NCBI GenBank assembly: GCA_018398815.1
Contig: CM031600.1
Span: 54,043,915 to 54,107,914, forward strand
DNA: 64,000 nt
DNA from: Conus ventricosus
Lineage: Eukaryota > Mollusca > Gastropoda > Neogastropoda > Conidae
Reading direction: 5' to 3'
Shown piece after piece: positions 1-64,000 of the stretch (position 1 is the stretch's first letter; each line of letters begins with the position of its first letter). A program made the position numbers and the translations under genes. The notes beneath the pieces were generated by a model. It was not told the DNA's origin. It was given only the letters and a program-made list of their open reading frames with translations, and did not search any database.

Positions 1-229
1 AACAATTCTTCAGTCATTATAGTAACGACTTGGCAAAGATTTTAATTTAAAAAAAAAAATTAAAGATGAAGAAAATGGGGGGAATATATTATAAATATGA
101 GAAATCCTTCACTAGCTGCCTGAGGGAACCATCGTACTCCCCTATTCGAAGGCAGATCTATTTGTATTGCCTGCTCCTGGGCCTTTCGTCCGCTGGATCG
201 GACTCATCAGGGAGACACGGCTGATTGTG
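1..229 (+). repeat. Partial copy of the dispersed LTR-like repeat also found at 34.8-35.9 kb
   Basis: This stretch aligns closely with 34861-35095 and 35507-35742, including an A-rich tract and a block that can fold through GTCCGCTGGATCGGAC. It is cut by the window edge on the left and diverges after about position 229. The element type is not certain; the 34.8-35.9 kb copy looks like two long direct repeats around a short internal part. Confidence 0.75.
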
Positions 230-363
230 TATATCAAAATACTTGATACATGAAAAAAAAAAAAAAAGAAAAAAAATTAGAAAAGACAAATTTGTTAAGT
301 ACATGAAAATGGGATGATTTATGCTTTTGAGATTACTTGGTATTACTTATGGTTTTTTTATTT

Positions 364-660
364 TTATTTTTTTAATATTTTTTTAAAATTATTTTTTACC
401 GCAGAAGATGGGTAAGTTAAGTGTTTTTGAAAGTTGTGGTACAATGGATTTGTTTGATGTATTCTGGAAGGGAGTTCCACAAAGAGGTTCCCGAGTACGT
501 TAGACTTGATTTTAAATAGGTCAATTCTGGGGATTGGGATATGGAGTTTGTGAGAGTTTCTCGACGAGACTTTTGAGAATCGTCTCATTAAAGTTGTTGG
601 AGCATTCCCGGTCAGAATCTTGTGCATCATTAGCCCTTTGTTGTATTTGAGTCTCTGGCT
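364..660 (-). pseudogene. Non-LTR retrotransposon ORF2 C-terminal fragment
   Basis: The minus-strand frame reads SQRLKYNKGLMMHKILTG and then HKLHIPIPRIDLFK. This pattern (a conserved R-x-K-Y-N-K-x-L-M-M-x-K-x-L stretch, then a basic segment) is typical of the tail of reverse-transcriptase ORFs in CR1/L2/RTE-like LINEs. No endonuclease or RT core is present, so it is a 3' fragment. It abuts a GA microsatellite. Clade not resolved. Confidence 0.65.
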
Positions 661-683
661 GAATGGAAGAATGTGAAGATGTT

Positions 684-745
<62 letters not shown>

Positions 746-752
746 GAGAGAG
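684..752. repeat. (GA)n microsatellite
   Basis: Almost uninterrupted GA dinucleotides with two GG interruptions. The Ser/Leu-rich reading frames across it are artefacts of the repeat. Confidence 0.95.
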
Positions 753-1864
753 ATGGAGGAAACTATTGACACAGAAATTCCAAAAGACGGGACTGATGAA
801 AAAAAGGACTTCGAAAAAATACTGGTGAACAGACCACAAAAGGTAAAATAGTGGATGACAGTAGGGGGGTGGGGTGAAGAGAAAGAGAAGAAAGAAAAAA
901 GAAGGAAGAGTCAAAAATAGTGAAAGAATTCGGGAAACTATCAGCACCCGATTTCCAGATACCCAGCTTACAGTTCAAACTGAAATATCCCTGATATTTT
1001 AACAGATTCCGGGAGGGGTTGGGGAGGGATAGTATTAGGGGGTTGGGTAGAAAAGGCCGGGGCACAGTAAGTTATCGTCGATGAAACAAGAGTGAACTGT
1101 TGTGTAGTTGTAATTTGCTACTGTTGGTTGTTGCATTTTTTGGATTACTTCCAGACTACCTTTTTTTGTCTATTCATTCTGACATAATTAATGATTACCT
1201 TGCACAAATTGGCATCCCAAGAGCGTTTTTCACTGAGCCCAGTACAAGCATAAGTCACTTCAGAATATGTGGCGAGGGTTGCAGAGGTGGTGGCGGTGTA
1301 TATGTTTATGTATATCCATATGTATATGTGTGCTGGAGTAACATTTGCTTGTCGTACCCCCTTCCCCTTTAAACAAAGCCTATGTTCTGAAGTTGTGAAT
1401 TTTAACCTGTACCGATTTTGATGTTTGCTTCACTTCTTATCTGGACATTAAAGACATCGGGATAAAACGTTATTATCATTTCAATTTTTGCATGTACTGC
1501 ATAAATGTGTGTGTCCTTGAAGCCTTGAGGAACGGCGTCCTGTGTTTTAAACCTGGGATTGTCCCTTTTTTAAAACAAAAACAAAAACAAACACCAATTG
1601 TGAAACCTTCTTGATTTATATTCATTAGTTACTGACTGCCATGAAGTGTGTCTGTTATATGTTCACTTTTTGATCTTTTTACACAGATTTTAATCTACTA
1701 CTTTATTTAAATTCTTACTTACTCCTTCACCGAGAGCTATGGTTGTTTCTTGTGGGTTTTCTGTTCTGTTCTTTTCTTTCTTTTTTTTGTAGTGGGGGAA
1801 GTGAGGGGGCACATTTCATAAAATCAGACGGATCCACTCGATTTTCAAGAGTTTTGCTTTCTGC
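753..1864. other. AT-rich stretch with no gene recognised
   Basis: I see no exon with splice sites, no conserved protein pattern and no RNA gene. Short open frames here have no family resemblance. It contains poly-T tracts and a short TATATG-type run near 1296-1330. Confidence 0.5.
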
Positions 1865-2219
1865 TTATGTGGATGTGGCCCCAGTCAGCAGGTAAACCAG
1901 GATCCAGCAGATGTGAATGTGCCTCCAGTCAGCAGGTAAACCAGGATCCAGCAGATGTGGATGTGCCTCCAATCAGCAGGTAAACCAGGTTTCAGCAGAT
2001 GTGGATGTGCCTCCAGTCAGCAGGTAAACCAGGATCCAGCAGATGTGGATGTAGCTCCAGTCAGCAGTAAAACCAGGATCCAGCAGATGTGGATGTGGCT
2101 CCAGTCAGCAGGTAAACCAGGATCCAGCAGATGTGGATGTGCCTCCAGTCAGCAGGTAAACCAGGATCCAGCAGATGCGGATGTGCCTCCAGTCAGCAGG
2201 TAAACCAGGAGCCAGCAGA
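1865..2219. repeat. 44-bp minisatellite, about 8 copies
   Basis: Eight tandem copies of a 44-bp unit containing GATGTGCCTCCAGTCAGCAG followed by GTAAACCAGGATCCAGCA. Copies differ by a few substitutions; one has a 1-base shift at GCAGTAAAACC. Because 44 is not a multiple of 3, the frame changes every unit and the open frames across it are unlikely to be coding. Most units contain CAGGTAAAC, which resembles a 5' splice donor. Confidence 0.95.
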
Positions 2220-2319
2220 AAGCCTGGCGAGCTCTTCACGGAGCAAAATATCTGTCGCTTGCTGGTCTTGCGACCTCCCCTTCGGAGAACCCGTTGAAAG
2301 GAATTTGACCATTAACAAG

Positions 2320-3230
2320 TAGCTCTACGATATACTCACCTTTCCAATCAAATGCCTTATCCTTACTCGGCGTGAACATCGCCAAACATCAGGATTCCCC
2401 CCCACCCCCTCAAAAAAAAAAGGGGGGGGGTGGGGGAGCGGGGTGGTATCGTCCCTCATATTCTGAATAGGCGCCAGAGTGATCGCACCTTTGCCCACCT
2501 TTGCGGGAGGTGGGAGGGTATCTGATTATTTGGACAGGGAAGCACATCGTAACACAACTTTTAGTAGTAAAATTCCCTTTGCCTCATAATTACCTGTTAA
2601 ACAAATGCCCGAATTTCAAAAAGGATGGTGGGTGAATCCTGCCCGGGAGATGGCCTGTTTAAAAATTCATAGGAGAATGTGTCTGTGCAGTTCTCCAGCC
2701 CAGCTCAGTGTTCAAATGCTCAAAACCATTTTAATCGTCTCTCTTAGCCATTTGGTGGCGCACTGAATAGTTTCCGCTCTCCCTTAATTTAAAGACGAGA
2801 AGGCACAATCAAGATAAACTACTAGCAGGATCAGGAAAAGGAGGAGTCAAAAACAAAACAAAACAAAAATAAACAAACAAAGCAAGGCTCTTGATCCATA
2901 AACAGAAGCCTGGTGAATTACCTGCTTGAGCCAGGAGCTTATCGTCTGGGCATCACCTGGCCACACCATAGAAAGGAACTCACGGAGTCTGACTCTGCCC
3001 CTGGAGGTACTTCCACTGTGCTCTGACCGGACAGTTAACCTGCCCACCTTCGATCATCTGCCGGATTTGATGACGAAGGACCAGCAGAAACAGGTCATCA
3101 TCAGGGACCGTTGTTTGGGCTTAGCGATATTGGCCAGGGATGAAGGGCACATAGAATGACTGAGCCATCATCGTGCCACTTCAGGACCGTGCGGATCCCT
3201 GGAGAAAGGCATGAACTCACTTACCTACAA
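2320..3230. repeat. Dispersed repeat related to 13.27-14.57 kb
   Basis: The order of similar blocks matches the IFT172 intron segment at 13270-14570 (and its allelic copy at 40.9-42.2 kb): a 'TGTCCAAACAAATGCC'-like start, 'TAGTAAAATTCC', 'ACTAGCAGGATCAGGAAAAG', then 'CTGACTCTGCCC' and 'GACAGTTAA'. Identity looks moderate (roughly three quarters by eye), so this is an old repeat family and not the recent assembly duplication. No coding capacity seen. Confidence 0.6.
2396..2437. repeat. Homopolymer hairpin (poly-C, A10, poly-G)
   Basis: A C-rich run is followed by ten A and then a G-rich run, so the strand can fold into a GC stem with an A loop. It may be real or a collapsed low-complexity error. 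Confidence 0.6.
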
Positions 3231-3474
3231 GCCGAAGCCAGGTGACGAAGAAGCATGTCTTTAGCGAGAGGTTGCCGACAGAGCATTCGACGAGAATCCC
3301 AGGACACACAACACTTTTCTCTGTGGCCACCCTCTCTGAAGGGCTGGAATGGGGAAAGATTGGAAACGTGTGTGCACACATCCTTTCCCTGGCATCACCA
3401 GTGCAGCCGCTGCATGGACTGTGGAGTCCTGGACTGAGAACACAAAAGACAGAAAGCTGTTGCTTCATTCTGTT

Positions 3475-3964
3475 GCAACCAGGTCATATGTGGATCCTAT
3501 AGCACTGACAAATGATCCTGAAGGACAGATTTGTTAACATCCGCTCCGACGGATGACCATCCGCTCCTGTTTGACCCTCATTAAGGGGATGTGTCTCACA
3601 AGCAGATTATCCTCATTGTCCTCTGAATAAAACAACAACAACAACAAACAACAAAAAAGGCGAGCTCCTTCGCCGAAGAAAGAGAAAACGGATCATGTGA
3701 GTTTTTATATCAGGCAGCAACCAGGTCAATATGTGGGATCCTATAGCACTGACAATGATCCTGAAGACAGATTTGTTAACATCCGCTCCGACGGATGACC
3801 ATCCGCTCCTGTTTGACCCTTCATTAAGGGGGATGTGTCTCACAGCAGAATTATCCTCATTGTCCTCTTGAATAAAACAACAACAACAACAAAACAAACA
3901 AAAAGGCGAGCTCCTTCGCCGAAGAAAGGAGAAAACGGATCTTGCTGAGTTTTTATATCAAGGC
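3475..3964. repeat. Tandem direct duplication, unit about 242 bp
   Basis: 3475-3716 and 3717-3964 are near-identical, starting GCAACCAGGTCA and ending at GAGTTTTTATATCA, and differ mainly by single-base indels. The second copy runs directly into the LINE endonuclease region. It could be a true duplication of the 5' part of the element or an assembly overlap of error-containing reads. Confidence 0.85.
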
Positions 3965-4709
3965 AAAAATAGTGAAAGTTTATTTTGTAGGATTAATTTC
4001 AAGAATAAGAGACCTGTCATTGTTGGATCAGTTTACAGACCTCCAGACTCAGATGAAAATGTATGTTCGTCTATTTGCAGAGACATTTCTAACATTGTTT
4101 TGGCTAATAGGAAGGCAATATTATGGATTGGTGGAGACTTTAATTTACCAGATATTGATTGGGGTGAAGATGCCATACTTGGTAATCAATACAGTAAAAA
4201 TATTAATACTCAGTTTTTTGATGCCACCAAAGACCTTGGATTAGTACAGTCAGTTGAATCACCAACTCGTGGTAAGGCATTCCTGGATTTATTTTTTACC
4301 AATTGTCCAGGCTTTAGGCAATCAGGAATTAATTGCAGGCCTGGGTGATCATGACATAGTTCTCTTAGAGAGTAACTTTCAACCCTTTCGAAGAAACCCC
4401 CTAAACGTACCATCAGACTCTGGAACCAGCAGATTTACCAAAATTGCGCAGGATACTTATAATTTCAGTCGTCGTTTTTTGGAGTCCCATAGTGTTAAAG
4501 ATAATGTCAGTGATCTTTGGAAGTGTATAAAAACTAACTTGGAATTTATTATGGATGACAACATACCTACTAAAATAACTTCAAGCAAGAACCACCAGCC
4601 ATGGATTACTACTAAAACTAAACGTTTGTTGAGAAGGAAACATCGTTTCTTTAAGAAATTGAAACTACATCCAATTCAGAAAGATTACTGGTTAGGTATA
4701 AACATATAA
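3960..4709 (+). pseudogene. LINE endonuclease and linker region
   Basis: Encodes the exonuclease-endonuclease-phosphatase fold that nicks target DNA for target-primed reverse transcription. Visible are the Y-R-P-P stretch, the core GGDFNLPDIDW around 4127-4160 and GDHDIVLLESNF near 4344-4380. The frame shifts near 4090 and 4340. The following KNHQPWIT and RLLRRKHRFFKK stretch (to 4709) is the basic linker before the RT domain. Confidence 0.8.
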
Positions 4710-4959
4710 GAGAAGGTGTCAGAGAGAATGTAGACTTGCTCACTCCAATTATGTTTAATTCGATGATTTGGGAAGGTGATAATCAAACAAGAAATTATGG
4801 TCTTACATAAGGAGTAAGAGACAGGACAACATTGGGATTCAGACCTGAGAAACAACCAGAATAACCTAATACAGGACCCTGAAGGGAAAGCAAACTTACT
4901 AAACAAGCAGTTTTGTTCAGTTTTCTCAAATCCCAAACCTTTAATTAATGTTAGACAAT

Positions 4960-5640
4960 GAAAACAAAGCTACTGGTCCCGATGGCGTTCCTGGCAAGCT
5001 CTTAAAATTATGTGCCAATGAATTGAGTGAGGTATACCAATTACTTTACCAAGCTTCACTGACCAGGGAGTAATACCTGATGAGTGGCCGGGTGCGAGCA
5101 TTGTTCCCTTATTTAAAAGGGTGACAAAACAAAAGCAGAGAACTATAGACCTGTACTCTTACATCCATATCAGCTAATACTTGAACACATAATATATGTA
5201 GCATAATGGCCATCTTGACAAATATGATTCTTAATAACGCCCAGCATGGTTTAGACAGCGGAGTTGTGAGACTCAACTTATAACAACTCTCAATGATTTT
5301 AGTAACTGTCTTAACAACAGACAGCAAATAGATGCAATTTATTAGATTTTCTAAAGCCTTTGATAAGGTTGACCATGAGGGCCTGCTGCTTAAATTAGAA
5401 CACATTGGCATTGGCGGTTCTTGCTAAAATGGGCTAGATCATTCCTCGTTGGAGAACGCAGAAGTTGTTGTGAAGGGTCGTCTCCCATTGTAAACAGTCT
5501 TGTCGGAGTACCACAGGGAACTGTTTGGGGCCCTTGTTTTTCTTAATTTTAAAAATGACATAAGTAGAAATCTCTCTCTGAACTACTATAGGGCTTTTGC
5601 AGATGACAGTTTAGTATATAGAACAATCAGAAGCAAGATG
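4960..5640 (+). pseudogene. LINE reverse transcriptase domain, frameshifted
   Basis: Recognisable blocks in shifting frames: TGPDGVPGKLLK near 4973, a NYRPV-type motif near 5140, NNAQHGF near 5230, FSKAFDKVDHEGLLLK at 5345-5390 and AFADDSLVYR near 5590-5620. The palm active site reads FADD instead of YADD. At least five frame changes make it a pseudogene or an error-rich copy. Confidence 0.8.
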
Positions 5641-6645
5641 TACACGCATTGCTACAAGGAGATCTAAACGTTTACAAGAGTGGGAAAGAAACTTGGAAAT
5701 GGAATTTCATCCTCAAAAGTGCCAAGTGTTGCGTATATGTAACAAACGCTCACTAATTAGATCAGATTATTCTAATCCATAATACTATTCTTAAAAAAAA
5801 CTAATGCTGCAAAATATTTAGGCGTGATTATAGATAGTCGTCTCAAATGGAAAGAACATTACAATTTAGTAATGTAAGATAAGCAAATAACATCTTAGCT
5901 TTCTTACACAGGAATATCAATGACTGCCCCCAAAAGGTTAAAGACGACTGCTACAAAACACTGGTTAGACCAGTATGGAATATGGTTGCTCAGTTTGGGA
6001 TCCTTACCATCTAAAGGACATTGATAACCTGAAAAGATTCAGAAGAGAGCAGCACGGTTCGTAACAGGGAACCACATCAGAGAAAAGGGGAATACTAGGA
6101 AGAACATGAGGAATTAGAATGGAAACCCTTAGAAGAGAGAAGAGCTTTTATTAAACTTAACACCTTTTTCAAGGCAGAGCTAAAGTAATTGATATTCCAA
6201 TGGAACAACTAGTATTGAATAAAAGTAGTACCAGGAGTGGCGGTCAATGTTGTACCATACCTGCATCATTCAAATATTGACAGCCACTTACATTCTTTTT
6301 ATCCAGTTCTGTACGGCTGTGGAACTCACTGCCGGGTGCCATCAAGATTGCCACAAATGCAATCTCATTCAAAAAACAAATTGATTCGACAGTTTTGAGA
6401 TCTGCATATTGACGATTTTCTATTTTTACTTCCCCTGATATTTTACTATTACCTGGGGCCTGAATTTGGCCATTGCTTTTATCTTCTTGAATATCGGGTG
6501 CGACCCCTTGTTGCTAAATTTGCTCCAGGGGCCAACAGTCTGAGTCGCACTGTTTTATGTTATTTTATTTTACTTTTTTAACATGCGCGCTGGTGACCTA
6601 CTCGTTTTTGAGTGAACCAGTATTTTAGGAAGAAGAAGAAGAAGA

Positions 6646-6736
6646 GCTGACTATCGTGAACTCACTAACGGAGGTCACTCTGGCTCCCATCCTTACATGA
6701 GGTGAAGATACCATCCCGCTCTCCCAATTTCTTCTC

Positions 6737-6805
<69 letters not shown>

Positions 6806-7066
6806 AAGATGTTTTGGCGGTCCACGCCGGTAAGGATAAGGCACTGTTTGCACAGATTAATTAGAGAAAAATAACACGCACTCTCTGGGGATTTTTTCGT
6901 CCCCCCTTCCCCCTAAAACCTCGTCTGTCTTTAACAACTAAAAATTTAAAGGGTATGTGGGCAAGGATTTCTACCCCTTTTTCTCCCCTTATATTATTAT
7001 ATAAATGATTTTAAAATATATTTCTTATACTGTGCGTTTATTGTGTGTAAGGACAGGGGCCATTAT

Positions 7067-7101
<35 letters not shown>

Positions 7102-7481
7102 GGTTCTGAAAAGAAAGTACGATCAGTTGAGCCCTCTTCACAGGGGCGCAGAACATCAGATAATTTCAGTACGTGTTTGGCAACCCCCTCATTGACGACA
7201 CATTGGAATGGTTTCGTCACCGTTGGACTGCAAGACAAACGTGTCTCAGATGAGTCTCGACGCTCTGGACCCAATTTCGCCAAAATATGGGGGTGTTTTT
7301 TACGTCTGCCCCTGGGGCACGTTCTGCATATGTGTGTGGTCGTGCGTGTGTGTGTATAATGCAAGTGGATTGGTCAAGGGATGATTGGGTACGTGGGACA
7401 CGTGCGGGTTTTGGGCCTTTTTGGGGATTTCGCGCACTATGCGCGGAACCACACACACACACGATTGCAAGAGTCTGCGTG

Positions 7482-7523
<42 letters not shown>

Positions 7524-8003
7524 TTTGCCACAAAAGCATTATCACTTTTTTTTTCTGGGAGAAACCCCCCCCTGGCGACAACCAATGTCAAATGGTGCCA
7601 TGGGCACGGACGATCCAAATTTCTTTGACAAGGGGGGACAGATCGGCTCTGATGGGATCGAGCCCCAAAAGGCTTGGGACAACACCCTTCTTCGGGCCCG
7701 AAGAGGGCCAGACCTATCATTGGCAAAATTTTTGGGGAAACGAAGGGGGGTAAATTTTAACTTTTTTTTTTGATACATTTTTTGCCCATTTTTAATGTCG
7801 TCGAACATTTGTACAAGCAGGTTTGATATCAAGGTTCACCCAAGGGGAGATGGCAGAAGAAATGACATATGCATACAAGTGTCCATCTGAGTGTGTTTGT
7901 ATTTCCACATGTATGTGCATGCATGTTCAAGTGTGCTCCTGTGGGTGCGTGCGCGCATGTGTGTGTTGGTGTGTGTGTGTGTGTGTGTTGTGTGCTGTGT
8001 GTC

Positions 8004-8044
<41 letters not shown>

Positions 8045-8391
8045 AGAGAGGTGTGTGTGTGTGTGTGTGCATGCATGCGCATTTGCTTTCATGAAGAAGA
8101 ATATATAGAAAAGCAGGTTATAAAAGGACAGCATGATGAAGAATAAAAGCTAGAATTATCTGAAGAAGACGATTCCATAGAACAAGAAAAATAGACTGAA
8201 AAGCAAAATCATCACCCTAAATAACCACCACCAGAAGGGGAAAAACACCTGAAGACGAATAGCATGAAGAACAATCGTCTAAAGAACACCCGCCAGACAG
8301 AGAAGTGGAGGAAAAGGAAGAGGAGGATAGAGTAGAGCAAGAGAACATCCATCAGTCATAAAATCAGTAGGACGTTTGGCGAGTCACTGAG
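6646..8391. other. Low-complexity region without a recognisable gene
   Basis: Contains a 58-base G run, (GA)n at 7068-7091, a run of about 34 A at 7488-7521, and a compound (GT)n-(GA)n-(GT)n microsatellite at about 7962-8068. The block at 6650-6740 resembles 15418-15490 in the IFT172 intron, so it is probably a fragment of the same dispersed repeat. Poly-Pro, Ser-Leu and Val-Cys frames here come from the simple repeats. I see no exon. Confidence 0.7.
6747..6804 (+). repeat. Run of 58 consecutive G
   Basis: An uninterrupted G homopolymer directly after about ten T. A biological tract of this length is rare. It may be an artefact of low-signal sequencing calls, or a G-quadruplex-forming tract. 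Confidence 0.95.
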
Positions 8392-8521
8392 CCATGTGAG
8401 TCATCCGGTCAGCTGAGTCACCAAGGGTCAGGAAAGGGCACCAAAGGTCACCACCGGTCACCAGAGGCCATCAAGAGTCAGGAAGGGTTCTTTGGATCAC
8501 CAGGGAATCACTCAAAGTCAC
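8392..8521. repeat. Short imperfect repeats of a GGTCACCA-like motif
   Basis: About ten degenerate occurrences of the octamer GGTCACCA (GAGTCACCA, GGTCACCA, GGTCAGGA) at 10-14-bp spacing. Function unknown; it could be a decayed minisatellite. Confidence 0.6.
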
Positions 8522-8599
8522 AAGGATGCCCCCCCCCCCCCTCCTCCCACTGTTGAGATCGTTTTTCTGTCCTATCTATCCTTTGAGAGAACAAACAGA

Positions 8600-8900
8600 A
8601 TGTGTGTGTGGCTTGATCTTCAATGTCGTGTGTGTTTGCGCGCACATGCATGCATGTGTATGTGTGTGTGTGTGTGTTTGTGCGCACATGCATGCTTATG
8701 TGTTTCTGTGTGTGTGTTTGCACGCACGTGCACGCATGCGTGTCTCTGCATGCGTGCGTGCATGTGTCTGCATACACTTCCTCGTCCGTCTTTTGTAAGA
8801 ATTGATAGGAAGCATGTACAGCTTGATTTTCAATGTCATGTGCGTGTGTATGCATGAACGCATGAGCATGCATACAAGTGTGTGTTGGTGTCTGGGTGTG
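8600..8900. repeat. Alternating purine-pyrimidine tract (GT/GC with CATGCATG)
   Basis: Long GTGTGT and GCGCACATGCATG stretches, a Z-DNA-prone composition. Cys/Val/His-rich frames on both strands result from it. Confidence 0.8.
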
Positions 8901-9149
8901 TGAATGTGTACCTTTGTTACTGGATGTTCATGTGGTGAACTTTCGTGCAGGAGTGTTAGCTTCTGATGCAGCGTCTCATACTTTGTAGAAGAAAGGTATC
9001 AAACCAGTTTGTCAATAGTCCACACAACTACGAAGACCTGAAAAAAGACCTGAAATGGAAGAACTGAAAAAAAAACAGAAAAAAAACACCGGGATTTTAG
9101 AAAAAGCAAAATAATTCTTAAGCTCAGCGAGGTTTTATCACAAGTGGTA

Positions 9150-9395
9150 TAAGTCTACAACCATTCCTTCCATTTCTTATTCAACAAGCTCCTGTTCAAC
9201 GTTCCACGCCTATCTTGTGCTAAAGTGAATGAAGAGAAGTGATTGCTCGTTCATTTTCGTTGTCCTAATTGTTTTGTATCTTGCCTGAAGAAGACCTAAG
9301 AGGTCGAAATGTGTCATGTTTTGTCTTGTGATTCGTTTGTCCACATTGTTTTGACGGTTCGCTAACATTTATTTAAAATTAGTATCCTAGAGATT
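9150..9395 (+). repeat. Dispersed repeat with a GACCTAAGAGGTC inverted core
   Basis: The segment around AAGACCTAAGAGGTCGAAA through GGTTCGCTAACATTTATTTAA has an inverted copy at 33430-33640 (allelic copy at 45655-45850). Similarity is strongest over about 105 bp. The small palindrome GACCT-AAG-AGGTC is conserved in all copies. Probably a short non-autonomous element; family not identified. Confidence 0.7.
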
Positions 9396-10726
9396 GAACA
9401 CAGGTGAAAAAATTTTCTATCTTTTGTTTGTTTGTCAGCCAGCTCTTTGAGCAATGTGGATTTTTTGTTTTTGCCAAACTCCAATCAGGCTTTCCACATT
9501 AATTGCAAGACGACAATGAACAACTGCTATTATCCATCATTTAAGAACTAGGCATGGGATAGACATTCTCAAATTTGACCAAGGAAGTACAGAGAACACT
9601 TTATGACAACTTTCTTAAGAAAATTGAATGAAAGGTCATATCAAAATCAATTCAGTTTTCTCAAATCCCATCCTACCATGCAAGCCATTTTACTGAAATC
9701 ATGTTGAAACAATGTCCAGGAACTGGTCAACAACAGTGTGCGCAGTCAAATATACGACTTAAAAGCATTCATCTCAACTGACCCTGACTGAACAAGAATC
9801 TTTGCTGTTGATGGTGACATACCTGACAGAGAAGTCGCATCTCTATTGAGTGGAAGGCATGTTTTTTACTCAATGTGAGTCAGACAAGGAAGATGGTTTC
9901 CCTACCAGCTGTTGGGGTTTGTTTTTCAAATCCAATCATTGAATCACATTTTCCTACTCACTGAAAGCACCAACGACAATCTGGCCATGTCACATTTATA
10001 AATAATCTAGCCAAGACCATGCTGCAAGCAAAATCAGAGCTAAGGAAAATTTAAATGCCAAGAAACTAGACCTGATCCCATTTGTTTGTATATCTGTCAT
10101 TCGTTTCTCTTTTTACCCAGTTTGTTGAGTAGAGTTAGGGTGGATTATCTCCTGTCTGTTTTTCTTGTCAGTCTGGTTCAAGCATGTTCATTGTAAGTAA
10201 AATTACAGCCTTCGTCCAGTTTTTTTAAGTATTTGGAAAACAATTCAACAAGGAAGATTTCTAGTCCATTGCTGACCATTGAAAACTGGGTCAAAGTACG
10301 TTCAAGCTAAGTGCTGTCTTCAGTATCTAATTATCAGTTTGTACACGTTTGATTTGCGATTGATGAATTCTGTGGAAAAAGAGCAATTAGACACTCCTCT
10401 TATACACGGTCTTTGTCTAAATGGTTCATAGAAAAGAGTGATATCACACCTCTTATTTAAAAGATTATGCTCAAGTAATTGACATATCCACTCAGTATGA
10501 GACATCAACTGCTGAGTGTACTTTGAACAGAAGCTATTTCTGTTCATTCTCATTTTTACCCCCCCCCCCCCCCCCCCCCCCCACTTCTTCATTCTTTATC
10601 TCCTTTTTCTGTCTGTGAGCCCAAGCATCCATGAAAAACATGCAAATGTTATAAAAAGGTACAGTATCATACAGTGTTAAATCAGGGAACGATCCAGCGC
10701 AATATGTGTGCATCATGTAAGTCTTT

Positions 10727-10732
10727 TTTATT
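10727..10732 (-). promoter_or_regulatory. Candidate polyadenylation signal for IFT172
   Basis: AATAAA on the minus strand, about 1.15 kb downstream of the IFT172 stop codon at 11887. It is the best-placed canonical hexamer I noticed in the presumed 3' UTR; there is no direct evidence of use. Confidence 0.3.
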
Positions 10733-11886
10733 TAAATAAAATTCTGCTTTAAGAAAATCAAGAACATAAACAAAAATTTTCAGTAGATATAGATAGAACA
10801 TGTTAAAGAAAAAAAAAAAGCAGCAAAATGACACATCTGCAAGCATACACATATGTACATGCATAAAAAAATGAAGCACAAACACACACGATGTAATTAC
10901 AGATTCAGTTACAATCACGCTCACAAAAAATTTCTCAAACCAAGCAGTTGACTGTGTGACACATTTTGACCTTTAATTTTAACAGCAGCAATAATTTGAC
11001 TTGTTTTCATGAGACATATCACAGACATGTTGCAGTTTTTGAACTTCAAATGAGAAACCAAAGCCCAATGATCTAAACACCATTTGAATCAGTTTCTGAA
11101 TAAATAATCATAAAACCACATGCAGGATTGAGTAGACCCTGTCTTGTCCCAATTCATTTAACCTCTTAAACAAAGAAGAAAACGAAACAACACCAAAACA
11201 AAGTAAAAACAAACAAACCGAAAACCCCTAACCCAATAGTCCTACCCATCTGTTTGCTAAAGACCAGCCTATACAGTACAACCATGGACGGAATTGCATG
11301 TAAATACACTTTACATTTATGTGGGACATCACAAAATAAAAATCTTATACAATAGAAGACAATGGACCACAGAAATAAAAATCTTATACAATAGAAGACA
11401 ATGGACAAGTAGTTGAAAACTTGCCTCTTCAAGCTAAAAAACTTGTCTTAGTATGTCCTTTACATCATCTTCTCCAACACATTTTAGGGAAAAAAAAAAA
11501 GAAAACCATAAACACTCTCATTTGTCAGTATAACTTTTCTTTTCAAGCATTGTATTCTTGGACGGTTGTTGTCTTTGTCATGGATATCAACTGCCCATGA
11601 AAGGAATGTTTCTATCCCACCAACAGGTTACTAGCCGTGGCATTAGCACAAACATGAGGAATGTACTTCAGTGAATGACAAGCAGAATAGTCACAATGTT
11701 TGGAGCCCATCCGAATGCAACAGCCTGAAAACTGGAGGATCAGATGGATAGTGTGTGAAGGAGGAGGGTGACCAGCGTTTGGGGGCGGGGGTGGGGGTGG
11801 GGGGTGGGTGTAAGGGTGCATTGGGGTGGGTGAAGGGGCTGTATGGGGTAAAAGAATAGGGGTGGGGTGGGAGTGGAGATGGAAGC

Positions 11887-11976
11887 TCACTGGAAGGAGT
11901 AGCTGGGATTGGGGGTTGCTCCACACCATTTTCCAACAAACTTGAGTACATCCTGCAGCTCAGGGCTGTGTGACAC
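11887..11976 (-). CDS. IFT172: IFT172 last coding exon (copy A)
   Basis: Thirty codons including the stop. The peptide starts [19 protein letters not shown] and ends PSYSFQ-stop, matching the conserved IFT172 C-terminus. The acceptor CAG follows a long pyrimidine tract. Intact here; the copy B counterpart (39549-39636) has small deletions. Confidence 0.95.
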
Positions 11977-14900
11977 CTGGAAAAAAAAAAAAGAAACAAA
12001 CATTCAGTTTCTTTCTTTCATGCTTGATCATTCATTCATTTTTGTTCTAAATTTGCTGCGTCTTTCTATCCTGCAAACTGTGTGAAATAAAAATGTAAAA
12101 GAACTGATGGATGGCAAGAAGTGAGAGAGGGGGAAGTAGAGTATTAAAAATGTCATGTCAAACTACCATCCAATGCCAAAGGATGAGGGAGGAAGGCGAT
12201 GTGTGATTACCTATTCCAAATCTCATTTTCACATGCTGCCTCCATTCTCTGGTCTTAGATCACTAACAAAAAATGTTTTAATAGATGGATGCCATTCACA
12301 CCTTCCCTGTCATTAGCTTTCATCTGGCATTGGTTACTGTCTATGATTCAATTTTTTTCCCCCTAGCCAAAAAAAGGCCTTTGCAAGAAAATATTTTACA
12401 CACATGCAACAAAGAAAAATTATCCATCAAAGTGGATGGTTAATTTGTCTGAAAAATACTTGTTCTCAACCTTTTTTTTGTTTACTGTCTTATCTTTTAT
12501 GTCCTGTCAATGGCATTATCACTGCACCCCTCAATCCATCTCCCCATTACACAGCCACACCCGGAATTGTCTAGTGGCAACCTCAGGACAATCACACCAC
12601 AAGCAGCAATCAATAGCAGGTGGAAATGAGGCAGCCTTCCCCCCTTTGCCACAGGAGACACTGCACTGTTGGGGAGGCATTCTGGTTGGCTTGTTCCCCA
12701 TTTCCAAAAGTGCACTCTAATGAATGTCAGTCTTACAAAATATTGTGACAATCACTGGGCAGATAAATATCTGCTTCAGATATTATTGGACAAGTCAACA
12801 CTTCAGACAAAAAAGGGTGAGAAATACAAGCAAAAGCTACATGCATAACGCTCTCCAGTGTGTACAAAGAATGCAGATTTATTAGGCACAAACTGAAACT
12901 GGAAGCTGAGTCACCACTCAGTAACCTCTCATGTGCATATGTACATGAACATTCACACACACACACAAACTTCAATGAATGTGACTACCTTGGTGGCCAT
13001 GAGGAACTTGTTCCAGTCGTCTTTGTTGGCCACTTTGTTGCTGTTCTTGAATTCCACCTTGTTGCGCAGCACCGGGTACCCTGTTTATCAACACATACAC
13101 ATGCAAAGCAATAGGCGATCATTTTTTAAAAAAATTATATAAAATGATGATCAGACTTAAACTATGGCTTTCAATCAATGGCAGCTGCCTTCTGAGAAGA
13201 TATCTAAAGAAAAAAAATCTAGCTGTCATTAAGCATACACAACACAAACATACAACAAAGAAAGTTATTTTTTACAATGTATTTACCTGTCCAAAAAAAG
13301 CCTCATCTAAGTGTAACATGGAACATCACTAATATGGATTCCCCCAAAACAAACCTGGGAGAGCAGCAGGCTAACTTCACATCAATTCCCAGATAGGTCA
13401 GCCAGAGTGATTGCCCCTAGTGAGTTCACAACATTGCACCGTGTTAGAAACAGCTCAAACCTTTTCCTGAATTAGTGGGGAGGTAGGAGGGCATCATAGT
13501 GCTTGAACAAGTAAGCATATGCTAAAACTACTTTTGGTAGTAAAATTCCTTTCCTCACAATTACCTGTCCAAACAAATGCCTGAATATCAAATAGAATGG
13601 TGGGAGCACGCTCATCTGAGACATTGCAGCCTTCTTCTTATGAGAATATCTCTGTACAGTTCCCCAGCCAACCTGGTGCTAGAGGCTCAACAGACCATTA
13701 CGAAATGGTCTTCCTCAATAATCTGGAGCTTTCCTTAAAAGGGTCAAACAGATCAAAAGCAAGCAAAGTCATTCAAAGATAAAACACTAGCAGGATCAGG
13801 AAAAGAAGATTCGAAAGGCAAATGCCGAAAGTACCAATTGACAAAAACTTCGGTATCCAAATAAATGAATGAAAAAAAAACGTTGCACAAAAATTTAATC
13901 ATGTCAACGGCAGCTTGAACCAACAGCCAAAACAAAAATACGCAGTTAAAACAGACAGGTCAATGACAGCTTGTTAACCAAGAGCCACAACAAAACTACA
14001 CAGTCCAAATATGCAATAAAAATTGGCAGGGTAGGCAGATGATCAAGTGAACAACATTGTGGACATGTTGCGCCTGGCCCCCCCCCCCCTCCCCCTAGAC
14101 AGTCGAGAGCTTCCATGTCTTTAGGCATGTCACTTAGATAGAACCTACCAAATGTGGTCTCTACACTTCCAGCCTGCTGCTCATCAGATGTTGGAGACTG
14201 CAACACTTTGCCTGAGGATGCAACTGGTGCAAAGAGCCCAGACTTTATGTGCCTTTATGCCTGCTCTAGGGATATGCGTTTTCTGGCCACAGACATAAGC
14301 CCGGCAAATAACCTGCCTAATCCAGAAGCCTATCGTCAGGGGTCTAATAGCGGCACTCAACTGCCTTTACCTAGAAGGGAACCCATGGAGCCTGACTCTC
14401 CCCTCTGAAGACACATCTTCAGTGCACTGACAGGACAGTTAATCTGCTCCCCCTTTAAATCACCTGGGCCGGGAACAGGATGACGAAGAGGAGGCAAGGG
14501 TTTACCATCAGAGGCTGCTCTTCGGGCTTAGAAATAAAGAGCAGGTGGACATGTGAGTGACCAAAATTTGCGCTACTTCAAGCACCCCAACTTAGGACCC
14601 CGAATGAGTCTTGCAGTTCCTAAGGGGCAGTAAGAAAGCCCGGCTCTTTTGGGGAAGGGATCATGGCTAGTATCGCGGTCTCTCCCTAAAACATCTAAGT
14701 TTTGGCAATGGCTGACCTGACCCTCAAAAGGGTACTAACCTTACTCCCGTTCTTAAGCAAGTCCTCCAAAAAAAAAAAGGGCCACATGCTCAAGTTCAGC
14801 ATTTGGTGAGGAAATGCTAGCCTAAATAAAACCATTTGGAGAAGACCTTTCACTATTGTCATACACCTTCAAGGTAGACAGTCTTTGCCTACCCATGATC

Positions 14901-17900
14901 TTTTCCATGAGTACGGGGCAAAAAATGTCTCTCACCAGAGAGGTGTCCTTTGATATATAACTGGCGTGGAGAGAGAGGGACATGGATCTGCCTGCCATCT
15001 CACTCTGGGCTGAATCAACTTTTCCCAGCTCTGCAGTAGTGGAATGGGCACTTTTACAAGAAGAGTGATCAAGAGATTGTTCCCACGCTCGTCCTTTTCA
15101 GTGGACAAATGAGGATCACCTGACACTTCTCTCTGACCCCCAAAGTCAGACCTCCCGGGAAATTTTGGGGGACAGGATGGAACGGGGTGAGGCAAACATC
15201 CCTTCCCATGAAATCCCCAGAAATCCACAGCAAAGGGCTAAAGGGTCGGGAACTGGAGACACAGAACTGGCAGCTGTTCATTCCCTATGGCAGTCAACAG
15301 GTCAAAGTGTGGGAATCCAAATCGAAAGAAAGACTGAAAATTGTGGAACTGAAAGAGGCATGGTCTTCTACCAAGGAAAAGGAAAAACTGATTTAGTTCT
15401 AACATGATGCAATGAGGTGAACTCACTAAGGCGATCACTTTAGTTGGCCCATCGGGGAAATTTGCTCCCTGCTCTCCCTTTTTTTCTCTCTTCATTTTGA
15501 AAATACAGTGATGTTCCAAAATGGGGATAAAAGCATTTTTGTTTGGAGGGCAAGTATGGAAAAAATGCTTCCAGAAAATATCTACAATTCATTTAATCTA
15601 AAATGTACAATATGGAAAACAAAAACAACAACAGCAAAAGAGCAGAACAGCATGCCATCATAGCTGAAATGATGACACAAATTAACACACATAAACAAAG
15701 CCACAAACAAAAATTTAAAAACCTATTACTTTTGCAAAATCTTATCAAAAATGGTTCACACCACAAAGAGAAGAAAGGGGCCCCAACAAAACCCCTGGTT
15801 TTGAGTACCTGAGATGACACAGGGCAGAGACCTGATGCCTGTGTCTGTGACACCAAGGGGGCTTCATAATGTCCCCCGCTCGTCTTTGGGCAAGGGACTG
15901 TTCCACCTTCTGGTCCATGGAATGGCCAGCACCCACTCCTTGAGTCTTCAGCTGCTGGACTGGAACACACACACAACACACACACACCATGGAACAGCAA
16001 CATCAAAGACCATATGACGAATACTAAACAGTCAACAACAAAAAGTAAAACAAAAGCAGCAAACCAAAACTGGATTTGTTTCAGAAATCACTTGAAAAGA
16101 TAGAAGAATGAAAGGAAGACTGAGTGAGAGTGAGTGAGGTGAGGGAAGTGGAGGGGGGATAGGTGAGAGAAGAGGAGAATGAAAATGGTTTTTCCAGTCG
16201 ATATTTTAAGGAACAAAAGGGGACAATTATTAAGTGCAAGCATCAAACACTAGAAGACACATTATCTGGTAGAGCGATCTCAAAAGGAAACCTCAGCTAA
16301 TCAGTGTACAGATAAAAAGGCAGGAACTGTAATATGCCGCTCTTGGCTCACCCGCTCTCAACCGGCTTGGCCGGTCTCGGGCGGGCGAATCCAAAAGCGG
16401 CATATTACAGTTCTCTACTAAGCATGACTTTAATAACCAAAAAATAACGACCCTACAAACATCCCATACTGTGTGGGGTTGTCCGTTTTCAATACTAATT
16501 TTAAAAAACTTTTCAGATTTTAGTTTTGCTTAATCCTATGTTTTTCCTGATCATTCTCAATAACATCATTTTAAACGCAAACATTCATCAATGAGTCTCT
16601 GTCTTTCATGTGAAATAAAACTACAGTTTTTTAACGTTCTCTAAAGTCTTTTAAAACTGAGTTATATTTCTGACATAAAATCCACACACTTATCCCAGCA
16701 GTCTTCCACTGAAAGCTAGTTTCGACAAAGCGTTTCTCTTTTTAACTATGTCTCTTTCTGCCGAACAGTCATCTATAATAAATAGTGTCTGCGTTCCTTC
16801 AAAAAATTTTATTAAAAGTGTTCTAAACATCACACTCAGTTTATTGCTAGGATCAACTAAATATATGTTATTATCTGTCCATATAACCTTCAAATCATGA
16901 TATGCTTTTTTCCCAAATTAAGTGTTGGACAGAAAATCACAATATGATCAAAATTATGGGCGATAAACTGTTTGTAATAGGTCTAGATAAATATTGTTTT
17001 CCCACAACCAGTTTGCCCACAAATTAATGAAAAAAGAGGGGTTTTTGTCATAAAGTTTAACTGCTCCATAGTTTTTAATAACAGAATTTAATCTAACCCA
17101 GTTATTATTTTTATCATACTCTCTGTTAAAAAAATTGTTCAGTATAATAAAACCCTACAAGACCCCAAATGTGTAAGATTAATCCAATTTAGTTCTGTAA
17201 GATTGTTTCTATTTAAGTCAACATTGATTTTGTTGCTTGTTGTTATAACCTTAATATCCTCACCAAATTTTGGGAAGAACGACGACAACAACGTTAAGAC
17301 GTTTAAAAGTCTAAGTTTTGCCAGCTAAAATTAATTCCTTTTATAAGGACGTCACTAACGCCCACAACCCCATCCTCCTCTCCACATCTTTAAGACAGAA
17401 ATTTCAAATATCATTGTGAACGTGTCCCTAATTTCCTGTGCGGAAAGAACTGTAATTTTGTAGAAGCTTTTTTTTAAAACCGTTTCTTTTCTGTGGAGGA
17501 TGTACTGTTTTTTCCCATACGGGGTTATTTCAATTTCTTTCCGGCTATTGTCGTCCGCAAAAAGACTTACATGTAAAGAGGCCAGAGTTGAATGCTTTTC
17601 TGAAAAATTTTTGTCGCAAAAAAATGTAAATGGGCTTATGAATTCAAATTTTATTTCCCATTCTAAATTGGTTCTAAATGCCCTTTGAGGTCAGGTTTTC
17701 GAACTATTTTATATTCATACTGGCCAACATTATTTGCTTCTAATTGCGCAGGTTTTTCTAGTTTAGGAAACTTTTTGCTGTCGCCAACCTCTTTAACGTT
17801 TATAATCACCATCTTTAGTGTACTCAAAACCATACAAAGTGCCTATCTCACCATTTTGTTCAAAGTCTGTAACGTCTGCAAGGTCTTTAATTCTAAAGTT

Positions 17901-20900
17901 AACACCTCACAGGCGCTAATGTAACTCCTGATTCTTCTGGCCCACGCGCATTTTTAGTACAACTAATTATTTTTATTTCCAAAACAATGTGCAGGTTATC
18001 ACATTTCACGATTTTACCCGTTTTGTCTGCAATTTTTATATTAAATGATCCGACCTCCCACCAACTAATCTTTTAAACTGTAAATTAGGAATTGTATAAT
18101 TTTCATAATCGCAAATATGCACTTTCCCTATGAAGAGCCTTAAAACAGTTTTAGGCCTTCATCATAAAAAGTTTTTCATCAGTCCAGCTCATCCAAATGA
18201 ACATAGAGTAATGGGAATTAATGCAAAGATCGAGCAATCTTTTTCCCTCATAATAGTTTTTCTGGGGTAACCAACAAATCTTTGAGCTCCTGACTGTTTC
18301 TCCAAACCTAACATTTTTAGCTAGTCTTTAACAAAAAAGTAATTTTGCCCTTTTTCAGGTTTGAATGTTTAAATTTTTTTTAGATTTGCATTGTTAAGTT
18401 TGAGGAGTGATTTTCAAAGTTACTCAATGCTTCTTTAGTGGCAAAACCCGTAATAACCATCAGGTATTGTTAACAGGCTAATTAAATTTCTTCCGCCATA
18501 TTTTTTAATCTTATTATTCTTTTGGTTTGCTTATTTTTAAACCATACAACTTTTTAAAAATTTCATGAAGTGCAAAACCCTTCTGGTTTCCGCAATTGTT
18601 ATCAATAGCATGTTCTAAAAACGAAGGACTGTCTTGAGTTGTTATTGTTTTCAAACATTTTTTTAAAACAAATTAAAAAGGGGCATTCAAATATACTGGC
18701 GCAAAATATTCTGTTGGGCCGCACTACAATCTTAAAAATATAACAACTGAATCTCTTGACATTTCTGTGACCCAGACTGACGCCTTTCAAGTAAAGGTGA
18801 GTACGCCATTAAACAGATAAACTTAACCCTCCTATTTAAAAAAAACTACAAACGCAAAGTGTGGTTCAGTCATCCGATGCAGTTTTATCAGAACCAGTTA
18901 AACTTTGCTGTGTTTTGTGCATCAAACTGGGTGTGGAGTGTCGTATGCTGATCATTTAAATCATCCTGATCCCTTTGTGAGGTCAGTGTACAGATTTCAT
19001 TTCTATTACACCTTCAGGGCGTATTTTGACTGAACGCAAGCGCCATTTCCAAATGACAAACCGTTTAATCCATTCAGCAACAGAATAAACATGAAGGCTT
19101 TTGAAAGGATCTGTAACGAATTCAATATTAAGCTAAGACAGACTTTAGACAAAAGTTGGATCTTAATCATGGCTTAGGCACCCCTTATTTTTGGGGCGTG
19201 CACAGAAAGTATAACTATGACTGGAATCCTCCTTACACATCTTTCTCTTCAGGGACAGCTGTTTACCAGGGTCCATAGAGCAAAGCATAAAACAGCATGG
19301 ACAACATTTATCTTTGACGCTTCTAAGGGCCTAACTAAAGCAGGAATAGAACGAATAAACGACTCTATTTGTACTTACGTTTGGTGTTTGCTAGTTTTGC
19401 AAGCACAAACGAGATCGAGCATAACTGATCCTTCTACTGGCTTTGACGCGCAAAAACAATACTTAGCAAATTTTTGAGGACGCCTTAATTCTACAGTTGA
19501 TTTACCCTTTAAGTATTAAAAGGTACCAAAATGTTTTACAAATACGCAAGATCGAAAATAACTTTGCTGTTGGGACTGGTTTATACATTTCTGCCTTCTG
19601 ACCTCAGACTCCAGATAGCACCAAAAAAAATACAATAATGAAATCCTTGTGGCAGGCAATGAACAGAAATTGGAAAAACGAAATAAATTCTGAGCAGTAA
19701 TATTGCAAGCAGTAAACAAAAGACCAAGAAGAAGTCATTCCAACCCCCAGGTCAAAGCCCGAAGGGCCGTGAAGAACATGAAGTACACGAAGACCACGAA
19801 TTCCCAAAAAAATAAGACCATGGAATATGAAAAGACACAGCGCATGTTTTTGGATTAACTGGCCTAGATTTACTCTCCTTCTTTATTTTACTAAGATAAT
19901 CCCAACCTATTAAGAGAACTAATGCCCTATAAGTGCTCACCATAAAGCCAACTACTTTGCTGCAGTAGACTAAAGCCAGCTAATAACACTCCCTAATATT
20001 ACCTGGTAAAGAGTCTAGAGCTTTACCACTAATAATATTTTTAATAAGCCTGCAAGATTCAATCTGTTTTTACCATGATTTATCAGTCGGAGGCGATGTG
20101 TGGAGGCCACTGACCCGTACCACCGCCGCCTGTCATAGCACACCAGTGTCTTATTACAAATCCTAAGCTGTATAACGCTTGCTAATTACTCCTTGCTCTC
20201 TAAACAGTGTTCCGATTCCGTTCTGCTATAGCCGTTGTGTCTTCATATAAAATTCTTTGATAGTTTCTCTCAATTCTGCACCCTGAGTTCGCAATTGTTC
20301 ACGGTTAGTAGACAACGCTTCTAGTCTTGCCGATCTCTTGTTCAAGATCTTTTAGTCTTTGGGTTATTCTTTCTTAATATCATGTGCCCTAAGTTGGCGT
20401 CATCATCCTAACGAGTTTTTCTTTTTCCTCTTTTTAATATGCTCATCTATTTCAGACCCATTTTTGCAAAATTGTATTGTTAAATCGCCTCTGATGCCTT
20501 CTCAAAGCATGATCAAGGCCGCTATTTCTCGCATGGTACGGGGAATCATTAATTGTTTTAACGCTGTTTCATCGGAAAAACTGGTTTCACTGCTTGCATT
20601 AACATTGTCCCGTTTGACTTTAAATCTTGAAGTTCCATGTTTTGTATTTGGTTAGCTGTTGGTGAGTTCTGTAGCGTGGTTTTGAAGTTTAAGCAACTGC
20701 CTCCCCCTAATTTATGGTTTAACAATGCCAAGGAGGCGATCGATCGCTCACCACTGAGCCTTTGTCTAATTGTATTCATGCCTACAAACTTTGATGGGTC
20801 TCGTTTAGTTGGCTAAGCTGAACAAGTTGTCCTTGTCGTTATCTCACAAACAAATGGTCATCTTTACTTCCAAAATCATCAGGGTATATAGTTTCGGGAA

Positions 20901-23900
20901 GTTCTTGGTCCTAAACTTTTGGTATAATGATCTGACCTTACTTTCTGTTAATTTATACCGCTTGTTGGTAATGTACTCCCGATTTCTGCTAATTCATCAT
21001 GCAATGATAGCCCCGAGCGGTGCTGCTCCAAGGGGAAATCACTACATCGTCTCCAGGATCTAAAACATCATAATCTTCTTCACCTTCATTCCTGCATGTT
21101 TTAAATAATTAAATTTATGTTGTTTATAAAAAAATTCACAAGCAGTAATGGTTCGATTCTTGACCCGCATAGAAAGCTGAAAGAAGCCCTTTGCGTGAAA
21201 GGGGAAAATTAAAGCGGAATATTTCTGGTCCAAATAATCCTTCTACTATTGATGACGGATCAAATCTTACTGTTAAATTTCCAGACCTAGGAGCGGATGA
21301 GTGATTGTGCCAGGCTCTGCGCGCTAACTTTCAAAAATAGAAACTCGCATCAAAACAGACCCAAACAGGACGGTTTGTACAGAATCTGCTGGGGCGGGCC
21401 AAGTCGTTAAGAAAAATTTATCTATAAAACTTGAGGCAAGAATATTTTTTCTTTACACAATGCAACATATTTTTAATAAACCTATTCCTGATCTATGGCA
21501 ACCGCGATGAAATGGATATCTTAACGTTTCAAGGAAATGGCAATGAAGAAGCCTAAACTAGAATAGGTGCCCGAACTCGGCGCAGTGAAAAAAAGCAGCA
21601 AAAAAGTCTTTAGCTCTAAGTTATGCGTATGGAAATCGCTTTTTTCATACCCCCTAAATTTGAGTTGTTAAAAGCGCATGCCCATACTTTCAAGAGCATT
21701 TAAAGACAGATTGCATATGACCTAAACTTTTACTGACTACAATCGTGTTATTAATCAACAGACACCGAAGCCAAGTACAGCATTTCTGACATCTCAGTTA
21801 GAGTTTGACTTTGTTAGCAACCCTAATTTAGCAAGGCTAAATGAGCAACAATATCAGTCAAAATTAGCAATATATTACGAAAAGTATACTTTCATTCTAA
21901 ATTTCCTAAAAGCAGGCAGACACTATATGGAATTTTTAGTTTAGTTGCCACAGCAAGATTCGCTTAAAGGTTTTAGATTGCTGTGTGAAGATGAAGGACC
22001 ATTCGAAAGACCCAAACTGAAAATTTATTAATCCCAAAATAACGAAAGGTGCAATGTACAAATGAGGTTAGTCCAAGACCATCATCACGCTAGCGTGGCT
22101 TAAAAACTTATCAGCATTTTGATGAATAAGAAACATTGTTTGGAGGCGGGAGGGGTAGAAATCCACAGTACACCTGTGTCCCAAAGATCTAACATCTCAC
22201 AAAGCCGTTAGACTGATCATTATTTAACAACGAAATTCGGTTATTGGATTGACCTAAGGTCAACGGAGATAATCTAGTTACATGGAAGCGGAGAACCGTT
22301 AGAGACATAATAAACATTTCAAATTGATAAAGAAAAAGAAGATGTCAATAAACCACTTAATGTATATTTGTTTTAATATAGGATGCGAGCTAAATATCAA
22401 GATAACCGTTAGAAAATATACATACTAAATTTATTTTTATTTAAAAAAAGCATGTCTGTTACGCATTCCCCAAATCCTACAGATTCGCCAAACAAGGGGA
22501 TATAAAAAACCCCTAGCAAAAAAATTTTCAATTCCCAACTTTACACAAAGGGCAGAAGTACTGGGAAAAGCCCTTTCAAAATACCAAAGCCAAACGAAGG
22601 TTTTCTGCTCCCTTTTAAATCGTTCCCTAGTTAATACTGGAGCTCGACTATAAGCGCTGTATCGGCAGGGAAAATTTGGGGGTCTTTAAAAAAGATAGCC
22701 GCACCCCGTTTCCCTTAGGGGGTTTGCTTTACTCTGGGCTGTTTCTTTTAGCTGTAGGGCTGCTAGCAAAAAATAAAAACAAAAACTCCAAAAGCACAAG
22801 TATGGTTCAACAAAAAACAGCTAAACTTATTCCTTCAAGTATAATAAATGCACTAGCTGATAAAACATCAGGGGATGAAGAATTTAGTCTTTTACGGGCC
22901 CCGATTTTGATACTACAAAAGCAAAATTTTGATCTCAAAGAAACGGGGGCAAGTTTTCTAAACAGCCAGACCCCGGCAGATAAAAAAGGAATGTTTAAAA
23001 AAAAGTAAAGAAACTTAAAACCTGTTCTAAAAAAAGCTACATTAACACGCCAAAGGGTGTTTATACTTTAGTTAGAGTCCAACACAAAAAGACCTTTGTT
23101 TTATATTTTAAATTTTTTTTTTTTGTTTAAAAAAATATTTTAGTTAGAAAAAAAACCAATGGATAAATTAATGAAGGGACCAGACGAATTTTTTGAAGCA
23201 ATGCAAAAAATTTATCAAGACATTAAAAATATATTGACTAAATCTTAACCTCAAGCGAACGGGCAGTTTTCCATGCTATTTCTCAATTTTCCGGTAACTA
23301 ACAATAGACCCGCCTTTAAAGTAATTTTACTTTTTAATCGACTTAAAACAAAAATGAAAAAATCTAGAAGTCGGGGTCTAAACTAAAAAACAGACATTCT
23401 TCCTCTAATGACTTAACACCGGGTGGGGACGAACTGCTTACACATTTGATGGGGCCCGCTGAAGAAGCCAAAAAGAGGCTCGGTTGGGGGGGGGCAATCT
23501 TAGAGATAGATTAAAACATTAATAGGGCCCGTTGTACAAATCTTACTTCCACTCCCCAGCTTAGCCCAAAAAAAAAAGCGTTTAAAAACTAAAAAAATTT
23601 TTCGACAAAAAATGTTTTTTTGGGGTGTGTTCTCCAAAGGGCTGCATTAATCCGCAAAAACGCGAGAGAGTGCTAACTATAAACCCTTACATCAATGACT
23701 TAACTTAGGGGAATATCCTTTCTTTTGGGTGGATTCCTTGACATTTGAAGAACAAAACAAACCAAAAACTGTTAATGTATACACAGGGTAAAGAAAAAAA
23801 TCTCTGCCATTAAATTCCAAGAACACCCAAACGTTGGCGAACCAAAAAAAAACATGGACTTACTCGATTTTTTCACCAGGGGGGTCCCCGCATACACATT

Positions 23901-26900
23901 GTACGAACAATGAGTGATTATTGCGGCATCTTCAAAGCATTTCCATAAACAAAATTCTGCGAAAATTTTAACAAGAATTCCATCGCCAACCCCCAAGGAA
24001 AAAAAAACATTTACGCCCAGTTACGTAAACAGAACTAATTACGCCCCCAGAAGGGGAAAAGTTAGTTTAAGAATGGAAAAACTGCAAAATTCCCATACGA
24101 GTTTTCGCAGAATTTAACACTCATTGTTCCCTTTTAAGGGGCCCGCCCCAAAAACTTCGAAAAACAGCTTAATGATAATCACGATTTGTTCATTTGCCTC
24201 TTATTGTCATCGGGTGGCGCTCATTCAACCCAGAATTTACAAGGGGCCAAGCGGGTAGAAATTTTTACAGCGCGCAGCAAGTGGTATGATGTTTAATAAC
24301 TAAAAATCTGAAATCATAATGTCGCCTAAACCAACAACAGTTGACTCAGCCCCACATTGTTTGGGTTTTGGTTTAAAAACTGAAAACCAAGCAGTAAAGA
24401 CCTACCCATTATGGAAAGTTAGAGGCAGCGCACAACAAATGCAAACTTTAACTAAAAATTTAACCAAAGACATGGAAGCGCCTATATTCTTTCAAACTTG
24501 CGAGGGTTTTGAACCTCACCCTTAAAATAAAGCAGTAACCACCCTTCAGGTGTATGCATTTCACAGTCATTTAAAAAGTACAGTGTTTTCACTTTAAAAA
24601 ACATTTTTTTATGCTTATGCAACCCCCGATGGGGTCATTAGAGTCGCTGGCTAGTCCTTAAAGTGCTGCCCAAAACGGGAAAAAATTTTACCCACCTTTT
24701 TAGAAAGGCGTTTTCCCTTAAAGGGCATGAACTTGGGGAAAGGTTTTACAAAAAACACTTCCCCTAAAGGGCGTTCTTTTCTAGTTTAAGGGAAAGGGGA
24801 TCAGTGATTTAATTTCCAAATGCTCAAAATGCGGGCAGAAGTTAAATTAAAAATGGGGGCTAAACATGACTCATACTTGATGGCCGTGTATGTTTTGTTG
24901 GCAAAGTCTTTTAAAACATAGAAAGACCTGCAGAAACATTACGCCCGATCCCCGCTTACATTTCTCGCCCGGGAATAGTTGGGGCCTTTTTAAAGTTTTC
25001 TGGAGTACAATTGTTTATTGTCTGACCTACCAATGCTTCAATATAAAAAAAGGGTTGCGTGGAGGAATTAGTATGGCGTCGCATCATTACTGTAAAGCAA
25101 ACAACAAATACTTGGACGATTATGATCCGAGTAAAAGGTCTAACTATCTCATGTATTTAGATGCAAACAATCTGTATGGTTGGGCTATGGCGCAATCTGC
25201 TTCCATTAGCAACTTTAAAATGTACATGGTGGTATTAAAAAACATTCAAGAATTTGTAGAACATCTGCATACTCTTACAGTGATCGTAAAGAGGTCTTTT
25301 TTCTAGAAGTTGACTTAGAATATCCTCTGAACTCCATGCCCTGCATAATGACTATCCATTAGCAGCAAAAAGTTAAAGACGAACCCAAAGAGAGCCGCCT
25401 AAACTTGTGCCTAATCTTCGGGGGCAAAAAAAATTATGTCTGCCCATTACAGCTTCTGCAATTTTATTTAAGACAGGTTTGAAGTTGCAGCAGTTCATCG
25501 TTTAATTGCTTTTGATCAAGAACAGTTCATGAAACCTTTACATCATGAAGAACACTGATCTCAGAACAAAATCCACAGATGCTTCAGAAAAGACTTTTTC
25601 AAGCTAATGAACACAGCTGTTTTGGAAAGACTATGGAGAACCCGCACACGCGCAAAGATGTTAGATTGGTCCCCAGGAAAACGAAGAATTAAGCTGACTT
25701 CAAAACCTAATTTCGGGACTTCAGAAGATTTCTGATCAGCTTTTTGGCATAATGATGAAAAAAGAAAGTCAAATTGGACAAACCTGTATTTATTGGGTGT
25801 ACTGTTTTAGAATTATAAAAGCTTTTAATGTTAGAATTTCTTTATGAATACTTTAAGCCCTGTATCCAGAGTCCAGAGTACTTTACACAGATACAGACAG
25901 TTTTGTTATAGATATCCTACTGAAACATCTAAAAAAGACATGGAAATCGAAGGGGCCCTTAAAGGACTGCGGGATGGTTTACGACAAAATCGTTTAAACC
26001 CGAAAGATTCGCCTTTGCATTCAATTACTAATAAGAAGGTTTTAGGAAAGATGAAGGATGAATTATTGGAAGGTGATTAAGGAGTATGTGGGGTTAAGGT
26101 CGAAAATGTACAGTATTTCTAGCCAGGGGGAAAACCATTAAGAAAGCAAAAGGATATCTCGCAGTGTTGTGCAGTCGGCATATCGCATGACAACTATAAA
26201 GAAGATTGTTTGACAATAAGACTTTTCATCATGACAACGTAAAACTGCGATCTAATCTACATGAGTCAACCAAATGTTGTAACAAAGAAGTCATTAGATA
26301 GAACAAACACAAAAGGGTGTTTGTTAATCCAGAGTTTTCTATGAAATTGGACATGGAGAACGGAAATAATTACATACCATCTTCATATTCCTCAAGTTTT
26401 TTTATAAAAAGGGATATTCTTTCCCATTTGCAATCAAATTTGGAATTTGGGCAGCGGGCGATCTGGATGCCGATGAACCCCCGCAAATGTTACCTTAATA
26501 GTAGAACTCGTATCATATGATTCCGTATAAATTTCCCCAGGTCTCTTCCTTTATCGTTCTTGTTTCATTCTGCGCTTCCATTTTTTGTAAATTAAAAATT
26601 AATTAAGCAACTGGAACTGTGTCTGGGTGGGATTATCTGCGTTCTTCCTTCACAAAAGATCTTTGAGGAGCTGGTTGTTTTGTTGTGTCAGTTTCTGTAA
26701 ATAATACACGGGCGGGTTTCATCTTTACAATTCTTTTTATTTCATATGGATAAAACACTCCAAACTGGATCTGTTGCCCTGATGCGAGTGTCCCCTTCTG
26801 CTTCCCCCGGTAAATAAGGTACCTTACTTTCAAACCAAATGGTAATAGTTTGCCGGATGAAGACTTCTCCTTCAAAAACATCTATTGTTTGTTTTTGATT

Positions 26901-29900
26901 GCTTGTACTGGTTTTAGCCTTTAAATTCTTCATTTTTCTTTGCGCGCAAAACTGAGGGCAATCTTCTAACCCATCTGTGTTGCGAGAATTTTTCAATAAG
27001 CTCTCTGTGATACGGGTTTGGGAAAAGTCTTTGGCTAAACTGTTTGTTAAAGTTTTCAACTAAACCCTGTGATCTGTGAACCCCTGGAATGCCTTTTTTA
27101 ATGGTAACTCTCTATTTTTTAACAATAATTGATTCACTTGACCTTTTTTTTTTTTTTCCCATCATCGACTTGAATCATGCGAGGATAAGTTAAGGGGCCT
27201 CGTTGGTTATCGGGTTGTATAGCAACAGCAACAGCAGAAGCACTTTTTGTGTTAATGGTTCCGCATTTTGTATCTTGAAGCTATGTCAAGGGACTGTGAG
27301 TGCGTTCTTAAATCTTTTCGTCTGATGTATCATGGGTAATATAGAAGGTCCATTGAGGGGTGTCTTTTGGGTTGTTTGACAAAGTGTGTCTCTGTATTCG
27401 TCTAGGTGCAGGTAAATAAATTTCCCAAAATCGCTTGTTTAGATAACCATTCCTTTGCTGTTTGTTCACTGACTCCCGCTGCTTGGCTTTGCTTTTTGAT
27501 TGCCGTGATTCCCTTCCAATATCCTTTTGACGAATAATAAATTTTGTTCATTTTTATTCAGCCAATATTAGCGCAACAAAATACAGACGGTCTGCCAACA
27601 ACAATAAACGCGATTTCTTGCAACTTGTTGTTTTTCTGATGGATGATAAAAGTCACTGAATTTTGGTGGGGGCAATGTCTCGTTTGGGGTTTGCCTGTTA
27701 CTAGTTAATCTCTTTATTGCTTGGTCAACATCTTTAAATGTGTAAGCTGCATGTCCTGTTTTTTGTTTGTTTTAATGAAATCAACTGTGATCTCTGCTTT
27801 TAAAGGGTTATCTTGTGGCAGCGGGCTGTTGCTCCATAGCTTTGTATGTCTTTTCTCTCCCCGTCGTCCGTAGTTTACTAACGCTTTATTACTTCGCTAA
27901 AGCAAGGCTTTCCCCACAGCGCCCCCTATCATATTATGAGTGAGCATTTTTTATAATGTTTTTTATTTCATATTTATACTGTCTGGAATATTCCTTGCTT
28001 GACTAGAAAATCTTTCGTAGCAAACGAAAGCTGCAAGATAGCAATTAGCTTTGCTGAACCTCAAAGCCTAGCTTGCCAAGATCTGCCGGTTTAATCTTAA
28101 CAAGCTTTTACCAAGCATTGTGTATCTATACTTAGGCCCCTCCCATAACAGCAGAATGGTATACAAGGTTGGCAACAGTTTTTTCAGCCTTTTTAAAAAA
28201 ATAAAATAATAATAATTAATAAAAACATGAACACGATGATCTATTAAACCTTCCAAAACTTATGATTACAAATGACCAGGTTGATGAGCAAGCTTAATGC
28301 CCAAAAAAGGAAGACTTTTATTCTTTGGCGGCATGTGGAAAAACAAAAACAGTTCTCGGAACTGAATTCAGCATAGAACAGATTCAACAAGATTCGCCGC
28401 AAAGACATTATAAAGTTCATAACAGGTTGAAGCGCAGCTGGGGTCGAGAATGGTGAAAAGTGGGAGGACAAACGGTTCTTAGTTTTTACACTAAACTAGT
28501 CAGTAGATTTCTCCCATTGATTCTGAACAAGATTTTATGTATTGATTTAACGGGAGGATCCAGTTTTAACAAAGTCATTAGAGTCTCTGGATGTGATTTA
28601 TACTACAGATTTTGGGAACCCTTGTTATCGCCCTTAATCATGGGATTAATTACTTTTAATCATTAGATTTTATTTCCCCTTTAAAATGAAAGAGCCCGAA
28701 AAACAGCAGAATCAGAAAACACTGAAACAGGTGAAAGTGGTCACTAAAACACCTCATCCTGGACGCATTGCGGCAGGAAAAAAATTAGCTGAGTGGAACA
28801 AACAAAAAAAATTACAATTACAGAATATAACTCATCATGAAAACATAACACCGCCAACGCCAAAAAGTTGATTCAATGCAGCTATAAAAAATCCATATGA
28901 TTCAAGACTACAGCGCCAAAGTCTTCATGGAATATTGAACTTAAAAAACTGTTGCCTTTTTAGGCCCTTGCTGCTGTTGGGGGGGGTTATTACGGTTATA
29001 AAATATTAAAGAATGGCACCAAAAACCAAAGAAATCAAAACAACCTGAACCGCTAAATACAGAAGACAACAGCAGCCAGAAACGCAACAACAAAAGAACA
29101 TTTTGATCCATTTCAGATGCAATATATTTTAAGAACTTAATTTTAAATTTTTTAATAAACCCCTGGCGGATTATTATTTGTTGAAGTCAATAAATAAAGT
29201 ATGGAGTCTATAAAAGACATTTCCATAGACCAGAATTGTAATCAATGCGGTTGCTTAGGATGTAAGAACTTCATTAAGATCTATGCTGACATCTCGACGA
29301 TGACGAGTTTTTTGAGGCGTGTGTGTTTTCTATATTAGACATTTATATTTAAGATAAAAACATAGATTGTATTTTTTTTTTTTTTTTTGATAATTATAAA
29401 ATTAACTTGAATAAGAAAATTAGTTGTACTTAGAGGATGACTTAATTACAATCTTAGGTTAACTTGGGTAAGAACTTGAGGATGACTTGGGGGATGACTT
29501 GGGTAGAACTTAAAAGTGACTTGGGGTGACTTAAGGATGACTTAAGTAAGAACTTAGAAGTGACTTAAGGAAAGACTTGAGGACAACTTGAGTAAAAACT
29601 TAGAAGTGATTGAGGATGACTTGAGTAAGAACTTGTGGATGACTTAAGGATGACTTAGAAGTGATTGGAGTAACTTCAGTTAAGAACTTAGAAGTAACTT
29701 GGTGTGTGCATGCGTGGGGTGGGGGGCAGCAGGGTGGGTGGGAGTGGGAGGTGGGCGCGCACCTTTGATTATTATAAGAAACGATGTCCAGAATATGATA
29801 TAGTTATTATCAGTAAAACAACAACCCAAAGACAGCAGCGCAAACAACAAAATAACAGCATATATACAAGCACGTCGCACGCACACACACAACACAAGAT

Positions 29901-32900
29901 AGGGAGGTGCTTGCATGGAGAATGGGAAAGGGTTTTATGGTTGGCGCTTGAGCGCCGTAAATTCAAAACGGCTGTCGGTCTCTCTGTCAACTGAAGATTA
30001 TTCAAAGCGGCCCCCAAGTGCATTTATCAAAAGCTTGATTTAATAAAAAGACAGTTAAATAAAGTACCTCTGTGGCCGCTTGAAAAGTTGAAGCACGCAC
30101 GTCTAAACAGGCAAACACAACAGCAAAAGTCATTTTTCATATATACAAAAATCATGGGGCAGCAACAGAATGCCAGTGAATCAGCAGTGTTCCAATACAG
30201 GTTGACCTATTTGAGCGCTACAGGCAGTTGTGCGACTACTTCAGTGTTACAAGCAATGACAAGTATTGCTATGCTTCGCTGGTTTTTTCTCTTGCGATGA
30301 TTGCTGGTTCTATCTTGCGATAATTGCTGTGCAGAGTCAGGAACATTGATGTGGGTTTTTTTCTCGGCCCCGTAGTTCCGAGCTCTGGTTATGCATAAAC
30401 CCTTTTTTTTTAGAATCATGTCATTTCCCCTTGCTGGGTGGTTTGTGACAATGCTCTACTGCGAATGTTGCTGTCAAGTCGGCTAGCATATGCGGTCCTG
30501 CAGTTGAGCTTGGGTAACAACATCTTTCATTTTTCCAAAGTAAACAAAATATTCATGCAACAACCCGCTTTTCTTCCCAGTCCAATTGTAAGCGATGGAG
30601 GTGGCAATGTAGTAGATGCAGTAGATGGGCTGAGGTATTGGTTGTTGAGTAGGTTCAGTACTCATGATTGGGAAATAAGTGACGTTTCTTGAAAAGAAAA
30701 ATCCAAAAGAGTTGATGTGCACGTTGAAACTCTAATTTCCTGTGCTAATTCTTGTGAAGAAGACTACCTAGTAAATCCCTCTCTTCTTCTGAAAAAAATG
30801 CTATCTTGGACATGGTATCAAAACAGCAAAGTTTAAAAGTCACAACGCTTTCCTAACTGGAAATCACACACAGTCCGTCTTTTACACCCCCAGCACCCGG
30901 AGAAATGACCCAAAAACACTAGGCTAGATTGCTAACAACACAAGTGTTGGGCGGAAAAATGTCGTCACTGTTACTAATCAGCTGATTCTGTCTAGTCTTG
31001 TGATTGGGGGAAGGTAAAAAAACAGTTTTGATTTTTTGTTTTATGAAAGGCGGGAATGACTGAGCAAAATCCTTTCAGCCCCTTATAGAAATCTCGCTAT
31101 TCGAATGCAGGCAATAGAAATCGATCGCTATTCATAACTGCTGACTGGCTTTACAAATCCAACGGTGCAGAGTGGAGACCGCTTGCTTTGCTCTGAATGC
31201 TTCTATTGAAATCTCTGGGGAGTGCCGCGCTTCACTGCATGCCTTTAAAAAACAACCTGCATAGCCAATCTCTCTCACCTGCAGCTGTGTGTGTGTGGAT
31301 TTTTGTCAGAAATATAATTCGGTTTTAAAAGACTTTAGAGAACAGTTAAAGAGTGTAGTTTTATTTCACATGAAAGACAGAGATCATTTGACGAAAGTTT
31401 GAGCGAAAATGATGTTATTGAAAATGATCAAGAAAAACATAGGATTAAGCCAAAACTAAAATCTGAAAAGTTTTGTAAATTAGTATTGAAAACAGATAAC
31501 CCTACACAGTAGGGATGTGTGTAGGGTCGTTATTTTTTGGTTATTAAAGTCATGCTTAGTAGAGAACGGTATTATGCCGCTTTTGGATTCGCCCGCCCGA
31601 GACCGGCCAAGGCGGGGTGAGAGCGGGTGAGCCAAAAGCGGCATAATACCGTTCTCTAAGGCGTTTGTCTTCTTGTTTTTCAAGCAGAGGAGTGTCAAAC
31701 AGGAATGTGACCTCACTGTACTTCACAACATGACAGGATTTCTCAGGCCGAGAGTCTCAAAGAGGAAAGCAACATGACTGCGCTTTACTGTGAGGTTGTG
31801 TCTCTCAGGTGGGGAGGTACAAAAGGATGTAGTCATGTGACTGTACTCACAGTGAGACAAGGGGTTTTCAGGGTGAAAGGCTCTCGACAAGGCATGCACC
31901 ATGACTGTATTTTAAAGTCAGCTGGGATTTCTGAAGCTGGGGGTTGTCCATGGGGCCCCTTGGGTGACTGGAGTAACAGCAAAGAAAGTGTTTCTAAAAG
32001 AGGGATCTGAAATGGAACCTGAGGCCAGTGTACTCACAGTGAGGAAAGCTTTTTCTGGCAAGGGGATCTCAAAGGGGATGTCCGTTTCCTGGAAGTCACT
32101 GTGATCCAGCATGTCCAGTGTGCCTTCCTCAATGGCCTGTAATTCATCAAACAGGGTTAGCTCTCTAACATTACACCTTTTGATTCCGATTTGAAAAAGA
32201 ATATTTCTCATCTAAAGAAATGAACACAACCTATACAGTCCACACTTAAGAAAAAAGAAAAAAAAGATCAATTTAAAAAAAAAATCACGTTAATTATCTT
32301 AAGAAGAACAAGCCCAACCCAGCAGAACATGCATGGTTATTTCATGTGAGATCATTACCGCCATATGTATATTATCAGTTTGAAAGAAAATAGACAATGT
32401 TACAGTGAATGGAATACTTCTCTCTACATCAGATAATGTTACAACAAATGGAATATTTCTCTCTTCATTCAATCAGCCAATGCTTGCAGCCCTTTTTACA
32501 TTGTTATCAGCATAGCATAAGACTCTGGTTACCTTTCTTATGGTATTCCATCAGAGCACACAAAGTGAATCGCAAATTCAGTGTGGCCTATCCCCCTTCC
32601 CGTCCTCCACGAACACACACATGCATTACCTCACTGATGTCCAGGTATCTGTTGAGGAACACGAACGCCATGTTCTCCCAGCCAATATTCTGTTCAGAGT
32701 AAAACACAAAAAGAAATATCTTTCAACAGTTTAATTTCTTTCACAATGAAAACAACAGCAACAACAACAACAAAAAACTTTATAAGGCGGAGGAGTGCAT
32801 GTGAGTGAATTTGCATTTTTATGTGATTGAGTGAGCAAGAGAGAGAGAGACTGGAGAGAGAGAGAGAGAGAGTGTGTGTGTGCATGTGCAAGCATGTATT

Positions 32901-33984
32901 GTTTTCACCTGAAATAAGTGTGTGATATCTGTACTGCTATAATGAGACCTATTCAAAACTTATTTCTTACATTCAGCAAACATCAGAAAAAAAAAAAAAG
33001 ATTAACAAAACGTTAAGAACAAGCCTGCTCCAGTATCCTGTCTTCAGTACAGAAAGGTGGGTGAGAAAGAAGAAGACAAAAAGAAACGAGAAGAAGGGCA
33101 TGGAGAATACCACAGAATAAACAAACCCTACCCTGCAGACAATGCCAGCCTCATAGAAAGCCTTGTCTGCTGGCACTACATCGGTGTGTCGGAGCATAGA
33201 CACACTGAGTTTAGCAGCGATGCTTTCCAGGGACTTCTGGCTGAGGGCGGCACTGCGTGTGCAGTAGTAATGCGCAATAAGCATCATCGTCTCAAACTCT
33301 TCATGCTGCGGGCTGTTGGCATCGGATGATTTGGTGAAGTTCTCATGCTGGAAAGACAAAAAAAAATCACTCACCTCATTTCTTCACCTCTATGTCATGT
33401 TCATTAAACTGATTGAACTCAATGGTTTTAAACTGAACTTAATGAATCTTAAATAAATGTTAGCGAACCGCCCAGAGAACGTGGACAAACGAGTCACAAG
33501 ACAAAACACAACGCGTTTCGACCTCTTAGGTCTTCGTCGGGTGATACATAAACGAAAAAAACAACCAAAATTCACTTAGCTTTGATCGCTTCAGATCGCT
33601 TAGGGTTCAGCGCAAGGAAGAAGGCGTTGAACTTAATGGTTTTAAATCACACAGATTAAAAGACAAGCAAGACACGAATGGTTCATTTACCTCACATTCA
33701 ACACAGATATATGTGTAATTATTTATGTACCTAAATTCTGTCATTACTGTGTGATTGGTCCATCTGTATTGTAAGTTATATATGAAGAGCTTATGCTCGG
33801 AATTTGAAACGAAATGTTAGCAGTTAGCATGTTTCATGCAACAGTGCCTCTAAAGTTAGAAAACAAAATACAACAAAACAGAACGGAACACAGCTTACTC
33901 ATGAATGCCTATTTCTCCTCACCTCTTCTCTATTAATCACCTTTTGATTTACATCTTTCTCCTCTTAGACTCTTATCTTCTTTT

Positions 33985-34026
<42 letters not shown>

Positions 34027-34090
34027 AAAGAGAGAGACAGACAAACAAGAATGTGTGCGTGTGTGCGCATGCGCATGTGTGTGTATGCAT

Positions 34091-34137
<47 letters not shown>

Positions 34138-37100
34138 TTTTTCTGCATGGTTTCCGTTTTAGTGCTGCTCCTGACAATCTGTTTTATCATGCTTCTTTAT
34201 TATAACAGGCACTGCCAAGTAGATATCAATGCCAAAACTGGTTCCTTCAAACTACAACGTCTGATCAGTGTAGTTTTACAAACACTTACGTGTGTGCAGG
34301 CACTCACCAAATCAAAGAGCATGTCTCTGAGGTCAGCCCACACTCTATAGGCCTCAGGCTTGTTCAGGTCCCTCTTGTTGATCATGTCCGTGAAGATACG
34401 CTTGTAGATGTTGAAGTTCTGAAAGAAGCAACACTTTCAAAACTCTCCCATAATATGTACTGTTTGTAAAATTCTCTCAGAAAATGCTCAAAATGAACAA
34501 GAAACTTCGAACCAAGTCACATTACTCCAAAAGAGTATCAGGAAAAATGTAAAGTTCTGTGAGTCAATGATTTTAGGAACTATCTAAGTGTAAACAGATG
34601 TTCCTGCCAAAGGGTGAGACGGGAGACAGGCAGACTAGCTATTTTTCTGGTCAGTGACATGTGGTCAGTTCCAGTTGTAAGTGAACAAGTGTGAAAAGGA
34701 ATTTTACTACTTAAATGATTTCATGGTATATCTTACCTGTCCAAACAAATGCCTTATCTCTACTGGTCGTGGAACAACCCCACAGACATGGAACAACATA
34801 AAATTCCCACACAAAGATTAAACTGAGCAATTAAGTAGTGGGGGAAAACAAGTGCAGGTCAACAATTCTTCAGTCGTTATAGTAATGACTTGGCAAAGAT
34901 TTGAACTTAAAAAAAAAAATATATATATAAGATGAAGAAAATGGGGGAATATATTATAACTATGAGAAGCCCTTCACTAGCCGCCCGAGGGAACCATCAT
35001 AATCTCTCTCAAAGGCACATTTATTTGTATTGCCTGCTCCTAGGCCTTTCGTCCGCTGGATCGGACTCATCAGGGAGACACGGCTGATTGTGTCTGTGCT
35101 CTTGGTGTCAAATAGAGACACACCACAGTCCACAATTCTGTGGTGTTCTCACTGCCAAGGGTTCAAAAAAAGAATCCAACAGCACCCCCAAAGCAGCCAG
35201 CGAAGGGTAGTAAAATGGAACAAAGCAAAGGTGTGGAGAGGAAAAAAGTTGCTGAAAAACTAAGAGCATTATTCAAACAGTTCTTTGAGCCTATGCTTGA
35301 GGATCCATTCAAGGATGCAAGGGAGGTCAAAAGATATGGAACAGTGTGAGTGGTCAGCTCTGCTGTTCAATAACCCAAGCATTGTGAGTGGCTAAGAATT
35401 GTACAGAACAACCTTTACTTGGATCTCTTAAGAGATGCAATCTCCCACTGATTGACCAAACAATAGAATGCTGAGCAATTAAGTAGTGGGGGAAAACAAG
35501 TGCAGGTCAACAATTCTTCAGTCGTTATAGTAATGACTTGGCAAAGATTTGAACTTAAAAAAAAAAATATATATAAGATGAAGAAAATGGGGGAATATAT
35601 TATAACTATGAGAAGCCCTTCACTAGCCGCCCGAGGGAACCATCATAATCTCTCTCAAAGGCACATTTATTGTATTGCCTGCTCCTAGGCCTTTCGTCCG
35701 CTGGATCGGACTCATCAGGGAGACACGGCTGATTGTGTCTGTGCTCTTGGTGTCAAATAGAGACACACCACAGTCCACAATTCTGTGGTGTTCTCACTGC
35801 CAAGGGTTCAAAAAAAGAATCCAACAGCACCCCCAAAGCAGCCAGCGAAGGGTAGTAAAATGGAACAAAACAAAGGTGTGGAGATTAAACTGGAGAGGTC
35901 AAATGTGGCACAAGCTATTGTAAGTGTGAAGATGTCAAACATGCAAAACAGCATGGACCATGTTCATTTTGGTTGTTCATGTAGCAATGGATTTCAGTTT
36001 GTGTTGCCCCACCCCAGACTTTTCAGAACATTTTCTGTTTTTAGAAATAATGTTCATTTCAAAGATGAAAAAAAGTGAAGGATGTTGGAAGACATTGGAA
36101 AAATGTGCAAACACTAATAAAATTGAAGACAGGACAGACAACAAACGAAGATTTCACAGAAATGCAAACCCACCTGTTGTTGAGCAGGTGCTCCATACTT
36201 GGCGTACAGCTCCATAGCAGCATCAGAGTTACCCCCTTTGATGAGACTTGAGGCATACAGTGCAACATATTTGTGAAGTACTTTGAAGTTGTTCTGAAAA
36301 AAGAAAAGTCAGTGTACTGTATTCAAATACAAAAGAGACAGCATTTTTTAAGACACCGAAAGATACATTTTAAGCAACTGGAGATAAAAAAACAAAACAA
36401 TAATGACAGCAAACAGACAACACAGATACAAAACCTTTTGCATACATAATTTCACATACACACCAACAGTGCAGAAACAGTCTGAACTTCCACAATGACC
36501 AGCTCCCCTCCCGACACACCCTCCCCCTTTCTTAAGTCCCCACTCCATCCCCATGCCTACCTATCCCCAGCACTAAGCGCACGCGTGCACACACACACAC
36601 ACACAACACACACACAGCTTCAGGTTCCATTCTTTTTTACAACAGAGATATCTACATGTTTAACCTTTTTTTTCCATTAGAGAAGTTCAAGTTTTCAAGA
36701 ATATGAATATCTTTTCATTAGACACTCTGGTAAAAAACTTAACGCTAAAACCAGACTATGGCATTTCCATAATGAATCCTCTTCAATTGTTCTTCCATCA
36801 GCATTTCTAACAGACCTGTTGCTCGGCCATCTGCAAACATTTGTCCCACTCTCCTTTGTCTGCAAACATGTCAAGAGCTCCTATCACGTCCACATTAGCC
36901 AGCTGAAACATGCAGTCATGGTACTGTTAGTAAAACGCCCAAGAATACAAATCATGCACAAATGAAATAACCCCAAACACATGCAATTTATAAAGAAATA
37001 CACAGCACACATGATCAAACCTGAGTGCTGGGAATCAGTTGATAAAAAAAATCATTCTCCATAAAAAATGGTTATTCTGGAAACTTTCTTAGTTCATGAG

Positions 37101-40100
37101 TTTCTTAACAGAACACTGAAAGCTTCCTATCAAAAAATGAATAGCATTTCAGCATGATCAAATATAACTCTTAGTGCATGACAGCGTTGAAATTTTCAGA
37201 GGTGAATCTCACTCTTGTTGATACCATCTTGTAACGCTGATATGAAGGTGGTTTGTATACCAAAACTGAACCGACTTTTATTTTAATTATGAATAAGCTA
37301 CACACAACTTTATTGACGCAATGTAATTCAATGCAACCATCCTGTTTTTGCTGCTGTACATATAGTTCAGGGCCGAAACATTTGTCTGGNNNNNNNNNNN
37401 NNNNNNNNNNNNNNNNNNNNNNNNNNNNNNNNNNNNNNNNNNNNNNNNNNNNNNNNNNNNNNNNNNNNNNNNNNNNNNNNNNNNNNNNNNNNNNNNNNNN
37501 NNNNNNNNNNNNNNNNNNNNNNNNNNNNNNNNNNNNNNNNNNNNNNNNNNNNNNNNNNNNNNNNNNNNNNNNNNNNNNNNNNNNNNNNNNNNNNNNNNNN
37601 NNNNNNNNNNNNNNNNNNNNNNNNNNNNNNNNNNNNNNNNNNNNNNNNNNNNNNNNNNNNNNNNNNNNNNNNNNNNNNNNNNNNNNNNNNNNNNNNNNNN
37701 NNNNNNNNNNNNNNNNNNNNNNNNNNNNNNNNNNNNNNNNNNNNNNNNNNNNNNNNNNNNNNNNNNNNNNNNNNNNNNNNNNNNNNNNNNNNNNNNNNNN
37801 NNNNNNNNNNNNNNNNNNNNNNNNNNNNNNNNNNNNNNNNNNNNNNNNNNNNNNNNNNNNNNNNNNNNNNNNNNNNNNNNNNNNNNNNNNNNNNNNNNNN
37901 NNNNNNNNNNNNNNNNNNNNNNNNNNNNNNNNNNNNNNNNNNNNNNNNNNNNNNNNNNNNNNNNNNNNNNNNNNNNNNNNNNNNNNNNNNNNNNNNNNNN
38001 NNNNNNNNNNNNNNNNNNNNNNNNNNNNNNNNNNNNNNNNNNNNNNNNNNNNNNNNNNNNNNNNNNNNNNNNNNNNNNNNNNNNNNNNNNNNNNNNNNNN
38101 NNNNNNNNNNNNNNNNNNNNNNNNNNNNNNNNNNNNNNNNNNNNNNNNNNNNNNNNNNNNNNNNNNNNNNNNNNNNNNNNNNNNNNNNNNNNNNNNNNNN
38201 NNNNNNNNNNNNNNNNNNNNNNNNNNNNNNNNNNNNNNNNNNNNNNNNNNNNNNNNNNNNNNNNNNNNNNNNNNNNNNNNNNNNNNNNNNNNNNNNNNNN
38301 NNNNNNNNNNNNNNNNNNNNNNNNNNNNNNNNNNNNNNNNNNNNNNNNNNNNNNNNNNNNNNNNNNNNNNNNNNNNNNNNNNNNNNNNNATAAAAATTTC
38401 TGTTTTTTAAAAAAATCAAGAAAAAAAAACAAAAAAATTTCAACATATAGATAGAACTTTTAAAGAAAAAAAAAAAAGCAGCAAAATGACACATCTGCAA
38501 GCATACACATATGTACATCATAAAAAAATGAACCCACAAACACACACGATGTAATTACAGATTCAGTTACAATCACCTCACAAAAAATTTTTTCAAACCA
38601 AGCAGTTGACTGTGTGACACATTTTGACCTTTAATTTTAACAGCAGCAATAATTTAACTTGTTTTCATGAGACATATCACAGACATGTTGCACATTTTTT
38701 TGAACTTCAAATGAGAAACCAAAGCCCAATGATCTAAACACCATTTGAATCAGTTTCTGAAATAAATAATCATAAAACCACATGCAGATTGAGTAGACCC
38801 CTGTCTTGTCCCAATTCATTTAACCTCTAAACAAGAAAAAAACGAAACAACACCAAAACAAAGTAAAAACAAACAAACCGAAAACCCCTAACCCAATAGT
38901 CCTACCCATCTGTTTGCTAAAGACCACCTATACAGTACAACCATGGACGGAATTGCATGTAAATACACTTTACTTTTATGTGGACATCACAGAAAAAAAA
39001 AATCTTATACAATAAAAGACAATGGACCACAGAAATAAAAATCTTATACAATAGAAGACAATGGACAAGTAGTTGAAAACTTGCCTTTTTCAAGCAAAAA
39101 AAACTTGTCTTGTATGTCCTTTACATCATCTTCTCCAACACATTTTAGGGAAAAAAAAAGAAAAACCATAAACACCCCTCATTTGTCAGTATAACTTTTC
39201 TTTTCAAGCATTGTATTCTTGGACGGTTGTTGTCTTTGTCATGGATATCAATTTGCCCATGAAAGGAATTTTCTATCCCCCCAAACAGGTTACTAGCCGG
39301 GGCATTAGCACAAACATGAGGAATTACTTCATGAATGACAAGCAGAATAGTCACAATGTTTGGAGCCCAATCCGAATGCAACAGCCTGAAAACTGGAGGA
39401 TCAGGAATGGATAGTGTGTGAAGAGGAGGGTGACCAGCAGTTGGGGGCGGGGGGGGGGGGTGGGGGGGGGGTGTAAGGGTGCATTGGGGTGGTGAAGGGG
39501 CTGTATGGGGTAAAAGAATAGGGTGGGGGGGGGAGTGGAGATGGAAGCTCACGGGAAAGGGAGTAGCTGGGTTTGGGGGCTCCACACCATTTCCAAAAAA
39601 ACTTGAGTACACCTGCAGCTCAGGGCTGTGTGACACCTGAAAAAAAAAAGAACAAACATTCATTTCTTTCTTTCATGCTTGATCATTCATTCATTTTTGT
39701 TCTAAATTTGCTGCGTTTTTCTATCCTCAAACTGTGTGAAATAAAAATGTAAAAGAACTGATGGATGGCAAGAATGAGAGAGGGGAAGTAGAGTATTAAA
39801 AATGTCATGTCAAACTACCATCCATCCCAAAAGGGATGAGGAGGAAGGCGATGTGTGATTACCTATTCCCAAATCTCATTTTCACATGCTGCCTTCCATT
39901 CTCTGGTCTTAGATCACAAACAAAAAATGTTTTAATAGATGGATCCATTCACACCTTCCCTGTCATTAGCTTTCATCTGGCATTGTTACTGTCTAGATTC
40001 AATTTTTTTCCCCTAGCCAAAAAAAGGCCTTTGCAAGAAAAATATTTACACCATGCAACAAAGAAAAATATCCATAAAAGTGGAGGGTTTAAATTTTGTC

Positions 40101-43100
40101 TGAAAAATACTTGTTCTCAACCTTTTTTTTTGTTTACTGTCTTATCTTTTATGTCCTGTCAATGGCTTTAAACACTGCACCCCTCAATCCATCTCCCATT
40201 ACACAGCCACACCCGGAATTGTCTTGTGGCAACCTCAGGACAATCACACCACAAGCAGCAATCAATAGCAGGTGGAAATGAGGCAGCCTTCCCCCCTTTG
40301 CCACAGAGACACGCACTGTTGGGGGGGCATTCTGGTTGGCTTGTTCCCCATTTCCAAAAGTGCACTCAATGAATGTCAGTCTTACAAAATTTTTGTGACA
40401 ATCACGGGGCAATAAATTCTGCATCAGATATTTTTGGGACAAGTCAACACTTCAGACAAAAAAGGGTGAGAAATACAAGCAAAAGCTACATGCATAATGC
40501 TCTCCAGTGTGTACAAAGAATGCAGATTTATTAGGCACAAACTGAAACTGGAAGCTGAGTCACCACTCATAACCTCTCATGTCATATGTACATGAACATT
40601 CACACACACACACAAACTTCAATAATTGACTACCTTGGTGGCCATGAGGAACTTGTTCCGTCGCCCTTTTTTTGGCCACTTGTTGCTGTTCTTGAATTCC
40701 ACCTTGTTGCGCAGCACCGGGTACCCTGTTTATCAACACAACACATGCAAAGAAATAGGCGATCATTTTAAAAAAAATATATAAAATGATGATCAGACTT
40801 AAACAAATGCTTTCAATCAATGGCACTGCCTTCTGAGAAGATTCTAAAAGAAAAAAATCTAGCTGTCATTAAGCATACAAAACACAAACATACAACAAAG
40901 AAAGTTATTTTTACAAATGTATTTACCTGTCCAAAAAAAAGCCTCATCTAAGTGTAACATGGAACATCACTAATATGGATTCCCCCAAAACAAACCTGGG
41001 AGACAGCAGGCTAACTTCACATAAATTTCCCCAGATAGGTCAGCCAGAGTGATTGCCCCTAGTGATTTCACAACATTGCACCGGTTAGAAACACTCAAAC
41101 CTTTTCCTGAATTAGTGGAGGTAGGAGGGCATCATAGGCTTGAACAAGTAAGCATATGCTAAAACTATTTTTGGTAGTAAAATTCCTTTCCTCACATTAC
41201 CTTCCAAACAAATGCCTGAATATCAAATAGAATGGTGGAGCACGCTCATCAAGACATGCAGCCTTCTTCTTAGGGAAATATCTCTGAAACATTCCCCAGC
41301 CACCTGGTGCTAGAGGCTCAACAGACCATTACGAAAGGGTCTTCCTCAATAATCTGGAGCTTTCCTTAAAAGGGTCAAACAGATCAAAAGCAAGCAAAGT
41401 CATTCAAAGATAAAACACTAGCAGGATCAGGAAAAGAAGATTCGAAAGACAAATGCCGAAAGTACCAATTGACAAAAACTTGGGTTTTTCCAAATAAATG
41501 AATGAAAAAAAAACGTTGCACAAAAATTTTAATCATGTCAACGGCAGCTTGAACCAACAGCCAAAACAAAAATACGCAGTTAAAACAACAGGTCAATGAC
41601 AGCTTGTAACCAAGAGCCACAACAAAACTACACAGTCCAAATTGCAATAAAAATTTGGCAGGGTTAGGCAGATGATCAAGTGAACAACATTGTGGACATG
41701 TTGCCGCCTGGACCCCCCCCTCCCCCCCCAGACATCGAGAGCTTCCATGTCTTTAGGCATGTCACTTAATAGAACCTACCAAATGTGGTCTCAAAACTTC
41801 AGCCTGCTGCTCATCAGATGTTGGAGACTGCAACACTTTGCCTGAGGATGCAACTGGTGCAAAGAGCCCAGAAATTTATGTGCCTTTATGCCTCTCTAGG
41901 GATTGCGTTTTCTGGCCACAGACATAAGCCCGGCAAATAACCTGCCTAATCCAGAAGCCTATCGCAGGGGTCAATACGGCACTCAACTGCCTTTACCCAA
42001 AAAGGGAACCCATGAGCCTGACTCTGCCTCTGAAGACACATCTTCAGTGCACTGACAGGGCAGTTAATCTGCTCCACCCTTTAATCACCTGGGCCTGGAA
42101 AAAGGATGACGAAGAGGAGGCAAGGTACCATCAGAGGCTGCTCTTCAGGCTTTGAAATAAAGAGCAGGTGGACAGTGTACTGACCCCTAATTGCGCTACT
42201 TCAAGCACACCACTTAGGACACCCAAGGGGTCTTGCAGTTCCTAAGGGGCATAAGCAGTCGGCTCTGTTGGGAAGGGATCAGGCTAGTAATCGCGGTCTC
42301 TCCCTACACATCTAAGTTTTGGCAATGGCTGACCTAGCCCTCTAAAGAAACCTTACTCCCGTTCTTAAGCAAGTCCTCCAAAAAAAAAAAAGGCCACATG
42401 CTCAAGTTCACATTTGGTGAGGAAATGCTAGCCTAAATACACCATTTGGAGAAGACCTTTCACTTATTTTTCATACACCTTCAAGGTAGACAGTCTTTGC
42501 CTACCCAATGATCTTTCCAGGCGTACAGGGGAGAAATGTCTCTCCCAGAGAGGTGTCCTTGATATATAACTGGCGTGGAGAGAGAGGGACATGGGATCTG
42601 CCCCGCCATCTCACTCTGGGCTGAATCAACATTTCCAGTCTCTGCAGTAGTGGAATGGCACTTTTACAAGAAAGTGATCAAAAGATTGTTCCCACGCTTC
42701 GTCCATTTCAGTGACAAATGAGGATCACCTGACACTTCTCTCTGACCACCATGTTTAGACCTGCCGGGAAATTTTGGGGACAGGATGGAACTGTGAGGCA
42801 AACATCCCTTCCCAGAAATCACCAGAAAGTCCACAGCAAAGGCTGAAGGTCCCGGAACTGGAGACACAGAACTGGCAGCTGTTCATTCCCTATGGCAGTC
42901 AACAGTCAAAGTGGGGAATCCCATATCGAAAGAAAGCTGAAAATTGTGGAACTGAAAAAGGCATGGGCCCTTTTACCAAGGAAAAGGAAAAACTGAGTTA
43001 GTTCTAACATAAAGCAATGAGGTGAACTCACTAAGGGCGATCACTTTAGTTGGCCCATCTGGGAATTGCTCCCTGCTCTCCCTTTTTTTCTCTCTTCATT

Positions 43101-46100
43101 TTGATAATACGGATGTTCCAAATGGGGATAAAGCATTTGTTTTGGAGGGTAAGTAGAGAAAAATGCTTCCAAAAAAATATCTACAATTCATTTAATCTAA
43201 AATGTACAATATGAAAACAAAAACAAAAACACAAAAGAGCAGAACAGCATGCCCTCAAAAGCTGAAATGATGACACAAATTAACACACATAAACAAAGCC
43301 ACTAACTAAAATTAAAAAACCTATTACTTGTTGCAAAATCTTATCACAACTGTTCAAAACCACAAAGAGAAGAAATGGCCACAAAACCCTCTGGGGTTGA
43401 GTACCCTGAGATGACACAGGCAGAGACCGATGCCTGTGTCTGTGGACACCAAGGAGGCTTCATATGTCCCCCGCTCGTCTTTGGCAAGGACTGTTCCACC
43501 TTCTGGTCCATGGAGATGGCCAGCACCCACTCCTTGATGTCTTCATGCTGCTGGGACTGGAAACACACACACACACACACACACCATTGGAACAGCAACA
43601 TCAAAGACATATGACTGAATACTAAACATCAACAAAAAAAAAGTGAAAACAAAAGCAGCAAACCAAAACTGGATTTTTTTCAGAAATCACTTGAAAAATA
43701 GAAGAGATGAAAGGAGACTGAGTGAGAGTGAGTGAGGTGATGGAAGTGGAGGTGGGGATAGGTGAGAGAAGAGGAGAATGAAAATGGATTTTTCCAGTCG
43801 ATATATGAGGAACAAAAGGGACAATTATTTAAGTGCAAGCATCAAACACTAAAAAAAGAACTTATTGGTAGAGCGATCCAAAAGGGAAAACCTCACTAAT
43901 CAGTGTACAGAAAAAAAGGCTTTGGCGGGGGGCAGAGGAGTGTAAAACGGGAATGTGACCTCACTGACTTCAAAACATGACAGGGTTTTTCCTGGCCGAG
44001 AGTCCAAAGAGGAAAGCAACATGACGGCGCTTTACTGTGAGGTTGTGTTCTCAGTGGGGGGGTACAAAAGGATTGTCAGGACGTACTCCAGTGAGACGGG
44101 GGGTTTTTCGGGGGAAAGCTCCGAAAAGGGCATGCACCATGACTGATTTTAAAGTCAGCTGGGATTTCTGAAGCGGGGGGTTGCCCCAGGGGCCCTTGGG
44201 GTGACTGGAGAACACAAAGAAAGTGTTTCTAAAAGGGGATCTAAAAGGGGAACCCGGGGCCAGTGACTCACAGGGGGAAAGCTTTTTCTGGAAAGGGGAT
44301 CTAAAAGGGGATCCCCCTTTCCTGGAAGTCACTTGCCCCAAGTCCGTGTGCCTTCCTCAAGGGCCTTAATTCATCAAACGGTTAGCTCTCTAATTTTACC
44401 CTTTTGATTCCGATTTAAAAAGAATATTTCTCATCAAAGAAATGAACAAAACCCTATACAGTCCACACTTAAAAAAAAGAAAAAAAAATCAATTTAAAAA
44501 AAAAAAATCATTAAAATTATCTTAAGAAAACAAGCCCAAACCCCCAAAAAAATGCAGGGGTTTTTTCATGGAGATCATTACCGCCCTATTTTTATTTCAT
44601 TTTGAAAGAAAATAGACAAGGTTTTAGTGAATGGATACTTTTCTTACACATAATGTTACAACAAATGGGGTATTTTTCTCTTTTTCATCACCAAAGCTTG
44701 CAGCCCTTTTTAAAATTGTTATCCAAGCATAAAACCTGGTTACCTTTCTTTTGGATTCCCCAAGGGACCAAAAAATGAATCGCAAATTCAGTGTGCCTAC
44801 CCCCTTTCCCCCCTCCCGAACCACCATGCTTTTTCCCCAATGCCAGGGACTGTTTTGGGGAAAAACCCAACGCCATGTTCCCCCCCAGCCAATATTCTGT
44901 TCAAGTAAAACCAAAAAAAAATATCTTTCAACAGTTTTAATTCTTTCACAATGAAAACAACAGCAACAACAACAACAAAAAACTTTATAAGGCGGAGGAG
45001 TGCATGTGAGTGAATTTGCATTTTTATGTGATTAAAGTGAGCAAGAGAGAGAGAGACTGAGAGAGAGAGAGAGAGAGAGTGGTGTGAGTGTGTGTGCATG
45101 TGCAAGCATGTATTGTTTCACCTGAAATAAGTGGTGATATCTGTACTGCTATAAGGAGACCTATTCAAAACTTATTTCTTACATTCAGCAAACATCAAAA
45201 AAGAAAAAAAAGATTAACAAAACGTTAAGAACAAGCCTGCTCCAGTATCCTGTCTTCAGTACAGAAAGGTGGGTGAGAAAGAAGACAAAAAGAAACGAGA
45301 AGAAGGGCATGGAGAATACCACAGAATAAACAAACCCTACCCTGCAGAAAAATGCCAGCCTCATAGAAAGCCTTGTCCTGCTGGCACACATCGGTGTGTC
45401 GGAGCATAGACACACTGAGTTTAGCAGCGATGCTTTTCCAGGGACTTCTGCTGAGGGCGGCACTGCGTTTTGCAGTAAAAATGCGCAATGAGCATCATCT
45501 TTCTCAAACTCTTCATGCTGCGGGCTTTTGGCATGGGATGATTTGGTGAAGTTCTCATGCTGGAAAGACAAAAAAAAATCACTCACCTCATTTCTTCACC
45601 TCTATGTCATGTTCATTAAACTGATTGAACTCAATGGTTTTAAACTGAACTTAATGAATCTTAAATAAATGTTAGCGAACCGCCCAGAGAACGTGGACAA
45701 AAAGAGTCACAAGACAAAACACAACGCGTTTCGACCTCTTAGGGCTTCGTCGGTGATACATAAACGAATAAAAACAACCAAAATTCACTTAGCTTTGTCG
45801 CTTCGATCGCTTAGGGTTCAGCGCAAGGAGAAGGCGTTGAACTTAATGGTTTTAAATCACACAGATTAAAAGACAAGCAAGACACGAATGGTCATTTACC
45901 TCACATTCAACACAGATATATGTGTAATTATTTATGTACCTAAATTCTGTCATTACTGTGTGATTGGTCCATCTGTATTGTAAGTTAATATGAAGAGCTT
46001 AGCTCGGAATTTGAAACGAAATGTTAGCAGTTAGCATGTTTCATGCAACGTGGGCCCCAAAGTTAGAAAACAAAATACAACAAAACAGAAAGGAAAAACA

Positions 46101-49100
46101 AACTTACTCATGAATGCCTATTTCTCCTCCCCTTCTCTATTAATCACCTTTTGATTAAATCTTTCCCCTTTAGCTTTTATTTTCTTTGGGAGAGAAGAAG
46201 GAGAGAGAGAGAAGAGAGAGAAACAACAAACAAAATGTGTGCGTGTTGCGCAGCGCAGGTTGTGTTACATGTTGTGTTGTTGTGTTGGTGTGGTGTGTGG
46301 TGTGTGTGTGTGGGGGTTGTGTGTGTGAATGTTTTTGCGCAGGGGTTTCCGTTTTATGCTGCCCCTACAATCTTTTATCATCTTCTTTTTTAACGACTGC
46401 CAATAGATATAAAGCCAAAACTTTTCCTTCAAACTACAACGTTGATCAGTTATTTTACAAACACTTACGGGGGGGCGGGGCACTCACCAAATCAAAGAGC
46501 ATGCTCTGGGGGCACCCACACTTATGGGGCCTAGGCTTGTTCGGTCCCTCTTGTGATATGCCGTGAAATCCTTTAGATTTTGAAGTTCTGAAAGAAAAAC
46601 ATTTTCAAAAAACCCCCCATAATGGAAATTTTCTTTCAAAAATTTAACGTTTAATCTAACATACTTCCGTGGCTCACAATGCATAACGGCAGCAATTTGC
46701 TATCCCTGCCCCGAAAAAAAAATTTAATCCGTCGGACAACAAAACCCCTAAAGGGGCCTCGTGCCTCGCCATGCCAAACATCCTTTTTCCAGGTATTTAA
46801 AACCGGACTGAGAACCTGGGGGAACCAGAAGGGGGGGAGGTAGGGGGGGTCTCTGCTGAGCCAGGAAGTATTTTAGATAAACGTTTTTTTGAATAAAAAA
46901 ATTTCCTTTTAAATTACACATCTATCCCGTGGCTCACTAATGCAGAGCCCCTAGGGAAAGGGGGCTCACCGGGTTCCGCCGGAAAAAAGAAGGCCGGGAA
47001 TCGTGGGGGGGGAGAGGGGAATTTGAGCCACCACACTGTGCAGCCCCTCCCCATCACCCGCAGACGAAACGTCGCGCAGGTAAAACGGAAAAAGGTGCCG
47101 GGGGGACCCCCATAGCGGCATCTGCACACCCGATGCTGGCATTATGACTACTGCCACAAACCCCATCCCCTAACTCATAGGTCTGGTGAAAAAAAAGCCA
47201 ACCCCTTGGGTCTGCGTACCACTTTAATGACTTCTCTCACCATGAGAGTTTGAAGACCCCTTTCCCCTTAAAACTTTCGTTGTAAGAGGAACAGGGGCGC
47301 TGCGGGAACGAGAAGATTTCTGCGTTTCCTATACCCCCCAAAAGGCGAACCGGGGACAGAGAGTGGGGGCTTGCGCCCGGGGAGAAAGAAGTGAGAGAAA
47401 AAATGGAGATGGGGGGAAGAAAACCCGGGCAAGGGTTTTTTTCGCAAAAAACCTGGGGGACGAAAGAATAGCCTCCGGTTGGGGAAGCGACGCCCCTGGG
47501 CAGCCACAAAGGGGCGTGGACCTCCGCAAGCCCTCCCTGAGGCCAGGAAAACAAAAAGGGCTTTTTAAAGGGAAAGGAATTTCAGAGAACACTCCCAGGG
47601 GCTCGAAAGGGGGGAAGCCTGGGGGAGGAAGGCTAAGAAAGCCCACCCCGGGAAAAACGGCGGGGGCAGGGGGCCCCCGTGGGCCGCCCCTACCAGATCC
47701 CGCAAAAGGGGGGTCGCCCCGAAGGGGGGGCCCCCAACGGCGGAAGGGGGAAAAATAGCCGCCCGTGAACCTAAAAAGGGGAGGCGAAAGATTTCTCCCC
47801 CGTGACAAAAAGGGTAGGTATTTTCGCCAAGGGCATTGAGAAAGAAGAGGCGTATGCGTGGCGGGAGAAACCAAAGATACCCACCACCCCCGGGGACCTA
47901 TGCCCTTTGGGGTGCCTAAACCTTTGGGCTGTTCCAAAAGGCCGTTTAACCCGCTGGGAGGCGCCTCGTGCAGACAGGCGTCCCGCACAGTAGCCGGGCT
48001 GAAGATGCGCACTTTGGATTGCCGTGGGGAATGCCACCGCGGCTGGAGCAGGGCCCTTTCCTTTTAAGGCGAGGGGTTGGGGGGCACGGGACAGGTTTTA
48101 ACATTCCCGGGAAACCACGCGGGGGGCCGGCCAGCGGGAGCCACCAAAAAAACGGGGCTGCATCTTCCCTTGCCTTGCAAAACCTTTTCCCCCGAAGGGG
48201 GAACGGGGGAAAGGCATACCCCGTCAGGCCGGCCAAAGGGATGGACGGGGCGCCACCCCACGCTCCGGGGATCCGAACGGGGGAGACATCGCGGGAGACG
48301 GGGTTTGAACCGGGTGCAAAGGTCCACCTTGGTTTGAACCATACAGCCAGAGAGGTTCTAGGATCGAGGGGCGAGGTCCATTTTTGGGGAAGAACCTGTG
48401 CGACCTCTAGGGAGCCGCGAGAATTTTGATCTTCCCGGAACTGCTTGGGGCCGGTCCGGATTATTGTGTCTCCCCCCAAAAAAGGAAGCTTTTCCGACCT
48501 CAGGACAGGGAGTAGAACGCCCCCCCCCCGTTTTGAATAAACCCCCCGTTGTTGTCTTTTGGGGGGAGGTGGTTTCCTTCGGGAAAGGGGAAAAGAAACT
48601 CCTTGGGGGCTTGGAACACATTTCTGCCCACCGATTGATTGCCGGGACCCCACCCCCGGGGCCCCATTGCCCGGAGGCCTTCAGGAGCGGCTGGCACCCC
48701 ACCCGGCGGGGACCGCCTGAACGGTCCCCTGGGGAGGAGGGGGAGAGAGGGGGACTCCTGAGCTAGCCAACGGATGCCATTGTACCCCCGAGAGGAACCA
48801 AACGCCCGAGGGGATGGGAAGGTCCCACGACGCAGTGCCTGAGACCAACGCTTGCGAAAGGGCGTTGAAAAGGGCGTTTTTTGCAATCCGGGGGCCCCCA
48901 AGGGGGCCAAGGACTCCCTCAGACCAGAAGGAAAGGGCCGCTTTCTGGGTGGCGCCTATCCAAAAGGGGAAAGAGGTGGCCAAGAGGTGCTGGGCAACAA
49001 AGGGTGGCGGGGCCGGGAAACCCGCCCGTCGGTGGGGGTGGAAGGACATGCCCCAAAACTGAAAAAATGTTGCGACGGGGGAATCGGGTTTCCTCGGGTT

Positions 49101-52100
49101 CGAACGAATCCCCCGCTGACAGATTAAAAACCCGAGGGGTTCGGGGGAAGTGTGGAGAGGCAGGGGAACCAATGTCTAGATAGGGGTTCAAAAAAGAATC
49201 CTTTTCCCAAAAATCAACAAAGTTCCGACCACCCTTGTGAAAACCCAGGGGGGCCCGGGGGTAGTCCAAAGGAAACCCTGAAAAACACGCCCTTTTCCCC
49301 CGAAACGGGGTACTTCCTGTCCCTTGGGTGGATCAAGAATGGAATTTCGCTCCTTCAATCATGGATACCGCCCAGTCGCCGGGGCAGGCTTCGCGGCTGA
49401 CATGGGGGGTTTTCCCTCCCAAAACGGAGGACGAAAAAAACCTTTCAAGGGGGAAAGATCTAACCGGGCCCTCCTCCAAAAGCTTTTTGGGGGCCCCAAA
49501 AATGCGGCCATAAAACCCGGGGAAATGGAAGAGAACTTCCTGTGGGTCCCCTTTGGGTAACAGCGAAAGGACCCCCTTTTTAAGGTCGAGAGGGGCCCCA
49601 AACCCCAGGAGGAGCAAAGGGGGGGGGGGAAAGGGGATGAAAAGGGGCCCTTTATGCACCCCAAGGGAAAACAAACCCCGAACACACCCGCAGAGCCCAA
49701 GGCTTGCGGGAAGGGCCCCTCCCAGGCACTGAGGGGCCTGGACAGACTGCCCCGGGCTGCCCTGGGGGGAAGTACCCAGGTGGGGGGGTCATTGGGGGGG
49801 GGGCCTCGGGGGCTGGGGGGCTTTCGGACCCCCCGGCCCGGGCGGAGGGCCCACCCCCCTTTGGTTCCCCGCCCCTTTGGGCCCCCGGGGTCCAAATGAC
49901 CGTCCCCCTTGGTTAGAAGGCCCCGGGACGAGAAAAGGGGCTGGCGCCTTGCGTTTTGAAAAACCCGGGCGTGGGGGAGGGGGCCTGACTGAAAGGGAGG
50001 TCACGCCTAATCCGGGCCTGGCTCTGTGGGGGCCGCACTATTCCCGAACAAGACCCCGACTTGACAGGCAAAGGGTCTGAGGGAAGCGCGGGCAATGGAG
50101 AACGGGGACAAAGATCTAAAAGGACCGCATCTTCCTACCCAAAAAGATTCAAGGGGGCCTAGAGAAAGGCCCCAGCCAAAATTTTAACCCTTCGCCCTTG
50201 ATGGGGTACAGGTACCCCCATTGGGTCCGCACGGCGGATGGCGAAAGGAACCAGAATCGGATCCTTAGGGGGACACTACCCCCAAAAGGAATCCCTAAGA
50301 ATGGCCTCCAAAACCCTCCTCGCAATCTTCCCACCCGAAGGCACGCTTGAAGGGGCACCGCCCCACGGCGATTTTGACCCTCCCCTGGACAGGAGGAGGG
50401 CCTCCTGGGAGAGGGGAAGAGTGGCTTGGGGGGTAGTGTCATTTTCCCCAAAAAGGGCCCTTTTTGCAAATGGAAACCTCGGTTTAAGGAACTTCCGCAC
50501 GCCAAACGGGAAGGAATCAGGGCCGAAACCCGGCACGGGTCCGCGCCTCGTGCCCCCCGACTCGTATTTGGGCCCTCCTCATCATCGCCCCCAAACTGAC
50601 TCCTTTGGAGAGGGGGGCCTAGCCGCCATGGCGAGATCCTAGGGCAAATTCCCCCTGCCCAAGGGCAGGGGGGCCCCCACCCCCTGAAGGATAACTGCCT
50701 CCGGAACCAGGAACCAGCACAGCCACCCAGTCTTGGAAAGAAAAGAAGGTGACGGTCCTCCCTCTGACTCAACCGCCCGGGCGGACCCACAGACCGAGGG
50801 GTGGCCGCCCCCGCGAAGCGGGCGCGGCGAGAGCCCTGATGGCCCCGGGGTGGCTGGTTCCCCCAAAATCCGGGGGGGGGGGGTCAGCCCCGGGGGGGCA
50901 AGGGGCCTGGGGGGCAATGCCTGCACTGGTGGGGGGTGGGCATAAAACCCCGGGCCCCCAGGAAACCCCGGGGCGGGGCGAGGGAAAAGCCCATGTTCGG
51001 GGGGTATTGCCTTGGGCCCATGGCGCCCAAGGGAAAGGGCCCGACCCCCTGATAGGGGGGCTGAGAAAAGTTCTGCTGGGCCCAACCCTGAAATGGGGGG
51101 CCGAATGCGCCGGCCCCCGAGGGGTGTCGGAGAGAGGGCACAAACCCCGGGGGCCTGCCAAAAGCAGGGCAGACACAGAGGGGGGAAGGGGAAAAACCCG
51201 GGGGGGAACTAATTCGAGCCCCCGACAGGAGTTTTTCCCCGGACGCCTACCGGGCGGGGGGGGTGACGCTAGTCCCCCCCCATTGCCCGCCTCCGTAAGG
51301 GCCCGACACCTTCGATTCTGCCTGGGGGAAACGAAACTTGAGCAGTAGAACCAACAAAAAGGGGTGTACTAACGGATGCGACCGAACCGCGGTGGTCGCT
51401 CACCGTTTTGGGGGAAAGGGGGGAGATCACAAACCCCACTGAGCTGATCACCGCCAAAAATGAGGGTTTGAGAAAAAAGCCGCGTGACGGGGTCGACAAA
51501 CCGAACGACCTCCCGTCGCAAATTAGGGTTGCGAAAAAAATCGCTGCACGACAACAGAACCGAAGCTTAGTTGAGGTGAACCCTCGGGGGGAAAAAAGAC
51601 CTGAAGGGGGGAGGAGGAATTGGGGGGTATGACAAAAAAGGGCCCGCCGCGAGATTGGGGTCGAAAGAGAAACCTTTTTTAATTCTGCCTTACCACCCAA
51701 AAGCTTCACTATTTCTCCCTTTAATGAAAACTAAGAAGGACACCAAAGAACAAAACAAAAAATCGATCGATTTCGGAAAGTCAAAAATACTTAGCTGCCG
51801 TGTACACCGGGGTTTCGGGGAAAAGGGCTGCCCAGAAAAAGAGGCGTTCTGACATGCGCGGGCACAGGGGCCCTTTCAGGGGGTTTTGTTGCCCAACGGG
51901 TTTTTGTATAGGGGGGGGGATAGCAAATTGCTCCCCCTTATTGCATTAGGACCACGGATGTATGTGTAAAATTAAAAATTTCTGTTTGTAAAAATTCCCA
52001 AAAAAGCTCAAAATGAACAAAAACTTCGAACCAAGTCAAAATTTCTCCCCAAAAGAGTATCAGGGAAAAAGTAAAGTTCTGTGAGTCAATGATTTTAGGA

Positions 52101-55100
52101 ACTATCTAAGTGTAAACAGATGTTTCCTGCCAAAGGGTGAGACGGGAGACAGGCAGACTAGCTATTTTTCTGGTCAGTGACATGTGGTCAGTTCCAGTTG
52201 TAAGTGAACAAGTGTGAAAAGGAATTTTACTACTTTAAATGATTTCATGGTATACTTACCTGTCCAAACAAATGCCTTATCTCTACTGGTCGTGGAACAA
52301 CCCCACAGACATGGAACAACATAAAATTCCCACACAAAGATTAAACTGGAGAGGTCAAATGTGGCACAAGCTATTGTAAGTGTGAAGATGTCAAACATGC
52401 AAAACAGCATGGACCATGTTCATTTTGGTTGTTCATGTAGCAATGGATTTCAGTTTGTGTTGCCCCACCCCAGACTTTTCAGAACATTTTCTGTTTTTAG
52501 AAATAATGTTCATTTCAAAGATGAAAAAAAGTGAAGGATGTTGGAAGACATTGGAAAAATGTGCAAACACTAATAAAATTGAAGACAGGACAGACAACAA
52601 ACGAAGATTTCACAGAAAATGCAAACCCACCTGTTGTTGAGCAGGTGCTCCATACTTGGCGTACAGCTCCATAGCAGCATCAGAGTTACCCCCTTTGATG
52701 AGACTTGAGGCATACAGTGCAACATATTTGTGAAGTACTTTGAAGTTGTTCTGAAAAAAGAAAAGTCAGTGTACTGTATTCAAATACAAAAGAGACAGCA
52801 TTTTTTAAGACACCGAAAGATACATTTTAAGCAACTGGAGATAAAAAAACAAAACAATAATGACAGCAAACAGACAACACAGATACAAAACCTTTTGCAT
52901 ACATAATTTCACATACACACCAACAGTGCAGAAACAGTCTGAACTTCCACAATGACCAGCTCCCCTCCGACACACCCTCCCCCTTTCTTAAGTCCCCACT
53001 CCATCCCCATGCCTACCTATCCCCAGCACTAAGCGCACGCGTGCACACACACACACACACAACACACACACAGCTTCAGGTTCCATTCTTTTTTACAACA
53101 GAGATATCTACATGTTTAACCTTTTTTATCCATTAGAGAAGTTCAAGTTTTCAAGAATATGAATATCTTTTCATTAGACACTCTGGTAAAAAACTTAACG
53201 CTAAAACCAGACTATGGCATTTCCATAATGAATCCTCTTCAATTGTTCTTCCATCAGCATTTCTAACAGACCTGTTGCTCGGCCATCTGCAAACATTTGT
53301 CCCACTCTCCTTTGTCTGCAAACATGTCAAGAGCTCCTATCACGTCCACATTAGCCAGCTGAAACATGCAGTCATGGTACCGTTAGTAAAACGCCCAAGA
53401 ATACAAATCATGCACAAATGAAATAACCCCAAACACATGCAATTTATAAAGAAATACACAGCACACATGATCAAACCTGAGTGCTGGGAATCAGTTGATA
53501 AAAAAAATCATTCTCCATAAAAAATGGTTATTCTGGAAACTTTCTTAGTTCATGAGTTTCTTAACAGAACACTGAAAGCTTCCTATCAAAAAATGAGTAG
53601 CATTTCAGCATGATCAAATATAACTCTTAGTGCATGACAGCGTTGAAATTTTCAGAGGCGAATCTCACTCTTGTTGATACCATCTTGTAACGCTGATATG
53701 AAGGTGGTTTTGTATACCAAAACTGAACCGACTTTTATTTTAATTATGAATAAGCTACACACAACTTTTATTGACGCAAATGTAATTTCAATGCAACCAT
53801 CCTGTTTTTGCTGGCTGTACATATAGTTCAGGGCCGAAACATTTGTCTGGGGGTGGGGGTGGGGGTGGAGGTTCTCCTCTGAAGACCTGCTGTCAAGCTC
53901 TTCCCAGAGCTTCTTCCTACTTTGTCTCCATAGTAAACTTTTGAAGGTTTTGTTGTTTTTGTTTTTTGGTTGTTGTTTTTGTTTTTAGGTTGTTGTTGGT
54001 TTTTTTTTTCAGCTACAAACAGCCAGTAGATATGACATTTAATACTGATGAGACCTTTTCAACCATCCCCTTTCAGGTGATAATTTGGAGTATTTTTCCC
54101 AAGTAAAATGGTGTACAAAATTCATCCACACTTCACAAATGCACAGGATGACTCATCATTGAATAGGTCACTGCAGTTGCGTTTCCTGCTTTGAAAATGA
54201 AAGCATTTCAAATCAAATGTTCCTTAAACTTCTGACTTGACAAAATGCAAACACATCAACATTGCCTTTCATTTTGGACAGAGCAGGCTTCTTGACCATC
54301 TAACGTTTTAATCTGACAGCACATCCACAACATCAGCATTTTGAGCAGATGAGGTATAAAGTTCAATTTGTCTGTAACTTGAGCAATGTAAAGTGTGAAC
54401 ATGAGCTGAAAGCCACAGCACTCACATCTTCAGCTTTGCCCTGGTTCTTGCAGAACTCTTTGTAGCGATCATCAACATAAGGCTCATATCTGCAATAAGA
54501 AAATAAATATTTCAAAAGTTGAAAACAAAGAAAGAAAACCACCCATAAACATTTTCCAGTGCTTCTTCATCTACCCATTTCATGGTCCAGCTTTGCCTGT
54601 TACACAGATCTTAGAAACCTGTCGGGTCTACAGAGAAGACTGTAGCTGATAAAATATAAATCATCCTTAACAATTATGAATTTTGATTTATTGACGACTG
54701 ATATGTACGTCTGTCATTACCAGTCCACTTGTACCCATCTGTTGAGGGTGACCCCACGCCTGATTCCCATACATGTGATTTGGGAAGTTAAAAATGCTAT
54801 GGAGACTGTACAAGTGTGTTAGCTCTTGCTTCAAAATTACAGGCAGTCTTATGGATTGATTCTGGATTTTCCAAATAAAGATGAATGACTACAGTGGTCA
54901 TGTTATAAACATCAACAACACATGAACAGGCATATGCACAGTGTTCAATAAACTATGGAACATATTACAAACCACACAGGGGGTTCGTAAAAAAGACCCG
55001 AAGCCATCAACGGTCGTTAATAACTCTTTTATTTTCTATACTTCAACATGGGAGAGCTAGAAAAAGACTGGTCACTATACGTGGATGCAAAAACATCCAA

Positions 55101-58100
55101 AACAAATACCGCAATCTTCAACATTCTCCCCACCTTGGAGTCTCTGTAAAGTCAGTTCTGTAGAGACTCCAACAATAATAATCATAACAATAATTGACCT
55201 TTTCTTTGAAAACACAGTTCACAGTCCCAACTGCGAAGGAGAGTTGAAGATCCATCTTGATGAGGTTTCTTTTACATATTCATAGTCCCATCAATGAAAA
55301 TGTACCAATTCAAAGTTATGTTCAGCATATTAGTTCAAAGTTATATTAGTGCACATGTACCAAACAATTAAATTCACATTAAATCTGATACTCTGTTCAG
55401 CATAGGGAAGGGGCAGGAAATGGGAGGGATGGAGAAGGAACAGGGAAGGGGGAATGAAAACAAGCTGTCAAATGTGTGTATGAAAGTTTACAGATTCAAT
55501 TTCACTGGTCTTTTGACCTGACGTCCATATCTTGTCACTGAGTCATTGTTTTCAACTGATGAGTCAGAACACAAGTTTTCTTCACTGTTGATGTTCTCTG
55601 TGCTTTGACTGGTAACCTCTGCATCAGGACAAACAATATCTGACAGCACATGAACAGGTGGTTTAGCATCTGCTGACTGTGCAGAAATTTGCGGAGAGTC
55701 ACTGAAGGCATCAATCACTTCAAGATCATAAACATGTTGAATAGATCTTTTCAGGATTCCACTGGCAGTTTTCACCTCAACGGACCGAATCAACCCATCC
55801 CGACCAGGATACACTGCTTGCACAATCCCCAAAGGCCACTCTAACTTGCTGCAACGTTCATCTCGAACCAAAACAACTGAACCCACTCGGATACCCTTTT
55901 TGTTGACTGGACTACTTTGCAAGGTGGGAGATTGCGTAGATATTCATTAACCCAGCACAACCAAAATTTGTCCAATAGTTGTCTACGCAGCTCCTGTCTC
56001 TGAACTAAATCTTGAGACTGTACAGCAAGATCTTCTACAGTGAGAACAGGTATCAACCCAGAAGGCCTTTTGTCCAGGAGGAAATGAGAAGGAGTCAAAG
56101 CAAACCCTGAGTCCACTTCATAAACAACAAATGTCAAAGGACGGGAATTGACACAAGCTTCAACCTCATGAAGAATGGTTTCCAGCTCGACTCGTGTGAG
56201 TGATCTTTTGCCAACTGATCTCTTCAAAGCTGACTTGATAGCTCTGACTAGCCGCTCCCACCAACCTCCCCACCATGGAGCACGTGTAGAATGAACTTCC
56301 AGTCGGGAGCGTCTGCACCAAGAACTTTCACCAAATGATCCTTTGCAGCCACAAATCCTTTGCATTATCTGACATCAAGACTGAAGGCATGCCACGACGA
56401 GCAAAAAATCTCCTCAAAGCAAAGACAGTAGCCTCACTAGACATGGACTCCACCAGTTCCAGATGTACTGCTCTGATCACCGCACAGGTAAAAGAAGAAC
56501 ATAGAATTTCTTTCCAGTGAAATCACAACAATACAAAGGTCCACAATGATCTAGTCCTGTAACAGAAAAGGGCGGTGCTTGTTTCACTCTCAACTCCGGT
56601 AAAGGAGCCCAGGTCTGAGTACCAGGAGGGCGTCTTGACGCTGGCATGACATACACTCTCGTTTCACACCTTTGCAGATACGCCTAGCACCTAGAATCCA
56701 ATACTGATTCCTAAGCTCAACCAACATGCTGTTCACACCCGCATGCTTCAAGGATTTGTGAACCTGACGAGCTAACAGTATACTGAAATGACCTTTGGGT
56801 AAGATGACAGGGTGCTGGGCTTCATAGGGTAAACCTGAAAACTGAAGCCTTCCTTCAACACGAAGCAGACCATCCTTTCCAATGAACGGAGACAATTTCA
56901 GAATAGAAGACCCACGTGGTACTGTTTGTTCACTTTGCAACGCTTCCAGTTCCTTTGAAAAGGCAGACTTCTGCACATACTTTAACAGTCTGAGTTTGGC
57001 ATCACAGAGTTCAGTAAAGGACAAATCACCATGTTGACGTTGCTGTTTTGAGACTCTCATGTTGGACATGAAACGCAATATCCAACCCATTACCCGCAAC
57101 GCTCTTATCAGACTGCTCCACTTTCAATGTCAAGGATTTCTTTCACCTCAAGATCTGGCTGTGGTGCCCTAGATACAGCAGGTTGTCCTTCCTCCTGAGC
57201 CACAGTGATCAGCATGTGCTGAGTAACATAAGACTTTTTTGCTTCAGAACAAACAACATCAGAAACTTTTTGCTGAACTTCCCTCAGACTTCCCACCGTT
57301 CAAGACTTCCTTACCACAAGCAGCTTTGTTTGACAGAAAGTCAGGACCCTGAAGCCAGAACTTTGACTTCAACAACAGTCCTCTGCTGAGATTCCACGGG
57401 TAAGTAAATCTGCAGGATTATCTTTGCCGAACAATGATTCCACAGTGCTGGACTAACAAGAGACTGAATCTCAGCAACTCTGTTGCAACAAAAGGTTTCC
57501 ACCTATATGGGTCACTCTGAATCCAAGCCAGAGTCACGGCTGAGTCTGTCCAACAGTGACAAACCACATCCTCATCTAACTTCAAAGTCTGCCGCACATA
57601 GACACCAAACGAGCACAGAGTAAGGCTCCCAACAATTCTAGGCGTGGCAAACTCAGTCTTTTGAGGGGAGCTACTTTAGCTCGCGCCAATCACCAGAGAC
57701 GACTTCCAGGTTCCATCCTGCATCTTCACATGTAAGTAGACACAAGCACCATAAGCAGACTGGGAAGCATCACCAAAAGCTTGTAACTGAAACACAGATA
57801 TGTCAGTCCATGGAGCTCCTGTGTAACTCCGAGGAATTTTCCACCTTTTTAGATGCTCAAGACCTTTGACCCATACTGTGAATTTTCCTTGTATGCTCAC
57901 AGGCACAATCTGATCCAAGGTACCCCAGCCTCCAAAGTTCTTGAAACATACATTTTGCTGTTATGATGAAAGGTGTGAGAAATCCGAGGGGATCAAATAA
58001 CTTTGAGATTAGACTCAGGACTACCCTTTTTGTGACACACAGATCACTAGAAACTGCAATTCCATCAAAGGAGAAACAATCCTGAGAAATCAACCATCGC

Positions 58101-61100
58101 ATACCCAGCACTTTGAAAGATTCTGTTCCCACAGACTTATCTTGAAGTTCTCTGCAAAGTACATCATCTACCTGTTCACTATTGGAACCCCATTTTGACA
58201 GAGACATACCAGCTTGACTCATAATCTCATTTGCTTCTCTAAGCATGTCACATGCTTCTGAATGATCATCACACCCAGATAACCAATCATCCATATAGAG
58301 ATTTTCAGAAAGCTCCTCAGTCACACGAGAAGGGGGGAACTGACCCAAATGGTATTTGATGGTTGCATTGAGCAAGAAGGGACTGCTTTTGTTACCAAAG
58401 GGTACACGAGTGAATCTCATCTTTTTGATAACACCTTGATCATTCCAGAAGAATCGATGCACATCCCGATCCTCATGATTCAACTGGATTTGAAGAAATG
58501 CTTTTGTTACATCAGCAGACAGAGCCACCTTCCATCGCCTGAACCGTACTAAAATTCCAGGTAAGTCAGGTATCAGACTAGGACCTGTCTCCAAACAATC
58601 ATTCAATGAAACTCCATTGAACCCTTTGGCTGAAGCATCAAACACCGGACGTATCTTTGTTGTCAGACTAGACTCCTTGACCACTGGACGATGTGGCAAA
58701 TAAAACACTGGGTAAGAGCAAACCATCTCATCTTGAGGAACCTCTTCAATCATGTTTTCTTTCAACATATCACAGAAAACCACATGATATCTAGATTCCA
58801 GTTCTGGATCCTTGCTGAGTTTATGACTCAAGTGATCCAAACGAGACCGAGCTAGCTTTTCATTGTCAAGAAGTGTGGGTCTTATATCCTCAGCCTTCCA
58901 TGGAAGAGACACCACATATCTGTCTTTAGAGAACTGAACCTTTTTGTTGAAATCATCCAACACCGGATCAACTACTGGAGACTCTTTGTCAAATATGCCA
59001 ACTGATTCCAAGTCCCAAAAATTATTCAAACTGGACTCTGAAATCTCCATGCAAAACAATTGATGAGAAATACCAACTTTGTTGGAGACATCTTTGGTTC
59101 CAGGCAAAGGACCAGACAAAATCCAACCAAACACTGACCGCTGAGCCACCAGACCCTCAGACAAGAACACCATCTCAGGTGTTATCAGCTTCCAGTAGGC
59201 ATCAAGACCCACAAGAATATCCACCTTTACTTCACCATCCTCATGAACATCAACAAACTCAATGTTTTTGCCAAACGATGTCAGCATATTTTGAGGATAG
59301 CTGGACGGTACATGGGAGCACAAATAGTAGGAATCTCAGTAGCCTTCACAGATACATTTCCCTCAGACCCTGTAAATTTACCTTGTACACATTCCTCTGT
59401 TCAGCATTGCTGGATTGATCATTGCCAAAGGCAGCATAAAGCTAGACTTTTGAGACCCAACCCACTCAGGCTGAATTCTGTTCACTAGATCACTTGAAAT
59501 GTAAGTTCTATCAGACCCCGTGTCAAACAAGACAACAGCTTCAGTGATTCCACACTTCCCATGCACTGAAACACGGGGAGTTTGCAACAAAACATGGGAA
59601 GAAGCCTTTTCAGAGATAGTGTTCACACTTGACAGATTTGCATTAACATTTGACACAACTGTGTTAGATGTGGGTGTGGTTGTACTAGAAGGAACTGCAT
59701 TGACCTCAGTGTTGCCATTAGAGGAGAAATTTTGTCTTGGAACACACAGCAGAGCATGATGTTTTCCCTTGCATTTAGTGCATTTTGCACAGCATTTTCT
59801 GTAATTGTGTCCCTTTGCTGTGGACAGACAAAGAAAGCATGCACCTACACGCCGTAAAACATCTTTTCGGTCCCCCACTGGTGCCTTGGTAATGCCATAA
59901 CAACGTTCCAGTGTGTGGCCATGACGCTGACACAGTTCACAGGTTAGACGACCAGTCCAGCTGTGTACAAAGATGCTGCAGTAGCCACAGGAACAAACTT
60001 GTCAAACACTGAACTGCTCACACCATCTCTCAGAAAGGTTTGAGAACGCTCACTACGTTCTATTTCCCGCTGCAGGAAATCTAACAGAAACTGTAAGTCG
60101 CTCTCATGCTGAGCACCATCTCTTGCCCACTCCATGCGCAGCTCAGAAGGAAGGCGAGACAGAATGAGTGGCGTCAAAACAACTCCATACTGCTGTCCTG
60201 AAATACCCAATGACTCAAGACTGCGAACCTGTGCCTGTAAATCATCAAATATTTTCCACAAAACTGAAACTGAAGGTTGACGAGGTACATTTATAGCAAG
60301 CAACGCCTCAATGTGTGCAAAGATAATACGTTCAGGACGGCCAAACCGTTTTCTCTAAAATATCACAAGCAGCTCTGTAGTTGGCAGCAGTCAAAGACAA
60401 CCCTTGTACAGCTGCTTTGGCTTCCCCTTTGAGGAGCGACAAAAGATATGAAAATTTTGTTATGTTAGGTAATTCACTAGCATCCACAACTGCCTGAAAC
60501 TGCTCCCAAAAAGAGGTCCAAGTAGTGACATCTCCTGTGAAAATAGGTAATTCCAATTTGGGCAACTTTGCCTCCACATTTGCAGTAGACGCAACACCAG
60601 AACCAGAACCTTTTGATGAATGGGACCCATCACCACAATCACCAGTAGACTTACTGTTACGTACTGCAAGTAACTTTGCAGCTTTAATACGAGGCACTCT
60701 TGCATTTTCACGATAATCAGCTGCTTCTGCAATGTCACTGTTGAGTTCCGAAAGTTCGATTTCAAGCTCGACCGCTGACTGAGCTTCATCTAAAATTCGA
60801 AGCCTGCTGTCAAATTCTTCAATAGCGTCAGCAATTTCAACAGTGTTAACATCAATATTCTCACAAAGTTCGGCCAATCTTTTTCTACAACGATCAACCC
60901 AACCACGGGCCGCCACACGTGCTCGGACAGCAGACTTCAACGGATCAGACGACATGTTCGTATCAACAGCGACGATCGAAACAATGAATGAAAAAAACAA
61001 TAAAATATTTCCTGGGACCGTTAGCCGCATACACAAAATAGCAGCAGTTAACAGACACCTTTTTCTCCCGGTTCCGGCACCAAAATATGTTCAATAAACT

Positions 61101-61769
61101 ATGGAACATATTACAAACCACACAGGGGGTTCGTAAAAAAGACCCGAAGCCATCAACGGTCGTTAATAACTCTTTTATTTTCTATACTTCAACATGGGAG
61201 AGCTAGAAAAAGACTGGTCACTATACGTGGATGCAAAAACATCCAAAACAAATACCGCAATCTTCAACACACAGCAAACTATATCCAACACCACACTTTT
61301 CATATGAAATATGGTGTGATCTGAACTTAAATATTTGGTAATTTTGTTCTTTTGATTTTTCAGAAAAAAACATTCTCAAATTTCATAAGCTGGTCTAGTA
61401 CTCTAAAAGATTTTTGTTGTTGTTGTGTAAATATTTATTTAAATAAATGGTAGCATAAAGGTTAATCCATTTTATTTTGACATATGCAAAACCCCCTCAT
61501 AATCATATAAAAAAAAGTCTGGATATCCTCAATAAAACTTTCTTATGCTGATATTTCCTAAATCTACTGACAGACCTTGAGATGATTAACTGCTAAGCAC
61601 TACTTGCCACAGCCCCAGTGAAGCCTCTGATAGAGTGAAGGTGCAGTGCCACCTACTTGGGTTCCAGTTCTTTGGCCACTTTCTTGGCTTTGTTCCAGTC
61701 TCCAGCAGCAATGAACATGTCAATGGCTTCTTTCACCATGTCCAGACTGAGGTACAGCTCTGCTGCCTG

Positions 61770-61838
<69 letters not shown>

Positions 61839-63676
61839 CATGCATAGTACACAAAGCATACATCTTTTACTAAGGATTGTAATGCTAAATGAACGTGTTT
61901 ATCAAACAGAACAAATATGAACACAAGAAAATTTTAACCTTAATTCTTACTCAAATCTGGGTGAATATTAAGAATAAATATAGCATCTTCATTTTAACAA
62001 TTGATAAAACTGCCATTTTTGTCCAGCAGGCAGCAATTCTCTAACTTTCCATCACTGACTAAGGATGAAGTTGCTGTTCAGTTAACAACAGACCTGCCTA
62101 CCTCATGTTGTGCTCATCAGTAATAACCACAGAGATTTTCAGTAATTTTGCATTTCCTTCAGTAATTCCACGGACGCGTAATACACGGCGTTTTTGAACA
62201 CAATAATGTGTACAAAACTCCAACTACATTTTTAACATTGAACAAATAATGTGTACAAAACTCCAACTACATTTTTTAACATTTTAACAAAAAATATAAA
62301 CAGTAAAAAAGGAACAAAAACAACAAAGCAGAATTAAAATACCTTGGGATGATGGCAGATGACGGACTCAGGACAGGAGTTTCAGGTCAATTCAAAGGTG
62401 ATATACTTGACAGTTTGTAACTTACACAGCAGTCACCACAGATGACACCACTGATGAAGAACCTAATGTACAAACCCCCCCCCCCCCCCACAAAAAAAAA
62501 AAAAAAAATATGTGTGTGTGTGTGTGTGTCCCTGAGCTGTGCTGACAAGATAGTGGCGAAAATGAAAAGGACCTTTTCATTTTCATCATCATCCAATTGA
62601 CGGCCCCAATCAACAAGCTGATTATTATGCTGATTATTATTTTCGCCACTATCTTGTCAGCACAGCTCAGGGACAAGTTGTTTTCGCAGATCAGCTCACA
62701 CAACAGTCTTTCTGCGTTGGTGATCTTCCGTGTGTGGGTCTGACGGCTGCTCTCGCTGGATTTCGTAAACAACGATGTGATCTTCTGACTGGAGGCACTC
62801 GCAGCTGTCTCTTTGTGCATTTTCCCCGAGATATGGCGCTTGCAGTCATTTGCTCCCCCATGTCCGATGGAGAAGTCTGAATTGCACACCGAGCAGAAAT
62901 GAGTATACAAATCCAGGTCCATGACAAGGCCAAGTCCGCGTGTATTTACTTCGGAACACTTGCTTCTTCGCCTTCTTCCGTTGTGGCACAGTGGTTTTCG
63001 AACCCTCGTCATCGGTTTCATGCAAACGTTTAGAAGATTTCTCCGCCATTTTCACAATCGCCGGCAAAAAATCGGTTGAAACTTTGTCTTACAATGGCTG
63101 AACAAAAAGCTTCGAATGGCGCGCACAGATGTGATGGCGTGTCGTGTTGGCCCACAGCACCACATTGACCAATCGCAAGTTCCGAACTATCTGTGGTTTC
63201 GGCTTGAGTCAAGGGAAGTTACTCTGCGGTCTCGGAAAGGTCTAGCAGTCGACAATTTTTCGAGTCTGAAATTTGCGTAGTTTTTCAATTTTCTTTTCCG
63301 TAATTTCGCACGGAAAATCGTACCTCCGTAATGGGGGGTTAATTTCCGTAAAATTACGGACGATTACGGAAGGGTAGCAGGTCTGTAACAAGATAATAAC
63401 TGTCATCACTTTTAAACTGTGACTTCTAGAGAAGTTTTTATTTTCAACAACCAAACATCAATTCTTTACACTTTCAAATTCTTAACGACTGATGAGCTGC
63501 TATGTTGATATTTAGCAAAAATGTCGCTGCCCCTGCAAAGTGTGATGACTGATGAAACTGCCATGTCTGATGCTTACAGAACTGTGGCGGTGTATCTCTG
63601 CCAGGCGTGGCCCCACAATCTCCACCACCACCTGTGCTTTTTGTGGACCCAGGAACTTGATGGCCAGATCACCTGC
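11887..63676 (-). CDS. IFT172: IFT172, C-terminal part (multi-exon gene, 12 exons in window)
   Basis: Intraflagellar transport protein 172, the large peripheral IFT-B subunit that works in cilium assembly and in turnaround of IFT trains at the ciliary tip. Only the C-terminal quarter (about 430 residues of a protein that is about 1750 in vertebrates) is here; the WD40 half lies beyond the right edge. The segment is the TPR-like helical repeat region and the conserved C-terminal end. Reading from 63676 downward, exons join at canonical GT-AG sites into a sequence collinear with vertebrate IFT172, ending NPSYSFQ-stop. Seven consecutive junctions are phase 0. Several exons occur twice because both haplotypes are in the assembly. 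Introns contain the Polinton, BEL/Pao, hAT-like and GC-rich elements. Identification rests on recalled family similarity and is strong. Confidence 0.95.
11977..12988 (-). other. IFT172 intron (copy A)
   Basis: Non-coding sequence between the last two coding exons, bounded by GTAGTC (donor) and CAG (acceptor) on the minus strand. No nested gene seen. The allelic intron is at 39637-40633. Confidence 0.85.
12989..13080 (-). CDS. IFT172: IFT172 exon, penultimate (copy A)
   Basis: 92 bp. The peptide includes [12 protein letters not shown] and [11 protein letters not shown], matching the conserved GYPILRNKIEF and NWNKFLMA blocks of the family. Enters in phase 1 (two bases complete a Gly codon) and leaves in phase 0. 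Confidence 0.95.
13270..14570. repeat. Dispersed repeat within an IFT172 intron (copy A)
   Basis: Related block by block to 2320-3230 at the left of the window; allelic copy at 40920-42180. No coding potential recognised. It occupies much of the intron at 13081-15808. Confidence 0.55.
15809..15959 (-). CDS. IFT172: IFT172 exon with [17 protein letters not shown] (copy A, frameshifted)
   Basis: The exon should encode about 51 residues including [15 protein letters not shown] and ASLVSTDTG, family-typical, with a phase-0 start and phase-1 end. This copy is 151 bp, short of the expected 154, and contains several indels that break the frame. The other copy (43405-43556) is broken at different positions, so neither break is likely biological. 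The acceptor is preceded by a TG-repeat. Confidence 0.85.
16317..16321. repeat. Target-site duplication, left, AAGGC
   Basis: AAGGC precedes the left end; the same five bases follow the right end at 31658-31662. A sixth base would match only partly (AAAGGC versus TAAGGC). Polintons typically make 6-bp duplications. Confidence 0.8.
16322..16689. repeat. Polinton left terminal inverted repeat, ~368 bp
   Basis: Inverted match to 31291-31657, from the tip palindrome through the block TTTCATGTGAAATAAAACTA to TCCACACAC. The arms differ at scattered positions and by small indels, so they are not freshly homogenised. The inner part is coding: it is the 3' end of the ATPase gene. Confidence 0.92.
16324..16413. 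repeat. Terminal palindrome at left tip of the Polinton
   Basis: The arm GAACTGTAATATGCCGCT is mirrored by AGCGGCATATTACAGTTC at 16396-16413. The centre holds a smaller hairpin ACCGG-CTTGG-CCGGT, and a CCCGC/GCGGG pair flanks it, so the tip can form a branched hairpin. The non-palindromic bases are in the same orientation, relative to the element end, as at the right tip. Confidence 0.92.
16430..17069 (-). pseudogene. Polinton packaging ATPase (FtsK/HerA type)
   Basis: A DNA-packaging ATPase of the FtsK-HerA/A32-like group. The start is the ATG at 17067-17069 (MEQLNF). Walker A reads GQTGCGKT about 20 codons in; Walker B reads [18 protein letters not shown] follows. After that the frame breaks near 16690, but an alternative frame continues with VWIL and [10 protein letters not shown], as expected for the family, and runs through the left inverted repeat to a stop at 16430-16432. 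Length (about 213 codons) is right for the family. A further frame change lies just after Walker A near 16980. Confidence 0.85.
17070..18640 (-). pseudogene. Polinton coding remnants, unassigned, minus strand
   Basis: Minus-strand frames show protein-like stretches in several phases: [19 protein letters not shown] near 17830, [17 protein letters not shown] near 17640, [15 protein letters not shown] near 17200 and [18 protein letters not shown] near 18250. Together they suggest one or two genes broken by indels and read toward the ATPase. Position and the acidic, beta-rich look would suit a minor capsid protein, but I cannot assign it. Confidence 0.45.
18660..19860 (+). pseudogene. Conserved Polinton virion-type gene
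   Basis: Plus-strand coding sequence in shifting frames. Recognisable blocks: [20 protein letters not shown] near 18945-19000, [20 protein letters not shown] near 19065-19125, [15 protein letters not shown] near 19325-19375 and [12 protein letters not shown] at 19438-19477. I know this pattern from invertebrate Polintons as a conserved gene of probable structural role, exact function not assigned. A Lys/Arg-rich tail may extend to about 19860. It converges with the coiled-coil gene. Confidence 0.65.
19865..21080 (-). pseudogene. Polinton coiled-coil gene (PW-like)
   Basis: Minus-strand frames read [26 protein letters not shown] and [20 protein letters not shown], which are helical, charged and consistent with a coiled coil. 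The upstream part has [13 protein letters not shown] near 21030. Position next to and divergent from the major capsid gene fits the PW protein of Polintons. The C-terminal part (19865-20150) is unclear and hydrophobic in places. Confidence 0.5.
21130..22428 (+). pseudogene. Polinton major capsid protein (hexon-like)
   Basis: Double-jelly-roll major capsid protein gene, plus strand, in several frames. Blocks in order: [14 protein letters not shown] near 21250, ISIKLE and LHNA near 21425-21460, [20 protein letters not shown] near 21835-21895, NPKITK near 22030, a WIDLRS-type block near 22240, then a C-terminal beta strand ending in TAA at 22426-22428. Length (about 430 codons) is near the family size. 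At least eight indels interrupt it. Confidence 0.7.
22676..23008 (+). CDS. Polinton ORF with hydrophobic segment, unassigned
   Basis: Open frame of 110 codons. Residues about 14-31 ([18 protein letters not shown]) look like a membrane segment followed by a Lys/Asn-rich stretch. The second half (from the Met at codon 43) is soluble-looking and could instead be the start of the downstream polymerase gene. No family recognised. Confidence 0.4.
   Translation: MGVFKKDSRTPFPLGGLLYSGLFLLAVGLLAKNKNKNSKSTSMVQQKTAKLIPSSIINALADKTSGDEEFSLLRAPILILQKQNFDLKETGASFLNSQTPADKKGMFKKK
23010..24889 (+). pseudogene. Probable N-terminal part of Polinton polymerase B, heavily broken
   Basis: Polinton polymerases need about 3.3-3.6 kb, so the gene ending at 26345 should start near 22.8 kb. 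Frames in this interval contain short plausible coding blocks ([20 protein letters not shown] at 23173-23232) but no exonuclease motif that I can point to. Dense homopolymers make this the least readable part of the element. Confidence 0.35.
24890..26345 (+). pseudogene. Protein-primed DNA polymerase B (Polinton pPolB), palm/thumb region
   Basis: Family-B DNA polymerase of the protein-primed group. Visible: [20 protein letters not shown], then [15 protein letters not shown] (motif A region) at 25147-25192, a FLEVDLEYP block near 25300, a QFYLRQ block near 25460, a [13 protein letters not shown] block (motif B region) near 25618, and YTDTDS (motif C) at about 25889-25906. [20 protein letters not shown] segment follows. 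Catalytic aspartates of motifs A and C are kept, but about seven indels break the frame. Stop near 26345. Confidence 0.88.
26600..27580 (-). pseudogene. Polinton integrase (retroviral-type rve)
   Basis: Minus-strand gene for the DDE integrase that inserts Polintons. From the N-terminal side: [16 protein letters not shown] and [15 protein letters not shown] near 27430-27550, a [10 protein letters not shown] block (second catalytic Asp region) near 27150-27200, then [13 protein letters not shown] and the C-terminal SH3-like part to about 26630. The catalytic Glu region near 27050 is in a different frame. Several frameshifts. Convergent with the polymerase gene. Confidence 0.82.
27581..28685. 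other. Polinton interval, coding content unclear
   Basis: Minus-strand frames upstream of the integrase include [19 protein letters not shown] and could be its N-terminal extension or another gene. The plus frame at 28460-28666 (starting [19 protein letters not shown]) has no recognised family. Confidence 0.35.
28686..28871 (+). CDS. Small basic Polinton protein
   Basis: Intact 61-codon frame, Lys-rich, containing [19 protein letters not shown]. The pattern resembles the short DNA-binding-like basic proteins often present in Polintons, but the function is not established. It is one of the few uninterrupted frames in the element. Confidence 0.5.
   Translation: MKEPEKQQNQKTLKQVKVVTKTPHPGRIAAGKKLAEWNKQKKLQLQNITHHENITPPTPKS
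28872..29400 (+). other. Short plus-strand coding blocks in the Polinton
   Basis: [19 protein letters not shown] near 28980-29040 and a frame starting [20 protein letters not shown] at 29201 (a CxxCGCLGC cysteine cluster) look protein-like but match nothing I know. AT-rich, with a T18 run near 29371. Confidence 0.3.
29401..29701. repeat. Degenerate minisatellite of GATGACTTGAGTAAGAACTT-like units
   Basis: About 300 bp made of variants of the core ACTTNAG combined as GGATGACTT, AAGAACTT and GAAGTGACTT, spaced roughly 10-11 bp. The strand asymmetry (few C on the plus strand) is striking. Not coding in any frame. Confidence 0.8.
29702..31290. other. Right-hand Polinton region, no gene assigned
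   Basis: The minus-strand frame starting [19 protein letters not shown] (near 30665) and a second frame at 30207-30419 may form one broken gene of about 200 codons. No family is recognised. The stretch 30840-31290 shows no coding pattern and may hold regulatory sequence. Confidence 0.35.
31291..31512 (+). pseudogene. Orphan ATPase 3' end inside the right inverted repeat
   Basis: Because the inverted repeat includes coding sequence, the right end carries a duplicate of the ATPase C-terminal segment ([15 protein letters not shown] visible) without the Walker motifs. It ends in TAG at 31510-31512, whereas the left copy reads on past that point for several codons. There is no upstream start; probably not expressed as an independent protein. 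Confidence 0.75.
31561..31657. repeat. Terminal palindrome at right tip of the Polinton
   Basis: AGAGAACGGTATTATGCCGC is mirrored by its complement ending at 31657. The stem carries compensatory differences from the left tip (AACGGTATTATGCC versus AACTGTAATATGCC, changed in both arms), which points to hairpin-mediated copying or selection for pairing. Confidence 0.92.
31658..31662. repeat. Target-site duplication, right, AAGGC
   Basis: Partner of 16317-16321. The empty copy B site reads AAAGGCTTTGGCG, consistent with one ancestral copy of the target. Confidence 0.8.
32038..32136 (-). CDS. IFT172: IFT172 exon [19 protein letters not shown] (copy A)
   Basis: 99 bp, 33 codons, phase 0 at both ends, with GTGAGT donor and CAG acceptor. 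Contains the strongly conserved acidic block [14 protein letters not shown] followed by PLPEKAF. Intact. Confidence 0.96.
32630..32689 (-). CDS. IFT172: IFT172 exon [20 protein letters not shown] (copy A)
   Basis: 60 bp, 20 codons, phase 0 at both ends (donor GTAATG, acceptor CAG). Matches the GWDNMAFIFLNRFLD block of the family. The allelic exon at 44840-44896 is badly degraded. Confidence 0.95.
33132..33347 (-). CDS. IFT172: IFT172 exon HENFTKSS...FYEAGIVCR (copy A)
   Basis: 216 bp, 72 codons, phase 0 at both ends. Contains [27 protein letters not shown] and DKAFYEAGI, highly conserved in IFT172. Donor GTAGGG, acceptor CAG. Intact, unlike copy B. Confidence 0.96.
33430..33640 (-). repeat. 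Inverted copy of the 9.15-9.4 kb dispersed repeat
   Basis: The reverse complement matches 9150-9395 including the GACCTAAGAGGTC core. Lies in an IFT172 intron; allelic copy at 45655-45850. Confidence 0.75.
33983..34133. repeat. (GA)n-(GT)n compound microsatellite
   Basis: GA repeats followed by a GT/CATG tract ending in about 17 GT units; the allelic locus at 46190-46330 is shorter and noisier. Confidence 0.9.
34308..34418 (-). CDS. IFT172: IFT172 exon [12 protein letters not shown] (copy A)
   Basis: 111 bp, 37 codons, phase 0 at both ends. Contains [26 protein letters not shown]; donor GTGAGT, acceptor CAG. Intact. Confidence 0.96.
34826..35884 (+). mobile_element. LTR-like mini-element (TRIM-like), copy A only
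   Basis: Two direct repeats of about 410 bp (from about 34827 and about 35473, each starting GAGCAATTAAGTAGTGGGG and ending GGTGTGGAG) flank about 237 bp. The flanking genomic bases GATTAAAC occur once in copy B (52340-52350) and on both sides here, so the whole unit is an insertion. The structure resembles a terminal-repeat retrotransposon in miniature, but I see no clear primer-binding site or TG...CA ends. Short frames with [20 protein letters not shown] lie in the internal part. A third partial copy is at 1-229. Confidence 0.6.
36174..36293 (-). CDS. IFT172: IFT172 exon [16 protein letters not shown] (copy A)
   Basis: 120 bp, 40 codons, phase 0 at both ends; contains [13 protein letters not shown] and [15 protein letters not shown], a TPR-like helical pair. 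Identical in coding content to 52631-52750. Confidence 0.96.
36816..36902 (-). CDS. IFT172: IFT172 exon [19 protein letters not shown] (copy A)
   Basis: 87 bp, 29 codons, phase 0 at both ends; [19 protein letters not shown] is family-typical. Donor GTCTGT, acceptor CAG. Identical to 53272-53358. Confidence 0.96.
37390..38389. other. Assembly gap, 1000 N
   Basis: Exactly 1000 unknown bases, the usual placeholder for a gap of unknown size. It joins the end of haplotype copy A to the start of copy B, so it probably does not represent real intervening DNA. Confidence 0.97.
39549..39636 (-). pseudogene. IFT172: IFT172 last coding exon (copy B, indels)
   Basis: Allelic to 11887-11976 but 88 bp, with small indels; the SHSPELQ start and the stop region remain visible. 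The damage is best read as sequence error or an unpolished haplotig. Confidence 0.8.
40634..40725 (-). pseudogene. IFT172: IFT172 penultimate exon (copy B, indels)
   Basis: Allelic to 12989-13080, same splice sites, with compensating small indels in the middle (altered around KVANKDDWN). Confidence 0.8.
43405..43556 (-). pseudogene. IFT172: IFT172 exon [18 protein letters not shown] (copy B, frameshifted)
   Basis: 152 bp against an expected 154. Reads [20 protein letters not shown] correctly, loses one base before the [16 protein letters not shown] block, and has further changes near the donor. Copies A and B are broken at different positions. The acceptor follows a (TG)n tract. Confidence 0.85.
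44272..44364 (-). pseudogene. IFT172: IFT172 exon AIEEG (copy B, degraded)
   Basis: Counterpart of 32038-32136, several bases shorter, with lost bases around the LDHSDF block. Confidence 0.75.
44840..44896 (-). pseudogene. IFT172: IFT172 exon NIGWENMAF (copy B, degraded)
   Basis: Only the first ~25 bases on the minus strand (AATATTGGCTGG, then ACATGGCGTT) match the exon at 32630-32689; the rest and the donor are unrecognisable. Confidence 0.65.
45341..45559 (-). pseudogene. IFT172: IFT172 exon HENFTKSS (copy B, indels)
   Basis: Counterpart of 33132-33347, 219 bp instead of 216, with at least four indels. HENFTKSS and FYEAGI remain readable. Confidence 0.8.
46488..46587 (-). pseudogene. IFT172: IFT172 exon NFNIYKRIF (copy B, degraded)
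   Basis: Counterpart of 34308-34418, 11 bp shorter; splice sites visible, interior heavily altered. Confidence 0.75.
46658..46800. repeat. Left terminal inverted repeat of the GC-rich element
   Basis: Inverted match to 51826-51966, with indels. AT-rich flanks on both sides (AAATTT-like) may extend the repeat outward. Confidence 0.75.
46913..46945. repeat. Third, internal copy of the element terminus
   Basis: ACACATCTATCCCGTGGCTC then ACTAATGCA resembles both ends of the element, in the same orientation as the left end and about 255 bp inside it. It suggests a nested or duplicated terminus. Confidence 0.55.
51826..51966. repeat. Right terminal inverted repeat of the GC-rich element
   Basis: Partner of 46658-46800; ends CCACGGATGTATGTG on the plus strand. 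Confidence 0.75.
52631..52750 (-). CDS. IFT172: IFT172 exon [16 protein letters not shown] (copy B)
   Basis: Intact 120-bp exon, the same as 36174-36293; here the sequence quality is good and the frame is open. Confidence 0.96.
53272..53358 (-). CDS. IFT172: IFT172 exon [19 protein letters not shown] (copy B)
   Basis: Intact 87-bp exon, the same as 36816-36902. It follows the single-copy exon at 54426-54489 in the transcript. Confidence 0.96.
54426..54489 (-). CDS. IFT172: IFT172 exon [21 protein letters not shown]
   Basis: 64 bp; enters in phase 2 (one base completes a Lys codon) and leaves in phase 0 with donor GTGAGT. Matches the family block YEDYV-x3-YKEFLKNQGK. Single copy in the window. 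Confidence 0.96.
54490..54936 (-). other. IFT172 intron left of the BEL/Pao insertion
   Basis: Plain intron sequence with no element or nested gene recognised; it continues at 61275-61656 on the other side of the retrotransposon. Confidence 0.75.
54937..54941. repeat. Target-site duplication CACAG (left)
   Basis: Matches 61270-61274; five bases, as usual for BEL/Pao. Confidence 0.9.
54942..55123 (-). repeat. BEL/Pao 3' LTR, 182 bp
   Basis: Starts TGTTCAATAAAC and ends CTTCAACA on the plus strand (TG...CA). No difference from 61088-61269 was found on reading both. Confidence 0.95.
55124..55134 (-). promoter_or_regulatory. Polypurine tract of the BEL/Pao element
   Basis: GGTGGGGAGAA on the minus strand, directly before the 3' LTR, the expected plus-strand DNA primer site. 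Confidence 0.75.
55135..55487 (-). other. BEL/Pao 3' untranslated region
   Basis: Between the stop at 55488 and the polypurine tract; no coding pattern. Confidence 0.7.
55488..55922 (-). pseudogene. BEL/Pao integrase C-terminal domain (DUF5641-like)
   Basis: [30 protein letters not shown] and [21 protein letters not shown] match the SH3-like tail of BEL/Pao integrases. The element's reading frame ends at 55488. Confidence 0.9.
55841..56589 (-). pseudogene. BEL/Pao integrase core (rve, DDE)
   Basis: The frame at 56366-56589 reads [20 protein letters not shown] and [11 protein letters not shown], then [11 protein letters not shown]. The next frame has [20 protein letters not shown] with the catalytic Glu region, then [14 protein letters not shown]. 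It inserts the element DNA. One frameshift near 56365. Confidence 0.88.
56590..57296 (-). pseudogene. BEL/Pao connection region and integrase zinc-binding domain
   Basis: Two frames (57108-57296 and 56590-57099). The second contains [40 protein letters not shown] and KRECMSCQR, giving the H-x-H-x-C-x2-C zinc fold of BEL/Pao integrases. Confidence 0.88.
57676..57918 (-). pseudogene. BEL/Pao RNase H-like domain
   Basis: Frame-shifted continuation of the RT frame. [19 protein letters not shown] is the RNase H block with its first catalytic Asp. The C-terminal part continues in another frame through about 57400 with WVQSD-like and LVAT-like pieces on the minus strand. Confidence 0.8.
57857..59323 (-). 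CDS. BEL/Pao protease end and reverse transcriptase
   Basis: The longest open frame of the window, 488 codons. The N-terminal part ([27 protein letters not shown]) is the end of the protease domain. RT motifs follow: [52 protein letters not shown] and the catalytic YMDDW at 58283-58297. It ends with LGMRW and the [10 protein letters not shown] block typical of BEL/Pao. It would convert the element RNA to DNA. Confidence 0.95.
   Translation of the reverse strand: MCSHVPSSYPQNMLTSFGKNIEFVDVHEDGEVKVDILVGLDAYWKLITPEMVFLSEGLVAQRSVFGWILSGPLPGTKDVSNKVGISHQLFCMEISESSLNNFWDLESVGIFDKESPVVDPVLDDFNKKVQFSKDRYVVSLPWKAEDIRPTLLDNEKLARSRLDHLSHKLSKDPELESRYHVVFCDMLKENMIEEVPQDEMVCSYPVFYLPHRPVVKESSLTTKIRPVFDASAKGFNGVSLNDCLETGPSLIPDLPGILVRFRRWKVALSADVTKAFLQIQLNHEDRDVHRFFWNDQGVIKKMRFTRVPFGNKSSPFLLNATIKYHLGQFPPSRVTEELSENLYMDDWLSGCDDHSEACDMLREANEIMSQAGMSLSKWGSNSEQVDDVLCRELQDKSVGTESFKVLGMRWLISQDCFSFDGIAVSSDLCVTKRVVLSLISKLFDPLGFLTPFIITAKCMFQELWRLGYLGSDCACEHTRKIHSMGQRS
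59378..59930 (-). pseudogene. BEL/Pao zinc knuckle and aspartic protease
   Basis: Cysteine motifs [16 protein letters not shown] and [16 protein letters not shown] (nucleic-acid binding) are followed by a Ser/Thr/Asn-rich linker and the retropepsin site [11 protein letters not shown] near 59500-59525. Frame changes occur near 59930 and 59390. Confidence 0.9.
59944..60955 (-). pseudogene. BEL/Pao gag region (DUF1759-like)
   Basis: Likely start [10 protein letters not shown] at 60955. A coiled-coil N-terminal part (LAELCENID to [12 protein letters not shown]) leads into the capsid-like block [20 protein letters not shown] and [14 protein letters not shown] frameshift lies at an A-run near 60350, after ACDILEK; the next frame continues with [18 protein letters not shown] and a helical region to about 59944. 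Confidence 0.88.
61067..61082 (-). promoter_or_regulatory. Primer-binding site of the BEL/Pao element
   Basis: TGGTGCCGGAACCGGG on the minus strand, five bases inside the 5' LTR. It is complementary to a tRNA 3' end terminating in GGCACCA; the tRNA species is not assigned. Confidence 0.75.
61088..61269 (-). repeat. BEL/Pao 5' LTR, 182 bp
   Basis: Identical to 54942-55123 by eye; carries the element's promoter by position. Confidence 0.95.
61270..61274. repeat. Target-site duplication CACAG (right)
   Basis: Partner of 54937-54941. Confidence 0.9.
61657..61766 (-). CDS. IFT172: IFT172 exon [18 protein letters not shown]
   Basis: 110 bp, phase 0 start, phase 2 end. The peptide continues [19 protein letters not shown], matching the AELYLNLDLVKEAID and EWNKAKRVAKELDP blocks of the family. 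Donor GTAGGT; the acceptor TAAAACAG directly follows a 60-bp (TG)n tract instead of an ordinary pyrimidine tract. Confidence 0.97.
61774..61833. repeat. (CA)30 microsatellite next to a splice acceptor
   Basis: On the minus strand this is (TG)30 ending seven bases before the exon boundary at 61766/61767. Confidence 0.97.
62527..62675. repeat. 37-nt perfect inverted repeat
   Basis: 62527-62563 is the reverse complement of 62639-62675 (core GCTGACAAGATAGTGGCGAA), with a 75-nt spacer. A second palindrome (GAAAATGAAAAGG / CCTTTTCATTTTC) overlaps the inner end. One arm belongs to the transposase-like coding sequence, so the other is an inverted duplicate. Confidence 0.95.
62560..63052 (-). pseudogene. 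Truncated hAT-type transposase-like gene, zinc-finger N-terminus
   Basis: Starts [16 protein letters not shown] at about 63052, a basic stretch (PQRKKAKKQ) follows, then after a 1-base frame change [20 protein letters not shown] and KRHISGKMH (C2H2/BED-like finger), then ITSLFTK and [19 protein letters not shown]. This is the N-terminal pattern of hAT-derived proteins common in invertebrates and fish. The frame ends in an inverted repeat, so the catalytic domain is missing. Confidence 0.75.
63578..63676 (-). CDS. IFT172: IFT172 exon [20 protein letters not shown] (most 5' exon in window)
   Basis: 99 bp, 33 codons, phase 0 at both ends. The peptide ends [13 protein letters not shown] and joins directly to AAELYLSLD of the next exon, as in the vertebrate protein. 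Donor GTAAGC, acceptor CCCCCAG. Confidence 0.95.
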
Positions 63677-64000
63677 CTGGGGGACACACAAGGTTTGCTT
63701 CTGTCACAGTTTTCTTTCCTATCCTCACCTGTTGCTGCTTCACACATTAAACCACACCCAACTTGGCACATCAGGAAAGGAGTCAGCATAGGGTAAAGGC
63801 ACTGCACTCACTGAACACAGTTCACGACTAGAAAACACTGGCACAATCCAGTCTGTAACATGCTCAAAAACCAAATGATTTTAGATGATAAACCTAGCAG
63901 TCTGTGATAAAATGAGTCAGGGAACAGTTCAGTGAAAAACGAAGACAATTCATTACATTTCTTTTTTCCTTTCTAATCTTATTTTTTTTCCTGTTCCATT
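63677..64000 (-). other. IFT172 intron, window edge
   Basis: Intron upstream of the exon at 63578-63676; pyrimidine-poor, no second exon seen before the edge. Confidence 0.7.

What the first reader, a model, noticed from the sequence alone, without database searches (positions are those of the whole stretch)
16322..31657. A 15.3-kb Polinton caught with both filled and empty alleles in the same assembly
Copy A has the element with AAGGC duplications; copy B reads straight through the same site. Presence/absence at one locus implies an insertion still segregating, or a recent loss, so this Polinton was active on a population time scale even though this copy is broken.
Basis: partly seen in the sequence, partly recalled or inferred. 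Interest (0 to 1): 0.85.

Follow-up and report, generated by a model that had tools for sequence, protein, structure and literature searches.

The report
One-haplotype Polinton with covarying palindromic ends
A 15-kb virus-like transposon sits in one copy of a gene and is missing from the other copy, apparently because two versions of the same place were laid end to end by the genome assembly, and the transposon's family has unusual self-folding ends whose two halves change together.

Summary
A 15,336-bp element (16322-31657) is flanked by AAGGC on both sides, and copy B (38390-53850) reads through the same site with one AAGGC at 43916-43920. Best reading: allelic contigs scaffolded in tandem across a 1000-N gap, inside the gene IFT172. 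Two exon pieces occur twice, and the clean part of B differs from A by 4 substitutions in 1,514 columns. Most of the 7-11% A/B "divergence" looks like homopolymer-type noise. A third overlapping contig lies upstream and stops 100-180 bp short of the site.

"This copy is broken" is not shown: the window's element is itself noisier than four of five other copies compared. It belongs to a large Polinton family (protein-primed polymerase, rve integrase, A32-type ATPase, probable capsid protein). Left ends at different sites can be identical, so the family probably moved recently. "Still segregating" is likely but unproven without reads.

Two features stand out. 14 of 14 copies with both ends found have 5-bp, not 6-bp, target duplications. 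Ends start with a ~97-bp palindrome whose arms covary across 68 ends, suggesting arm-templated copying of, or selection on, a terminal hairpin.

The parts
16322..31657 (.). Polinton-type element (filled allele), 15,336 bp
   Evidence: TIRs, TSD, genes, empty allele in copy B
16317..16321 (+). left target-site duplication AAGGC
31658..31662 (+). right target-site duplication AAGGC
16322..16689 (+). left terminal inverted repeat
31291..31657 (-). right terminal inverted repeat
16322..16416 (+). left terminal palindrome (foldback)
   Evidence: -35.7 kcal/mol, z -9.9
31561..31657 (-). right terminal palindrome (foldback)
   Evidence: -39.1 kcal/mol, z -10.6; 26/26 arm match
16646..17075 (-). packaging ATPase (A32-like), in pieces over several frames
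   Evidence: vs L113 ORF (E 1e-33); that ORF is Pox_A32 at E 7.4e-15
17431..17986 (-). conserved element ORF of unknown function, in pieces
   Evidence: vs L110:6018-6590
18204..18660 (-). conserved element ORF of unknown function, in pieces
   Evidence: vs L110:5362-5823
20073..20874 (-). conserved ORF in pieces; 545 relatives in public proteins, function unknown
21132..22152 (+). probable major capsid protein, in pieces
   Evidence: vs L110 ORFs; protein family; fold matches of a low-confidence model of a relative
24914..26265 (+). protein-primed DNA polymerase B, pieces in more than one frame
   Evidence: best E 6e-24
26691..27430 (-). rve integrase, in pieces
   Evidence: (E 4e-11 to 8e-5) vs L006 ORF, which is PF00665
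10748..16321 (.). copy A, left flank
31658..37389 (.). copy A, right flank up to the gap
37390..38389 (.). gap of exactly 1000 N
38390..53850 (.). copy B (empty allele), noisy up to about 52.1 kb
43916..43920 (+). single AAGGC at the empty site
36186..36269 (-). IFT172 exon piece in copy A (also 52643-52726 in B)
36816..36893 (-). IFT172 exon piece in copy A (also 53272-53349 in B)
54426..54491 (-). next IFT172 exon piece towards 5', outside the overlap, present once

Best explanation
A Polinton (polintovirus) inserted into an intron of IFT172 on one haplotype; the other haplotype of the sequenced individual (or pool) is empty. The assembler built the haplotypes as separate long-read contigs and the scaffolder put them one after another, so the alleles look like a tandem duplication. 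The integrase made a 5-bp staggered cut (AAGGC). The family has moved recently. Shown: exact TSD, empty site, element genes, gap, duplicated exon pieces, near-identity where B is clean, noise, 5-bp TSDs in the copies examined. Inferred: that A and B are alleles, that absence is the ancestral state, that the insertion segregates in the population.
For: Exact 1000-N gap between the copies. Two IFT172 exon pieces occur twice while the three 5' ones looked for, which lie outside the overlap, occur once (exact-peptide search); the stretch 36100-37000 is found full length at these two places only (40 of 333 candidates scored). Clean part: 4 substitutions in 1,514 columns. Noise signature in B: 123 of 132 (right) and 105 of 162 (left) substituted bases equal a neighbour in B, against 19 and 61 in A; all six stretches that I took as exons have indel columns. 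The upstream contig and B agree against A in 137 columns, compatible with a second haplotype in two pieces, though many of these lie at 14.4-16.1 kb and look like noise in A. Gaps between duplicated pairs on one scaffold, and raw-read-long duplicates with errors, are described marks of false duplication (PMC9516828, passages). Ends without substitution at different sites. 14 of 14 copies with both ends have 5-bp TSDs.
Against: Three overlapping contigs, not two, cover 10.7-16.1 kb, so one is redundant unless the upstream contig and B belong together. The noise is not one-sided everywhere: in a three-way alignment of 10.76-16.14 kb the A/B counts are 176 against 126 of 330, upstream contig against A 125 to 113 of 257, and over window 1-10407 A is the noisier side (102 against 60 of 142). 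No read depth, k-mers or Hi-C could be checked. The bases right after AAGGC in B are garbled. The two TIRs of this copy are 8.8% apart, and its ends have 7 and 4 singleton substitutions against a median of 1, which would mean an old insertion if TIRs start identical and the sequence is right; but each TIR is closer to ends of most other copies than to its partner (rank 61 and 62 of 65).
Confidence: 0.77

Rival explanations
1. Real tandem (segmental) duplication of part of IFT172, with the element inserted into only one of the paralogues.
For: Three copies of the left flank lie in a row on one scaffold.
Against: Both breaks between copies that I could read are 1000-N gaps; the copies would repeat internal exons of one gene; in the clean part substitutions are 4 in 1,514 columns; differences elsewhere look like read errors and put indels into exons.
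Confidence: 0.11
2. An ancestor lost an old insertion exactly, for example by recombination between the two 5-bp TSDs, leaving an empty-looking site.
For: One AAGGC remains; TIRs 8.8% apart.
Against: Precise loss of 15 kb through 5 bp is improbable a priori (own judgement); TIR divergence is a poor clock in this family. I saw no scar, but B is too garbled after AAGGC to exclude one.
Confidence: 0.06
3. Pool or mosaic: DNA of several individuals, or a somatic difference in one, gave the two forms.
For: B is so noisy that it may rest on very few reads.
Against: B also lacks a 1.06-kb insertion and carries 5.3 kb that A lacks, which suits a distinct germline haplotype better than a somatic change; a pool is not excluded.
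Confidence: 0.05

Closest known systems
Polinton/Maverick (polintovirus) elements
   Same: Protein-primed polymerase B, rve integrase, A32-type ATPase, probable jelly-roll capsid protein, TIRs of hundreds of bp, 15-kb size, termini starting AG.
   Different: 5-bp instead of 6-bp TSD (14 of 14; vertebrate Mavericks: 6 bp and simple end motifs, PMC8097293 passages); ~97-bp terminal palindromes with covarying arms.
Polinton-like viruses and EMALE virophages
   Same: TIR-flanked elements, many with an integrase; TSDs of 5-6 bp reported for PLVs (PMC12220804 passages); empty and EMALE-containing alleles were compared across host strains (PMC8547959 passages).
   Different: Host here is an unnamed eukaryote, probably an animal (IFT172, BEL/Pao element; inference); Polinton-type polymerase; relation to virophages not tested.
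Parvovirus-type hairpin telomeres
   Same: Terminal palindromes able to fold back (works-like comparison only, from general knowledge).
   Different: No parvoviral gene was specifically sought; bidnavirus repeats are said not to form hairpins (PMC4061559 passages). Not a membership claim.
Casposons
   Same: Some TIRs contain internal palindromes; elements that encode PolB (PMC4046053 passages).
   Different: Prokaryotic, Cas1 integrase.
False heterotype duplication in assemblies
   Same: Adjacent duplicate separated by a gap, part of a gene repeated (PMC9516828 passages).
   Different: Here the haplotypes differ by a whole 15-kb element.

Membership tests
Polinton/Maverick | own protein-primed DNA polymerase B (called the defining feature in PMC4046053) | tested here: met
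   pieces 24.9-26.3 kb, E to 6e-24; also 5 of 5 other copies opened
Polinton/Maverick | RVE integrase | tested here: met
   pieces 26.69-27.43 kb; 5 of 5 other copies opened
Polinton/Maverick | packaging ATPase | tested here: met
   family ORF in L113 is Pox_A32, E 7.4e-15; window pieces
Polinton/Maverick | double-jelly-roll major capsid protein | tested here: inconclusive
   points to yes: model of relative P0132 (mean pLDDT only 51) matches capsid or scaffold entries in all 50 listed PDB rows, but with TM-scores of 0.33-0.40; 12 of 32 viral rows with E up to 0.001 are named capsid proteins. Nothing in Pfam or convincing in PDB by sequence
Polinton/Maverick | cysteine protease, minor capsid protein | tested here: inconclusive
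   none found in the ORFs scanned
Polinton/Maverick | TIRs of hundreds of bp, 15-20 kb size | tested here: met
   seven other copies paired from the listings are about 15-26 kb long
Polinton/Maverick | 6-bp target-site duplication (typical, not universal) | tested here: not met
   5 bp in 14 of 14 copies with both ends; 5-6 bp is reported for PLVs. So filed as a 5-bp variant, not as a canonical member
False heterotype duplication | gap between duplicated pair on one scaffold | tested here: met
   second gap upstream
False heterotype duplication | haploid read depth, 1-copy k-mers, discordant read pairs | not testable with these tools
   no reads held

The most novel reading that the evidence does not exclude
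These Polintons replicate or mend their termini through a hairpin: the inner arm of each ~97-bp terminal palindrome templates the outer arm (or the reverse), so arms within one end stay complementary while variants spread, and a single element can carry two different end types, as the window copy does. That would add a fold-back step to the protein-primed replication assumed for Polintons.
Probability: 0.33. Interest if true: 0.75.

Novelty: new variant of a known kind. Interest (0 to 1): 0.58.

Why it matters
A filled/empty pair gives exact element boundaries and target duplication, which shows that both unlike ends belong to one insertion. The family gives a natural test of how Polinton ends are copied: dozens of copies with paired arms that change together. 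It is also a warning: homopolymer noise and unmerged haplotypes can mimic decay and gene duplication in long-read assemblies.

Tried and rejected
Pfam on 20 stop-free pieces of the window element: no hit at E 0.5. Viral-contig scans with the polymerase piece, a motif, and one full polymerase: no relative; an alignment of three polymerases found 2 loci; a terminal-palindrome pattern found none. Phage records: no match. Rfam and tRNA scans: none. Relatives L009 and L010 matched the window in the polymerase only at E 0.05. Dating the insertion by its TIRs was rejected because partners are often not nearest neighbours. Reading A/B divergence as age was rejected because it looks mostly like noise. 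Ancient paralogy was rejected for the clean part. I first thought copy A clean; searches show that parts of A and the element are noisy too.

What was counted: the searches scored 40 left-end and 40 right-end places, the window's own included (first-look candidates 6,999 and 3,700). I fetched 38 of the 39 other left ends and 22 of the 39 other right ends, found 6 more right ends in 20 stretches searched at the expected distance, and added the window's two: 68 ends. All were chosen by likeness to the window copy. R2_L030 and R2_L024 were left out (66 of 68 ends; 12 of 14 pairs). Two of the 68 ends (L063, L071) are the same insertion on two contigs. Control column pairs are only those with at least 5 changes each; ancestral states were resolved arbitrarily where tied.

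Papers: 10 seen as passages only, none whole; others only as listing lines. Searches for Polinton or Maverick with hairpin, palindromic, polymorphic, heterozygous or empty site, two others, one that returned nothing and one on false duplications: I recognised no paper on covarying terminal palindromes from titles and starts of abstracts, but several listings showed only part of the matching papers (for example 12 of 41 and 12 of 60), and the library holds open papers only.
Full report
WHAT WAS CLAIMED AND CHECKED. The finding says that a 15.3-kb Polinton lies in copy A with AAGGC duplications while copy B reads straight through. A self-comparison of the window gives A 10748-16321 = B 38406-43920 (93.0%), A 31684-34454 = B 43932-46623 (88.8%), A 34460-34825 = B 51982-52348 (95.7%) and A 35882-37389 = B 52338-53850 (99.3%). 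The element runs exactly from 16322 to 31657 with AAGGC on each side, and B has one AAGGC at 43916-43920. The bases directly after it in B are garbled, but both flanks continue. The empty junction is found full length once in the 3.52-Gb genome (4 of 4 candidates scored).

WHY A AND B ARE PROBABLY ALLELES LAID END TO END. Between them is a run of exactly 1000 N. The region is the gene IFT172 on the minus strand: pieces that I took as four exons together match PDB 8bd7 IFT172 at E 1.6e-16. Two of them occur in both copies (36186-36269 and 52643-52726; 36816-36893 and 53272-53349), while three pieces further 5', outside the overlap, occur once; this was a search for exact peptides, which noise would hide. 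A search with 36100-37000 finds it full length at these two places only; 40 of 333 candidates were scored, and the other 58 matches are at most 53 bp long. Where B is clean, it differs from A by 4 substitutions and 7 indel columns in 1,514 columns. Elsewhere B carries what looks like sequencing noise: in the right flank 123 of 132 substituted bases equal a neighbouring base in B but only 19 of 132 in A, and in the left flank 105 against 61 of 162. All six stretches that I took as exons from their translation have indel columns. Gaps between duplicates on one scaffold and raw-read-length duplicates with errors are known marks of false duplication (PMC9516828, passages seen).

A THIRD CONTIG. 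A search with 12700-13400 found a third copy upstream of the window at 96% (12 of 12 candidates scored). It belongs to a stretch that overlaps window 1-16142 at 94-95%, also matches what lies left of the window, ends 100-180 bp before the element, and is followed by another 1000-N gap. In a three-way alignment of 10.76-16.14 kb 4,695 columns agree; B alone differs in 346, the upstream contig in 267, A in 137, all three in 23. Many of the A-only columns lie at 14.4-16.1 kb and look like noise in A. The neighbour test is weaker on this alignment: A/B 176 against 126 of 330, upstream contig against A 125 to 113 of 257; over window 1-10407 A is the noisier side, 102 against 60 of 142. So noise is patchy in all contigs. 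The simplest reading is that the upstream contig and B are two pieces of the second haplotype; this is inference, and three copies in a row is the strongest point for a real duplication.

WHAT THE ELEMENT IS. Twenty stop-free pieces gave no Pfam hit. Polymerase relatives found by a motif in public contigs match 24.9-26.3 kb in pieces at E down to 6e-24, and an integrase ORF of L006 (PF00665) matches 26.69-27.43 kb on the minus strand. The same two genes were found in 5 of 5 other copies that I opened, with E-values down to 1e-145 and 1e-77; in one of them, L109, the polymerase reached only 2e-8. A family ORF is a Pox_A32 ATPase at E 7.4e-15 and matches window 16.65-17.08 kb. Another pair of ORFs matches 21.1-22.2 kb; the first of the pair has 118 relatives in public proteins. 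A low-confidence model of one relative (mean pLDDT 51) matches PBCV-1, vaccinia D13, iridovirus and Melbournevirus capsid or scaffold entries in all 50 listed PDB rows, with TM-scores of 0.33-0.40; 12 of the 32 viral rows with E up to 0.001 are named capsid proteins. That these are double jelly-rolls is recalled, and single chains were not checked. So it is a Polinton by polymerase, integrase and ATPase, with a probable capsid protein. Protease and minor capsid were not found.

IS IT BROKEN? The longest stop-free stretch is 141 aa, no longer than in shuffled DNA (95th percentile 147 of 200 shuffles). But over the polymerase-integrase stretch the window copy has 5.5-5.7% gap columns against four other copies, which have 1.1-2.1% among themselves, and its substituted bases copy a neighbour 156:89, 174:91, 161:75 and 163:70 times; a fifth copy, L109, is noisier than the window. 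The sequence of this copy is therefore not reliable enough to call its genes broken. I make no statement on how they would read without noise.

RECENT ACTIVITY. The family is large: 40 of 40 scored candidates matched for each end, the window included, out of 6,999 and 3,700 first-look candidates. Left ends at different sites with unlike flanks show no substitution over 357 aligned bases in one pair and one in three pairs, with one or two gap columns. That supports recent movement independently of the filled/empty pair.

5-BP TARGET DUPLICATIONS. In 14 of 14 copies with both ends found, including the window, the duplication is 5 bp (the script printed 4 for the window because its first base is misplaced in the alignment, direct reading gives AAGGC). 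Vertebrate Mavericks are reported with perfect 6 bp (PMC8097293 passages); PLVs with 5-6 bp (PMC12220804 passages).

COVARYING TERMINAL PALINDROMES. The first ~97 bp of each end of the window copy fold back on themselves (z -9.9 and -10.6; the next 100 bp give 0.16 and -2.6). In 68 aligned ends 50 have 22 of 22 matching arm positions, 57 at most one mismatch; 9 have more than two, apparently mostly from an indel that shifts the arm. At arm position 8 (T, A or G) the arms agree in 64 of 68 ends with 25 changed on both sides (shuffles 29.3 agreeing); at position 9 in 68 of 68 with 2 changed (64.1); at position 12 in 65 of 68 with 18 changed (40.1); the other 19 positions have no double change. 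Shuffles ignore relatedness. On a tree of 66 ends from the TIR outside the palindrome, changes at pair 8 fall on the same branch in 12 cases (18 outer, 18 inner), at pair 9 in 2 (2, 2), at pair 12 in 8 (12, 10); 153 control column pairs share a mean fraction of 0.10 and at most 0.60. Recombination among copies could inflate these counts. The left and right ends of the window copy carry different types, each with matching arms, as do those of one other copy of the 14, L030.

HOW IT MOST LIKELY WORKS. Integration by the rve integrase with a 5-bp stagger fits the gene content and the duplications. For the palindrome, arm-templated copying during replication or repair of a folded end explains why several letters are tolerated so long as both arms agree; selection for a hairpin or for two copies of a binding site is the main alternative; template switching by host replication at each copy is less likely because variants are shared by many copies. 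None of these steps is shown. A parvovirus-like fold-back is a comparison of working principle only; bidnavirus ends are said not to form hairpins (PMC4061559 passage).

DATING. The window's TIRs are 8.8% apart, but each ranks 61st or 62nd of 65 ends in closeness to its partner; the other 11 pairs kept are 2.3-8.8% apart with partner ranks from 1 to 65. The window's ends also have 7 and 4 singleton substitutions against a median of 1, from age or noise. TIR divergence is thus a poor clock here. The insertion should be younger than the split of the two haplotypes if it is a simple polymorphism.

VERDICT. Observation confirmed; interpretation partly supported. The allelic pair is probably an ordinary assembly effect revealing a heterozygous Polinton; the family's ends are the more surprising part.

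Noticed in passing
54942-61269: BEL/Pao LTR retrotransposon on the minus strand with two 182-bp LTRs 100% identical and a 5-bp duplication CACAG; domains RVT_1, Peptidase_A17, DUF1759, Integrase_H2C2, DUF5641. Looks recently inserted, also between exon pieces of IFT172.
   Followed up: partly
34826-35881: 1.06-kb insertion in copy A, absent from B, with direct repeats of about 415 bp at its ends (99%) and ATTAAACTG on both sides: a second presence/absence difference.
   Followed up: partly
about 46650-51965: 5.3 kb in copy B only, GC about 0.6 and very rich in G and C runs, with inverted repeats near its ends (35 nt, 83%): either a third insertion difference or very poor sequence.
   Followed up: partly
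L099-L103 (G000:C6:54005441-54024604): Third contig overlapping the left flank of the locus, ending 100-180 bp before the insertion site.
   Followed up: partly
window 6000-8000: Patch where copy A and the upstream contig differ most within window 1-10407 (25 and 52 substitutions, 58 and 84 gap columns per kb), with many long single-base runs: probably unpolished.
   Followed up: no
L063 and L071: The same insertion of this family with the same flank on two unplaced contigs, left ends without substitution over 354 bases: another likely unmerged duplicate.
   Followed up: no
L085 (right end of copy L030): Right TIR interrupted by about 400 bp, so its distance to the left end (0.305) is an alignment artefact; the two ends are of different type.
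   Followed up: no
L110:3160-3993: Element ORF with 545 relatives in public proteins, several on megabase-size contigs, no Pfam match above its cut-off.
   Followed up: no
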